Assembly (NCBI GenBank): GCA_009192285.1
Contig: CM018604.1
Location: 2,480,001-2,544,000 of the forward strand
Length of the DNA: 64,000 nucleotides
Origin: Morchella semilibera
Lineage: Eukaryota > Ascomycota > Pezizomycetes > Pezizales > Morchellaceae
Direction of reading: 5' to 3'
Positions 1 through 64,000 of the stretch are shown piece after piece. The translations under genes were made by a program, and so were the position numbers. The notes beneath the pieces were generated by a model that saw only the letters and a list, made by a program, of their open reading frames with translations, was not told the DNA's origin and did no database searches. Every line of letters begins with the position of its first letter. The first letter of the stretch is position 1.

Positions 1-73
1 GGGGTAAGTCTGGCGACACTGGAGCCTGTCGTTGCAACAGTTCTTACTGTCGCCAGACTTACCCCTACACCCG
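1..73. repeat. Right end of a miniature foldback (Tc1-type MITE)
   Basis: Bases 1-18 read GGGGTAAGTCTGGCGACA and are repeated in inverted form at 47-64, so the stretch can fold into a hairpin with a short loop. Read from position 73 leftward, the end matches the Tc1-type ends at 4084 and 22369 (TACNGGGTGTA.GGGTAAG). It abuts a TA at 74-75, the expected target duplication. The left terminus lies outside the window. I infer a miniature non-autonomous Tc1/mariner relative. Confidence 0.55.
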
Positions 74-75
74 TA

Positions 76-1205
76 GTACATGCACCTTTTCTTTTCAAAT
101 GGCCATCGTTAACTGGTTCAGTAATAGAGCGTCTCTAATGCCCAGGCACTTAAGGTTATTCACTTTAGCACTGCACACCCGGGCCAGCGGGGCCTTAACC
201 TTCGGGTGCCGTATTGCTAGTAACTTAGTAACTGTTGCACCTCAGTTGACAATGAAGGTTGAGCTTACACTTAACTCAACTTGAGTAGGCCACGCTGGGC
301 TAGAGGATACTTGAGGTCCCGTATTGCTATGCTGCTTGGTGACATGATCTGATCGGCAAAGAAAGGAATCGGTAGGTGCCTACAGCTTAACCGGCTGTAA
401 ATGGTGGTATTCATGTACTTATGAGTCATATTGCGGATAACAAAAGGAATGGAGGGAGCCAGGGCGACAGATAGGTGGATGACGAGTAATGTATCTGTTT
501 CATGATATATATAGTTAAAGGGAGTAGTTGTAACCATAGCCTATCACCCACTATGGCATGGCATTAGCCGTGATATATATATTTCTTTACATACTTGTAT
601 ATATCTCTTGAAAACTTGTATTCCTGATGCTTAGAATGCTCTTGGTAGTGTATATATTCAGGCTCTTAAAATACATGCTGGATACAGGCACTCTACTAAA
701 ACGATAAATATTCCTTATTTACCGTATTTATATCTATGTTAATTAGATTGGTGACCTCAGAGCTATTAGTCCTGACTCTGAATTACATGTAGTGTTGCAT
801 ATTCTTTCCCGCGTTTTCTTCCGTTATATCAACTGGACCATTGCGTGTGAATCTAACGAACGGTGCAACTTCTGCTGCTGATATCTCACATAGTTAATAT
901 TTATATTGTAGGCGAAAAGTTGCACTAGTATTGTCATAAGTCATGAGGTTACTAAACGCCCAGAGAGCTCACCGTTGACATCATAGGATATCACTCGTTG
1001 ATTCGATAGGTCAGTAGTCATTTGACAAAATCTTGGACCATGGCAACAGCACTTAAAAACAAAAACCGTGATACAAGTGTATAGATATTTAATAAAATAC
1101 AATTACCCACAACCGGAAGGTCCCTTTGTATAATGAAAATGTGAATCAAAAGCTTCCTAAGAACTTGCAAATCCCCTAGGGTAACGCCATGTAACATACA
1201 TGTAA
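76..1205. other. Non-coding stretch beyond the 3' end of RAD17
   Basis: No reading frame here shows a recognisable domain. The stretch from about 560 to 1200 is richer in A and T than the RAD17 exons. It lies 3' of the minus-strand RAD17 gene and must hold its polyadenylation region, but I cannot place that site with confidence. Confidence 0.5.
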
Positions 1206-3954
1206 CTACCAATCGTCCACAATATCGTCATCGGATAATGTCAGGCCTTCAATTGGTGCAGTATCTAGTTGTTCGGTAGCCCACTTCTCCTTTTGCTTCC
1301 TGTCCCCAGCCTTTTCCTGGTCCGGGGTCGAATGTGTTATGCAGGCGCCTTCTTCAGAAACCTCTAACTCATCCGGTGCCTCGCTGGGTTCTTCATCAGG
1401 TAAATCATCGTTAGACTCACAGATACCTCTCAAGACAGTGACCTTTTCTATATCCCGCATCAGTCCCCGGCTTGGTCTGCCGGCCATCTCAAATAAGCTC
1501 ATGCCGGTTGAACTCCTCTCAACTGCATTTCTTTGTTGTCTCCGCATGATCGACTTAAAATATGGTAATGTTTCCAAAACCAAATCGGCCTTCCCAGTCC
1601 GGTGAGCCCCAGGGTTAATGCACCAACCAAGATGGAAGAGCTTATTAGCAATTAAATCTACCACGCCTTCAATTTCCTCCTTGGTTTTCCACAATTTGAG
1701 ACTATTAGGATAAAAGATTTTGTTGCCCTTAAAATCCCGCTTGACAGGTGAAGGCAATGCCATCATCAAGCCTCGGACTGCGACTTGAAAAGATATGTCG
1801 TCCTGCCTTATCCCTGTTGTACCTGTAAAGCTACTAAGATCTTCATAATTACTTCCTGTGTTCCATGTACCGGAGTTCTTGTGGTATGGCCGTGATGATG
1901 CCAAAATGTCGCTGTCACTTAGATCCCCAATGCAGTGGTTGACACAGTCTAGTAGGTCTTCGAGAGAGTGAGTCTGGCGTGAAAAGCCGCCAAGAAAATT
2001 ACAAGACCCCAGGTAATTCTCGTGTAGGGCGGAGATAAAAGTTTGGGGGTCGGTGCCTGCCTCGTCTATCAAATTATTGATATCCACTCTACTAGCCCTC
2101 GTTTTGTATGGATGAAGATTTAAGAATGGCTTTGGCGGAGGTGCGACATACACATCGTCTGTGTCGTCCCCATACCCTAGCTAACATATTAGCCTGGAAG
2201 GTAAATCTGGGTGACACTGCAGAACCCTACTCTTATTGTGGACTACCTTCCCAACAGCGTGAAATATTCCAAAACTTGATTCTCGTTGGGTGACGCTTGT
2301 CAATATTCTCTGCTCAAGCTCTGTGAGCTCACCGTCACCTAGTTTATGTCTGCGTTTCGTCTTGGACGTCACCGGCTCGGAAAATGCACCTAATTCTCCA
2401 TTTACAGCCAAAAACTCCAGGCTCATAATTGAACTTCTAACATCCCCGTTGGTTGTTAATGCCTCCATTAAAGGCTTGCTGGGCCAGAGCTTGCGTCCAG
2501 ACTCGCAAGATTCTCGAGACAATACATTTGAGAGAGCCTTGAGCATAAATGTAGGGGCAATTTTATTGAAGCTGATAGAGGTAACAAGGGAGTGGTGCAG
2601 GATTTCGGGGGATAGCAGGCGATGGGCGGTAAAGGCTCCAGACCCGCCCACGGTGGCGCTTTCGGATATTATGAGTACCAAAGGTGGTATTGTAGCATGA
2701 GAAGGGACAGTGGCCGCAAGGAATGACTTGATGGCATTCCTAAAGGAAGCCAATGGTGCTTGGGAAGAGGTAAAGAGCGCATTTGGGAAATCTTCAATTA
2801 ATATGACCCTCTTATCACCACGACCGGGAGGTGGTTTCTTTTGGGGTACCGTTCTAGCAGAACCTAATGAAGTTGGGGCTAATTCTAGGCTTCCGAACTT
2901 CGATGCCCTTCCTATAAATTCTTCGAAAAGACCAGCCAAGCCTGCGCTGAAGTCACCCGCTTCTCGATGTATGTCTTTGAGGATGGCGTTGCTTGGATTC
3001 CCCCATTCTAACACATTGAAACCAAGCTCCTTGGATAAAGCGTTAATTGTGGCGGTTTTTCCGACACCAGCCGAGCCTTTCAATATCAACAACCTCTGTT
3101 TAGAGAAGCCATCAAACACATGACTAAGCCATGATCTAACTTCTGAAACCTTTCTTGGGTGTACCGCAAGATCACTAGTAGATTGTGGTGCAAAGCGCTC
3201 TGGCCAGGGACGAGAATTGATAGCTGCAGTTTAGGATTAGCACCGGTACTGCTGGTGGTAGAAGGGCTGCTCCACCAAGGGCATGAATACCAACAGTTTT
3301 GGTTTTAGTAGTACTTGGAGGTGTAGTTACAGTTAAAGCTTTAGGATCACTTAGTTCCCTGCGAATGCTTGGAGCATTTTGTTGTTGCTTACATTGCCTT
3401 GCCCTAGCGCTCATAGATAAGTTGCCACTGCCAATGTTGTCGCCTGATATAGCTCGACATTTCTGGGCAGTTATGGCATTCTGTGACGCTTTAGTGTCAT
3501 CTATATTACCGAACACCAACTCGGTATCAGAAAAACACTCTTCAATCAGATCATCGAGGTCTTCGTGGTGAAAAGACGAGGAAGGTCTAGCCGGCACATT
3601 TGATGCAGAGGAGGATATTGGCTGAGAGGCTGTGAAGAAAGACCGGAAAGATTTAGCCTCTGCCGAATCATACCTCGGGGGTGGTTGAATTTGTTGAACT
3701 TTACGGCTATGAGAAATATTGGTGCTTGCTGAGCTGCCTTGGATTGCTACATGAGTCATTCGCCTGGGCTGGGACGAAAGTGATGTACGGTTAGAAAGTT
3801 GAGAGGAACAGTTAAGTGTAACGGGGGTCGAGCGCGCTGTACGGGAGGGCGGGGAAGATCTTCGGGACAACTTCGGCGGCAGAGATGCACGCTCATCTTC
3901 GGAGTCGCTTTCGATCACCAGCGGGCGTTTCCTGGTTGAGGAGTGGGTTGGCAT
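1206..3954 (-). CDS. RAD17: RAD17/RAD24-type checkpoint clamp-loader subunit
   Basis: The protein is the large subunit of the alternative clamp loader that, with RFC2-5, places the 9-1-1 clamp at damaged DNA in the nucleus and starts the ATR/Mec1 checkpoint. Three exons fit: 3954-3291, 3223-2231 and 2176-1206. The introns are 67 and 54 nt, with GT..AG ends and CTAAT-like branch sites. Splicing gives 2628 nt, or 875 residues and a stop, in one frame. The first 220 residues are a serine- and basic-rich disordered tail. WPERFAP and DLAVHPRKVSEVRSWL (about 228-254) match the entry to the Rad17 AAA+ domain. Walker A is GSAGVGKT (about 271-278). Walker B is VILIED (about 361-366). RESSFGIFHAVGKVV and LIDEAGTDPQTFISALHENY are family motifs. 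The C-terminus is acidic and ends in DDDIVDDW. No break is seen, so this is the only complete host gene in the window. Exon borders are inferred by eye. Confidence 0.93.
2177..2230 (-). other. RAD17: RAD17 intron 2
   Basis: This is a 54-nt phase-1 intron. On the minus strand it starts GTAGGG, has GGCTAATATG as a likely branch region, and ends GCTAG. Removing it joins ...VVHNK to RYGDD in frame. Reading through would hit stops and lose the frame that carries the LIDEAGTDPQTF motif. Confidence 0.75.
3224..3290 (-). other. RAD17: RAD17 intron 1
   Basis: This is a 67-nt phase-1 intron. It begins GTATTC, has GTGCTAATCC near its end as a likely branch site, and closes with CTGCAG. Splicing joins the disordered N-terminal exon to the frame encoding AINSRPWPERFAP, the conserved start of the AAA+ region. 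Confidence 0.78.
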
Positions 3955-4083
3955 ACTGTTAAGAACGGTGGTAAGTAAAAGTCAGGATGAAAGGTATGTT
4001 TGTGGGGTTTGTTAACCTAGGTCGGTAGAAGGATGGGATGTGGTAGGTGACGCGATAGTGGTCCATGCAAGTCTACGAGTGTA

Positions 4084-4150
4084 CCGGGGTGTAAGGGTAA
4101 GTCTGGAGACGCTCTGGTGGTTGGTCGAGAGTTATGCAAATCGTGATTGG
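4084..4150 (+). repeat. Solitary Tc1-type terminal repeat
   Basis: After a TA at 4082-4083 the sequence CCGGGGTGTAAGGGTAAGTC and the following 50 bases match the left end at 22369, including a shared stretch around ATGCAAATCGTGATTGG. No transposase follows, so this is a truncated copy or a miniature relative. Confidence 0.5.
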
Positions 4151-4197
4151 ATAATATATGGTGCTGCGCAGCTTAAAGGTGACAAAAATTGCATCGC

Positions 4198-4316
4198 TTA
4201 TAACTTTTCAACCAGGCAAGATATCAAAAATTTGTGAAATCAAATTGTAGATATAGATATGATAGAGATTTTGATTTCACAGATTTTTGATATCTTGTCT
4301 TGTTAAAAAGTTATAA
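4198..4316. repeat. Foldback repeat with 47-bp arms
   Basis: The arms 4198-4244 and 4270-4316 are near-perfect inverted copies (TTATAACTTTT...AAATCAAA against TTTGATTTCAC...AAAAGTTATAA), separated by about 25 bp. The stretch could form a long hairpin and may be a miniature transposon. No coding capacity is seen. Confidence 0.6.
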
Positions 4317-4545
4317 GAGATTGGATTTGACTATTTTTATAAGTAAAAAGCGCCAAGACTTGATGAAGTGGAACAGTATTATACCAATTTATACCCCTAT
4401 ATTGCAGACATCAAGCCAGGATTTAGTTTTCAGCCATAAAGTGGCTAAAGTCAAAGGCCCTTATTGGTTCAAGTTTACAAGCAGCTGGTGTAGCTAAAAT
4501 TGTTCCAGCAGAGATACCGACATGTGTTCCGGCGAATTGGCATTG

Positions 4546-4638
4546 CATCAGCAAACTCAACTTGTGACTGGAGTCTCCTAACAGTCTCCCGGGTCTCCTG
4601 AGAGTCTCCTGAGGCTCAGGAGACATCAGGAGACAAAT
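4546..4638 (+). mobile_element. CATCAGCAA miniature element a (truncated)
   Basis: The element starts CATCAGCAAACTCAACTTGT and continues with repeated GTCTCC/GGAGAC palindromes. It matches the complete copy at 34697-34813 up to ...GAGACAAAT. There it is cut by the LTR starting at 4639, so its right terminus is missing. The ends are those of the large transposon at 35592-45684. Confidence 0.65.
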
Positions 4639-5161
4639 TGTGACGGCGTAACTCGATGCAAAGTAGAAGATGACAATGATGACGCAGAAGGACTCGGGAG
4701 CATAGCGGGTACAATAAGAACACCGACGAAGACAGGAACAACACCAGGCACTGGCAGGCACAAGCACAGGCACTGACGAGGGTAAAGGCAAAGGCACATC
4801 AGCAAGACTTCATTTGTCTCCTGATGTCTCCTGAGCCTCAGGAGACTCAAAAAATATCCAGGAGTCTCAGGAGACTCTCAGGAGACCTGGGAGACTCTTG
4901 GGAGACTCCAGTCACAAGTTGAGTTTGCTGATGCAGAGACAAAGGGGCATAGGGCAGAGCAAGTGAGGACTGCCAGTGGATGGACCTCAACGAGAACGAT
5001 AAGAGGTACTAGTACTACAGGTTTCCACTTAGGAGGACAAGATCTTGGGTGCAAAGAAATATGGCTTGGAGGATAGGAGTATATTCCTATGTACTGAGAT
5101 AACAGGAAGACGGGACAGAGAGAAAAGAAAGAAAGAACGAAGGAAAACATCTATCCCCGCT
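4639..5161 (-). mobile_element. LTR of the Gypsy-1 family, truncated, with a nested miniature element
   Basis: The sequence begins TGTGACGG, the terminus shared with the LTR at 23274-23904, and follows that LTR to the purine-rich GAGAAAAGAAAGAAAG block. It then breaks off near 5161 against a short inverted LTR start (TGTCCCAGCG). A CATCAGCAA element lies inside at 4797-4933. Transcription sense of the parent element is minus. Confidence 0.7.
4797..4933 (-). mobile_element. CATCAGCAA miniature element b (complete, 137 bp)
   Basis: It is bounded by CATCAGCAAG and TTTGCTGATG and flanked by CA on both sides (4795-4796 and 4934-4935), giving a 2-bp target duplication. Inside are alternating GTCTCC and GGAGAC motifs. 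It sits in the LTR 4639-5161, so it inserted later than that LTR. Orientation is opposite to element a. It has no coding capacity and must move with a transposase supplied elsewhere. Confidence 0.72.
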
Positions 5162-6331
5162 TGTCCCAGCGTCTTGGTATCGGTCCCGACGTCTAACGGG
5201 GAGGTGTTGGTTCAGGGACAGGGCAGTTATCACGGAGCGAAGCGGAGGACTAGGCGGAATGACCAAGGTACACTACCGAGGCGGGACGAAACTATATTGT
5301 CCGAAGTGGGGCGAGGCGAAACTATGGGAGCGAGGCGAGACACGAAGTAGAACCAGAGAACCGAGTATATTCTAAAGGACTACAAACTCCTGAAGATAGG
5401 AAGGTTGCGTGAAGAGGAAAGAAAGGAAACTATCTACAAGCGAGGGCAAGGCCCATATATATATCTCATCAACCGACCCGATGACTAACCCGAATATCCC
5501 TGTACAGAATTCCATAGAACCTCCCAAGACCAGTAACCCCGAGCCCAACCTTATCCCCTAATCCCGATCCCCTATTGCCGAACCGAACCCTTGCTTCCGA
5601 AACTCAAAGAACATAGAAGAATCCCTGACTAATCCCTCTTCCCGCAACACCGCTAGACCATGTTCCACGCCGTGATAGCGGTATAGATTCAGAGGCAGAG
5701 GCAAGACAAGGTCGGCTCAGGATATACCAGAGGCGAAACGGGTTCAGATTCAGGTTCAAGGACGAGGCAGAGACAGGAGGGCCGAAGCCAAAATAATATA
5801 TTGCTAACAGAAAAAAGACGTTGCCTAGAGAGGCAGAAACATAGGAAAGAACGAGTACTATATATACAACTATTCCCCCGCGCCGATGACTCACACCATA
5901 GAAACCCATAGAAACTCCCACACTCCCGTACCACCCATACTATTCCCAATATCCCCAATTCTATCCCGTTACTACCCAATCATTCCTAGCGCTTACATTC
6001 CATTACCTGGCTCCTTCCTAACCCGTCATTCTACCCCCGACATCAACCGATACTATCCAATAACCCTGTTCCGAAGACGCCTTGGTGGAAGGCAAGGTGC
6101 AGGAGGTGGAGCCGTGATACGACGATTCGTTGGTTGTAGCGCTGTTGTGACGTATGGAATTATGTTAAGCAAGGATTGGGTGAGATGAGGTGGCGTTGTC
6201 GTCATTAGGTTCTATGAGGTTCAGTTGCAGGTAAGATTAGTAATACAGTCGAATTTCCCTACAAGGGTACGATGGAACCGGAAGGTGATACCCTTATAGG
6301 GCAGTTACTTTTATAGCAAGTTGGAACCGGT
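5162..6331. repeat. Mosaic of decayed LTR fragments
   Basis: Bases 5162-5195 resemble the minus-sense start of the Gypsy-1 LTR. From about 5226 (TTATCACGGAGCGA) to about 5870 the sequence resembles the LTR flanking the Gypsy-3 gag region near 52330-52780, including ACAAGCGAGGG followed by a CCATATATATAT box. Bases 6128-6228 match an internal stretch of the Gypsy-1 LTR in minus sense. No gene is seen. Confidence 0.5.
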
Positions 6332-6969
6332 TGTGACGGAGTAACCCGATGCAAAGTAGAAGATGACAATGATGATGCAGGAGAACTCGAGGAGCACAGT
6401 TGGTGCGACGAGGAGACCAACAAAGACAGGAATGACACCGGGCACTGGCAGGCACAAGTACAGGCACCGGCGAAGGCAAAGGCAAGAGCAAAGGCACAAG
6501 GGCACAGGGCAGAGAGAGTGAGTGACGGATGGACCTCAACGAGAATGATGAGACTATCAGTTTTCTTCGTAACGAGGACGAGATCTTGGAGCCGGGGAAC
6601 AATGGCCTGAGAATAGGAGTATATTCCTATGTACTAAGATGACAAGAAGACGAGACAGAGAGAAAAGAAAGAAAGAACTAAGGAAAACATCTATCTCCGC
6701 TATTTAACACTTCTCCTCCGCCAGTCCAATATGACTCACACATTCGTTTACAGAAACCCATAGAAATCCATCGCAACCACAGCTCGTATTCCTCCCTACC
6801 ATCTCATTAATTCCTATTACCAATCCATCATGCCATGGAACCTCATGGAACCTAATGATGACAACCTCCCCTTCACACACCCCCATCCTCGCTTAACCTA
6901 ACTCCATCCGTCGCAACAGGGTCGCAACTACTACCAAACCACCGGAACCGATGCCAAGACGCTGGGACA
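6332..6969 (-). mobile_element. Solo LTR, Gypsy-1 family
   Basis: A full-length LTR of 638 bp runs from TGTGACGG to GGGACA with no internal region on either side. Flanking pentamers are CCGGT and CCAGT, one mismatch apart, which is consistent with an aged 5-bp target duplication. Confidence 0.7.
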
Positions 6970-7060
6970 CCAGTCAGACTTTGAGGCAGAAAACTACGGG
7001 GTAAAAAGGGTATTGACATTTAATTCTTTGAGTACTAGTAAAGTAGGCTGACCTCTTTTT

Positions 7061-8473
7061 CTACGGTTGTTGACATAAGGAGCGGACTCGCATGATTTCA
7101 GCTTGACGCTTTAGTTTTCTCAACCGTGTGATAGGATCTTCAGTATCCGATTGGGGGTTGTGGTAAGGGTCGCCTTTCTGTAAATAGAACTGTTCTAATT
7201 GTTTAATGTGGCGAAGAGCAGTGAGGTAATCAATGCTAGGTTCTTCTTGAACCTTATTTGCTTCTTCCTGGTCTCGTTCTTTAGGGTCAACTGAAAGAAA
7301 ACGATCAAGTATGTGCGATTATTCTTATATTAGTATGTGTAAAATAAAAAACTAAATGATATAAGATATACCTCAATAAGTTCTGGACTATCAATTACAA
7401 GTTCACTTAAAGGATTAAAAAACTCACCAATGTCAACCTCCTCCTCAATTAGGGCTTCTCTTTGTAGAATGCCAACATTTCTTTCAATATCCATCTGTAT
7501 AGCAATCATATCTTCATCCTCTTCCTCCTGACCCTGTTCGGATTAAATATCAAGCTGATAAGATTGAAAGGATCAGAAATTACTACTGGGATTGGCGGAT
7601 TTCAAAGCATTATGCTGCGTAACTATAAGGCTGGAAGGTTCAAAGAACTTAACGGTACTTTTAGTGAAACAGTTGAAATATAATAGATGATTTGACATCA
7701 GAATTCCATGCTTCAACAGCCTAACGTATTGCTTGTTGGGTATTGGTTTTAGGTAACTGTAAATCTTCATTGCTATCTGGTTTGTCGATTTCCCCAACTA
7801 AAAGGAAAACAAAATGACGGCAGGTATAAGCTTTCCAGGCATTAATGATTCCTTGATTCAAGGGCTGCCAGAGGGATGTTGTATTTGCTGGGAGCCAAAC
7901 AATTATGATATTCTGTAGAGCTATCTCTCCACCAATTTCTTTAACTGCTAGTTCATGTGCTGAAAAGTTATTCATCAAGAGGACAACTCTACGACCGCGC
8001 ATACTTCTATCAAACCATAACAAATATTCAATCATTATATCATGCTTCATCCAAGAAGTATTGTTGTAACGATAGAATGCGCCTAGGTTTTCTTGATTTA
8101 TATGCTTGAAAGAACGTGGATTTTCATATTTTCCGATGACCCACGAATTCATTTTATGGGTTCCTGTACCATTACAGATAAATCTGACAGTCATACGTAA
8201 TTTGACTTTTTTCGTACCTTCCAAAACCTGTGTAAACAATCACCTATAAGACTGCAATCAGTAAAAATATCCTGTCTCATCAAAATTATAAATATCTTCA
8301 AGATTGTGGTCTTGCAGGGTTTCTCTAATTTTGTTCATTTGGTTTAGTCCCAATATGCAGTCTCGTGCAACAGCACCTCCTGATTCATCATGTTGTACAA
8401 ACTGTCGTACCCCGTATCTCTTTTTCCAGGTATCCAGCCAACCATCGGAGAAGAGAGGTATTGTATCACCTAG
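7061..8473 (-). pseudogene. pogo/Fot1-type transposase, dead and 5'-truncated
   Basis: The parent enzyme is a DDD cut-and-paste transposase with a CENP-B-like DNA-binding N-terminus. Motifs seen in order are IYNFDETGYF (first catalytic Asp), TVRFICNGTGT, SFKHINQENLGAF, NNFSAHELAVKEIG, WLPANTTSLWQPLN and GIINAWKAY, then an acidic and basic C-terminal tail ending at 7061. The second and third catalytic positions, normally Asp in DNFSAH and QPLDQG, both read Asn. The HTH region is gone because the LTR at 8474 cuts the gene. Stops and a small deletion lie between DETGYF and the next block. A GTATAT..TTTCAG stretch near 7289-7370 could be an intron. The copy cannot be active. Confidence 0.82.
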
Positions 8474-9068
8474 TGTGACGGAGTAACCCAACGCAAAGAA
8501 GAAGATGACAATGATGACGCAGAAGGATCCGAGGAGCACAGCCTAGGCGACGAGGAGACCGACGAAGACAAGGGCAATACCGGGCAGGCACAAGCACAGG
8601 CACCAGCCAAGGCAAAGGCAAGGTCAAAGGCACAAGAGCGTAGGGCAGGGAGAGCGAAGACCGGATGGACCTCAACGGGCACGATGAGAGGTACTATGGG
8701 TTTCCTCTTTCTTTTAGAGGACAGAGTCTTGGGTACGAGAAGCTATGGCTTGAAAATAGGAGTAGATTCCTATGTACCTAGATAACAGGAAGACGAGACA
8801 GAGAGAAAAGAAAGAAAGAACTAAGCAAAACCTCTATCCTCGCTATTTAACACTTCTCCCCCACCAGTCCGCTATGACTCACACTTTCACTCATAGAACC
8901 TCATGGAAATCCCTCGCTACCACACCTCGTATTCCTCCCCTCCATCTCCGCTATTTACATTACAAATCCATCACACCATCGAACCTCATGGAATCCAATG
9001 ATAACACCCCCTTCTGAATACATCCCTCTTTCGCTTAACCATACCTAAGCAATCACAATAGCGCTTCG
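8474..9068 (-). mobile_element. LTR of the Gypsy-1 family cut by a LINE
   Basis: It starts TGTGACGGAGTAAC inside the pogo gene and follows the 631-bp LTR consensus to ...AGCGCTTCG. There it is replaced by the AAAT-repeat tail of LINE copy A. About 40 terminal bases are missing. Confidence 0.72.
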
Positions 9069-9326
9069 TTTATTTATTTATTTATTTATTACTCATACTG
9101 CTTGTATCTGAATCCGGATATGGTATATAAAGAAAGAACCTAATTATTACGGTTATATACTATCCTTCATAAAGCGAATCGTCCTCACGGCCGTGTTCCT
9201 ATCAACCCTCTTTCAAGGTTATCATGCATGTTGTCCTCTCCATTCCAGCTCATAACGATAGGTGTAAGCACCTTGGTGACTATCCTTCTCCTTCTCTTTC
9301 TCCTTCCTCCTCAAGTCTCCCCCATC

Positions 9327-10152
9327 TATTAGGGTGTCGCACCGGACTACTAGAGTAGTACTGTGAAGAGCTCAGAGTCCGAAACGCTAACTGCAAAGGC
9401 AGAAAGAAACGGGGTCACTTCAGTTTAAACGTAATTAGAATCTCCGCTGTCCGATGCTAGTCCGACGAGTATAGAAAGTTGTTTAGGTTGGGGTAATGCT
9501 AACACGAAGATTGGTTCAGGTAGATATTTTCAAGGATCACTAAGAGCATATAGAATAGAGGTAATGGATTTATATCGTTAAGACTCTTCCTTCGTCTATG
9601 ATGATTTCAACAAAGTCGGAGAATGACACTGTATTTATATCCCGCGCAAATCACACGCGGACTAAAAACTATCATTACAATAAAATATATGGGAGACCCA
9701 GAAGACCCTGATAATAGCCAAAGAAACCAAACACTAACACCAACATTCCCAACACCTTTTAAATCCCTCATGTTACATTGCGCTCCTGCATGCACTCAGT
9801 TTTTCGTCAGCGGGGAAGTGCCGGAGTCAGCCTACCTGATAACTCCTTAGTACCGGGGCCTCGACTTCACTCGCCAACTCTTTCCCTGTATTGTTATCTA
9901 TCACTACGGAGCATGGCTCAACATTAGGACTGTCAACGATTAGGTACCGGAGGTGTCGGGTAGTCTTACCTTTCCCTGAGAAGTTACCAGCGTCAGCTTT
10001 CTCAAAACCGATGTCCTGAGCGGCTGTGTAGTGATTCCGCAACTCCGCAATCTGGCCCATACTGGCACCACTGTACCTCTCTGGGGCACCAATTGGGAGT
10101 TCAGTAGCATAGGGAGGCTTTGCTGGTCTTCCTGTCTCCAAATCCCATAACA
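9327..10152 (-). mobile_element. LTR-like insertion (826 bp) in LINE A
   Basis: Comparison with copy B shows that the LINE 3' UTR is interrupted here. The insert is flanked by CCATC at 9322-9326 and 10153-10157, a perfect 5-bp duplication. On the minus strand it begins TGTTATGGGATT and ends CCCTAATA. No protein domain is recognised in its 109-codon frame. A solo LTR or a small non-autonomous element with LTR-type integration is the best reading. The insert at 58332 also begins TGTTATGGG. Confidence 0.65.
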
Positions 10153-11650
10153 CCATCCTATGTGTTCTCCTCCATCTCCATCCATCTCCCCTAGTATCCA
10201 GTTTCTAGTGGCGATCTGAGATGGTAGAGGAAATGTATCTATGGTTGCCTGAAGTCCTTTGTCTGTATGCATGGCAGTCATCCAGTTGATTGGCATTGGT
10301 TTGATTGTGGCGGTAAGATCTTTTCTGAGTTCTGGTAGTGGATGTTGTTTGCAGTAAAGTAGCAGGTGAGTTGGGGTTTCCTGGAAGTACCTGCACCTGC
10401 ATTTCACTGTATCTATGTTTGTTGTTGGTATTCTGGATAGGTAGGATTTGGTATATCCATGGCCTGTTCGCATTTGGGTAATTGTGCTTGCAAGTTTCCT
10501 TGGTATGTTTTGACGAAGGGGTGCAAACATCTTGGAGGAAGGAGCACCTCTGTAGCTCCTTCATTTCTTCATAGTTTTCCAGTTCTCTCTCCAAGTAGCG
10601 ATAGACTGCTCCTTGATTTTCCTCTTCAAGTGGGTGATTGATACCCTTGCATCTGGTTCGACGCTTTCACCCTGTACCCCTCTTTTTGCTAACCTGTCTG
10701 CATGTTCGTTGCCATCCACCTCCACATGTCTTGGTACCCAGTAGATAGGTGTTTTGATGTTTACTGCTTCAAGCTCCAATAGGTTTGATCTTGCTAGTTG
10801 AACCCAATGTTGGCCTGGGAATGCTTCCGGTTTTTTCATTCTCCGTATCGCTGCCTGATTGTCTGAATAGATCCAGATATCACTTGTGGAGTGACGTGAA
10901 TTTCTGATCTCTTTCCGGGCAAGCTGTGTAGCTTGAGCTATTGCGTAAAGTTCGCAATCAAAGACTTCCACCTCTTTTCCAAGGTGGTAGAATTGCTCCA
11001 CCACTATTTCGTTGCCTCTAATGCCAACGACTCCAGCCCCAGCTTTTCCTTCCATTAGGGATCCATCAGAGTAGAATACCAAACGGTGTAAGTTGTTGTA
11101 ATTACCTTGAGTTGTTTGTCTATGGTTCTTTGCTGCTGTATCTTTGTCCGTCGTATCAATCTGGATGTCTATGATATTCTGATGCCATGGGGGATAGGCA
11201 TTTGTATCTATGTCCTCCACCAGATTTTGAGGTTGAATCCAATCGCTGACTTTGTTTAGGATCCGGTGTAGCCTGGATTGGTACTGTGGCCTAGCACCAG
11301 CAGAGTGCCATGGTGTAGCTGTGGGTTCTTCCTCTCTTCCTGATTCCTGTGTACTTGGAAATGAATCTGAGCTGAATGTGCTAATAGGGTGGGTGGCCGG
11401 CATGCTTAGAATGCGTAAAGCATATTTCTGTTGTTGGAGGTCAAGCCTAATCTCTATGGGTAGTAGTGCAGTTTCTGCTTGGAGTGCTGATATTGGTGTT
11501 GTTCTGAAAGCACCAGTGATTCTTCTGATCGCATTGTTTTGTATCTTCTGAATCTGCGTTTTGTATCCTATCTGTCCGTTCCACCAAACTTCTGCACCAA
11601 AATCACTGATTGTAGTGACGCAGGTCTGATAGAGCTGTCTAAGAGCTGTC
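10153..11650 (-). pseudogene. LINE A ORF2: RNase H and C-terminal finger
   Basis: RNase H signatures include VFYSDGSLMEGKAGAGVVG, DCELYAIAQAT, IYSDNQAAIRRM and VDGNEHADRLAKRG, giving the D-E-D-D set. Downstream, CRCRYFQETPTHLLLYC is the C-terminal cysteine/histidine motif of Tad-like LINEs. Frames change near 10560 and 11650, so the protein is broken. Confidence 0.8.
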
Positions 11651-13080
11651 TAGCTCAGCCCTTTTTCTGTATTTCCTAACCTGGCGAGTACAAGAAATGC
11701 CCTCATAGCTGAAGCCACTTTAGTTTTGACATGATGTTTGAAAGATAGTTTGCTATCAAACCAAACACCCAGCCATCTCAGTGTATCGCTGGCCTTAACC
11801 AAAGTACCATCAGGCTTTCTGACCTTGGCTGTATCCGTAGTGTTTGTAGTTCGTTTGTTGTGGAAATGAAGTAGTTCTGTTTTGGGGTTGTCGAATGCCA
11901 GAGCATTAGCTTCACCCTATGTGACAGCTACTGTGCCATTCTTTCTAAGTGTCTACTGTTTGCGCTCTTATCTTTCCCCACCATTATCATGCCAATATCA
12001 TCAATATAGCTGGCTATTTGTTGATGAGGAAAGTAGCATTGAAAAATATCGCAGAGTGGTGATAAGTAGAGAAGAAAAAAAATTGGTGATATTGGACTTC
12101 CCTGTGGAATTCCTGTTGCTATTGTTGATATAGATTATTATTGCCCATCAAAAGCTAGCGAAGCTTTCCTGTTGCTTAGGAGGTTGCCTACCCATCTGAC
12201 TATTTGAGTGGGCAGGCGTTTTTCCTTCGCTGTATGTATGAGTCTGTCCTTAGATACACTGTCAAATGCTCCTTTGACATCCATAAACAGTGCTGAAATG
12301 ACCTTTCCTTTTCTCTTCGCTTCATCCACTATGCTTGCTACCAGCATACAGGCATCTACAGCAGCTCTCTTTGGTCTTCCTCCAATCTGCCAGTGGTGAA
12401 GTAGATTGTATCTCTCCGCTAGATATGCAAGTCTTGAAGCCATTATCTTTTCCAGTATCTTGCCTAAGCAATTAAGCAAGGAGATTGGCCTATACACTTT
12501 TGGAATCGAATAGTCTGGTTTGTTGGGCTTTTTTAAAATAACAACAGATGCTTCTCTCCAAATGTATAGGTGATAGCCAGCGGTCATGGTTGCTTTATAG
12601 AATGAGTTGAAATGGTGAGGTATCGCTAGGTATGCTTGTTGAATGCATTTGAAGTTGATCCCATCTGGCCCTGGAGTTTTGTTGGGAGAGGAAGTCATGA
12701 TCGCCCTCTTGATTTCATCATCTGTCAGGTCCTTCCATGGTATTCTGTCCCCCTGTGTTTGGATGTCCCTTTGAGGTGAGATAGGGGGAGGTGGGAAGAG
12801 AGCAGCTCTGTATAGATTGGCTTTCTCTGCAAACGTGGTAGCTGTTTTCTCCAGTTGTAACATTGTTGAGTGGTGGTGTACATTCCGTCTTTCTGGGTTT
12901 AGTGAATCTGAAGGCTGTGAATATATCTTTTCCTTGAGCGTTCGCAAGGAAGCTGTTCCAATCAGATTCTTTAACTCTCCTGATGCTTTTGAATTATTCC
13001 GATCTGTGCGATCTGAATCTTTGATGCATCATTGGAGACCTTTCCAACTTCCATTCTCTTAAAGCACTTTTCATATGTCA
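11651..13080 (-). pseudogene. LINE A ORF2: reverse transcriptase
   Basis: Readable blocks include SSPNKTPGPDGINFKCIQ, PISLLNCLGKILEKIMASRL, IGGRPKRAAVDACMLVAS and SALFMDVKGAFDSVSKDRL. The frame is closed by stops at about 12138 (GQ followed by TAA TAA). The YIDD-bearing part continues in broken frames to about 11650. The matching stretch in copy C has the same stops. Confidence 0.82.
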
Positions 13081-14031
13081 TCTATGTTCTGTGATCTCCT
13101 CACTCCACTATAGTTTAGATCGAGGAGAAGATTTCCTGATAGGAACATTACGTTCAGCTGCTGTGGTTATAAGTTCCAGAAGTAGGATAGCTTCTGCTTC
13201 TAGGTTTTGTTCATTTGGATGAGAGTGAAGGAAGTTCCATCGAAAGGCTGAGTTTAGAGAGAGATCTCTAAGCGTTGTTTGAAAGGATTCCTAATCTGCC
13301 TTAGCCCAGTTGAACCGTTCAGTTGAAGGAGGAGGTACTGATTCAATTGAATCAGATACAAGATCAAATCGAATTACTTCATGATCTGATCCTGTTGCTG
13401 CTCCTTCATCAATGGCCCAATTGGTAGGTAGTGTGTTGACCGCTGTAGATGCAAAAGCTAAGTCTAGAACTGAGGTGCCAGTGCCAGTTCTATAGTGGTA
13501 GACTGAGTGCAGCAATCCAATCATGCAGTTTTGTGATCTTGCGCAATTATGTTGAATAATTCGCAGTCTGTGAGGATTAGGTTGTGTCCCCATCATAGCA
13601 TCCCCTGTTCACTGTCTTCGTTGTTGAAGTGTTGGATGATAGAATTTCTGACAGGGCATGACGGATCATAGGCTGGGTGTTGTCCTTCGCAATTGGCGTA
13701 TTTTGGTGGGAAGTGAGCACAGCTCTTGCTCTGAACTTTGCATTGAGGGCAAAGATGGTTTTGACTGGTATGCCCGGCAGCACAGATAGAGCACACAGGG
13801 CTGTCCTTGGTTGCGCATCTCTGCCAGCTGTGTCCAAATTTCTGACAGTTCTTGCATTGGTCTGTTGGTCTTGATGTATGGTACTCAGTAGCTCTGTGTA
13901 CTTGTCCAAAGATTCGAATCCCCCTAGAGAGCATGGCATTGTATGATGACTTGTTGCTGACAGCAATCATAACTGAGCTGTGAGATTTTCCTACTCTCTT
14001 TTTGGGGTGCGTCATATACCTGGGTGTGGTA
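13081..14031 (-). pseudogene. LINE A: ORF1 end and deleted endonuclease
   Basis: ORF1 ends with three zinc knuckles (CKNCQKFGHSWQRC, CSICAAGHTSQNHLC, CANCEGQHPAYDPSC-like). ORF2 starts MMGTQPNPHRLR, but joins SVY directly to HYRTGTG, so most of the endonuclease is missing. It then stops after NWAKAD, where copy B has a Trp codon. Confidence 0.82.
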
Positions 14032-14242
14032 TTTATTTATTTATTTATTTATTACTCATACTGCTTGCATCCGAATCCGGATATGGCATACAAAGAAAGA
14101 ACCCAATTATCACGGTCATATACTATCTTTCATAAAGCGAATCCTCCTCACAGCCGTGTTCCTATCAACCCTCTTCCAAGGTTATCATGCATGTTGTCCT
14201 CTCCATTCCAGCTCATAACGATAGGTGCAAGCACCTTGGTGA

Positions 14243-14757
14243 CTATCCTTCTCCTTCCCTTTCTTCTTCTTCCTCAAGTCTCCCCCATCCTACGTGCTCT
14301 CCTCTATCTCCATCCCTCTCTCCTAGTGTCCAGTTTCTAGTGGCGATCTGGGATGGTAGAAGAAATGTATCGATGGTTGCCTGAAGTCCTTTATCTGTAT
14401 GCATGGCGGTCATCCAGTTGAGTGGCATTGGTTTGATTGTGGCGGTAAGATCTTTTCTGAGTTCTGGTAGTGGATGTTGTTTGCAGTAAAGTAGCAGGTG
14501 CGTTGGGGTTTCCTGGAAGTATCCACACCTGCATTCCGTTGTATCTATATTTGTTGTTGGTATTCTGGATAGGTAGGATTTGGTGTATCCATGACCCGTT
14601 CGCATTTGGGTAATTGTGCTTGCAAGTTTCCTTGGTATGTTTTGACGAAGGGGTGCAGACATCTTGGAGGAAGGAGCACCTCTGTAGCTCCTTCCTTTCT
14701 TCATAGTTTTCCAGTTCTCTCTCCACGTAGCCATAGAGTGCTCCTTGATTTTCCTCT
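14243..14757 (-). pseudogene. LINE B ORF2 C-terminus
   Basis: This continues ORF2 after a one-base deletion near 14800 relative to copy A (GAGGGCACAGG against GAGGGGTACAGG). It carries the basic ATWRENWKTMKKGRSYRG stretch and the CRCGYFQETPTHLLLYC finger. It then runs into the 3' UTR. Confidence 0.8.
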
Positions 14758-17200
14758 TTAAGTGGGTGATTGATACCCTTGCATCTGGTTCGACCCTTTC
14801 ACCCTGTGCCCTCTTTTTGCCAACCTGTCTGCATGTTCATTGCCATCCACCTCCACATGTCCTGGTACCCAGTGGATATGTGTTTTGATGTTTAGTGCTT
14901 CAAGTTCCAAGAGGTTTGATCTTGCTAGTTGAACCCAATGTTGGCCTGGGAATGCTTCCGGTTTTTTCATTCTCCGTATCGCTGCCTGGTTGTCTGAAAA
15001 GATCCAGACATCATCTGTAGAGTATCGTGAATTTCTGATCTCCTTCCGGGCAAGCTCTGTAGCTTGAGCTATTGCGTAGAGTTCGCAATCAAAGACTTCG
15101 ACCTCTTTTCCAAGGTGGTAGAATTGCTCCACCACTATTTCGTTGCCTCTAATGCCAACGACTCCAGCCCCAGCTTTTCCTTCCATTAGGGATCCATCAG
15201 AATAGAATACCAAACGGTGTAAGTTGTTGTAATTGTCTTGAGTTGTTTGTCTATGGTTTTGTGCTGCTGTATCTTTATCCGCTGTATCAATTTGTATGTC
15301 TATGATGTTCTGATGCCATGGGGGACAGGCAATTGTATCTATGTCCTCCACCAGACTTTGAGGTTGAATCCAATCGCTAACTTTGTTTAGGATCCGGTGT
15401 AGCCTGGATTGGTACTGTGGCCTAGTACCAGCAGAGTGCCATGGGGTAGCTGTGGGTTCTTCCTCTCTTCCTGATTCCTGTGTACTTGGAAATGAATCTG
15501 GGCTGAAGGTGCTAATAGGGTGGGTGGCCGGCATGCTTAGAATGCGTAGGGCATATTTCTGTTGCTGGAGGTCAAGCCTGATCTCTATGGGTAGTAGTGC
15601 AGTTTCTGCTTGGAGTGCTGATGTTGGTGTTGTTCTGAAAGCACCAGTGATCCTTCTCATCGCATTATTTTGTATCTTCTGAAGCTGTGTTTTGTATCCT
15701 ATCTGTCCATTCCACCAAACCTCTGCACCAAAATCGCTGATTGTAGTGACGCAGGTCTGATAGAGTCGCCTGAGAGCTGTTTGGCTCAGCCCTTTCTCTG
15801 TATTTCCTAACCTGGCAAGTGCAAGAAATGCCCTCATAGCTGAAGCCGCTTTAGTTTTGACATGATGTTTGAAAGATAGCTTTCTATCAAACCAAACACC
15901 CAACCATCTCAGTGTATCGCTAGCCTCAACCAGAGTACCATCAGGCATTCTGACCTTGGCTGTATCCGTAGTGTTTGCAGTGCGTTTGTTGTGGAAGTGA
16001 AGTAGTTCTGTTTTGGGGTTGTCGAATGCCAGAGCATTGGCTTCACCCCATGTGACAGCTAGCTGTGCCATTCTTTCCAAGTGTCTGCAGTTCGAGCTCT
16101 CATCTTTCCCCACCATTATCATGCCAATATCATCAATATAGCTTGGTATTTGTTGATGAGGAAAGTGGCGTTGAAGAATATCGAAGAGTGGTGATAAGTA
16201 AAGAAGAAAAAGAATCGGTGATGTTGGGCTTCCCTGTGGAATTCCTGTTGCTATCATTGACATAGGTTCTTGTTGTCCATCAAAGGCTAGCGAAGCTTTC
16301 CTGTTGCTTAGGAGGTTGTCTATCCATCTGACTATTTGAGCGGGTAGGCGTTTTTCTTTCGCTGTATGTATGAGTCTGTCCTTGGATACATTGTCAAATG
16401 CCCATTTGACATCCATAAACAGTGCTGAAACGATCTTTCCTTTTCTCTTCGCTTCATCCACTATGCTTGCTACCAGCATACAGGCATCCACAGCGGATCT
16501 CTTTGGTCTTCCTCCAATCTGCCAGTGGTGGAGTAGATTGTATCTCTCCGCTAGGTATGTAAGTCTTGAAGCCATTATCTTTTCCAGTACCTTGCCTAAG
16601 CAATTGAGCAAGGAGACTGGCCTATATGCTTTTGGAATCGAATAGTCTGGTTTGTTGGGCTTTTTTATAATAACAACAGTGGCTTCTCTCCAAATGTGTG
16701 GGTGATAGCCAGCAGTCATGGTTGCTTTATAAAATGAGTTGAAGTGGTGAGGTATCGCTAGGTATGCTTGTTGAATGCATTTGAAGTTGATCCCATCTGG
16801 CCCTGGAGCTTTATTGGGAGATGAAGTCATAATCGCCCTCTTGATTTCATCATCCGTCAGGTCCTTCCATGGTATTCTCTCTCCCTGCGTTTGGATGTCC
16901 CTTTGAGGTGAGATAGGGGGAGGTGGGAAGAGAGCAGCTCTGTATAGATTGGCTTTTTCTGCAAATGTGGTAGCTGTTTCTCCAGTTGTAACATTGTTGA
17001 GTGGTGGTGTACATTCCGTCTTTCTGGGTTTAGTGAATCTGAAGGCTGTGAATATATCTTTTCCTTGAGCGTTCGCAAGGAAGCTGTTCCAATCAGATTC
17101 TTTAACTCTCCTGATGCTTTTGAATTATTCCGATCTGTGCGATCTGAATCTTTGATGCATCATTGGAGACCTTTCCAACTTCCATTCTCTTAAAGCACTC
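14758..17200 (-). pseudogene. LINE B ORF2: reverse transcriptase and RNase H
   Basis: A 690-codon open stretch (16830-14758) holds the whole reverse transcriptase. Its motifs include PGPDGINFK, the SALFMDVKWAFDNVSK block with the first catalytic Asp, TGIPQGSPTSPILF and the YIDD active site. RNase H follows, with SDGS, ELYAIAQ, SDNQAAIRR and GNEHADRLAKRG. Upstream, the frame continues through SDWNSFLANAQGKDIFTAF to a TAA near 17125 that all three copies share. The catalytic residues are intact. Confidence 0.87.
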
Positions 17201-17237
17201 TTCATATGCCGTCTATGTTCTGTGATCTCCCACTCCA

Positions 17238-18212
17238 CTATAGTTTAGATCGAGGAGAAGATTTCCTGATAGGAACATTACGTTCAGCTGCTGTGGTTAT
17301 AAGTTCCAGAAGTAGGATAGCTTCTGCTTCTAGGTTTTGTTCATTTGGATGAGAATGAAGGAAATTCCATCGAAAGGCTGAGTTCAGAGAGAGATCTCTA
17401 AGCGTTGTTTGAAAGGATTCCCAATCTGCTTTATCCCAGTTGAACCGTTCAGTTGAAGGGGGAGGTACTGATTCAATTGAATCAGATACAAGATCAAATC
17501 GAATTACTTCATGATCTGATCCTGTTGCTGCTTCTTCATCAATAGCCCAATTGGAAGGTAGTGTGTTGACCGCTGTAGATGCAAAAGCTAAGTCTAGAAC
17601 TGAGGTGCCAGTGCCAGTTCTATAGTGGTAGGTTGGGATGTCTGGTTCGTTGATGAGAGTGAAGTTTCCAGTTTCCAGGAGTTGAACCAATGCTTCATGG
17701 CGTTTGGGTGTATGGTTTGCTGAGTTCCACCATGGATGATGCGAGTTGAGGTCTCCAGCTATAATTGTTCTTGTAGGGAGTTGAATATTAACCAATACTC
17801 TCTCCACCGTATAGGGTTCATTGCTGTGTCCAGGTGGATCTTCATTATAAATGTTAAAGAGGGTTAGGGCAGGAATTGAGGGGGTTGATATCTCTATTGT
17901 TTGTAAGTCTGGATCGTTGACGATATCTGGTTTAGGTTGCATGATGAGGTGGGGATTGAGGTGTGTCTTGATGGTGAAGGTGAGTGTTCTTGGTGGTCGA
18001 TCTGATGTGGGAATGATACTATCGAAGGAGGGGTGTGATATTGATGTCCAGGAACCTGCAATTACGCCAGGCATAACAAAAGGTTCCTGAATTATAACTA
18101 TGTCTGCTGTCTCATAGACTGAGTGCAGCAATCCAATCATGCAGTTTTGTGATCTTGCGCAATTATGTTGAATAATTCGCACTCTGTGAGGATTAGGTTG
18201 TGTCCCCATCAT
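17238..18212 (-). CDS. LINE B ORF2 N-terminus: endonuclease domain
   Basis: This 324-codon frame encodes an AP-type (EEP) endonuclease that nicks target DNA to prime reverse transcription. RIIQHNCARSQNCM, VIIQEPF, TIIAGDLNSHHPWWNS and ATGSDHEVIRFD match the catalytic blocks (Asn, Glu, Asp-x-Asn, Asp-His). The frame starts at 18212 and its ATG overlaps the ORF1 stop. It ends at a TAG after SPRSKL; the following codons WSEEITEHR continue the same frame, so the stop is internal to ORF2. Confidence 0.85.
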   Translation of the reverse strand: MMGTQPNPHRVRIIQHNCARSQNCMIGLLHSVYETADIVIIQEPFVMPGVIAGSWTSISHPSFDSIIPTSDRPPRTLTFTIKTHLNPHLIMQPKPDIVNDPDLQTIEISTPSIPALTLFNIYNEDPPGHSNEPYTVERVLVNIQLPTRTIIAGDLNSHHPWWNSANHTPKRHEALVQLLETGNFTLINEPDIPTYHYRTGTGTSVLDLAFASTAVNTLPSNWAIDEEAATGSDHEVIRFDLVSDSIESVPPPSTERFNWDKADWESFQTTLRDLSLNSAFRWNFLHSHPNEQNLEAEAILLLELITTAAERNVPIRKSSPRSKL

Positions 18213-19777
18213 AGCATCTCCTGTTCATTGTCTTCGTTGTTGAGGCGTTGGATGATAGAGTTTCTGACAGGGCATGAAGGATCATAGGCTGGGTGTTGTC
18301 CTTCGCAATTGGCGCATTTTGGTGGGAAGTGAGGACAGCTTTTGCTCTGAACCTTGCATTGAGGGCAGAGATGGTTTTGACTGGTATGTCCGGCAGCACA
18401 GATAGAGCACACAGGGCTGTCCTTGGTTGCGCATCTCTGCCAGTTGTGTCCAAATTTCTGACAGTTCTTGCATTGGTCTGTTGGTCTTGATGTATGGTAC
18501 TCAGTGGCTCTGTGTACTTGTCCGAAGATTCGAATCCCCCTAGAGAGCATGGCATTGTATGATGACTTGTTGCTGACGGCAATCATAACTGAGCTGTGAG
18601 ATTTTCCTACTCTCTTTTCGGGGTGTGTCATATATCTAGGTGTGGTAGCTAGAGTGACTCCGGTATTGAGTTCGTGGATTTCGCTTCTCAGGTCCTCCAT
18701 TCCCTGAGCGTTGTCAGGATAGTGTTCAAGATTGATGCCGTGTACCGCAAGCTTGAACCATGTCTCTTGCATTGCGATGGATACAACACTGGGATCAACC
18801 TCTTTCATAGCTTTTTCAATGTTCGTTTTATAATCAGCGAATTGAGTCTCAGTAAATGCTCCTTTGCTGAAGAGCATAAGATTCCCCCTCTGATTCCAAC
18901 TTGCTCCGCCTATTTGAATAGCTTGGTCTGCTTTGGCTATAGTGAGATCCCTGTTGATGGTGTTTCTGAGCTGGACAAGGTTGAGTGCCCCATCCTTAGG
19001 TGTTGACCTAGTCACAATAATAGTTTTAGTAACTGGGAGTTTTGGTGGAAGTGGTGTCTTGAGCATTTGGGCCTGTTGCCTAGTTCCCTTCCTAGTCACA
19101 GTTGCCCAAGTATCCTTCTGTTTCTCCTGTAGCTGAACGGGTTGAACATGCTCATTCGAATGGACTGGTTGCTTTCCTTGAGCTTTCTTGCTGAGTTGAG
19201 GTTTGGAGTTTGCCGGGCCTGATGTGGTGTTCTGAGCTGATGATTGTGGTATATTTTTCTGTATTGCTGAAGCTTTCATAGATCTAGCCATTGCATCGAA
19301 TCTGCTCTTCATTTCATTGTTGTTTTGGTTTGTGGCGGCAAGGACTGAATTAACAAGGGTTTGCAATGCTTGAATCTGAGTTATGAGCTGTTGATTTTGT
19401 TCTCTGATTTCCGTATTCTGTTCTTTAATTTCAGTATTCTGCAATGTGAGAGTCTGAACGCAATCCCATAGTCGTTGATTGATGTAATTTGAGGATCCAA
19501 AGGAAATAGGCTGACCAGAACGTCCTGGTAGAGCCTGTCTTTTTCCAGAAATATTTTCATTAGATTGAAATAATACTCTTTTAGTTGGTATAATTCTGTG
19601 TTGTTGGCCATTGGAGGCTAGAGGATCACTGCTAGGATCTTCCATATGGTCCTCAGGTTCGCTTCTGTCCATGGCAATGCTATAGTCATCTCTAACTCCC
19701 ATATCCCTGTCTTCTGACTGTGCAGGGGGAGGGGATGACGGCATTCCTGGCAGGGATTGCTCAACCCCTTCAGACAT
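18209..19777 (-). CDS. LINE B ORF1: nucleic-acid-binding Gag-like protein
   Basis: The likely start is MSEGVEQSLPGMPSS at 19777, because copy C also has this ATG while the upstream extension is not conserved. The N-terminal third is disordered. A heptad-like stretch around TLQNTEIKEQNTEIREQNQQ predicts a coiled coil for oligomerisation. Three C-terminal CCHC-type knuckles follow: CKNCQKFGHNWQRC, CSICAAGHTSQNHLC and CANCEGQHPAYDPSC. The protein should coat LINE RNA. The frame is intact, about 522 residues. Confidence 0.85.
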   Translation of the reverse strand: MSEGVEQSLPGMPSSPPPAQSEDRDMGVRDDYSIAMDRSEPEDHMEDPSSDPLASNGQQHRIIPTKRVLFQSNENISGKRQALPGRSGQPISFGSSNYINQRLWDCVQTLTLQNTEIKEQNTEIREQNQQLITQIQALQTLVNSVLAATNQNNNEMKSRFDAMARSMKASAIQKNIPQSSAQNTTSGPANSKPQLSKKAQGKQPVHSNEHVQPVQLQEKQKDTWATVTRKGTRQQAQMLKTPLPPKLPVTKTIIVTRSTPKDGALNLVQLRNTINRDLTIAKADQAIQIGGASWNQRGNLMLFSKGAFTETQFADYKTNIEKAMKEVDPSVVSIAMQETWFKLAVHGINLEHYPDNAQGMEDLRSEIHELNTGVTLATTPRYMTHPEKRVGKSHSSVMIAVSNKSSYNAMLSRGIRIFGQVHRATEYHTSRPTDQCKNCQKFGHNWQRCATKDSPVCSICAAGHTSQNHLCPQCKVQSKSCPHFPPKCANCEGQHPAYDPSCPVRNSIIQRLNNEDNEQEML

Positions 19778-20147
19778 GTTGGAGCTAGTGGCTATGGCGC
19801 TAGGAATTTGGTGGGGTGGGTGAGGGCGGCTTGGCAGAGTCTTTGTTTGACGCTGGCTTGGCAGCAAGGTGGGGTAAAAAATAGCAGAAAAAAAGCGGAA
19901 ATTCACAGCAACTTCTGCAAAAGAAGAGCTGTGATTTCAGGAGTTGGTGATTAGATGCAAGTTGAGATGGAGATGATGGATCTGAAGTCGGTTTGATGAT
20001 ATCTCTGTTGGTTGTTGAGTTATTTTCAAAAATCAGTTCCTGAGGTGGGGTTGCGTTTTGTTCTCTATTGTGTATATGTAGAAGAAAAAAAGGAAAAGAC
20101 AAACAGGTAATCTAAGGTATACAATCTAGTTCTAGCCACAGTATAAT

Positions 20148-21770
20148 TTACGGCTTATTGCCGATCTGTCCCCGTATCCTTGCATTTATGCTTATTGTCA
20201 TATTTTGCCCGTTGTCATCTATCCGGTGCCACAATGCCCAAGCCAGATCAAAATTCTCTAGCTGATTGTGTTTTTTCAAAAATAATTGAATCCATTCCAT
20301 CATATGTTTCAATAGGCCGAGATAAATATTATGCAACATATCTGGCTTGTGAAGATCATATACTTGAGTCTTCGGCAAGGCCCACAAAACATTGTACAGA
20401 GTTTTGAAGGATTTCAACACCAGGTATTCAACGGGTGCTGTATCTGACATATCCTCCTTATAACGCTCTACCATTTCGATATATCGCTCCTGAATGCGTG
20501 GCGGGTTTTCTTGAAGGCTCCCCAGGCCTTTGAAATCAACTTCGCACCTAGGGCAGGCCTGATTGTTGAGGTTTAGTAGCGAGGCGTGTTCTGGCGGATC
20601 CGCAATCCATGTACATAGTATCGGATAACATAGGCGCACATAGCCATCAGCGCATGTTATAAGCTCACCCCTTTCCGCAGGGCCCTGAAGGCCTTCGAGA
20701 ACCTCAGAGAGGACCTGGAGAAGGACTATCTGGCTCTCCCAACGGCGTTTGTTCGTACACACTCCAACCTTTGGTGGCACTAGCAGTAGAGCTAGGAGTA
20801 TGATCGCATAATTAGAGAGTTTATTTCGTGTGTCCGAGGTGATATTGCCAATCGTTAGGTATACTGGTCAAGCCTTCTTGTCACCACTGAAATTAGTGAG
20901 ATGTGTTCCGTCTGATGCACATATTACTGGCACCACCGTTGATCCTTCTGGAAGGGTATTCTATAACATTTGTGAGTGGTTAGCGGAGGCTCCCTGAGCC
21001 TTCAAAGTAAGTGTTGAGAACCTGCATCTCCCATCACCAGTCTGCCGTGTGCATCTCCCCGTACATCTGCTCCCCCATTTCATTGTATTCCATAGTAGAT
21101 GAATACACCAAGAACTCCCTAAATGCACGTTATCCTAGAAGAAAACACACTATATTCACAGGGTCCCTGTAGTAGTAAGGAATTTTCTGCCCTCCCATTT
21201 CGACCTCTGAGTGTATCCAGCACTCTTTTCCTAACCCCCCCATAGATGACATCTCATCGAGGAGGCGTGTGAAGCCTGTACCAGTGCTGTAGGAGACTTG
21301 TAGAGGGCGTACGGTGCGGAAGAAATCATCTATTTGACCCTTAGATACATTTGCTTGTAGGAACCAGCGCGACAACCGAAATTCCTCTGCTGATTCGAAA
21401 GGCTGCCATGAGTTGATCAAAAAGCTTTCCAAGCCTTCAACATATCCTGTTATGGTGAAAAGAGGCTCCCCTGCACCCTCGTATATAGTAGTTGCTAGAT
21501 TGAACCGCGTGGATCCCAAAGTATGATCATCATTCGAATCCGTATCTGACTCACCTTCGTCTAGTATGTCCAAACGTCCACCCTTGTGGGGACCTCCAGA
21601 GACTTCGGGAAGGCTCCGCGAGCCCTCAACGGGAGTCTCTGAAAGCTACCTGTCAAAACATTTGTGGGTCCCTTTTGAGAGATGTCGATTGAAACTACTA
21701 GCATTGGCGTAGCTGCGTATGCAAAATGGACATCCGAGTCGTGATCTCATTACTGATAGTCAATATTGGT
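20148..21770 (-). pseudogene. Element 3: Plavaka-type transposase, decayed
   Basis: The predicted protein starts with a C2H2 finger (GCPFCIRSYANASSFNRHL) and continues with ATTIYEGAGE, YSTGTGFTRLLDEM and HSEVEMGGQKIPYYYRDP. After an intron come CASDGTHLTNFSGDKKA, ITCADGYVRLCYPILCTWIAD, HASLLNLNNQACPRCEVDF and KPDMLHNIYLGLLKHMMEW. These blocks match the transposase at 42290-45239 position by position. The copy is dead: a TAA replaces Gln after CFLLG, a TGA replaces Trp in GDKKAWP, and the C-terminal half is missing where the sequence nears LINE B. AGGCTC/GAGCCT motifs occur within it. Confidence 0.85.
20961..21021 (-). other. Element 3 transposase intron with private motif
   Basis: This 61-nt intron begins GTTCTC and ends TTATAG on the minus strand, between WWEMQ and NTLPEGST. 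Element 1 has an intron at the same codon boundary (43043-43113). The middle of this one is GAAGGCTCAGGGAGCCTCCG, the palindromic motif of elements 2 and 3. Confidence 0.7.
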
Positions 21771-22366
21771 GGAGGCTTTGGAGGCTCTGGAGGCTTTGGA
21801 GACTCTGGAACCTTTGGGGGCTTCCTAAGCTTCCTAGGCTTGGGAGGCTTCGGGGAGGTTGGTACTCTAAATGGGCCCATGCACTAAGAGATCATATCTT
21901 ATCGCACTAACGTTCTGATCACAATATTTGAGTGACATCATATGATTCAATATGATGTTCAATTGTTACTCCAATATATGACGTAGTGAAGTTTGATCGA
22001 AGATCCCCTGTGTTCTCCTATTCTCCTACTTCTATCTTTTTCCCTCCCTAGCATCGATACACTGGCTCAAGCTTACTACACTATCTCCAAGTTTCTGGAA
22101 GCCTTCAAGAGTTTATAATACACCATATAAGATGGTATCTTCAAGTTATCCTCTCTATTGCTCTATATTCAAGCAATTGACATATATACAGGAAGCTTTT
22201 TTTTCCCTCTTTCTATAAGTCGGCATTCAAACCACACCCCTCACCAAACAACCCCAACAACACCCCAGCAAGCCCTAAATAAGGCCAAAAACGAAGCCGC
22301 ATATCCTCCCATAGTGATAAAAACACATCCAAAAAATGGGAGGTCGGACCATTAATCCCTGGACAG
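21771..22366. other. 5' region of element 3 and unassigned sequence
   Basis: Bases 21768-21860 are a run of GGAGGCTT/GGAGGCTC repeats, the motif of elements 2 and 3. The rest to 22366 is AT-rich and shows no convincing gene. I cannot find a clear terminal repeat for element 3 here. Confidence 0.45.
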
Positions 22367-22560
22367 TACCGGGGGTTGAGGGTAAGTGTGGAGACGCTAG
22401 AGTCATTGGTCTACCGAAAATGCAAGTCGTGATTGGTTGATATTTGGGCCAAGGCAGGACACCGCCACTGCCACGTAGAGGAGGAGGAGGAGGTCGTTGT
22501 TGTGAACTGTGAGGACTCTTTCAAACTGTGAGCTTTTGCACCCGCTAATATGATCCAGGC

Positions 22561-22805
22561 CCGCTTGACGCCCTGAGGTCCCGTTCAACGCCGTGAAATC
22601 CTACCCAAAGCCGTGAAACCCTGCTCCACGCCGTGATACCACCCAACGCCGTGGGACCCTACTCAACGCAGTGAAGGCCTTGCTCAACCCTTAGAGACCT
22701 GCTCAATGCCGTGATACCCTACTCAACGCTGTGATACCCTGCTCAACGCAGTGAAGGCCCCATTCAACGCCTTGAGACCCTGCTCGCTAGCAACACTGTG
22801 ATACC
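22561..22805 (+). repeat. Minisatellite, 20-bp unit, about 12 copies
   Basis: Units resemble CCTRCTCAACGCCGTGATAC with 10-30% variation. The array lies between the left terminus and the transposase start of the Tc1-type element, a position where subterminal binding sites are common. Confidence 0.8.
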
Positions 22806-22812
22806 CTGTTTG

Positions 22813-23273
22813 ACTATGAGGCAGAAAGGAAAGCGGTCCGATCATCATGAAAACACCCGGAATAAAGAGACTACAAGAGATGAAATGGTTAGGATTCTTA
22901 CTTTGAGAGAGTCAGGGAAGAGCTGGAGGGAGATAGGAAGGATAATGGAGATAGATTTCAGGACCTGTCAGGGAATATTTAGACGTGCAAGAGCAAATGG
23001 CACTCCAACAAATAGAAGAAGACAAGGTAGACCACCTATTTTCAATGCAGCAGAAAAAGAGAGACTACGTGAGTTTGTTACGAGAGATAAGAGGACACGT
23101 CGTCTACCTTGGGAGGCTATAATCAATGAGATGGGATATGCTTGTTCTACTAGAACTCTACGGGATGTAATGGCATCTATGGGCTATCATAAACGTCTGC
23201 CCCGTAAAAAGTAAGATCTCTAGTTTCTCTGGAGGATTTGAAGCTAGTGATAAATAGATGGGGAATAAGACCA
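22813..23273 (+). pseudogene. Tc1-like transposase, N-terminal fragment
   Basis: About 130 residues are readable and contain two helix-turn-helix units: DEMVRILTLRESGKSWREIG with RTCQGIFRRARANG, then RQGRPPIF with LREFVTRDKRTRRLPWEAI. This is the paired DNA-binding region of Tc1/mariner and Tc3-like transposases. The frame stops after RLPRKK at 23214 and the DDE domain is absent because of the Gypsy-1 insertion. Confidence 0.75.
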
Positions 23274-23904
23274 TGTGACGGAGTGACGCGACGCAAAGAA
23301 GAAGATGACAATGATGACGCAGAGGGACCTCAGGAGCACAGCCTAATGACGAGGAGACCGACGAAGACAAAGGTAGCACCGGGCAGGCACAAACACAGGC
23401 ACCGGCGAAGGCAAAGGCAAGGGCAAAGGCACAAGGGCACAAGGCAGGGATAGTAAGGACCAAATGGACCTCAACGGGAACGATGAAGGATACTATGAGT
23501 TTCCTCCCGTTAGAGGGTCAAGTATTTGGTACAGGAGGCTATGGCTTTAGGAATGGGAGTAGATTCAGATGTACCGAGATAACAGGAAGACGAGACAGAG
23601 AGGAAAGAAAGAAAGAACTAAGGAAAACGTCCAACCCTGCTATTTAACACTACTCCTCCTCCAGTCCGCCATAACTCAAACATCGGTTCATAGAAACCCA
23701 CAGAAACCCGTCGCATCCACACCTCGTATTCCTCCCCACCATCCCCGCTATTTACATTACCAATCCATCACGCCATCAAACCTCCTAGAATTAAATGACG
23801 ACAACCTCCCTTAGCACACCCCCTCCTCGCTTAACCGTTCCTAAACAATCGCAACAGCGCTTCGACTACCAAACTCTTGGGACCGATGCCAAGATGCCGG
23901 GACA
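23274..23904 (-). repeat. Gypsy-1 3' LTR (631 bp)
   Basis: In plus sense it runs TGTGACGG...CCGGGACA. In the element's own sense it starts TGTCCCGG, directly after a purine-rich tract (GGAGGGGACC) at 23905-23920. Related solo LTRs occur at 6332, 40152 and 48692. Confidence 0.85.
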
Positions 23905-23906
23905 GA

Positions 23907-25870
23907 TCAGGTCCCCTCCAAGGGCCTTGCTCCTGATAGGCCGAGGTTTCGAAGGATATTGATCATAAATGCTCTTCGAAGGTTGGAACTATGTTCAAGA
24001 TCGTTCGATGGCTGCCAGGAGGGTTCGTCATAACCAACATATTTAACCAAATACTCCACCCGCCGTCCCCTCTTCCTAGAATCCAATATTTCCGCAACTT
24101 CCCATTCAGTTTCCCCTTCAACCTCCACTGGTGGGGGTGGTTCAACAACTTGTCCTGGAACCGGATCATTCCTCGCCGGCGATAGCAATGAGATATGAAA
24201 TACCGGGTGTATTTTCATGGAAACAGGTAATTCCAACTCATAAGCATAGGGACTCACGATTTATTTAACCAAATAGGGACCGATTTGCTTCCAGTCGAGT
24301 TTCTTCGAGGGTCTCTTTGTTTCAATATTCCGGGTAGAAAGCCAGACAGAATCACCAACAGCATAACGAGATTCCGGAGTCCAGTGTAAACTTGCCATTT
24401 CCTCATGTATCTTCTGAGCCCTAAACATCTCGCTCTTGAGGAAGTCAAAAACCTGGGACATCTCTCTTGCCAGCCCATTGGCCTGATCCCCATTTACCGT
24501 CCTTCCATGTTGTAGCGGCCCAAAAGTCATTCGAGGATGTCTTCCGTAGTTTGCTGGAAAGGAGACATATTAGTGGTTTCGGAAATATGATTATTAGTAG
24601 CAAACTCAGCAAGAGGGAGAAAAGTGGTCCAGTTATCTTGTTGATAGGAAACATAGCTGCGCAAGTATTGTTCTATAATCGCATTAATCCTTTCTGTTTG
24701 TCCATCGGTCTGAGGATGAAAGGCAGTAGAATATCGCGGGGCAATTTCTAACTGATCGCAAAGAGCTTGCCAGAACTCTGCCGTAAACTGTGTCCCTCGG
24801 TCTGAAACAATAGTTTCTGGCAATCCATGTAACTTCCATACCTGCTCCAGGTATAGACGAGACAGATCCCTGGCGTTAACATTCTCTGTTGTGGGAATCA
24901 AGTGTTTCATCTTTGTCAACCGATCCACTACCACAAGTATGGCGTTAAACCCATTACTCTCCGGGAGTCCGGTCACAAAATCCATAGTAATATCCGACCA
25001 AGGTCCCTTGGGTGCTGATAGCGGCCGCAAGACTCCTTGAAGAGGATTATGACTCACTTTACTCCGCCGGCAAGTGTGGCAATTCTGGACATAGCAATCT
25101 GTATACTTCCGCATGGTCGGCCAATAATAGTTCCGGCTCAGGAGTTCTAATGTCTTCGATCGTCCAGGGTGTCTAGCAGAGGGTTTGTCGTGGTATTCCC
25201 GTAACAGATAAAGCTTAAGCTCGTCGTAATCGGGGACATAGAGTGTATTCCGATAAAGCAATAACCCCTCCTCGCTTTCCTTACACTCAGCCAACAAAAT
25301 CTCTTTCGATTGACGGACGCCGTCTCGAAGCATGAATAGGATTTTGCTTGGGAAGCTGTCATACTGGTAAGCTTTATTAAATAAATCAAGTACGGGAGAC
25401 GATCCTTCAGCGGGTTCATTTGACAAAGAGCCCGCTAACAAACCTATCTTTGAATCTAAATTCTCCTTCTTCAAGACCACCCGACTTTGTTGTTCCAATC
25501 TCTCATCCCCTTCCTTCGGTAGATACTTAGACCTCCGGGTCAAAATATCAACTTTCCTCCCCTGTTTTTCGGGTCTATATTGGATAACAAAATTAAACTG
25601 AGACAAGAACTCTGCCCAACGAGTTTGACGCCGGTTCAGCAATTTGGTTGACATAAAATACTTAAGATTGCAATGATCTGTGAGCACCTTCACTTGGAAT
25701 TGAGCTGTCTCCAGGTGAGGTCTCCATTCTTCGAAACAACGAATAATGGCCAGCAATTCTTTGTCATAGATCTCATAGTTGCATTCCGCAGGCGATTGTG
25801 TCTTAGAAAAGAAGGCAACTGGGTGGAGTACTCCTTCATCATCGCGTTGTGATAATATCCCTGCCGACAC
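23907..25870 (-). pseudogene. Gypsy-1 RNase H, integrase and chromodomain
   Basis: From 25870 down, RNase H motifs ([46 protein letters not shown]) are followed by the integrase HHCC zone ([26 protein letters not shown]) and the DDE core ([46 protein letters not shown]). A frameshift and stop near 24527 separate this from the GPY/F region and from the chromodomain ([25 protein letters not shown]), which ends at 23907. The chromodomain targets integration to modified chromatin in this family. The RNase H start is split by Gypsy-2. Confidence 0.88.
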
Positions 25871-25875
25871 ATAAT

Positions 25876-26273
25876 TTTCATGGATACGCTAGGATCGGGA
25901 GACTGGAACGATTGGCAGGGTTGGGATTATTGTAAGTTAGGAGGCGGGGTTGAGTCAGAGTAGGTTCTATGGGTTTCTGTTACGCGAGAATGTGAGTCAT
26001 GGTAGGGGTTACGCGAGGATATGAGTCAGGCTTGGCTCTGGAATAACGGGTATATAAGGGAGGCAACGGCGCCTACTCCTGTACTTTCTTTCTCTTCCTT
26101 TTCTCTTTACGCAACGTCTTCTGTATCTACAATATACCATAGTCTCTACTCTCTACTAGTGACTATCGCTGATTCCCATACTTCTCTTTCATACTTCCCC
26201 CCTCTTGGGAAGTATCGCTGTCAATATCCCGCACCCTGCGGAACGAAGCTACAACCCTAACACCCCCTTGAGA
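25876..26273 (+). repeat. Gypsy-2 5' LTR
   Basis: It is 398 bp long, from TTTCATGG to CTTGAGA. It carries a TATATAAG box at 26051-26058, likely the element promoter, followed by a CT-rich initiator region. Confidence 0.88.
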
Positions 26274-26307
26274 TTACGTTGCGTCGTCATCCGCACCGTG
26301 CACAACC

Positions 26308-27646
26308 ATGTCTACTCCTACTCCTCCACCCCCTCTCACAGCCCGCATCCTAGATGGGGTCACCATCGATGGTAATTACCAAATTCCTCAAACCTTTGAG
26401 GAGTTTGACGCAGTCGAAGACAAACACTATCACTATGTACATCTCCTCGCTCTTGTGCGCGAAGGAGATCGATGGAAGGCAGAACGGGACGCAAGCCGGG
26501 CCCTACACCTTCAAACCAGACAAGATTTGGCCGAAGCCAGAGACCAACTGACCGCCTCCCAACAACCACACCGACGCTCTAGAAGCCCAGGTCCGAACCT
26601 TGGAATTCCAACTCGCTGCAGCTCGCGCACCACCACCACCACCACCACCACCACCACCCCCACCCCCACCAATAGTTCCTCCCCCACCCGCTAATAATCC
26701 GCCTCCAGCTTTTCGTTCGGAGAAATTCCCAGACCCGCCTAAGTTTAACGGGACCCGCAAGGAGCTACCCGGGTTCCTTAACCTTCTCCGTACCAAACTC
26801 AGGGTTAACCATGATAGATTCCTGAACGAAGAGGCTAACTTGAAGGTCTTTTATGCAGTAAGTCGGTTGGAGGGAAAGGCTTTAGATCAGGTCATCCCAA
26901 TAGCCACCGGAGACGCCGCCCCATTCGTTTCTGTCGCTACCTTCGTTGCATTTTTGGAAGCATCTTTCGGAGACCCAGACCCTAGAGGCACAGCCCGAAG
27001 GGAGCTCCAAGGCCTTCGCCAAGGCAAGGGAGACTTTGCAACTTACCTTACCCAATTCCTACGTATTATGGGCCAATTCGACTATAATGAGGAAGCCAAG
27101 AAGGACGCCCTGGAAACTGGGCTCTCTGACGATCTTAAGGACGCCATGATCTACCAAGACACCGCGGAGGAAGGCTTTGATGCCTATGTCAGGAGACTTA
27201 TGACCATGGACAATAAGATTAGGGCCAGGAAGGATGCCCACAAAACTAACCGGAATCCGATGGGACAATTCGCCTCCCAACCCGCTTCTCCACATTCGTC
27301 GCATACGCCAGGAGGCCTGGCCCCCATGGATCTTTCTGCCCTGCAGGCTCGCACTGTACGCCCCCCGCCAGAAGGAAGGTATACATTTGCCAACGGCCGC
27401 CGACACACTACGATTGCTGAAAAGAAATGGAGGATGGAGAATGGCCGTTGTGCCTACTGTGCCGCCCCTGATCACATTTTCGCCAACTGCCCCCAAGGCA
27501 ATCGCCCGCGTGCTCCCCCTCCAGCTATGAGGGGTGCCGCCCTGTTTGCTCCCCCTGCTGCCCCTATTGAAGCTCCTATTTCTTCTTCTTCTTCTTCTTT
27601 ATCTACGGATGTTGTGTTGTCTTCTGGTAATTCGGGTTTTCAGTAG
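26308..27646 (+). pseudogene. Gypsy-2 Gag, frameshifted
   Basis: The frame starts MSTPTPPPPLTARI at 26308 and shifts near 26560, where a one-base change separates ARDQLTAS from DALEAQVRTLEFQL. The second part (to 27646) holds a polyproline run, the Gag core (KFNGTRKELPGFLNLLRTKL, TYLTQFLRIMGQFDYNEEAK) and one zinc knuckle (CAYCAAPDHIFANC). Gag forms the virus-like particle. Total length without the break would be about 445 residues. Confidence 0.85.
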
Positions 27647-27735
27647 TCCCTGGCCAGTATCATGGCCCTCGCCAGGGACCTTCAAAGGAATTTTCTTTAT
27701 CTGCGTTTTCTATCTCTGGTTTTTCGGTTTCGGTT

Positions 27736-29940
27736 ATGGCAGAGGAGGAATTAAATGGAGACCACTTAGTTGTAGCATGTAATATTGCTCACAATAAGAA
27801 CTCTATTTCCACCTATGCTATGATTGATACTGGGGCCTCGGGATTCGCATTTATTGATGAAACCTTTGCGCGCCATCATCAACTTCCCCTTCTCCCCCTT
27901 AAAACTCCTCGTACTCTTGAGGTGATCGATGGAAGACCTATCGCATCCGGACAAATTACCTCAATGTGTCGTGTACCTCTACTTATTGGTTCTCATCAAG
28001 AACAAATTCCACTTTTTGTTACCAAGCTGGGACAGTACCCCCTAGTTCTTGGTATTCCTTGGCTACAACATCATGATGCCACTCTTAAATTTAAGAACAA
28101 TACGGTGGCCTTCGACTCAGAGTTCTGTAAAAAGAACTGCAATTTTGTTACTACCCCCGATGTTATTTCCGGCATTAAACCTCCAACCCATATGATAGGC
28201 CCTGTTCCTTTTAGTCGCCTTGCCCGCCGTAAACAATTACAGATCTGCAGTATAACACTGTACGAGATTGAGAAGGCCCTCCAGGACGCTCCAAAGGATG
28301 GATGGAAACAAAGGATTCCTGAACGCTATCATCATCGGTTGAATATGTTCGATGAAGCCTTTGCCCAGGATCTACCGCCTCGTCGCCCCTATGACCATAA
28401 GATACCCCTGAAGGAAGGCAAGGAGCCCCCATTCGGCCCCCTCTATGGCATGTCTAGGGATGAGTTGTTCGCACTTAGGGACTATATTCGGGAGAACCTC
28501 TCTAAAGGCTTCATTCGCGCCAGTTCGTCCCCGGCTGGGGCTCCAGTATTATTTGTGAAGAAAGCTGACGGGCCCCTTCGCCTCTGCGTGGATTACCGAG
28601 GACTAAACGAGCTGACGGTCAAGAATCGATACCCATTACCCTTAATTCGGGAAACTTTGGACCGTCTCTCCAAAGCCAAGTGGTATACTAAGTTGGACTT
28701 AAGACAGGGGTATAATCAAATTCGTATGGCCGAAGGGGAGGAGTGGAAGACAGCATTTAGGACCCGCTACGGTCATTTCGAATATACCGTGATGCCATTC
28801 GGTCTTACCAATGCCCCCGCTACCTTTCAACATTTTATTAATGACTGCCTCCGAGAACATTTGGACCAATTTTGCACCGCATATTTGGACGACATCCTTA
28901 TATATAGCGACTCCCTCGAGGAACACGAACAACATGTCGAAATAATATTGGGAGCCCTACAGGAGAACGGAATCCTGCTGAAACCAGAGAAGTGCGAATT
29001 TCATACCCAAAGCACCACTTATCTAGGATTGATTATCGAACCCAATGGTATACGTATGGATCCTCACAAGGTATCGGCGGTACAAGAATGGACCACCCCT
29101 AAGTCGGTCAAGGATGTGCAAGCCTTTCTGGGCTTTGCCAATTTTTATCGCCGCTTTATTTTTGGATTCTCAAAACTCGCCGCCCCCTTGACTAAACTTA
29201 CAAAAAAAAATGTTCCTTTCGTATGGACATCGGAAGCAGAAATAGCATTCCAATCCTTGAAAGAGGCCTTTACTACCGCCCCCATTTTGATTCATTTTGA
29301 TCCCGAAAAGCCAATTACAGTGGAAACAGATGCGTCGGACTATGTTGCCGGTGGCATACTCTCCCAATATGATGAACAGGGGAAATTACACCCTGTGGCG
29401 TTCTTTTCTAAGAAACATACGCCAGCAGAATGCAATTACGAGATTTACGATAAAGAGTTACTGGCGATAATCAGATGTTTCGAGGAATGGAGGCCGGAGT
29501 TGGAGGGAGCTAAACATCCTATTGAGGTTATTTCTGATCACAAAAACCTCGAATACTTTATGTCCATCAAGCAACTCAATAGGAGACAAGTACGATGGGC
29601 CGAATATTTATCGCGATTTAATTTTATTATTAAATATAGGCCGGGAAGGCAGAGTGGGAAGCCGGATGCATTGACTAGGAGATCAGGAGATCTCCCTGAG
29701 GAAGGGGATGAAAGATTGTTGCACCAGAGTCAAACGGTTTTGAAGAAGGAAAATTTGGATCCTAAGCTAAGTTTGTTAGCGGGTTCTTTGGCAAATGAAC
29801 CCGCTGAAAAGAACGCCCCCCTACAGAAATTATTTGATGAAGGATACTTAGCTGACCCATTCCCACAAAAGATTCTGGATCTACTACGGCAGACAGACAC
29901 CAAAACACTGCAAGGAGATATCCCTAGCAGAATGTACTGA
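27736..29940 (+). CDS. Gypsy-2 Pol: protease, reverse transcriptase, RNase H
   Basis: This is a 734-codon frame. The protease has AMIDTGASGFAFI (DTGA active site) near residues 30-42. The reverse transcriptase has [48 protein letters not shown] and the catalytic TAYLDDILIYS. RNase H has [21 protein letters not shown] and ISDHKNLEYF. It ends prematurely at 29940 after a frame change near 29913; the integrase continues in another frame. The start at 27736 is one choice; it lies about 90 bases after the Gag stop. Confidence 0.9.
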   Translation: MAEEELNGDHLVVACNIAHNKNSISTYAMIDTGASGFAFIDETFARHHQLPLLPLKTPRTLEVIDGRPIASGQITSMCRVPLLIGSHQEQIPLFVTKLGQYPLVLGIPWLQHHDATLKFKNNTVAFDSEFCKKNCNFVTTPDVISGIKPPTHMIGPVPFSRLARRKQLQICSITLYEIEKALQDAPKDGWKQRIPERYHHRLNMFDEAFAQDLPPRRPYDHKIPLKEGKEPPFGPLYGMSRDELFALRDYIRENLSKGFIRASSSPAGAPVLFVKKADGPLRLCVDYRGLNELTVKNRYPLPLIRETLDRLSKAKWYTKLDLRQGYNQIRMAEGEEWKTAFRTRYGHFEYTVMPFGLTNAPATFQHFINDCLREHLDQFCTAYLDDILIYSDSLEEHEQHVEIILGALQENGILLKPEKCEFHTQSTTYLGLIIEPNGIRMDPHKVSAVQEWTTPKSVKDVQAFLGFANFYRRFIFGFSKLAAPLTKLTKKNVPFVWTSEAEIAFQSLKEAFTTAPILIHFDPEKPITVETDASDYVAGGILSQYDEQGKLHPVAFFSKKHTPAECNYEIYDKELLAIIRCFEEWRPELEGAKHPIEVISDHKNLEYFMSIKQLNRRQVRWAEYLSRFNFIIKYRPGRQSGKPDALTRRSGDLPEEGDERLLHQSQTVLKKENLDPKLSLLAGSLANEPAEKNAPLQKLFDEGYLADPFPQKILDLLRQTDTKTLQGDIPSRMY

Positions 29941-31415
29941 AGTAGACGGCCGCCTGCTCTATCGCGAAAGTCTTTATGTTCCCGACTATGCACCATTGAG
30001 GCTGGAGATTCTGAAACAATACCACGAGGCTCCCTCGGCAGGACACCCTGGCAGAGAAAAAAACCTTCGAATTGGTTAGCAGGGATTATTATTGGCCAAA
30101 TATGCGTGATTATATCGGTCAATATATTCGGAATTGCCATATTTGCCAGCGAAGTAAGCCAACGACACATGGGAAGTTCGGAGTACTTCGACCGCTACCC
30201 ATACCAGAACAACCCTGGAGAGAGATCTCTATGGACTTTGTTACAGGTTTACCGGAGAGTGAAGGGTATGATGCCATACTGGTGGTTGTGGATCGGTTAA
30301 CGAAGATGCGCCATCTCCTGCCCTGCAATACTACGGTCAATGCGGAAGATTTAGCCAACCTATATTTGCAACATGTTTGGAAACTGCACGGCCTGCCTAT
30401 GCATATTACGTCCGACAGGGGAACTCAATTTACCGCAAAGTTCTGGAAATCCCTCTGTAAGCAATTGAAGATTGAAGCCAGAATGTCAACAGCCTTTCAT
30501 CCGGAAACGGATGGCCAAACAGAGAGACTGAATGCAGTGATGGAACAATACCTCCGAGGGTATGTGTCGTATCAACAGGACAACTGGGTTAAGTGGTTGC
30601 CGATGGCGGAATTTGCGGCAAATAATCAGGTGTCGGCCTCTACCAAAGCCACCCCGTTTTTCGCCAACTATGGCTACCACCCTCGATTTACGATAGACCT
30701 CCGGAAATTGGAGAAAACTCCACCGAGCCTCGATGCCTATGATTTTGCAGGCAAGATGAAGGAATTACACGATTACCTACGGACTCAACTTAGGTCCGCC
30801 CAAGATCAACCCGAGAAGTCAGTTAATATGAAGCGTACTCCCGCCCCACGCTATGAAATTGGCGATATGGTATTTGTTTCAGCAAAGAATATTCGAACTT
30901 CGCGGAATTCCAGGAAGCTTGATTGGAAAAGATTGGGACCCTTTCCCGTTCAAGAGGTCGTCTCGCCCTACGCTTATCGATTAAATCTCCCTGGCTCGAT
31001 GAGGATGCATCCTGTCTTCCATGTCTCTCTGTTGGACCTTGCCGCCGTCGATCCTGTACCGGGACAAAGACAACCACCACCTCCGCCTATTGTTGTTGAT
31101 CAGGAGGAGGAATATGAGGTCGAAGAAGTTTTGGATTCGAGGCATCATGGGAAGCAGGGACTTCAGTACTATGTGAAGTGGACAGGGTATGCTGACCCCA
31201 CGTGGGAGCCCGCCGATTATCATCAACAGACTGCCGCCGTTGATAAGTTTCATATACGCTATCCTGCTAAACCAGGACCAGGGGATATCAAGGCTCACAG
31301 GAGCTCGCGCTTGAAGGGAGGGGCTACTTTCATGGATACGCTAGGATCGGGAGACTGGAACGATTGGCAGGGTTGGGATTATTGTAAGTTAGGAGGCGGG
31401 GTTGAGTCAGAGTAG
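29913..31415 (+). pseudogene. Gypsy-2 integrase with chromodomain
   Basis: The linker from 29913 (LAECTEVDGRLLYRESLYVP, then APSAGHPGRE) shifts frame in an A-run at 30056-30063 into the long frame 30072-31415. Motifs are [31 protein letters not shown] (D), [14 protein letters not shown] (D) and HPETDGQTERLNAVMEQYL (E). A GPY/F-type region follows (GPFPVQEVVSPYAYRL), then a chromodomain (VEEVLDSRHHGKQGLQYYVK, PTWEPADYH). The last 28 or so codons lie inside the 3' LTR. Confidence 0.9.
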
Positions 31416-31725
31416 GTTCTATGGGTTTCTGTTACGCGAGAATGTGAGTCATGGTAGGGGTTACGCGAGGATATGAGTCAGGCTTGGCTCTGGAATAACG
31501 GGTATATAAGGGAGGCAACGGCGCCTACTCCTGTACTTTCTTTCTCTTCCTTTTCTCTTTACGCAACGTCTTCTGTATCTACAATATACCATAGTCTCTA
31601 CTCTCTACTAGTGACTATCGCTGATTCCCATACTTCTCTTTCATACTTCCCCCCTCTTGGGAAGTATCGCTGTCAATATCCCGCACCCTGCGGAACGAAG
31701 CTACAACCCTAACACCCCCTTGAGA
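31328..31725 (+). repeat. Gypsy-2 3' LTR
   Basis: It is 398 bp long and appears identical to the 5' LTR. It is preceded by a purine-rich tract (GAAGGGAGGGG) and contains the last codons of the integrase frame. Confidence 0.88.
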
Positions 31726-31730
31726 ATAAT

Positions 31731-33374
31731 CCGACGCATCGGTTTCCACGATAAACTCCTTCTCAGGATCAGGATGCATTAATACGGGAGCAGTGGTGAA
31801 GGCAGTTTTAAGTTTCTGAAAGGCTTGTTCGACCTTTTGAGTCCACTCGAACCGTACATGTTTTTTTCGTCAAAGCAGTCAATGGCCGAGCCACTCGGGA
31901 GTAAGCGTAAATAAAGCGTCGATAAAAATTGGCAAACCCAAGAAATTCCTGAACCTCCTTCACTGTCTTTGGCGCCTCCCAATCCACAATCGTCTCTACC
32001 TTAGCAGGATCCATCCTTATTCCCCTGGGAGTTAAGATCATGCTCAAATATTTAGTTTCCTGTACACTAAATTCACACTTCTCGGGCTTTAGATGAACTT
32101 CGTTGGCCTCCAGGGCTTCCATAACTTGACGTACATCCTGCTGATGCTGTTCCAATGTCTCTGAGTAGATAAGAATATCATCCAAATAAGCTGTCGCACA
32201 GCAATCCAAAAAGGGGCGAAGAATATCATTGATCCAGCGTTGAAAAGTGGCAGGAGCATTTGTCAGCCCAAAGGCATTACCAAATACTCTCAGTGCCCAT
32301 ACCGAGTTCTAAAAGCCGTCTTCCATTCATCTCCTTCTTTAATCCTAATCTGATTATAGCCCCAACGTAGATCCAGCTTGGTAAAATAATTCGCCCGTGC
32401 TAGGTTGGCCATGGTCTCTGGTGTAAGGGGAAGAAGATATCGATCCTTAACCGTGATGGCATTCAGCTTCCGATAATCAATGCACAAGCGTAAGGACCCA
32501 TCAGCTTTCTTAACAAACAGCACCGGGGCGCCAGCCGGAGAGTTGCTCATCTAAGAAACCCTTTCTTCAAATTATCGGCCAGATAATCCCTCAACGCCTT
32601 CAACTCTTCCCATGACATGCTATACATGGGACCAAAGGGTGGTACTGTTCCTTCTTGTAGCTTTATCTCATGATCATAGGGACGATGTGGTGGTAACCTG
32701 GATGCGTTGGTTTCATCAAATAACTGTCGGAAGCGTTGATAATCTATCGGAATCTTCCCATCCGGGTTGGCAGGCGTCTCCAATATTTTGTTAACGGCAT
32801 ACAGGGTAGTTGAATAAATTTGAACGGTAGGATCCTGAGCCAGCTTCTTAAACGATCGAGGGGTGACCGCTGAAATATGGGTAACTGGCCGTTCTGGTGG
32901 TGGTGTTGAAATTCCCCGAGCAACAATAGGTTTGCGATTGGCTATGCAATGTTCAAGACATACTGATGATTGGAAGCGAATCTCATTCTTTCCACTGTCA
33001 ATCAGAACCCCATGTCTTCTCATCCAAGGTATTCCCATCACTATCGGGTAGTGTCCTAGTTTTGTAACAAAGAAAGGACACTCTTTCACATGTCCATTAA
33101 TCTCCAATTCCAACGTTACCTTCTTAATCACTTTTCCTGACTCAATGGGTCTTCCATCAATCACATCAATCTCCCTCTCGGTCCTCAAGTTCTTCATGTT
33201 TAATTCATGCCGGCGCGCAAAGTTTTCATCAATAAATGCATATCCCGACGCTCCAGTATCAATCAAGGCATAGGTGGGTACAATAGATTTTTTATTTTGC
33301 GAAATAGAACAAACTACAATCAATTGATTCCCATCCATCTCCCCTTCTGATACTGAAAACGTAGAAATAGACAC
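31731..33374 (-). pseudogene. Gypsy-1 protease and reverse transcriptase
   Basis: The upstream frame (33374-32547) carries the protease (YALIDTGASGYAFIDENFA) and the start of the reverse transcriptase (YDHEIKLQEGTVPPFGPMYS). The next frame (32550-32290) has [20 protein letters not shown] and [14 protein letters not shown]. After a stop and frame change at YGH comes ATAYLDDILIYSETLEQHQQ with the catalytic YLDD, then FLGFANFYRRFIYAYSRVA. The sequence then meets Gypsy-2 at the ATAAT duplication. At least three breaks make it inactive. Confidence 0.87.
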
Positions 33375-33524
33375 CTTAGAAAAAACCTTTGGAGGTCCCT
33401 GGGCTATGCCGCTTAGGCCAGAGACGAATCTTTTAACTCTTCTTCATCCGACGACAAATCCTCTTCCTTTTCCTTCTTTTCTTTCTTTGCCTCCAACAGT
33501 GCTCCCCTCATCCTCGGTGCTGCC

Positions 33525-34023
33525 TTTCATGAATACGCTAGGTTCGGAGGCCTGGAATGATTGGCGGGGATGGGATTACTGTAAGCTCGGAGGCGGAGAT
33601 GAGTCAGCGTAGGTTCTATGGGTTTCCGTTACGCAGGAATGTGAGTCATAAGTTGGGGTTATGCGAGGATATGAGTCAGGCTTGGCTCCGGGATACTGGG
33701 TATATAAGGGAGGCAACGGCGCCTGCTTCTGTACTTTCTTTCTTTTCCTTTTCTCTTTACGCAACGTCTTCTGTAACTAGTATTCAATCTACTTCATAGT
33801 CTCTACTCCTAGCGACCATCGCTGTCTAAACTCTCATACCTCTCCTTACCGAGAAGTATCGCTGTCACCTACCTACCCTCTATGTCCCCGGAGAGAGTCA
33901 TCTACTGGTATCTTCGCTTACATGTCGCGATCCGAGATTCCTTGTGGACTCTCTGCCCCACTCTACTTCTTTTGTAACTCGTGCCCTGTGGAACGAAGCT
34001 ACTCTGCCACCCCCTCCTTGAGA
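33525..34023 (+). mobile_element. Solo LTR related to Gypsy-2 (499 bp)
   Basis: It starts TTTCATGAATACGCTAGG and ends CCTTGAGA, like the Gypsy-2 LTRs, and has the same TATATAAG box, but is about 100 bp longer near its 3' part. TGCC occurs on both sides (33521-33524, 34024-34027). It splits the 3' part of the Gypsy-1 gag gene. Confidence 0.78.
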
Positions 34024-35274
34024 TGCCCTTTCCGAAGGTGAAATCTTACAGTCTCTGACCAAATGTCCAACCCCCCCGCAATAATAACAACGATTCTCCA
34101 CGCGACGTGCCTCCCTTTCTCTGGAATCCGGGCGACGATAACTATTAGACAAGTCCATGGGGACAGCTCCCCCAGGAGTATAAGAAGGGTGGGCCGCTAG
34201 CGCAGCATTCTTCCATGGTGGTTGGGGTGGTCCTCGTACGACTGGGGATGTTGCTGGTGCGGCGGGGGCGAGGGGCAAAGGGACGCGGAGCAGGGGCACT
34301 TGGAATCTGAAAACGAAATCTCCCCATCCTGGCCTGTAGCGCCCGTTGCTTGTTATCAAGACGTTGGAGGAGCAGCCCGCAGTCCTTAATCGTAGTTGGT
34401 GTTTCATTCTGAATCATCGGGGCCATTAGGTCCTGGTTAAGTCCTTCCAGGAGACATTCAATCTTGGCCGCCTCGTTGAACTCAGAGTCGGCAGCATGGC
34501 GCTGGAACTCTGCAAAATATTCCGAGAAGGTACGTTGGCGTTGCCTGATTTCCCTCAAGTGGCGAGCAGCAGTGGCAGCGCGATCTGGATCCCCAAAAGC
34601 ATTATTCAAAATTTCAAAAAACTCCGCCATTGAGTCAAGAGCAATTCTTTCATCCGTAATATAAACAAGAAATTGATCCACCGCCAGTCCTTCCAACATC
34701 AGCAAACTCAACTTATGACTGGAGTCTCCCAACACTCTCCTGATTCTCCTGGAGATTTTTTGAGTCTCCTGAGGCTCAGGAGACATCAAGAGACAAATGA
34801 AGTCTTGCTGATGAATCGAGAGATCGAATACGCAAGTTGTTGAGCCGAAATAGGAAAACGATCGAGGTTAGCCATAAGCTTAATCTGTAGTTGCCTCTGG
34901 AAGGTCCTGAGATTCTTGCGATCGCACCGGTATTTCTCCGGGTCGGGAAGTTTCTCTGACTTGGATGGCTTGGTTAAGTCGTCGTGGAGCTCCTCTAAAC
35001 CTCCTTTGACTCCTTCTTGCAACTTTTTGATCTTAGCCCGTAGTCCCTGGATTTCTTTGTGGAGCTTGGCCCGGCCTTGTTCGATTTCGGAGTGATGGGT
35101 ATTGAAGTCGATTGCATATTGCCGAACCCCTCCGTGCGCTCTTTGGAGGAGGGCATATGCTTGCTTCGCTTCGTCCGTTGCGGTGGGGTCCACTTGAGGG
35201 TGAGCGACAAAGAACCCCTCGAGACCCGTATGGAGCTTTTGATAGTCAAATGCATCGGTAGCGGGAGCGGTCAT
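34024..35274 (-). pseudogene. Gypsy-1 Gag, interrupted
   Basis: It starts MTAPATDAFDYQKLHTGLEG at 35274. A coiled-coil-like stretch (EIEQGRAKLHKEIQGLRAKI) precedes the Gag core (KLPDPEKYRCDRKNLRTFQR). The frame is broken after LAYSISR by the miniature element 34697-34813 and resumes with LEGLAVDQFLVYITDERIAL. A zinc knuckle (CYYCGGVGHLVRDC) lies near 34055-34100. The end is cut by the solo LTR. Confidence 0.85.
34697..34813 (+). mobile_element. CATCAGCAA miniature element c (complete, 117 bp)
   Basis: It runs CATCAGCAAACTCA...GTCTTGCTGATG with AA on both sides (34695-34696 and 34814-34815). Removing it and one AA restores the Gypsy-1 gag frame, which proves that it is an insertion. Inside is a palindromic GTCTCC/GGAGAC array around GAGGCTC. 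Confidence 0.82.
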
Positions 35275-35336
35275 GGTGAACTATGGTGCGAGGGACTTAG
35301 AGCTGTGCCGGTCAGGAAGAGATGGTCTCGTCTTAG

Positions 35337-35591
35337 TGTGACGGAGTGACGCGACGCAAAGAAGAAGATGACAATGATGATGCAGAGGGACCTGAGGAGC
35401 ACAGCCTAATGACGAGGAGACCGACGAAGACAAAGGTAGCACCGGGCAGGCACAAACACAGGCACCGGCGAAGGCAAAGGCAAGGGCAAAGGCACAAGGG
35501 CACAAGGCAGGGATAGTAAGGACTGAATGGATCTCAACGGGAACGATGAAGGATACTATGAGTTTCCTCCCGTTAGAGGGTCAAGTATTTG
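35337..35591 (-). repeat. Gypsy-1 5' LTR, truncated
   Basis: It follows the 3' LTR closely from TGTGACGG to GTCAAGTATTTG. It is then cut by the CATCAGCAA end of element 1. The sequence between it and the gag start (35275-35336) holds the primer-binding site region. Confidence 0.83.
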
Positions 35592-35730
35592 CATCAGCAA
35601 ACTCACATGTCTCCGCCTGGCGCACCTGGCGTCCCTAGCGCTCCAGGCGTTGAAAACACAGACCGCGTCTCCAGGAAAGGAGCGCTCCGCCAGGGGGACC
35701 GGTTTCCGCCACCAGCGCCTGGCGCCGCCC

Positions 35731-36030
35731 GGCGCACACTATCATCTCCTGGCGCACACTATCATCTCCTGGCGCACTCTACTATCTCCTGGGGCACTAT
35801 AATATCTCCTGGCGCTCTCTACTATCCCCTGGGGCACTCTACTATCTCCTGGCGCACTCTACTATCTCCTGGGGCACCATAATATCTCCTGGCGCACTCT
35901 ACTATCCCCTGGGGCACTCTACTATCTCCTGGCGCACTCTACTATCTCCTGGGGCACCATAATATCTCCTGGCGCACTCTACTATCTCCTAGGGCACTAT
36001 ATTATCTCCTGGCACCCCCTATTCTGTCCT
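35731..36030 (+). repeat. Tandem array, 15 units of 20 bp
   Basis: Units alternate between GGCGCACTCTACTATCTCCT and GGGGCACTATAATATCTCCT types without length change, exactly 300 bp. The array lies just inside the left end of element 1 and is likely a subterminal protein-binding array. Confidence 0.9.
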
Positions 36031-36230
36031 GGTGTATGCGCCTGGCGATTCGCTAGTGCTCTAAAGGGAGTCGCCAGTGCTCTCATGGCAGTCGGGAATG
36101 CTCCCAGGGCACTCCCGAAGCTGTGTTTATTGATATCTCATACTACTATACTACTAAATCCAGCTAAAGATAGATATGAACTAATAATAGTACCCCGTAT
36201 CACCACAGGTAATTGCCTATCGCGCGCAGA

Positions 36231-38668
36231 TCACCCTTCATCTTCCTCCAAGATCGTCTCCACAGTAGAGCCGAGGTCTACGCCTCTGAGTCGAGCGTCG
36301 ATCACCGAATCATCGTCTTCGCCGTCATCCAAGGACTCCGCGGGCCTGGGCGCTACCCTGATTGTTTTCCGAGCCTTCCGGAATGCTGCCAGATCGGCGG
36401 CAAGTGCATCATCATCTTCATTCAACCCCTCTACGGGTATAACCTCCAGGATTACCCCCTTCACTTCCCGTATCTGAAACTGAGGTTAGTCAGGTGGCTT
36501 GCTGTACTATGGCTAGTTGCTTACCTTATCTCGAAGATTCTCCTTGATCAACTCCAAAACAGCCTCCTGGTTCGCTCTACTACGAGCCCTCCATGTATTC
36601 ATCATCCTCGTGAATGTTTCTAGTACCATCAGCACTCGTGAATGCCCTCATGGCACTAGGGCACTACTTACTCACGACTGTCTCGTTCTGAGATTGAAAG
36701 TGCTCTGGTCTCACATACCACCCCGTCGACCAGGCGCGAATTCCATGCCAGATCGCCGTAGATATCAGACAAATCAGAGTAGGTGTTATCCGCTCTAAAA
36801 ACTCAGGGTCTCTAACCCCCCGCATCCTGATACCGTCGAAGAATTTGAAATAAAGAATGTCCACGATCTCTGGTGCCAGAAACCGGCAGCGATGTGTCCA
36901 AGGTTGTCAGCGCACTCCTCAAAGCTCTCTGGGCACTCCCGAATGCTCTATGGGCAAAAACGTACCTCATAGTGGTCTGGATGGCTAATGAAACGGTCAC
37001 CTTGCAGGAGAAAATTCACGCGCGCCGCTCTTCCATCTGACATCGCGAATTTTGAAAAACCCATAAATGGTTCTGTCGGCGATCCGGCTTTTGACCTCGC
37101 TCATCAAATGTGAGCGGACACGGGAGTGGACGCTCCTGACCTATTTCATCTTAGTAGTGTCCTCAAAGCATTGGGCAGTGCCCTCAGGGCACTGAGGAAT
37201 GCCCCTGGTGTACTCACTTGCTTAATTATAGCCTCGTCAAGTTCTGGCGTGCAACCTACAATATGACTAGCCTTGCTCCACATATTCACCACCAGAGACC
37301 AGAGCCTCGCAGGGTTCGGAAAGGGTTCCTGGAGTAGAGTATGTTCGCCGATTAGGACACTGCATTCTCGTTCGACTCGCTGAGCCTGCACCGGGATTGT
37401 GCTTACGCTCCTCGAGTTACTGCTACGACGAACCTGGGAGGGAATGTCCTGAGAGCTCTCGTCAATATACCCAGAGGCAGGTGGAGATTCATATCCGGGC
37501 AGAGGTGGCTGCCCTGATGATGGTGGTGGTTGCTCCTCTTCTCTAGACCACTGCTGATAACCTGATTCCGTACTCTCATTCCGACATTCATCATATGGTT
37601 GGTTTGGGGACGAACATTGAGGGTCCGGCTCATAGATAAGTGATCTTCGTGGCACGATATCCCGTGTGGCACTCCCCATTGCTCTAGAGGCACTCCTGGA
37701 TTGGCGTATGGGGGGCGTATTTTCAGAGTCCGGCTCATAAAAAGAAGTAGTTAGTGCTCTCTATGCAGCAGCAGCGGCGTCCCGTGATGCACTCCCCACC
37801 GCTCTCGAAGCACCCGCGGGTTGGCGCGTAGGGGGCGTATATTCAGAGTCCGGCTCGTAAAAAGAAGTAGTTAGTGCTCTATGTGCAGCAGCGGCGTCCC
37901 ATGATGCACTCCCCACTGCTCTCGGGGCACTCGCGGATGTTTCTGCCACTCTGCCCACTGCTCTCAGGGCACTCGCGGATGTTTCTGCCGCTCTGTGTAC
38001 TGAATCCGGAGCCCGTCCAGATCCTCGTTCCCGGTTTCTCATAGGTTTAGCCGCCGGACGGTTTCCTTTCTGCGTCCCCACCCACTTATCAGTTAGCAAG
38101 AGGCAGCTTGAAGGAATGGCTACTATACCTGAACCACAGACAATTCAACATCCGATGAGGCAATTGCCTCCATTACCGCTGCTGTTGGCTTTCTTCGCGT
38201 AGTTGCCGGTGCGCTGGCAGTGGTAGCCAGTGCTGATGGGGGCCTCTTACCGCTCACTTGACTTCTTGATGTCCGGGTTGATTGTGGAGTCTGTGAATAG
38301 TTGGTATCGTCCTCAGAAGAGTGCTCTGAGGGGGGGATTTCCTCCTGGTCCTCGACATCCGACCCTGCATTCCCTTGATCTTCCTCCGGAATGTTGAATA
38401 ATACCTGTCTCTCACGACTACGCAAACCACTACGCAGAGCACCTTTGGGAGGTGAAGGCACTGGTGGAGGCACCGGTGGCGGCGCCATCAGTGGCACCTC
38501 CGGTATATCATCGAAGTCTGTGGTTGAACCGTCATCATTCAATTCGGTGATACGATCTGATTCATTTAAGACTTCACCAGTAGTAGGGAGGGTCCTAGGG
38601 CGTTTATGAATCGCATTGGGATCCCCTCCACTAGCAGTGGGAAGAGGCCGCTTGCTGCTAGGGGGCAT
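36231..38668 (-). pseudogene. Element 1 accessory gene 2 (DUF6532-like), multi-exon
   Basis: Exon 1 (38668-38129) encodes a disordered, Ser/Pro-rich start and ends VELSVVQ before GTATAG. A second large exon holds repeats of TTSFYEPDSE and ends in VLIGEHTLLQEPFPNPARLW and ELDEAIIKQ (near 37220). Further exons encode SRVRSHLMSEVKSRI, VNFLLQGDRFISHPDHYE, VDILYFKFFDGIRMRGVRDP with TLICLISTAIWHGIRAWSTG, RMMNTWRARSRANQ, and a tail (LNEDDDALAADLAAFRKARK) ending at 36231. The TAIW..LR.W..G block resembles the C-terminal part of the fungal DUF6532 family; that is an inference. One base too many near 37020 and a stop near 37758 suggest that this copy is damaged. Function unknown; the homologue is at 46966-49731. 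Confidence 0.68.
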
Positions 38669-38838
38669 CTTGATTATCCGGAGGGTGTTGACGAGTGCTT
38701 ACAGGGCAGAGCTGTGCCCCTGAAAGAAGTGCGGGGTTAGTAGACTATTTTCTTGGCGTGAAAATTTTCCACGCCTAGCCTAATATGGAATTAGCGCATC
38801 GTCACATACTATCACTCGGAAGTTCACTTCATCTCATT

Positions 38839-39000
38839 GGGGGCACTCCTCACTACCCCTGGAGCACTCCTCACTGCCCCGGGAGCACTGTTCACTGCCC
38901 CGAGCACTTCTCACTGCCCAGGGAGCACTGTTCACTGACCTGTGAGCACTGTGAATCACTGACTCGGGAGCACTCGCGACTGCCCTGGGGGCATTGATTC
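38839..39000. repeat. Cluster of the element 1 motif
   Basis: Seven or eight units of about 21 bp of the type GAGCACTCCTCACTGCCCCGG follow each other between the two accessory genes. A smaller cluster (GAGCAG...GACTGCCCT) lies at 39115-39172. No coding sequence is seen here. Confidence 0.82.
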
Positions 39001-40151
39001 TGGAGTGCAAAAAACAAATTTATTGCTTGCCTAGATGATAATGCTAACATGAAACACAACAAAGCCTCCGGGAAGGATAGCGGGGCGACAAAACTTCTTA
39101 ACAACAAATACGAATGCCCTGTAAGCAGTGGCGACTGCCCTCCGAGCAGCCCCGACTGCCCTTGGAGCAGAGAACGGATCAACAAAGCATCAATAAATAT
39201 AGTAGGAAACTTAACAATCTTTAGCTTGCCTCAGTAGTATCCGCATTAGCCTTTTCCTTAGCTGCTCTCCGTTCTGCTATCTCGGCGGGAGTCCAGATCT
39301 TCCCAACTAGGAAATCCGGGTCGTCCGGGCCAACTCCTAAGGGGAACTTCCGAAGGTATAGTGGTGTAAGTTGGTCGATGCCGCCCTGCTGCCTATCCCG
39401 ACGTACTATGAGCTCGTGGAGGACTTTTTGGAAACCTATGTCGCTACGGGGCAACTGTATCCTGCGCCCGGTGGCTGTGACCCCTGACATTTGGATCGAA
39501 CTCGGTATCTTCTGCCGGCAGGTCGACGAGAGTGTAGTCCTCCTCCTGTATGTAGGGAAAGACCTGCGAGCGGGTGGGGTCTCTAGACCATCGACGCCAG
39601 CCGTGCCTGCCCTGTGGAGAATGGCCAGTATCCTGCGGGGTCTAGCCTTGGTGTCTTGCAACCAACACTCAACCTCCTCGCTGTCGGTGATCTGGACGCT
39701 CCTCGGGGCCTGTCCTTCAGGGGCATCCTCCATTGCTCCCTGGATAGACCTGATAACCCTACCCGCTGGGTATGCTTTAGTATTACCCTGCAAAGCTCAT
39801 TGAAGGTGGGTTTGGTCATGATCCCCGCGAAGTTAGGCTCATTGCCCTCGTCGTCCCAGAAGTATTCAGGCGTTACACTGGGGTGGTGGCCTCCATAAAA
39901 ATCAGGGTCTACCACGGTTACCGTAATGCTGGGTCGGGATTGCTCCAGGGGCACCCGCGATTGTCCTTGGGACTGTGATGATGCCCCTTCCTCCGGAGGC
40001 TCGTCGGTATTGCCATGCCTGGCCCTAAACTCACGCATGCCATTGCCTCTAGACCGCCTCTCCTTGGTTCCAACGTCACTGATGAGCCACTTCAGGGCAT
40101 CCGACAGGTCTTTCTTAGCAGGGCCTTCTTCACCCCTCCATATAGGGGCAA

Positions 40152-40785
40152 TGTCCCGGCGTCTTGGCATCTGTCCCGACAGTCCGGTAGGTGATGCATG
40201 GTTATGATTGTTGTGGTAATGTTAAGCGAGAGCGGGGAACGCGAGTTGAAGGTTGTCGTCATTAGGTTCTAGAAGGTTCGATGGCGTGATGGATTGGTAA
40301 TGTAGAATACTGGAGATGGTGGGGAGGATTACGAGGTGTGGTAGCGACGGGTTTCTATGGGGTTCTATGAGCGAAAGTGTGAGTCATAGCGGATCAGTGA
40401 GGAAGGTGTGTTAAATAGCGGGGATAGATGTTTTCCTTAGTTCTTTCTTTCTTTTCTCTCTGTCTCGTCTTCCTGTTATTCTGGTACATAGGAATCAACT
40501 CCTATTTCTAAGCCATAGCCTCCCGTATCAAAGACTCTGTCCTCCAAAAAAGGGAAATCTTATAGTACTTATCATTGTTCCCGTTGAGGTCCATCTGGTC
40601 CTCGCTTTCCCTGCTCTGTGTCCTTGTGCCTTTACCCTTGCTTTTGCCTTCGCCAGTGCCTGTGCTTGTGCCTGCCCGGTGTTGTCTTTGTCTTCGTCGG
40701 TCTCCTCGTCGCGTAGACTGTGCTCCTCGAGCCTATCTGCGTCATCATTGTCATCTTCTTCTTTGCGTCGGGTTACTCCGTCACA
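40152..40785 (+). mobile_element. Solo LTR with GGCAA target duplication
   Basis: It is 634 bp long, from TGTCCCGG to CGTCACA, of the Gypsy-1 family. GGCAA precedes it (40147-40151) and follows it (40786-40790). Removing it and one GGCAA joins FLKHLA to PIWRGEE in a single frame of accessory gene 1. Confidence 0.9.
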
Positions 40786-40999
40786 GGCAAGGTGTTTCAA
40801 AAACTCGGTGGCTATAAGCCAGCTGCATAACTGGTTGAATTGGACCATACCAGACTTGGTCTTGTTCACACAGCCTGTGGCTATCATGCGCGCGGTGAGG
40901 TCATTGCGGAGAGTAGTATAGACCTTGCTCGTACCGGCTAGGCCCAAGGTGGTTTTAGACTTCTGTGCAAGGCGGCTCATTCTGGACCTTTTTGATATG

Positions 41000-41190
41000 C
41001 GTTGGGGGGCACTGAGGTTTGCTTTCTGGGTACTGGCGGTTGCTTTCTGGGCACTGGAGGTTGCTTTCCGGGAGGTTGCTTTCTGGGTACTGGTGGTTAC
41101 TTTCTGGGTACTGGCGGTGGTTTTCTGGGTACTGGCGGTAGCTTTTCGGGCGGCTGCTTTCCGGGCGATTGCTTTCTGGGCGGAGGAGAC
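41000..41190 (-). repeat. Coding tandem repeat in accessory gene 1
   Basis: Units of about 18-24 bp (CTTTCTGGGTACTGGCGGTTG on the plus strand) encode the repeating STQKAT/ARKAT peptide. The GGGCACTGG/GGGTACTGG core resembles the element's dispersed motif. Confidence 0.7.
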
Positions 41191-41617
41191 AGGTTCTGAA
41201 TCAGAGCTGCTCAGGGGACTTAGGCTTGATAACTCAGAATCTGAACTCTCGGACGGTTGGGTCGCTTCAACTTCACTCTCAGCTGCTATATTTGGATGGG
41301 GAAGTTCAGGACTAATTAGCCTAGGCCTCGACCTTGGAACGCCTGATATCTTCTTTCTCTTAGCGTGGGGCCCAGCCTTCTTGGTTGGTGTAGGATAGGA
41401 GCAGTTTCCGTTGCTGGATGAAGGTACGTCGTATATGTCCTTGCGCTTATGGCTGTTGCTGTCCTTGGGGTTACTACCAGTGCTCCGAGGATTGCCGGTG
41501 GTGCTTTGATGGTTGCTGGGAGTTCCCTAATACGAGATAGCTATGAGTATGATGAGATGCTTATAGAATTGGGGGACTGGACCTTATTTATAGAAGTAAA
41601 CTCCATCTTGGTTGGTA

Positions 41618-41775
41618 TGAGTTGAAAGCCGTGAATTGAAAGTAGTGAATCGAAAGCGATGACTTGAAATCGAAAGCGATGACTTGAAAGCGGTGAATCG
41701 AAAGCGATGAATTGAAAACGGTGAATCGGAAGCGATGAATTGAAAGCGGTGATTTGAAAGTGGTGATTTGGAGGT
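41618..41775. repeat. Minisatellite with 14-bp unit
   Basis: About eleven units of TGAATYGAAAGCGR type occupy the region between the divergent transposase and accessory gene 1. The position suggests a part in the shared promoter region, though nothing proves this. Confidence 0.8.
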
Positions 41776-42289
41776 GAGTAGTGGTAGAGGTGCGGATTGG
41801 GCTCCAGTTTGATGCTCTAGGAGCACTCTCGGGTGCTTTGGGGGCACCTGCCTCTCAGACCCTCGCCCAATATGCGATATCCAACATATGATGTCATTAG
41901 CGGCTTCTGCACTGTGTCGTTGGTTTCCTGGCGCTGCCGATTCATGCTGGAGTATCTTCATAGCCCCAGGGTCCAATTGAGCTCTACGGGTTTCGCCATT
42001 GCCTGCAAGCAGTGCCGAATGCTCCTAGGGCAGTCGGGAATGCCCCTAAGACGGTCTGGAGTGCCCCTAGGGCAGTGGCGGGTGCTTTCAGAGAAGGCAT
42101 TGTTTGCAATAGTGTTTGCTGGTACGCTGATGTGATGTTTTTGATATCTGGAAGTCTGTGGGAGGCAAACAAACTATCGATGTCTTGGCGGCAGGGATAG
42201 CTGCAGGGGTAAGGTAAAAACTCCACCTCATGAGCACTAACGACTGCCACTAGAGCACTCCCGACTGCCTCCAGAGCATTCACTGCGCG

Positions 42290-45239
42290 ATGAAGTCTAT
42301 GTGTCCTTTCTGCACCAAATGTTATAGCACTTCAGCAGGTTTTGATAAGCATCTCCGTTCTGCGCACCCCAGCAAGGCGGATGAATGGTTCATAGAACAG
42401 TCAAATTTCTTTGAGCTCGAGAGCCAGTTAACCAGTCCCGACGACTCCCAAGATAGTGCTGATGACCCAGAAAACGGAAGCAACTACTGCGGAGGGCAAG
42501 CCGACTCGGATCTGGAATCCGAACCCTCTTTCATGCAGGATTCGGAGGACAATGAGGGGAGAGGTTGCGCAACAACTATTTATGAAGGTGCGGGGGAGGG
42601 CTTGTTCGTCTCTAAGGAGTATCCCCAGTGCTCCGAGAGCCTTCTTGAGGACCCGTGGCACCCCTTCAACTCAGCATACGAATTTCGGATTGCGCGCTAC
42701 TTCATACTATCCAAGGCATCGCAAAGCAACATCGACAGTTTCTTTCTTCATGCCCCAGTAAGCAATGGGCAGTGCTCCTATAGCACTGGCCGGGGCTTTA
42801 TGCGAAGGTTGGACGAAATGAATGATTATCTGGGAAAATCGAGCTGGCGACATTCTGAGGTTGAAATAGCGGGGCAAATGGTCCCGTACTACTACCGCGA
42901 CCCGTTAACAATTGTGCGATTCCTTCTTGGCCAGCGGGCATTCAGGAATTACTTAGTGTACGCGCCGGTGATGGAATATAACGAGTCAGGGGAAAGGATG
43001 TATGGAGAAATGCATACGGCAGACTGGTGGTGGGAGACACAGGTGAGAACTCCCTAATGCCCTGAGAGCACCCGCTAATGCCCTGAGAGCACCCGCTAAT
43101 GCCCTAAAAACAGAATACACTACCGGAAGGATCTACCTTAATTCCTATCATATGCGCGTCGGACGGTACACACCTGACAAATTTTAGTGGAGACAAGAAG
43201 GCCTGGCCAGTCTATTTGACGATTGGTAATATTGTTTCCTCGGTGCGGGGCAAGCCCTCAGGGCACCCGCTAATTCCCCTGGGGTTGTTGCCGGTGCCTC
43301 CAAAGCTGGGGAAAAACGCGAATGCCAATATGCTGCTCCGCCGTCAGAGTCAAAAGGCACTACACCAAGCTCTCAATAACATTTTCGAGAGCTTGAACAG
43401 ACGCAAGGACGGAGAGGTGATGGCCTGCGCGGATGGCTTCGAACGCCTCTGCTTCCCGGTCCTATGCAGCTGGATTGCCGATCAATCCGAACATGCATCC
43501 CTGCAAAATATCAGCAACTACGCCTGCCCTAGATGTGAGGTAGAATTCCAATGCCTTGGGAGCACTGGGCGATATCCTGAGCGCGATCATCAAAGCTATC
43601 AGGATATGGTTAGGAGTTTAGGGGGAACCCGGCAAACACATCAGCAGTCCAATACCTTGTATCGAAGTCCGTAAAGACACTCTTCAATGCTTTCTGGGAT
43701 ATGCCCAGGGTCAACGCCTACGACCTCAACAAGCCCGATATCCTGCACAACATATATCTAGGCTTATTAAAACACATGATGGAGTGGGTTCAGGCGTTCC
43801 TCAAGAAGCATAATCGATTGGACGCGTTCGACCAGGCTTGGTCGTCGATTGCACCATATCCTGGGCTTGCAGTACCAAATAAGCCTTACAGGGCGACGAC
43901 ACAATGGCAGGGAAAGGAGATGCGGAATCTTGGGCGGATTGTCCTGGGGGTACTCGCGGTTGCTCTGAGGGACCCGTGCGCAGCTGTGAGGGTAGACTTT
44001 GGGAAGGCGCTAAAATGTGTACGCTCATTGATAGATTTTCATTTGATGGCGCAGTATGGGAGTCATACAAGAGATACCCTAGACTATCTAGAGGGATATC
44101 TCAAGGACTTCCACAAGTACAAGGATATCTTCCTTGAGTTTCGCGCTGACAAGCGGGTGAAGAATAATGCAAGGGAGCGGACGAGAGCCTTGAAACAGCA
44201 GACTGAAGGCTCCCAGAGCACTGACCACTGCCTACGGGAGATTCACGAGATCCGTGAAAGGTCGCACTTCAACTTCATTAAGTTGCACCTGCTATCACAT
44301 TATAGGGAGCATGTGGAGCGCTTTGGTAGCATTCCGATGTTCTCCACAGATATGAGCGAGCTCGCCCATATACACCAGATCAAAGAAGCATATAGAGCAT
44401 CGAATAAGGTCGACGCGGCGACCCAAATCCTGGACTATGGCGGGCGACGATTAGCACTAGAGATACGAATATTGAACCTGAAAGATATCGTCGGGACTCC
44501 GGAGGGTAGTGGTGAAAGCCTCTGGAGACATCACGACAACCTACGGGAGTTACTTGAGGTGCTCGAGACCGAGGAGCGGAAAAGGTTACCTAGCGAATGT
44601 CCTGTTATCGATGCTCGACTCCCATTACGGAAGCTCTGCAATCCATCGCGAGAATCAAAACGACTATATGATATCGCGGATGCGCTTAGAATGAGTAGAA
44701 TGACACTGGTCAGGCTTGTGAGAGAATATGCAGCAGATACGGGATGCCTTGAGAGCTTTGCCGGAAGCTGGGAGAGCATTAGTGAGTACCGTGTGGAAAG
44801 GTTCAGGTGTCTGCGGGTGCCTATACCCATTTTCCAAAGACCAGACGTATATGAGTTTCATCACCTCCGCTGTACAGGAGATGTAGTATTCAGAAAGCGG
44901 GGAGTAAGGAACGATTGGATTTGGGTTGCGGTATCATCAGAAGAGCACTGGGGAGTGCTCAGAGGACGTCTTCCGGGTAGGCTAGAGGCTATAATCAAGC
45001 TTCGTGATAATAGAGGGCGATCCCATAGACTGTGTGTGGTGGAGCTTTTGGAAGCAAAGGACTCTGGGACTCCCGATAGCCCTCATGGCCTTCCGAGAGT
45101 CTCCAGACGCTCAAGAAATAGGGTATGGGTAGTGAATATTCGCAGCATATTGGGAATGGCTCACCTATTCGAAGTTGATGGAGGAAACTGGCTTGTAAAT
45201 AGTAGGATTGATTTGCGTACATGGAATGAATTTAGCTGA
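42290..45239 (+). pseudogene. Element 1 Plavaka-type transposase
   Basis: It begins MKSMCPFCTKCYSTSAGFDK, a C2H2 finger at the very N-terminus. Further blocks are ATTIYEGAGE, YSTGRGFMRRLDEMN, SEVEIAGQMVPYYYRDP and GEMHTADWWWETQ. After the 71-nt intron (43043-43113) come CASDGTHLTNFSGDKKAWPV, the zinc-binding ACADGFERLCFPVLCSWIAD with HASLQNISNYACPRCEVEF, NKPDILHNIYLGLLKHMMEW, QWQGKEMRNLGRI, RSHFNFIKLHLLSHYREH and the tail ILGMAHLF, NWLVNSRIDLRTWNEF. Such proteins form a CACTA-like group that cuts and pastes DNA. A frame change near 43640 (between GGTRQTH and AVQYLVSKSVKTLF) interrupts an otherwise full-length protein of about 930 residues. It could be a sequencing error. Divergent to the accessory genes. 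Confidence 0.88.
43043..43113 (+). other. Transposase intron made of the element 1 motif
   Basis: This 71-nt intron starts GTGAGAAC and ends AAACAG. Nearly all of it is three copies of a unit CCCTGAGAGCACCCGCTAAT. The position matches the element 3 intron at 20961-21021. Confidence 0.8.
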
Positions 45240-45267
45240 ATAGTTAGCTTGAAGTTGGTTTTCTAAG

Positions 45268-45684
45268 CACTGATGAATGCTCTCAGAGCACTGATGAATG
45301 CCCCCAGAGCACTGGTGGGTGCTCTCAGAGCAATAGTACACTTGAGAGGGGTGGGGAGAATAATCAGGTGGAGAGGGCTTCAGGCGCTCCAGGCGTAAAG
45401 GCTTGGAGTCTCCGCCCTGGCGAGAGGGTTGCGCCAGGAGATGGTGGTAATGGGATCCTCTCCAGGGGCTCCAGGAGCTCCAGGCGCAAAGGCTTGGTGT
45501 CTCCGCCCTGGCGAGAGGGTTACGCCAGGAGATGGTGTGGTAGGATGCATCTCCAGGGGCTCCTGGCGCCTCCAGGCGATAAGCCTTGGCGTCCGCGCCC
45601 TGGCGCAGGGGTTTGCGCCAGGAGAACAGCTTTGCGCCAGGGCGGAGGGTTATGCGCCCAGAGACAACTGCAAGCTTGCTGATG
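45268..45684. repeat. Right subterminal region of element 1
   Basis: Three GAGCACTGATGAATGCTCTC-type units (45268-45335) are followed by three roughly 95-bp units with CTCCAGGCG...CGCCAGGAG palindromes, and then the terminus TTGCTGATG. The left end has the same CCTGGCGC character. Confidence 0.75.
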
Positions 45685-45773
45685 CAAGCAGCCCTCCTCC
45701 GCCTCATTATCGATGTATCCTAGAAGAGAAACAGGACAGCCCAATGCCACTGTGGGGCTTTAGGGGCCGCAGA

Positions 45774-46652
45774 TGATGAAGTTAAAGATACACCCACCGC
45801 CGGGGCACCTCCTGCCCGTACAAACGAACTGCAGACCACACCGGAGTTCTGGCAGGCCTTGGGAATACCCTACAGGCCGGCAATAACTATACATATTATT
45901 GACTCAGAAAGGGTTCTAGGTATCCCCAGCAATATATACCGCCACTACGATTGGTACAGGCCCGTATCGCTTATCCCCTTTATTAACATCTTTCAGGGGT
46001 TGTCTATGCAAGATTTGAAAAGACTTGCAATAAAGCGAGCCCCACCAGCGGCTTCAGGAAGCCTCGCGAGGGCTTTCCGAGCCTTCTACAGGGCGTTGTC
46101 CAATTTGGCCCCGGTGGCAGGCACCCTATCCCCCAAATCCAGAATGTGCAGATCGGAGATTCTGAAGAACTGGAAGGTTGGCTCAAAACCACAGAGACAA
46201 AACCCTTAAGGCTCTGTGCGGTGCTTCACAGGCCTTCAGCAATCATTATTGGGCCTACCCAAATGCCTCAAAAACCTTCACTAGAAGGATATCAGCACTT
46301 TACTAGAGTCGACATTGATGGAATAGAGCTTGATGTTGAGGAGGAAATGCTAACGTTTAGGAATAAGGTTGATCAAACAGGTTTGAATATCTCCAAGCCT
46401 TGTACTGATGAGGGATGCCAGATGGTCCAGGTGGTGGTGCATGAGCGTTCCGAGAGGCACGGAGCTATTGGAAGAAGGCTCAATCAGCATTATAGAAGGC
46501 TCTACCCAAATGCCATTACATTTGAGTCTTGTCACTATGATCGTGAACGTATTTGGACCCAGGCTGAGAGAAATCACCTGTTTAGGCACACCAATGGTGA
46601 AGGCGGAGATGCCAATAACCGTGTCTCCGAAGACTCTAGCGACCTAGTGTGA
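45774..46652 (+). pseudogene. Element 2 accessory gene 1 homologue
   Basis: Blocks line up with the gene at 39221-41531: RPAITIHIIDSERVLG (PSITVTVVDPDF there), LSMQDLKRLAI, then in another frame NVQIGDSEELEGWLKTTETK, CAVLHRP, QVVVHERSERHG and RIWTQAERNHLF. The frame change near 46100 falls in a stretch made of the AGGCTT/GAGCCTTC motif, so it may be an intron or decay. It ends at 46652. The first part of the gene is lost at the junction with element 1. No known domain. Confidence 0.62.
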
Positions 46653-46965
46653 GTTTAGAAGGCCCGAGGGGCGTTGATTAGAGCTTAGAAGGCTTGATTA
46701 GAGTTTAAAAGGCTTGATTAGAGCTTGGAAGGCCTGATAAGCGGTTTGATGTTGACTGCAGTTGTTTTTTGTTTTTTGGAGATGCAGTTGCAATTTTGCC
46801 TGTTTGGGAATGTATGGTTGCCTATTTGGGTATCATGTTATCTTATTTAGGTTAGTTATAGGATTGATTTTGTCTTAGCAAGCCGTCCGGAAGGCTTCTC
46901 GCCAAAAACCTCTAATTGCCGAGAAAAAGCAAAGGTGATATGGTGTGAATCGAACCATATATAGT
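46653..46965 (+). other. Gap between element 2 accessory genes
   Basis: Apart from the 20-bp repeat, the stretch is AT-rich and has no convincing frame. It presumably holds the terminator of gene 1 and the promoter of gene 2. Confidence 0.5.
46674..46735 (+). repeat. Tandem repeat, 20-bp unit, three copies
   Basis: Three units of TTGATTAGAGCTTAGAAGGC type stand between the two accessory genes. The corresponding gap in element 1 holds the GAGCACT cluster. Confidence 0.8.
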
Positions 46966-49731
46966 GGAGATGAGAGGCTTCATGAAGGCTCTTCCAGCCT
47001 TACAAACCACTATCATGGCTTCACAGAGAGCAGAAATCAACAATTGTGGCGATGAGGAAGGACATGACATGCAAGCCCCGATCTCCTCCTCCATTAATCA
47101 ACGTCTAAGCGGGGCGATAAGTGTTTCGAGTGCTGCGAGCAGTAGGAATTCCGGTACTACAGAACCAGATACTGACCCCAATTAATATGGCTCCCCGAAC
47201 ACTCCAGAACGGTTTCCGGATGGGGCAATATTGGTAAACGGAGCGTTGCAGGGCCCAACAAAAACCTGGAGTGATTTTGATGATCATCCAGAGGAGGAAG
47301 ACTACGTTCAAATTCATGAGGATGACTATGAGAACGAGGAGCCGGGAGATGAGAATGCACCACCGCCCCAGCGTATGCCTTTATCAGAACGGAATATATC
47401 CCCAGTCCCACCATCCCTACCACAACCACCACAACTACCACCACCATCACAACCACTGCCAAGACCACCATCAAACCGGGGTTCGCGAGCTGGAAAAATA
47501 CCAAGGGAAGCCCCTGTGGCCTCCGCCAAGGCTCTTGCAGCCACTCGAAGGAGACCTAGTGGACTGGCAGCAGAAGCAATTGCTTCTTCTTCTTTTGAAG
47601 TAAATATGATGCAGGTATGTGATATTTAAATCCCCCTCATCTCAGTCAAACCGCTGATATATCGGAGCACGGAAACTGTCATGTCGTGAATTCCCGAAGG
47701 CTGGAAACTCCACGGAAGGCTGGAGCAGCCTCCGAAAGGTCTAGCATCGCCTCCATAAGTTCATCATTTCGCTCGAACAGCAGCACTTTGCGACAAGAAC
47801 TCGACCGCGAGAACAAGACAACCCCTTCAAATTCACAATCTTTTTGCATGCCTAGCTCTCCACAGCAATATCGTAGAGCCCTATCTCCATATAGAACGCC
47901 AATGCCTTCGCAGTATGAAACGCCAACGCCTTCGTAGTATATAGCACCAGAGCCTGACTCCATTAAAGAAAACTCAGCAGAGGCCAATTCGGTAATCAAC
48001 CATGCGGGATATCTTCTCAGACGTTATACATTGCTCGAGGAGCCTTGGCCTCAAGCTGATTCTCTTAGTATTAATGTCCGTCGGTTTTGAAGTGAGGCAA
48101 ACGACCATTTTAATAGAAGTCTACCAATAACTTAGTTAGCTAGGGGCGACGTGAGTGCCTCATGTGCCTTTCGGAGGGCTTAGTGAGCCTTCGCTAACTT
48201 CTTCCATTAGGTTCAAATCAATTATTCGCGGGTGAGATCGCACCTTGTTTTTAAAGTGAAGGACTGCATGTCAAAGGATCTTTTGTATGGCTTGAGCAAG
48301 GAGAAAACGACAGAGGGAAAGGGTAAGAAGGTGTCCTTTCTCATCGAGAATGACCGTTTTATAAGCAATTCTGATAATTATACTGTAAGAGCTCTCTCCA
48401 CCATTCTATGAGCCTTCGGCAAGGTGCTGACAGCCACTGGACAGGCCGGCTTCACTTTTGGGCCCAGGAAATCGTAGAAGTAATATTTCTAAAATATTAC
48501 AAAGGTGATAAAATGTGTGGGGCCAGGGATCCTGGTTTCATTGATGATATAACTCAGGCGTTTATTAGCCTAGTTTGCACCTCAATCTGGTTTATCTTAC
48601 GATCTTGGAAAAGAGGTATATACGTTGAAGGGTTGAACTTCAATCCGCAGCAGAAACCGGATATCATGAGTAAGGCGCACCAAGCTCTCTATGTCCCGGT
48701 GTCTTGGCATCGGTCCAGATGGTTTGGTAGTTGTGGGGCGGTTGCGATGAATGGAGTTAGGTTAATCAAGGATGGGGTAAAATAAGGTGGGGATGTCGTC
48801 ATTAGATTCTATGAGGTTCGATGGCGTGATGGATTGGTAATAGGAATTCGCGAAGTGGTGGGGAGGAATACAAAGTGTGGTTGGGATGGATTTCTATGGG
48901 TTTCTGTAAGTGAATGTGTGAGTCATAGTGGACTGGTGGAGGAGAGGTGTTAAATAGTGGGTGTAGATGTTTTCCTTAGTTCTTTCTTTCTTTTCTCTCT
49001 GTCTCGTCTTGCTGTTGTCTCGGTACATAGGAATCTACTCCTATTCTTAAGCTATAGCTCCTCGTACCTAAGATTTTGTCCTCTAAGCAGGAAAGCCATA
49101 GTACCTCTTATCGTTCCCGTTGAGGTCTATCCGGTCCTCACTCTCTCTGCCCTACACTCTTGTGCCTTTGCCCTTGCCTTTGCCTTTGCCGGTGCCTGTG
49201 CTTGTGCCTGCCCGGTGTTGTTCCCGTCTTCGTCGGTCTCTTCGTTGCGTAGGCTGTGCTCCTTGGGTCCTTCTCCGTCATTATTGTCATATTCTACGTT
49301 GTGTCTGGTTACTCCGTCACACTCTAAAAGGCTTCTTTCTGACTTCAGGATACCTCCAGCTACCTATAACAGGATGTTAAGCACATGGGGGAAGAGAAGC
49401 AAGGAGAACCAAAAGGGCACACTGGAAGTAATATGAGAATCAATTCGCGAGAAGGTAAATAAAAAAGTCTCAAAGAGACTTATCTATATACTAACAAGCC
49501 TTTTAGGTCGATGAGTTAAGAGGGCCTAAAGAGGTTATATCCAGAGTCGGCCTGGAGGAGGATGATGTTCAATTAGCTGCGGATATAGCCGCATGGAGAG
49601 CTGCAAAGAGGTGCGGGAAGAAAGGAAAGGCACCAGCAGTGATTGAGAGAAGCAATTTGGGGGGCGTGGGCATGGCGAAAGCGGGAGAGGCATTTCAAGA
49701 GACTCCCACCGCCTCGACGGTGGATATGTGA
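46966..49731 (+). pseudogene. Element 2 accessory gene 2 (DUF6532-like) homologue
   Basis: The start is uncertain; 46966 is the first reasonable ATG. Exon 1 ends AIASSSFEVNMMQ before GTATGTG, like exon 1 of the element 1 gene. RRYTLLEEPWPQADSL follows, then an intron (GTGAGTGCC..CATTAG, 48150-48209) and SRVRSHLVFKVKDC with VSFLIENDRFISNSDNYT. Next comes EIVEVIFLKYYKGDKMCGAR with TQAFISLVCTSIWFILRSWK. An intron interrupted by the LTR 48692-49321 follows, then RMLSTWGKRSKENQ and GLEEDDVQLAADIAAWRAAK, ending at 49731. A TGA before ESIREK and a stop near 47938 break the frame. Function unknown. Confidence 0.65.
48692..49321 (+). mobile_element. Solo LTR with CTCTA target duplication
   Basis: It is 630 bp long, TGTCCCGG...CGTCACA, Gypsy-1 family. 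CTCTA stands at 48687-48691 and again at 49322-49326. It lies within a predicted intron of element 2 accessory gene 2. Confidence 0.88.
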
Positions 49732-49759
49732 TTTTGGGGGAGGACTCCTATTTTGATGT

Positions 49760-50347
49760 ATGGTATGAATAATCGAAGTGGATTTTGAGGTATCAGTAGA
49801 TTAGTAATAGTTTGAAAGTCCTCAGAGATATTGCTAGAGCCCAGGAGATTGGCAGGGATTACAGGAGAGCATGGGAGATCTAGCTTAATCTTTAAGAGTC
49901 TCCGGAGATATCAGGAGGGCTTGGGAAACCCTCTGGAGAGCCCAGCAAAATGACCGGGATTACAGGAGAGCTTGGGAGGTTTCGCTTAATCATCAATAGT
50001 CCGGAGATATCAGGAGGGCTTGGCGAGGCCTCCCGAGAGCGCCCTACTCATCCTTGGGCTTATAACAAAGCGTCTCTGAAGCCTCTCTAAACAAAAACCT
50101 CTTACCAGTGTGGAGGTCTGCGATATCTCACAACCTCTTTGGAGAGAATAACAAAGCCTCCAGAGGGCACCGGAAGAGTGCCACTTAGCATCAGGAGAGC
50201 CCGCTAAGCCTTTTTGAAGGCTCGAGAGGCTCCCGTAAGGGCTCAGGAGGTCCTCGTATGGGCAGGTAAGCCCCGGGAGATCGAAAGTTTGATGGGTGTC
50301 TCCGAACGTCTCCCACACCTCTCGGGCCTCCGGTAGGGTCGAATAGG
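49760..50347. repeat. Right subterminal repeats of element 2
   Basis: A unit of about 120 bp containing GATTACAGGAGAGC and CCGGAGATATCAGGAGGGCT occurs twice (about 49850-49935 and 49955-50035). It is followed by GAGGCCTCC, GAAGGCTCGAGAGGCTCCC and similar motifs up to the terminus at 50357. No gene is seen. Confidence 0.72.
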
Positions 50348-50357
50348 TTTGCTGATG

Positions 50358-52266
50358 ACCCTGGCTCCCCTCATCCTAGGGGCAGAGTTCCTGGGAGCCA
50401 GTGTCCGCAGGCATTCCCTAACTAGGTGTCCACCTTGACCACAGTAAAAACATCTATTTTCTACGCGGCATGCCTCTCTTTCTTGAGGGTTTGGGCAGCC
50501 ACGACCAAATGACAAATCCATAGGGGCTACTCCTCCAGGCGTATAGGATGGGTGAGCAACTGCAGGTGGGTTAGGGCAAGCGGGAGCTTGATAGCGGAGA
50601 GCAGGAGGGGCAGGAGCTTGGTAGCGCAGGGCGGGAGTGGCAGGGGCCTTGTAGTAGAGGGTAGGCAGAACAGGAGCAACGTAGCGAGGTGCGGAGTGAG
50701 CGGGGGCAGCAGGGGCTTGGTAGCAAGAGCAGTAGCGAGCAATGAGCATCTGCTGCTTGTTGTCCACTGGCAAGCATTGGAGAATATGGGTACGTTCATA
50801 AATAGTGGCAGGGGTTTCTTCATGGACCATAAGATTGGTAAGTTACTGGCCTAGACCTTCCATAAGAGCCTCCATATTGGCCGTCTCTCCCATCCCAGCC
50901 TCGGCAGCATAGGATTGGAACTCGGCGAAGTATTCTGAGAAGGGGCGGTTGAGTTGTCTAATTCTTCTGAGGGCACAAAGAGCGGTACCTACCTGGTCTG
51001 GGTCCTCAAAGGCTGTATTCAAAATTTCAAAAAACCTCTCCGTGGAGGGGAGGTTGATTACATTGGCAGTAATATATGGTATAAATTCGTCAGCGGCAGG
51101 GCTTTCCAAGTGAGAGATGGCATAAGTCAATTGATTCTGGAGGGTAGGGTACCTATTGGCATTGCCCACTGGCAAGAGCTTGAGTTTCAACATATTCTGG
51201 AACTGAGGGAGTCCCTTCCGGTTGCCGCGGTATTTCTCCAGGTACGGAAGCTTCTCTGACCTTTTGGTCATGGGTTCCTGGGTAAGGATGAAGCCTTTCA
51301 GGAGGCAGTTGTGGCGTCGTGAAGGGGGCAGGGGAAGAGGTTTGGCTGCGGGTGGCGGAGACGGATGGGGGAGTGCAGCCTGTGTGGCTAGCGCTGCTTG
51401 GGCTGCTTGGGTTGCTTGATTTGCTGTAGTCACTTGGGCCTGGAGGGTAGTTATCTGTGCTTCCAAGATGGAGATCTGTCTTTCCAGATCCTGGTTTTCC
51501 CTCTCCAGTTCTGTTATCCTCTTGGTTCATTCTTCAAGTTCTTTGACTTCATCGGCATCCTCCTTTTCGTGTGCCAGGTCCTCCTTGTACTGTAGAGGTC
51601 CTTGTTGACACTATTTGATCATCTGGTAGATTCTCACATTATCGCAGTGGTATCATGGCGTGGAGCGTACTTAATGCCAGTGACGTTGCGGGAAGAAGGA
51701 TTAGTCAGGGGTTTTCTATGGTGTTCTATGAGTTTCTGTTGCCGGGATTCTATGAGTCAATGTTGCGCATGTATTTCTAATAAGAGGATTTCCTTGGGGT
51801 TCTATGGGTTTCTATGGTATGAGTCAGCGAAGGGATTTTGGGGCTATATATAGGGAGCTCTCTGCCTCGCTTGTAGGGTTTCTCCTTCTCTTCTTTCTTT
51901 TTCACGCAACCTTCCTGTCCTTTAGTCAATATAAAGCTTTAGGATCTCTAGCTACTATTGAGTCCTCCTGCTCCTACCCCCAGAGGGTAGGAGAAAACCT
52001 ATAGACCTTGTCTCATACCCCACTTCGTCTCGCCCCATTCTTCACCCTGTACCCCTCCTCTGTCGCCTCACCTAACCTTACATACTCCAGCCCCACTTCG
52101 TCCTACCTCAGTTGTGTACCTTGGCACCTCTCGTTCTTGTCCTCGCCTCGCTCCGTGATAAGTGGCTTCCATTGGGGGGATTGGGGTTTGTTGTAAAGAA
52201 GACTTCCAGTTCGGTAGCGAGCCCTTCTTGGTCAAAGGGTTCGGTTTCCACAGGGGCGGTAGACAT
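50358..52266 (-). pseudogene. Gypsy-3 Gag, interrupted at both sides
   Basis: It starts MSTAPVETEPFDQEGLATEL at 52266. After a solo LTR (about 51602-52170) it resumes with a coiled-coil stretch (ERENQDLERQISILEAQITT). The Gag core (KYRGNRKGLPQFQNMLKLKL) and one zinc knuckle (CFYCGQGGHLVREC) follow. A TAA interrupts the frame after MEGLGQ near 50840. The gene is cut at 50357 by the end of element 2, and protease and polymerase are not seen. Confidence 0.83.
51602..52170 (+). mobile_element. Solo LTR within Gypsy-3 gag
   Basis: The stretch separates two parts of the gag gene and carries a GGCTATATATAGGG promoter box (TATATATA at 51845-51852) followed by a CT-rich start region. Its 3' part resembles the inverted sequence at 52330-52780 and 5226-5870. 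Borders are approximate; I could not identify a target duplication. Confidence 0.6.
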
Positions 52267-52329
52267 GGTTAAGTTTCTTTGGTATAGGGCTTGGATGTGT
52301 TATAGGTTGGCGTTGGAGACGCAACCTTA

Positions 52330-52779
52330 GTATTACGGAGCCGGACGAGGGCAGAGTTGAAACTTCCCAAGGTATAATACCAAAGCAAAGTGAAGCAAGG
52401 CGAGACAGAGCGAAACGGAAGGGCGGAGCGAGACAGAATGCAGTGAATCACTAGGAACAAGGAACGAAACAGAGGCCAGAGTAGGGAACTAGGAGTTGCG
52501 AAGTTTGCATTACGTAGTTGACAGGAAGATTGCGTGAAGAAGAAAGGGAAGAAGGAGAAATCCTACAAGCGAGGGAGAGAGCTCCCTATATATAGCCCTA
52601 GCATCCCTTAGCTGACTCATCTCATAGAAACCTATAGAACCTCAAGGAAAATACCCTATTACAAATACAAGCATACTCTTGACTCATGGAACCCCTGTAA
52701 CAGAACATAATAGAACATCATAGAAAACCCTGACTAATCCTTCTTCCCGCAACGTCGCTAAGTACGTTCCATACACACA
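52330..52779 (-). repeat. Gypsy-3 5' LTR, truncated by LINE C
   Basis: Read on the minus strand it has the same TATA box and CT-rich region as the solo LTR at 51602. It lies just upstream of the gag start at 52266, where the 5' LTR is expected. The outer part is lost at the LINE C border. Confidence 0.62.
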
Positions 52780-53003
52780 CAACCCCACCTCAGGAACTGA
52801 TTTTTGAGATATCATCAAGCCGACTTCAGATCCATCATCTCCATCAAAACTTGCACCTAATCACCAACCCCTGAAATCACAGCTCTTCTTTTGTTATTTT
52901 TTACACCACCTTGCTGCCAAGCCAGCCCCAAACAAAAACTCTGCCAAGCCGCTCTCACCCACCCCATCAAAGTCCTAGCACACACACAGCCACTAGTCTC
53001 AAC

Positions 53004-55076
53004 ATGTCTGAAGGGGTTGAGCAATCCCTGCCAGGCATGCCGTCATTCCCTCCCCCTACATAGTTAGAAGACAGGGATATTGGAGTTTTTTTTTTTTTTT
53101 TTAAATCATAATTTCATTGGTTTCTAGGTACAAGAATGCTGCGTGCAAAATCTATCCCCTCAAACAACTACAAACAAAACCGCCTAAATTCAATCAATGA
53201 TTAAAAAGAACAGAAACCTTTAATCTATCAGAACCGATAAAGAACCAGACGATACCGAGGACAAAAAAGACAGCGAAGAAGAAGAAGAAAGAGAGTAAAG
53301 CGGCGATTTAGACACTTGATTTTTGAAGGGAAAAGCAGTACGAGTACTAGAAATAGAAAGACATAAATCATATATCCTTTGTTGGTTGAGAAATGAATCT
53401 TCAAGAACAGAAGCATAATAGATAATACGACTTCTCGCTTCATTGCGAGCCGAACAGAAGAGAATTGCATGATGAAAATCTTCCTCCTCCTCCTCACATC
53501 TGGGACAGATTGGGGAGGAGTCGGGTTGCATCCAGGATGGATGAGCGGCTAAATAGCTTTTATGGGCTCGCATCTGGCATCAGGGATATTGGAGTTAGAG
53601 ATGACTATAGCATAGCCATGGATAGAAGCGAACGTGAGGGCCATATAGAATATCCTAGCAGTGATCCTCCAGCCTCCAAGCCAATAACACAGAATTATAC
53701 CAACTAAAAGAGTATTATTTCAATCTAATGAAAATATTTCTGGAAAAAGACAGGCTCTACCAGGACCTTCTGGTCAGCCTATTTCGTTTGGATCCTCAAA
53801 CTATATCAATCAACGGCTATGGGATTGCGTTCAGACTCTCACATTGCAGAATACCGATATCAAAGAACAGAATACCGAAATCAGAGAACAAAATCAACAG
53901 CTGATAACTCAGATTCAAGCATTGCAGACCCTTGTTAACTCAGTCCTTGCCGCCACAAACCAAAACAACAATGAGATGAAGAGCAAATTCGATGCAATGG
54001 CCAGATCCATGAAAGCTTCAGCAATACAGAAAAATATACCACAATCATAAGCCCAGAACGCCACATCAGGCCGGGCAAACTCCAAACCTCAACTTAGCAA
54101 GAGAGCTCAAGGAAAGCAACCAGTCCATTCGAATAAGCATGTTCAACCCGTTCAGCTACAAGAGAAACAAAAGGATACTTGGGCAACTGTGACTAGGAAG
54201 GGAACTAGGCAACAGGCCCAAATGCTCAAGACACCACTTCCACCAAAACTCCCAGTTACTAAAACTATTATGTGACTAGGTCAACACCTAAGGATAGGGC
54301 ACTCAACCTTATCCAGCTCAGAAACACCATCAACAGGGATCTCACTATAGCCAAAGCAGACCAAGCTATTCAAATAGGCGGAGCAAGTTGGAATCAGAGG
54401 GGGAATCTTATGCTCTTCAGCAAAGGAGCATTTACTGAGACTCAATTCGCTGATTATAAAACGAACATTGAAAAAGCTATGAAAGAGGTTGATCCCAGTG
54501 TTGTATCCATCGCAATGCAAGAGACATGGCTCAAGCTTGCGGTACACGGCATCAATCTTGAACACTATCCTGACAACGCTCAGGGAATGGAAGACCTGAG
54601 AAGCGAAATCCACGAACTCAATACCGGAGTCACTCTAGCTACCACACCCAGGTATATGACGCACCCCAAAAAGAGAGTAGGAAAATCTCACAGCTCAGTT
54701 ATGATTGCTGTCAGCAACAAGTCATCATACAATGCCATGCTCTCTAGGGGGATTCGAATCTTTGGACAAGTACACAGAGCTACTGAGTACCATACATCAA
54801 GACCAACAGACCAATGCAAGAACTGTCAGAAATTTGGACACAGCTGGCAGAGATGCGCAACCAAGGACAGCCCTGTGTGCTCTATCTGTGCTGCCGGGCA
54901 TACCAGTCAAAACCATCTTTGCCCTCAATGCAAGTTCAGAGCAAGAGCTGTGCTCACTTCCCACCAAAATACGCCAATTGCGAAGGACAACACCCAGCCT
55001 ATGATCCGTCATGCCCTGTCAGAAATTCTATCATCCAACACTTCAACAACGAAGACAGTGAACAGGGGATGCTATG
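53004..55076 (+). pseudogene. LINE C ORF1
   Basis: It starts MSEGVEQSLPGMPS and is split by the insertion 53088-53580. After this a coiled coil (TDIKEQNTEIREQNQQ) and a TAA in place of a Ser codon (near 54048) appear. A one-base loss at about 54270 shifts the frame. The last part to 55076 holds the three zinc knuckles, with another small frame change near 54930. Confidence 0.8.
53088..53580 (-). mobile_element. 5'-truncated LINE of a second family
   Basis: It is flanked by the 16-bp direct repeat CAGGGATATTGGAGTT (53072-53087 and 53581-53596). On the minus strand it ends in a run of A (53088-53102). It encodes the last 117 or so codons of a LINE ORF2, with CPRCEEEEEDFHHAILFC as the C-terminal finger. 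These are the marks of target-primed reverse transcription. Confidence 0.9.
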
Positions 55077-57449
55077 ATGGGGACACAACCTAATCCTCAC
55101 AGACTGCGAATTATTCAACATAATTGCGCAAGATCACAAAACGGCATGATTGGATTGCTGCACTCAGTCTACCACTATAGAACTGGCACTGGCACCTCAG
55201 TTCTAGACTTAGCTTTTGCATCTACAGCGGTCAACACACTACCTACCAATTGGGCCATTGATGAAGGAGCAGCAACAGGATCAGATCATGAAGTAATTCG
55301 ATTTGATCTTGTATCTGATTCAATTGAATCAGTACCTCCTCCTTCAACTGAACGGTTCAACTGGGCTAAGGCAGATTAGGAATCCTTTCAAACAACGCTT
55401 AGAGATCTCTCTCTAAACTCAGCCTTTCGATGGAACTTCCTTCACTCTCATCCAAATGAACAAAACCTAGAAGCAGAAGCTATCCTACTTCTGGAACTTA
55501 TAACCACAGCAGCTGAACGTAATGTTCCTATCAGGAAATCTTCTCCTCGATCTAAACTATAGTGGAGTGAGGAGATCACAGAACATAGATGACATATGAA
55601 AAGTGCTTTAAGAGAATGGAAGTTGGAAAGGTCTCCAATGATGCATCAAAGATTCAGATCGCACAGATCGGAATAATTCAAAAGCATCAGGAGAGTTAAA
55701 GAATCTGATTGGAACAGCTTCCTTGCGAACGCTCAGGAAAAGATATATTCACAGCCTTCAGATTCACTAAACCCAGAAAGACGGAATGTACACCACCACT
55801 CAACAATGTTACAACTGGAGAAACAGCTACCACGTTTGCAGAGAAAGCCAATCTATACAGAGCTGCTCTCTTCCCACCTCCCCCTATCTCACCTCAAAGG
55901 GACATCCAAACACAGGGGGACAGAATACCATGGAAGGACCTGACAGATGATGAAATCAAGAGGGCGATCATGACTTCCTCTCCCAACAAAACTCCAGGGC
56001 CAGATGGGATCAACTTCAAATGCATTCAACAAGCATACCTAGCGATACCTCACCATTTCAACTCATTCTATAAAGCAACCATGACCGCTGGCTATCACCT
56101 ATACATTTGGAGAGAAGCATCTGTTGTTATTTTAAAAAAGCCCAACAAACCAGACTATTCGATTCCAAAAGTGTATAGGCCAATCTCCTTGCTTAATTGC
56201 TTAGGCAAGATACTGGAAAAGATAATGGCTTCAAGACTTGCATATCTAGCGGAGAGATACAATCTACTTCACCACTGGCAGATTGGAGGAAGACCAAAGA
56301 GAGCTGCTGTAGATGCCTGTATGCTGGTAGCAAGCATAGTGGATGAAGCGAAGAGAAAAGGAAAGGTCATTTCAGCACTGTTTATGGATGTCAAAGGAGC
56401 ATTTGACAGTGTATCTAAGGACAGACTCATACATACAGCGAAGGAAAAACGCCTGCCCACTCAAATAGTCAGATGGGTAGGCAACCTCCTAAGCAACAGG
56501 AAAGCTTCGCTAGCTTTTGATGGGCAATAATAATCTATATCAACAATAGCAACAGGAATTCCACAGGGAAGTCCAATATCACCAATTTTTTTTCTTCTCT
56601 ACTTATCACCACTCTGCGATATTTTTCAATGCTACTTTCCTCATCAACAAATAGCCAGCTATATTGATGATATTGGCATGATAATGGTGGGGAAAGATAA
56701 GAGCGCAAACAGTAGACACTTAGAAAGAATGGCACAGTAGCTGTCACATAGGGTGAAGCTAATGCTCTGGCATTCGACAACCCCAAAACAGAACTACTTC
56801 ATTTCCACAACAAACGAACTACAAACACTACGGATACAGCCAAGGTCAGAAAGCCTGATGGTACTTTGGTTAAGGCCAGCGATACACTGAGATGGCTGGG
56901 TGTTTGGTTTGATAGCAAACTATCTTTCAAACATCATGTCAAAACTAAAGTGGCTTCAGCTATGAGGGCATTTCTTGTACTCGCCAGGTTAGGAAATACA
57001 GAAAAAGGGCTGAGCTAGACAGCTCTTAGACAGCTCTATCAGACCTGCGTCACTACAATCAGTGATTTTGGTGCAGAAGTTTGGTGGAACGGACAGATAG
57101 GATACAAAACGCAGATTCAGAAGATACAAAACAATGCGATCAGAAGAATCACTGGTGCTTTCAGAACAACACCAATATCAGCACTCCAAGCAGAAACTGC
57201 ACTACTACCCATAGAGATTAGGCTTGACCTCCAACAACAGAAATATGCTTTACGCATTCTAAGCATGCCGGCCACCCACCCTATTAGCACATTCAGCTCA
57301 GATTCATTTCCAAGTACACAGGAATCAGGAAGAGAGGAAGAACCCACAGCTACACCATGTCACTCTGCTGGTGCTAGGCCACAGTACCAATCCAGGCTAC
57401 ACCGGATCCTAAACAAAGTCAGCGATTGGATTCAACCTCAAAGTCTGGT
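55074..57449 (+). pseudogene. LINE C ORF2
   Basis: It begins MMGTQPNPHRLR, jumps from SVY to HYRTGTG, and stops after NWAKAD. The reverse transcriptase is readable from 55709 to 56530 with several internal stops after that. The YIDD box is near 56660. The last readable block is NKVSDWIQPQSLV. The RNase H catalytic part is lost at the 3' truncation. Confidence 0.84.
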
Positions 57450-58051
57450 TTGGTAGTTGCGACGCTGTTGCGACGGATAGAGTTAGGTTAAGCGAGGATG
57501 GGGGTCTGCGAAGGGGAGGTTGTCGTCATTAGATTCCATGAGGTTCTATGGCATGATGGATTGGTAATAGGAATTAATGAGATGGTGGGGAGGAATACGG
57601 GGTGTGCCAGTGGTTGCGATGGATTTCTATGGGTTTCTGTAAACGAATGTGTGAGTCATATTGGACTGGTGGAGGAGAAGTGTTAAAAAGCTAGATGTTT
57701 TCCTTGGTTCTTTCTTTCTTTTCTCTCTGTCTCGTCTTCCTGTCATCTTGGTATATAGAAATATACTCCTATTCTCAGGCCATAGTTCCCCGCCTCCAAG
57801 ATCTCATCCACGTTATGAGGAAAACTGATAGCACTTCTCATCGTTCTCGTTGAGGTCCATCCGGCCCTCACTCTCTCTGCCCTAGGCCCTTGTGCTTTTG
57901 CCCTTGCCTTTGCCTTCGCCGATTCCTGTGCTTGTGTCTGCTTGGCGTTGTTCATGTCTTCATCGATCTCCTTGTCGCACTTGCTGTGCCCCTTGAGTCC
58001 CCCAGCGTCACCATTGTCATCTTCTGCTTTGTGCCGGGTCACTCCGTTACA
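57450..58051 (+). mobile_element. LTR of the Gypsy-1 family, 5' end missing
   Basis: It joins LINE C at TGGTTTGGTAG and follows the LTR at 48692-49321 from its 50th base to CCGTTACA. The outer start TGTCCCGG is absent. Confidence 0.72.
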
Positions 58052-58072
58052 CCATGTCCAGACGCCGGGACA

Positions 58073-58331
58073 CTCGAGGAGCACAGCCAGCGCGACGAGG
58101 ACACTGACGAAGACAGGAACAACACCGGGCAGGCACAAGAATAGGCAATGGAAAAGGCAGAGGCAGAGGCAAAAGGGCGCAGGGCAGGGAGAGTGAGGAC
58201 CGGATAGACCTCAATAAGAACGATGAGAAATACTATGGATTTTCTCTAAGGAGGACAAGATCTTTGGTGTGGGTAAATATGGCTTGAAAATAGGAGTATA
58301 TTCCTATGTACCGAGATGACAGAAAGACAAG
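58073..58331 (-). mobile_element. LTR of the Gypsy-1 family, left part
   Basis: It starts at an internal point (CTCGAGGAGCACAG) and reaches AGAAAGACAAG, where a 1268-bp element is inserted. The LTR resumes at 59600. Confidence 0.68.
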
Positions 58332-59599
58332 TGTTATGGGTATGGCTTCCGAATCGGGGCATAAGTGGTTTAGCAGTCGGGAGTTACTATATCCTTACCA
58401 AACGACCTCCGATCGAGCTGTAACTTAATTATGAGTTGAAGGAGGATGGGAGGAGTGAGATTTTCAGTATTTACTACACTAAGGGAGTCCTTGGGGCACG
58501 CGGTGTGGCCAATATGGCCAGAAAAGTGGAGTTGCGGAAACACTAGCAAATGGACACATTTTGGACCCCAATAATAACCGCTGGAGCGTCAAGGCGCCGG
58601 CACGGCCACTGGGGACACCGGTGGGTATATGAGGGGACAGCAGTTTAAATTTGGAGTCAATCGGATCAAAACTGATGAAGCTATGAGATAAGCGAAGTAA
58701 AGGACTTCGGACAGCCTGCTGGGGGCCGCGGAGGAAGCGCGGAGCCTATAGGAAGCAGACTAGGGGGGTCTTCGGGACTACTACTGGTTGGATTGCGGGA
58801 GAGGGGAAGCTGGGAGAACAGGGCGGTATGGGTGAGTACTCCACGGAGCACCACAACAAGGTCTTCCGATACCGGGGAGAGTAATGGAGGCCCTAGGGGC
58901 TAGTACAACTCTCTCGGAGGGGAAAAAGACTATGCAGAGGGGCAGATGTGTTGAGTACACCCAACGACACTAGCCTATGCCCAGAGGAAAGGGAACAATG
59001 TACGTCATCAAGTACCTACCGAAGGGCCTACCGAAACTCAGCCTACCTCCTAAACAACAAGTACTAGGAAAGGATACGAAGAAAGACCCTCACGATACCA
59101 CTGGAGGGGAAGGTGGAGAAAGGGCGTCAGCCCCGGAGTTAATATCCAAAGTCCGTTGGGGTTAAGAGTCATGTATATAGTTAGTAACCCTGGCTTAGCC
59201 ACGGAGGTATACCCGCGGGGTAGAAATGGGCTGCCATTCGATCTTCATCCATTATGACCTACGGGGAAGAAAGAGTCTAATATTATTATCGCGAGATCGA
59301 TAGGCCAGCGCGAGGCGCTGGTAATGAGACTTCTGAGTTTTTACCTCTTCCCATTGGGGAGAGGGTTTTTTCTCTTCGAACTTTAGTATTCTGTGACTGT
59401 CTATTCTGCCTGATGAATTCCCCCTTGTAAGGAGCCATACGCTCCCCGGCGATACGGACTCGCAGGACTGCCTCCGGCCACTGGGACACATGTGCGATAC
59501 AGACTGAGGAAATTCTTACCCGATGGCCTTAGCCATGGTCCCTGAGAACTCCGAGCTCTGTGTTGAACTACGTGGTGGTTGAAGGTGACTCCCTTAACA
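58332..59599 (+). mobile_element. LTR-type insertion of 1268 bp
   Basis: It begins TGTTATGGGTATGG and ends CCCTTAACA. ACAAG stands on both sides (58327-58331 and 59600-59604), a perfect 5-bp duplication. The only frame of note (58977-59165) has no recognisable domain. It may be a long solo LTR or a non-autonomous element. The terminus resembles that of the insert at 9327-10152. Confidence 0.78.
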
Positions 59600-59914
59600 A
59601 CAAGATAGAGAGAAAAGAAAGAAAGAACTAAAGAAAACATCTATCTCCACTATTTAACACTTCTCCCCACCAGTACAATATGACTCACATATTCACTCAT
59701 GGAACCTCATGGAAATCGCTCGCTACCACACTTCGTATCTCTCCCCAGTATCTCGCCAATTCCTATTGCCAATCCTTCCTGCAACCGAACCTCATAGAAC
59801 CTAATGACGACAACCTCACCTCATCTCACCTAATCCTCGTTTAACATAACTCCATCCGTCGCAATAGCGGTACAACCACCCAACTGTCGGGACTGATTCC
59901 AAGACCCCGGGACA
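59600..59914 (-). mobile_element. LTR of the Gypsy-1 family, right part
   Basis: It continues the LTR from ACAAGATAGAGAG to CCCCGGGACA. It is followed at once by an internal gag sequence, so a deletion must have removed the normal neighbour. Confidence 0.68.
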
Positions 59915-60290
59915 ATTCTGAGGCTTTTGCGGTCGCCTCAATACTTCTCCGGGTTAGGGAGTTTCTCAAACTTGGATGATTTGGTTAAGTCAACATGGAG
60001 CTCCTCTAAATCTTCCTTGATCCCTCCCTGCCAGTGGAGCTTCTTGATCTTAGCTCGTAGTCCTTGGACCTCTTTGTGGAACTCGGTTCGGGCTTGTTCA
60101 GTTTCCGAGTGGTGGGTAGTAAGGTCGATCGTATATTGCTGAACCCCACAGTAGGTTCTTTAGAGAAGGTTATACGCTTGCTTCGATTCTTCTGTGACGG
60201 TGCAGTCCACTTCAGGGTGAGCAAAAAAGAACCCTCGAGGTCTGTATGAAGCTTTTCATAGTCAAATGTATCGGTGGCTGGGGAGGTCAT
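59915..60290 (-). pseudogene. Gypsy-1-family Gag fragment
   Basis: It starts MTSPATDTFDYEKLHTDLEG at 60290, like the gag at 35274, and reaches the region of KYRCDRK in broken frames. About 110 codons remain. Confidence 0.72.
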
Positions 60291-60351
60291 GGTAATCTGT
60301 GGTGCGAGGAAATCGAGCCGTGCCGGTCGACTAGGAGTAGTCTTCTCTTAG

Positions 60352-60389
60352 TGTGACAGAGTAACTCGATGCAAAGTAGAAGACGACAA
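60352..60389 (-). repeat. LTR start fragment, Gypsy-1 family
   Basis: TGTGACAGAGTAACTCGATG and about 18 more bases match the inner LTR end next to gag. The rest is absent. Bases 60390-60430 are unassigned. Confidence 0.6.
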
Positions 60390-60432
60390 CTCAAACTGAT
60401 ATTTTTATACGGTCCGCGGTAACGTACATGTA

Positions 60433-61731
60433 CAGCCGCGCTCAACAGGTTTTGGCCGTTTCGCTCATGGCAACGCACCCGGAACATACACCCCTCCACT
60501 ATTGTGTAACAGCCATGAAGCCACAACCCTCAACATATGACAGGAGACAAGCTGTCATTACCCTCCATAAGACAGGACTCACTGCTGCCCAAATATCAAG
60601 AGATACAGGGTATCCAGCCAGAACTATTCTTAGAACCATCACAAATGAGGCTCAGAGAGGTCATACTCATGAACTCCCTAGATCTGGAAGACCATCCTCC
60701 TTAACAGCTTGGGAGAAGAAAAGGATATTGAAAGTTGTCAAGGATGACCCAAGCTCCTCCCTTATCAAAATTAAAAAACTCAGAAATATCAATGCCTGTT
60801 GCAATACTATCAGCAAGTTCCTCAAGCAAGAGAAATTAACCCTCCATGTCAAAAGACCCAAACCCTGGCTCAAAAAAGATCGCCCCAAACTGAGGAAGGA
60901 GTGGTGTAACAGGAGACGTCGGTAGAGAAAGGAGGAATGGAGGAAAAGAGTCTGGATAGATGAATGCAAGATTGAGTATGATCCAAACCCAGTTGGTCAA
61001 AAGGTCAGATATAGGCTAGGGGAACAACTCAATGAAAAACACCTTAAACCCACCTTCAAAAGTGGCAGAACATCAATTCAAATTTGGTGTGCATTCCAGT
61101 ATGGCAGCAGATGCAACCTAGTAAGAATTCGGAAAAGGACACCTGCAGAAAGGACTTCAAAAAAGGACAAACTGGGGATGGATACAAAACAGTACTGTGA
61201 GGAGATTATTGACAACAATTTGGCCCCATATTGGATGTCTTTGAAGAATCCCGAAGGGTCTTACCTTATTGAAGATAATCTCAAGGTTCATCAGTCAAAA
61301 ATGGCAAAGGAGTATAGGGAGGCATATGGAATTGTTAAGGATGATTGGCCCTCAAATTCCCCAGATTTCAATGCTATTGAAAATGCATGGAAAATGCTCA
61401 GGGCAGCCCTAAGAAAGAGATGGAGTTATACCCAGAGAAGGCCCCATAGTGAAGATGAACTTTTTATTGCAGCTCAGGAGGAGTGGGAGGCAATTCCTCA
61501 GGCAAAGCTAGATAAGTTGGTGGATTCCTTACCAAAAAGAATTGAAGCATGTTTGGCAGCAAATGGGGGACACACAAAATGGTAGTCACATATTTAATTT
61601 CCTTATATTTTTTTAAACACTATTATGTATTCTCTATCAAATTGCTTGTCAATTAATTAATTCGTTGATATTCGGGGGTGTCGCGCGTGGTTGACCCGGG
61701 CGAAACGGCTAGAACTTCTTGAGCGCGACTG
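60433..61731 (+). mobile_element. Tc1-like transposon with complete ends
   Basis: The ends are inverted copies over about 45 bp (CAGCCGCGCTCAACAGGTTT at the left; the right end reads CAGTCGCGCTCAAGAAGTTC inverted). Both ends adjoin TA (60431-60432 and 61732-61733). One transposase lies between them. Length is 1299 bp. Confidence 0.9.
60515..61585 (+). pseudogene. Tc1-like DD34E transposase with one amber stop
   Basis: From MKPQPSTYDRR the frame encodes two helix-turn-helix units (VITLHKTGLTAAQISRDTGY; ELPRSGRPSSLT with ILKVVKDDPSSSLIKIKKL), then the catalytic domain. The Asp in WIDECKIEYD, the Asp in LIEDNLKVHQS and the Glu in PDFNAIENAW form the triad; 34 residues separate the last two. A TAG at 60923-60925 (codon 137), between the DNA-binding and catalytic parts, is the only interruption in 356 codons. 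I chose 60515 because the frame upstream lies in the terminal repeat. Confidence 0.88.
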
Positions 61732-62016
61732 TACTTCTACCTCAACAGTCATGGAATATCACTCGTATGGTCAACACCAACCCTTACCCTAAATGATTAA
61801 CCCTGCTCAAACACACATGCACATGAATATGATACTCCAATAAAGGGGCTTGCGATGATGTAGGCGCGTAATTATACAAGGAAAACGGAAGTCTATAACC
61901 CTTTCATCAACTTGTTCTAGGTTTCTTCCTCCTTTTCAACCAATAGCAATAACTAAGAAAGATTTATGAGCCGCCACTTAGTAAAAGATGATCCAGTGAC
62001 ATGGGCAACATACAAT

Positions 62017-62085
62017 GGCATTTAGTGAGTGAACGAATTCTCACCTGTCATCGACCAATTTTGTTCACTCACTTAATTTAATGCC
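62017..62085. repeat. Small foldback, 69 bp
   Basis: GGCATTTAGTGAGTGAAC at the left is inverted at the right (GTTCACTCACTTAATTTAATGCC), with a few extra bases. It is likely a miniature transposon remnant. Confidence 0.6.
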
Positions 62086-62096
62086 AGGGCCTTGTA

Positions 62097-62305
62097 CCGG
62101 GGGTTGTGGGTTATTCTGAAGAACATTTTTGGGGGGGTATGATTGGTTGAAGCTGCAGAAAATGATACTTGGCACCAGAAAATGATACTTGGCACCAGAA
62201 AAGGTACTTGAATAGGTTGCCTCCCGTCTTTTGCAACGCAACCTCTGAGACTGCAATTTGACTGTTGTTTACACCCAACTCCACCAAAAAATGTTTCCCA
62301 CAAGG
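62097..62305. repeat. Tc1-type end with 20-bp direct repeat
   Basis: After a TA (62095-62096) the sequence CCGGGGGTTGTGGG resembles the ends at 4084 and 22369. CAGAAAATGATACTTGGCAC occurs twice at 62156-62195. GAACATTTTTGG near 62121 faces an inverted CCAAAAAATGTTTCC near 62284, so a miniature element is possible. Confidence 0.5.
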
Positions 62306-62729
62306 GCTTATGAGCTCAAAATCTTATCTAGGGGAAGCTGGGAGTCAGCGCTATTCTGCAGTCCTTTTTTTGTATTTTTAGCAAAATATTTAGATTTTTG
62401 AGTGAAGGTATATGAAAGTTCTTCAGACTTTTTTCCCCTATACAAATTTGGTGCGCTAGGGCTGGTGTGTGATTGATGATAATTGGTTGCTCCCATTTAA
62501 AATCCCTGCATTTTTGGCCAATGAAGCAGAGTTCTTCAGACTAAAGGTGAACACCCGGTACTGTTGCGTGCGCAGGAGATCGGGTGGGTGGCAACCCAAC
62601 AAGAAATGATGTCTAATGTCTTGGCCAATCATTTTACTGTACCACACCTGACCCGGGCGAGAGTGGTGATAGCGCACCCCGGAACAGATTCGTACCTTGC
62701 AGTAGTGTCTTCCCCACTTATCGCCTGGG

Positions 62730-62894
62730 CGGATGAAACTTGTCAAATTCGCGACCTGGACCGTGCGCCCTTAGTGTAAGGGCTTTTTTCCGGTTGCTAA
62801 GAACAACAGAGCCAATCACGAATTCACAACAATTACCATAGAAGGCTAGTGATAGCTGAAAGAGGGAAGTCGCGAATTTGACAAAAGTCATCCG
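62730..62894. repeat. Inverted repeat with 26-bp arms
   Basis: CGGATGAAACTTGTCAAATT and the following CGCGAC (62730-62755) are inverted at 62869-62894 with few changes. The 113 bases between show no gene. It may be a miniature transposon or a hairpin. Confidence 0.6.
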
Positions 62895-63910
62895 TCCGAG
62901 CGATATGCATACTAAGTGTTAATGAATATTGGTTCTGCGGTGATGGCATATTTCATGTAGAGTTGACCTTGGTCACCAGATTGACATATTTGTCTAGAGA
63001 GCCGTTTGGGCCGACCAGCTTCCGAAGATGTACCTGTAGTTAATTAAATTCTAATCCAGATGAGGAAGCCACGAGACCAAGCAAATTGCGCTATTAACTT
63101 AGCCGGGATGTGGGAAGGATCTTATCTCGCTTGGCAGGGCACTCATCACCCACTGGCCTGTATCATTGGCTACAGGCTTATGGGGTGAAAGGGGTGAAAA
63201 CGATATGTAGATGACGGTGGGGTATTGTTAAAAGGGTTGATTAGGTTGGGGGATAGGTGCGCCTACATGTATTTACTCTAATTACCGCCGTAATGTTAAT
63301 TTTGCGGGGATATGCTAAGAGGCTGGGGATGAACGCAAAAAGGCATTCCTCGTGCCGGAAACGTACAAACAGCCCAGAGTATGCTACACGAGAACAAGGC
63401 CTTGGGTTTTGGAGGATAAACCGTTCAAATCCCACACTTTAGGGGCCCTCCGGCATCTAAATCCATATCCCCATTGATGAGCGTAGAGTACGGAGACTAG
63501 AACTAGGTTTCTAGAGTACCAGTCGTGCATGAATTAGGACATACTAATTCCACACCACATAATAAAGTACATGTAATTCCACACCCCCAGTCAATCAAAC
63601 TTGTACCTGCCGTGAGTGAGTAACCTAGCCACATTTCGCAACGAATCCATGTTCAATCAATGCCCTGTCAGTTCATTCACAGCTAGTTACATTCGGCGCC
63701 ATCATTCACCATAATAAAAACCTGTCTCAGCGCCGGGTCCCCTTTTCTTTCTCTCCCCTCTTTCCCCTACCCTCACCTACTTCTATCTTTCATATCTACC
63801 TCCACTGCCTCCAGGCATCCCTTCTTTTTGTTCTATCACCGCAATTCTGTCACTCTTTGAAAGTCGCTCATTCTTCTCTCGTGTTCACTCCTTCACGCAG
63901 GCTCTCTCTC

Positions 63911-63916
63911 TATAAA
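63911..63916 (+). promoter_or_regulatory. TATA box of the right-edge gene
   Basis: TATAAA stands 48 bases before the ATG at 63964, after a long CT-rich stretch (63740-63910), which is typical of strongly expressed fungal genes. Confidence 0.6.
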
Positions 63917-63963
63917 CGGTTCTTTACAATTTATTCCCAATCTTTTATTTCAATATAATCACA

Positions 63964-64000
63964 ATGCGTTTCGCCTCTACCCTTGTTTTCGCAATCTCTG
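63964..64000 (+). CDS. Start of a probably secreted protein (partial)
   Basis: ATG is in a good context (ATCACAATG) and the first codons read MRFASTLVFAIS. A basic residue followed by a hydrophobic run is the start of a signal peptide for the secretory pathway. The rest lies beyond the window, so the family cannot be named. Confidence 0.65.
   Translation, partial: MRFASTLVFAIS

Follow-up and report, generated by a model that had tools for sequence, protein, structure and literature searches.

Palindromic 21-bp units throughout a Plavaka transposon of Morchella semilibera as putative operators with family-specific inner triplets

Sequence-specific self-recognition encoded by transposons is, to our knowledge, hardly documented outside plants. 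In the En/Spm (CACTA) elements, which we take to be relatives of Plavaka, a second element protein, TnpA, binds short repeated sites located near the element ends and acts in transposition and on the activity state. The sites of the element described here (denoted element 1), in contrast, run throughout the element, and its ends hold other repeats. In introner-like spread, many unrelated loci gain introns that consist of one and the same unit. For the unit arrays of element 1, VANC appears to be the closest working model. Excerpts of two reports on VANC and the VANDAL elements of Arabidopsis (PMC5735166, PMC10398659) describe several features resembling those found here: a short motif that is dense in one family and rare in others, its multiplication as tandem repeats, also within introns, different motifs in related families, and a family-specific element-encoded protein, the counterpart of which is putative in our case. 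According to the same excerpts, the VANC21 motif comprises 9 bases, occurs in the same orientation and is mainly noncoding (PMC5735166, PMC10398659). Element 1, by contrast, carries 18-bp palindromes in 21-bp units, which are also exonic and partly positioned at homologous codons. The VANDAL elements are Mutator-like, whereas element 1 is a fungal Plavaka transposon known here from its sequence; the comparison thus concerns how the arrays may work, not membership.

The window, i.e. the whole 64-kb stretch of DNA that was analysed (contig C2, 2480001-2544000), contains element 1, a Plavaka DNA transposon of 10.1 kb, at 35592-45684 (no strand assigned). It has ends of the PlavakaB type, 5'-CATCA..TGATG-3', at 35592 and 45684, imperfect terminal inverted repeats of ~20 bp and a Plavaka domain. 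The transposase domain and these ends are as in the excerpted parts of the PlavakaB report (PMC12730594), and a 2-bp TA duplication at the copies on contigs C9 and C10 would agree with PlavakaB target-site duplications of 2-3 bp. None of the terms "subterminal", "tandem repeat" or "binding site" appears in the main text of that paper as available (PMC12730594), and no entry listed in our searches of the open-licence literature names such motifs in Plavaka. Both ends of element 1 are common to the C9 and C10 copies; the right end also recurs in the copy on C20 and the left end at locus L027. TA/TA flanks the C9 and C10 copies (probably a single event), and the flanks of the element 1 copy are TG/CA, i.e. 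without a matching target-site duplication.

Gene 1 is marked by a DUF6532-like exon on the reverse strand (36688-36885; PF20149, 30.7 bits, cut-off 24). Gene 2, an accessory protein gene on the same strand (39221-41526), is split by a nested, motif-free insertion of 635 bp (40152-40786, no strand assigned) that is missing from the C9 and C10 copies; in the C10 copy, gene 2 forms a single open frame of 555 amino acids. The Plavaka transposase gene occupies 42290-45239 of the forward strand. Its reading frame is broken near 43.6-43.7 kb, and PF18759 matched its three open frames with 60.1, 148.7 and 22.6 bits (cut-off 26.3, the third match being below it). Transposase intron 1 (43043-43113, forward strand, 71 bp) is supported by the Morchella proteins P0004 and P0009, which read across its position uninterrupted from WWWE(I/M)Q to NTLPEGST. 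All organism-named database relatives of the Plavaka and accessory proteins are from Morchella (M. importuna, M. sextelata, M. conica and M. snyderi). The 635-bp repeat nested in gene 2 has relatives at L018, L020, L025-L027, L058 and L059, and partly at 35337-35590.

The repeated unit measures 21 bp and consists of the 18-bp palindrome GAGC-ACT-N4-AGT-GCTC and a 3-bp linker; about 60 copies are present in element 1. An iterated position weight matrix (PWM) built from element 1 itself revealed a 21-bp period and the consensus CTCAGGGCACTGGCGAATGCT. Neighbouring sites are spaced by exactly 21 bp in 16 cases, by 22 bp in 5 and by 20 bp in 3. An earlier note on this DNA had described imperfect palindromes of about 20 bp; the palindromic repeat is confirmed, the length is corrected to 21 bp. 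Its written motif is a consensus; as an exact string, GAGCACTCNCGAATGCTC, it has no match in the genome. Each of the 16 places at which it had located the motif overlaps a PWM match; the list was nevertheless incomplete, further sites being located at 39945-39971, 41003-41149, 42611-42658, 42755-42803, 43556-43582, 43944-43970 and 44212-44238.

Of 70 PWM matches in the 64-kb window, 63 fell at 35.5-45.7 kb. The seven matches elsewhere scored 12.0-16.0 bits, compared with 29.8 bits for the best match in element 1, within which some matches were equally weak (12-13 bits). As a control for circularity, the motif was learned de novo on one half of element 1 and scanned on the other. The left-half motif (36030-40151) yielded 13 sites when scanned over the right half (4,554 bp), and the right-half motif 17 sites over the left (4,122 bp); in the 53,904 bp outside element 1, each found 1 site. 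Equal frequency in the flanking DNA, which would have spoken against the earlier note, is thus not observed. With both half-learned motifs, the nested 635-bp insertion gave 0 sites. When the whole-element matrix was used to pick the training sites, which makes the test stronger but less independent, the corresponding counts were 32 and 26, with 2 and 1 sites outside element 1. Sites matching GAGC-ACT-N4-AGT-GCTC at 11 or more of 14 letters numbered 27 in element 1 versus a mean of 0.8 over 20 randomised sequences with matching dinucleotide composition. The gap between the half-sites is sharply defined: 27 sites were found at a gap of 4, and 0-3 at each of the gaps 0-3 and 5-8.

As had been proposed, the sites lie in introns, spacers and coding stretches alike. 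By hand-drawn gene limits, the 59 sites with scores of 14 bits or more (36.0-45.4 kb) are allocated as follows: 3 to the transposase intron, 11 to the transposase exons, 10 to gene 2, 15 to gene 1 (its exons plus introns) and 20 to positions between or beside genes. Tandem units mark the left side (36039-36108, no strand assigned). Probable gene 1 introns, judged by eye, hold a unit at 36626-36652 (forward strand, 21.6 bits) and further PWM-matched units at 36906-36953 and 37161-37209 (both without assigned strand), and the long open frame of gene 1 contains units that encode SASRAVGSA-type repeats (37663-37989, no strand assigned). An array separates genes 1 and 2 (38837-38989, no strand assigned), PWM-matched units lie 3' of gene 2 (39118-39165, reverse strand), and the coding sequence of gene 2 includes a motif-like array that encodes TASTQK repeats (41003-41149, forward strand). 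The intergenic sequence that follows holds a single unit (41817-41843, forward strand) and an array (42003-42092, no strand assigned), both found by PWM, as are the units upstream of the transposase start (42228-42275, forward strand). Intron 1 of the transposase consists nearly entirely of three 21-bp units; an exonic site at 44939-44965 (forward strand), GAGCACTGGGGAGTGCTC, matches all 14 core letters, and three tandem units lie 3' of the gene (45261-45329, forward strand). The outermost 355-447 bp of element 1 contain other tandem repeats and only one, weak, motif match (35888, 12.2 bits). These subterminal repeats, of a different type (20/40 bp and 91 bp), are located at 35731-36013 and 45375-45625, have the cores TGGCGC or CCAGGCG, and are possible end-recognition sites.

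Genome-wide counts were made over 56.8 Mb in 23 contigs. One exact tandem form occurred at 16 places, 14 of them in the copies on C2, C9, C10 and C20, a distribution at odds with introner-like spread; the other two are a decayed relative on C5 and an isolated place on C1. The reversed pattern of this form was found nowhere in the genome. The place on C1 (4306125-4306149) is a lone tandem-type unit with no other 14-bit match in the surrounding 16 kb (L023, L024). Six flank or neighbour loci (L018, L020, L022, L024, L026 and L027) gave no match at 14 bits; family copies are dense in the motif, so that the VANC-type feature of density in one family and rarity elsewhere is present. Single element 1 sites with up to two mismatches numbered 210 genome-wide versus 178 for the reversed control, and it is therefore density, not the single site, that marks the family. 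The motif had been called private to element 1; this holds for the transposon family as a whole but not for this single copy, as three further copies (C9, C10 and C20) and the decayed relative on C5 carry it. The copies differ in unit number, with 2 units at 36906-36953 in element 1 and the C10 copy and 3 in the C9 copy, and, at 37.9 kb, with a 42-bp repeat present 2 or 3 times. A search for stronger conservation of the motif letters among close copies was negative: compared with the C20 copy, 3 of 91 noncoding and 6 of 101 coding key motif positions had changed, versus 38 of 663 noncoding and 151 of 3,683 coding positions outside the sites.

The motif of element 1 is one case of a rule that extends across related Plavaka families, each of which has a preferred inner triplet; uniqueness to element 1 is accordingly rejected. 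All 64 triplets were counted in the frame GAGC-xyz-N4-zyx'-GCTC at 11 or more of 14 letters, with families A, B and C each represented by a single 10-kb locus of one genome. ACT ranked first in the C2, C10 and C20 copies (27, 28 and 16 sites) and in D' (9 sites; 8 in the 30-locus count), CTT in family C (19 sites), TTT followed by TAT in family B (6 and 5 sites) and, weakly, ATT at L062 (4 sites). In family A, ACT, CTT, TAT and TTT gave 0 sites. The Gypsy stretch and two other stretches of the window had 0-2 sites for these four triplets, 0 for ACT, and 4-5 for the best of the 64. Grouping 30 Plavaka loci by DNA similarity gave 4 A, 11 B, 14 C and 1 D' loci, which within each family are near copies and not independent. 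CTT ranked first in 14/14 family-C loci (8-11 sites each) and TTT first, or tied with TAT, in 11/11 family-B loci (3-5 sites); ACT, ATT, CTT, TAT and TTT were all at 0 in 4/4 family-A loci. The second VANC-type feature, different motifs in related families, is thus also present (ACT, CTT and TTT/TAT), D and D' having ACT in common. A de novo search in family C returned GAAGGCTtgGGaAGCCtT (33 sites in 24 clusters), second behind another tandem repeat, and the family-C element also has 10 ACT-type matches; for D', B and A this search was weak or ambiguous, and the D' and B triplets rest on the 64-triplet count. CTT sites numbered 570 genome-wide versus 213 for the reversed control. In the tree, element 1, D', B, C and the named Morchella proteins form one clade (100/100), with family A outside on a long branch.

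Family-C-like Plavaka sequence with the CTT motif lies in the window at 45688-49000, the right flank of element 1, and at 18500-24000. CTT ranked first in the stretches at 18.5-24 kb and 45.7-49 kb (5 and 9 sites, ACT 0 in both); at least two Plavaka families have therefore left remnants in the window. Near the second remnant, at 22585-22785, is a local tandem repeat with the core TCAACGCCGTGA.

Exonic sites with 10 or more of 14 letters were compared with 1000 synonymous-codon shuffles that kept protein and codon usage. The transposase exons of element 1 contained 7 ACT sites versus 2.4 after shuffling (2/1000 shuffles reached 7), those of the C10 copy 6 versus 2.1 (1/1000) and those of D' 6 versus 1.9 (6/1000), the latter failing on summed score (71/1000). 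For family C we observed 11 CTT sites versus 3.7 (1/1000) and for family B 7 TAT sites versus 1.7 (1/1000); TTT in family B showed no significant excess (119/1000), and family A exons showed none. In gene 2, own-triplet sites numbered 5 versus 0.9 in family C (1/1000) and were in borderline excess in the C10 copy (50/1000). Foreign triplets were also in excess in some exons (TAT in element 1, 6/1000; ACT and CTT in B, 4/1000 and 5/1000; TTT in C, 1/1000). The family specificity of the exonic sites is therefore blurred, because the patterns have eight letters in common.

Several exonic sites occupy the same codons across families. Between element 1, D', B and C, shared aligned exon positions numbered 2-5 versus 0.2-0.5 by circular shift when two or three triplets per family were allowed (ACT/ATT/AGT, TAT/TTT/TCT, CTT/CCT); the excess was seen in 6/6 pairs, and 0-87 of 5000 shifts attained the observed overlap. 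In the conserved protein stretch IVLG(V/A)(L/F)AVAL (43944-43970 in element 1, forward strand), the codons read GGGTACTCGCGGTTGCTC in element 1, GGGCACTCGCGGTTGCTC in D', GAGCTTTGGCGGTGGCTC in B and GAGCCTTTGCAGTGGCTC in C. Re-tuning at homologous sites was compared between families with different triplets, with the random-column mean subtracted; the family's own triplet exceeded the finder's triplet in 7/10 comparisons, and the three exceptions were all B versus D/D'. By this comparison, re-tuning at shared sites is clear where C is set against the other families, but is not supported for B versus D/D'; high fixed-letter matches at such sites are partly plain gene homology. The sites at common codons are therefore inherited and in part re-tuned, not freshly copied in. 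Of the "unknown copying process" invoked earlier, the 21-bp and 42-bp steps between copies are consistent with copying, whereas the exonic sites at the same codons across families are not.

A candidate protein partner is suggested by the distribution of gene 2. The gene is present within 15 kb of 11/11 family-B, 2/2 D' and 4/4 D loci, and the 5' part of its frame adjoins 14/14 family-C loci when the locus DNA is checked; the search itself, in which 78 of 175 candidates were scored, gave 7/14 family-C loci within 15 kb by that list alone. In total, gene 2 accompanies 31/31 checked loci of motif-bearing families, an association that is phylogenetically confounded, both gene and motif being confined to one clade. 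None of the 4 family-A loci has gene 2 nearby, although 3 of them do have DUF6532 in their vicinity. Because it is present by motif-bearing loci and absent by 4/4 A loci, the gene-2 protein is most likely the first candidate binder of the unit, with the transposase second. No Pfam domain passed its cut-off for gene 2, for which the highest-ranking matches were DUF7767 (E=0.003, 18.1 bits) and Tri-helical (E=0.012, 16.4 bits; cut-offs 27). The transposase has weak C2H2 (E=0.0033, 18.2 bits, cut-off 25.2) and C-terminal HTH matches (E=0.064, 13.5 bits, cut-off 24.6). TET/JBP had no match in the Pfam search of the subset of element frames supplied.

We propose, with a probability of roughly 0.6, that the units are operators for a transposon-encoded dimeric protein, with family-specific triplets, that the coated element would be protected from silencing, and that the units arose by local duplication and drift. 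A dimeric DNA-binding protein from the transposon, probably that of gene 2 or else the transposase, would bind the 21-bp units through half-sites composed of a common outer GAGC/GCTC and the family-varying inner triplet, and the difference in triplet would enable each family to mark and recognise its own copies. Coating along the whole element, introns and exons included, would most likely keep it open and active against host silencing, much as VANC acts on the VANDAL elements of Arabidopsis; like TnpA of En/Spm, the protein may also have a role in transposition. The local spread of units would proceed by tandem duplication and loss; sites that were inherited would drift towards the current triplet of the family, exonic ones partly via codon choice. 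Protein binding to the units, the identity of the binder and the anti-silencing role are what we infer from sequence. A dimer on double-stranded DNA would fit because of the fixed gap, the two-fold symmetry, the 21-bp (two-turn) spacing and the independence of the arms. The dimer proposed in the earlier note accordingly appears the best reading, given the fixed 4-bp gap, the independent arms and the tracking of the motif by gene 2, though not one that is unique to element 1. More tentatively, at slightly less than even odds in our estimate, the families may share an evolving self/non-self code: an operator in the fixed frame GAGC-xyz-N4-zyx'-GCTC, its triplet set by the family's protein, distributed element-wide including introns and coding exons, so that related transposons within one nucleus would each act only on their own family's copies. 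A single genome thus provides, in four related families, natural variants of one putative operator that differ in a triplet, as well as candidate proteins to go with them, and the co-evolution of protein and DNA in selfish elements becomes open to direct testing; if the proposal is correct, binding sites would be maintained within exons through codon choice.

The units could instead be transposase sites for end recognition and synapsis, like CACTA subterminal repeats and with no epigenetic role. Plavaka transposases resemble those of EnSpm in the excerpted parts of the PlavakaB report (PMC12730594), and the weak C2H2 and HTH matches of the transposase would suit such a function. Because the sites are spread over the full length of the element, with some in exons and introns in the middle of genes, and its outermost 355-447 bp hold other tandem repeats and a single weak motif match, we nevertheless favour a role in chromatin or activation over end synapsis, which we regard as unlikely. 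Somewhat less credible still is a neutral minisatellite that spreads within each family by slippage and gene conversion and is tolerated since 21 bp keeps the reading frame. Tandem arrays in 21-bp steps, the varying unit numbers at 36.9 kb and 37.9 kb and the lack of extra conservation among close copies are all compatible with it; many sites, however, are single, some lie at codons aligned between families, the exonic sites exceed synonymous-codon shuffles, and the 4-bp gap is kept across families while the triplet changes.

The palindrome with its 4-nt centre and the intron made nearly entirely of units might also point to RNA or DNA hairpins (7-bp stem, 4-nt loop) that act in RNA stability, splicing or small-RNA biology. 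The arms of the unit, however, vary independently and not as base pairs. The 59 sites contain 228 Watson-Crick pairs versus 242.7±5.6 after shuffling of right-arm letters (1998/2000 shuffles reach 228), in a test that is not fully clean, as choosing sites by a score threshold pushes the arms towards negative correlation. Three of 7 stem positions are slightly above the shuffle mean, none significantly (575-832/2000 shuffles reach them). With no base-pair covariation within sites, hairpins are disfavoured and, in our judgement, highly improbable. We attach equally little weight to a host factor, activator or silencer, that would bind the sites in place of an element protein: one host protein would be expected to prefer one motif, whereas families in the same genome keep the frame but differ in triplet, and the presence of gene 2 follows that of the motif.

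Contigs C9 and C10 are almost the same length and carry their copies at similar positions, and these two copies are therefore probably alleles. Matches at nearly equal positions were also seen for the contig pairs C12/C13 and C21/C22, as for C9/C10, and together with the near-equal C9/C10 lengths they suggest that, for some chromosomes, both haplotypes have been retained in the assembly.
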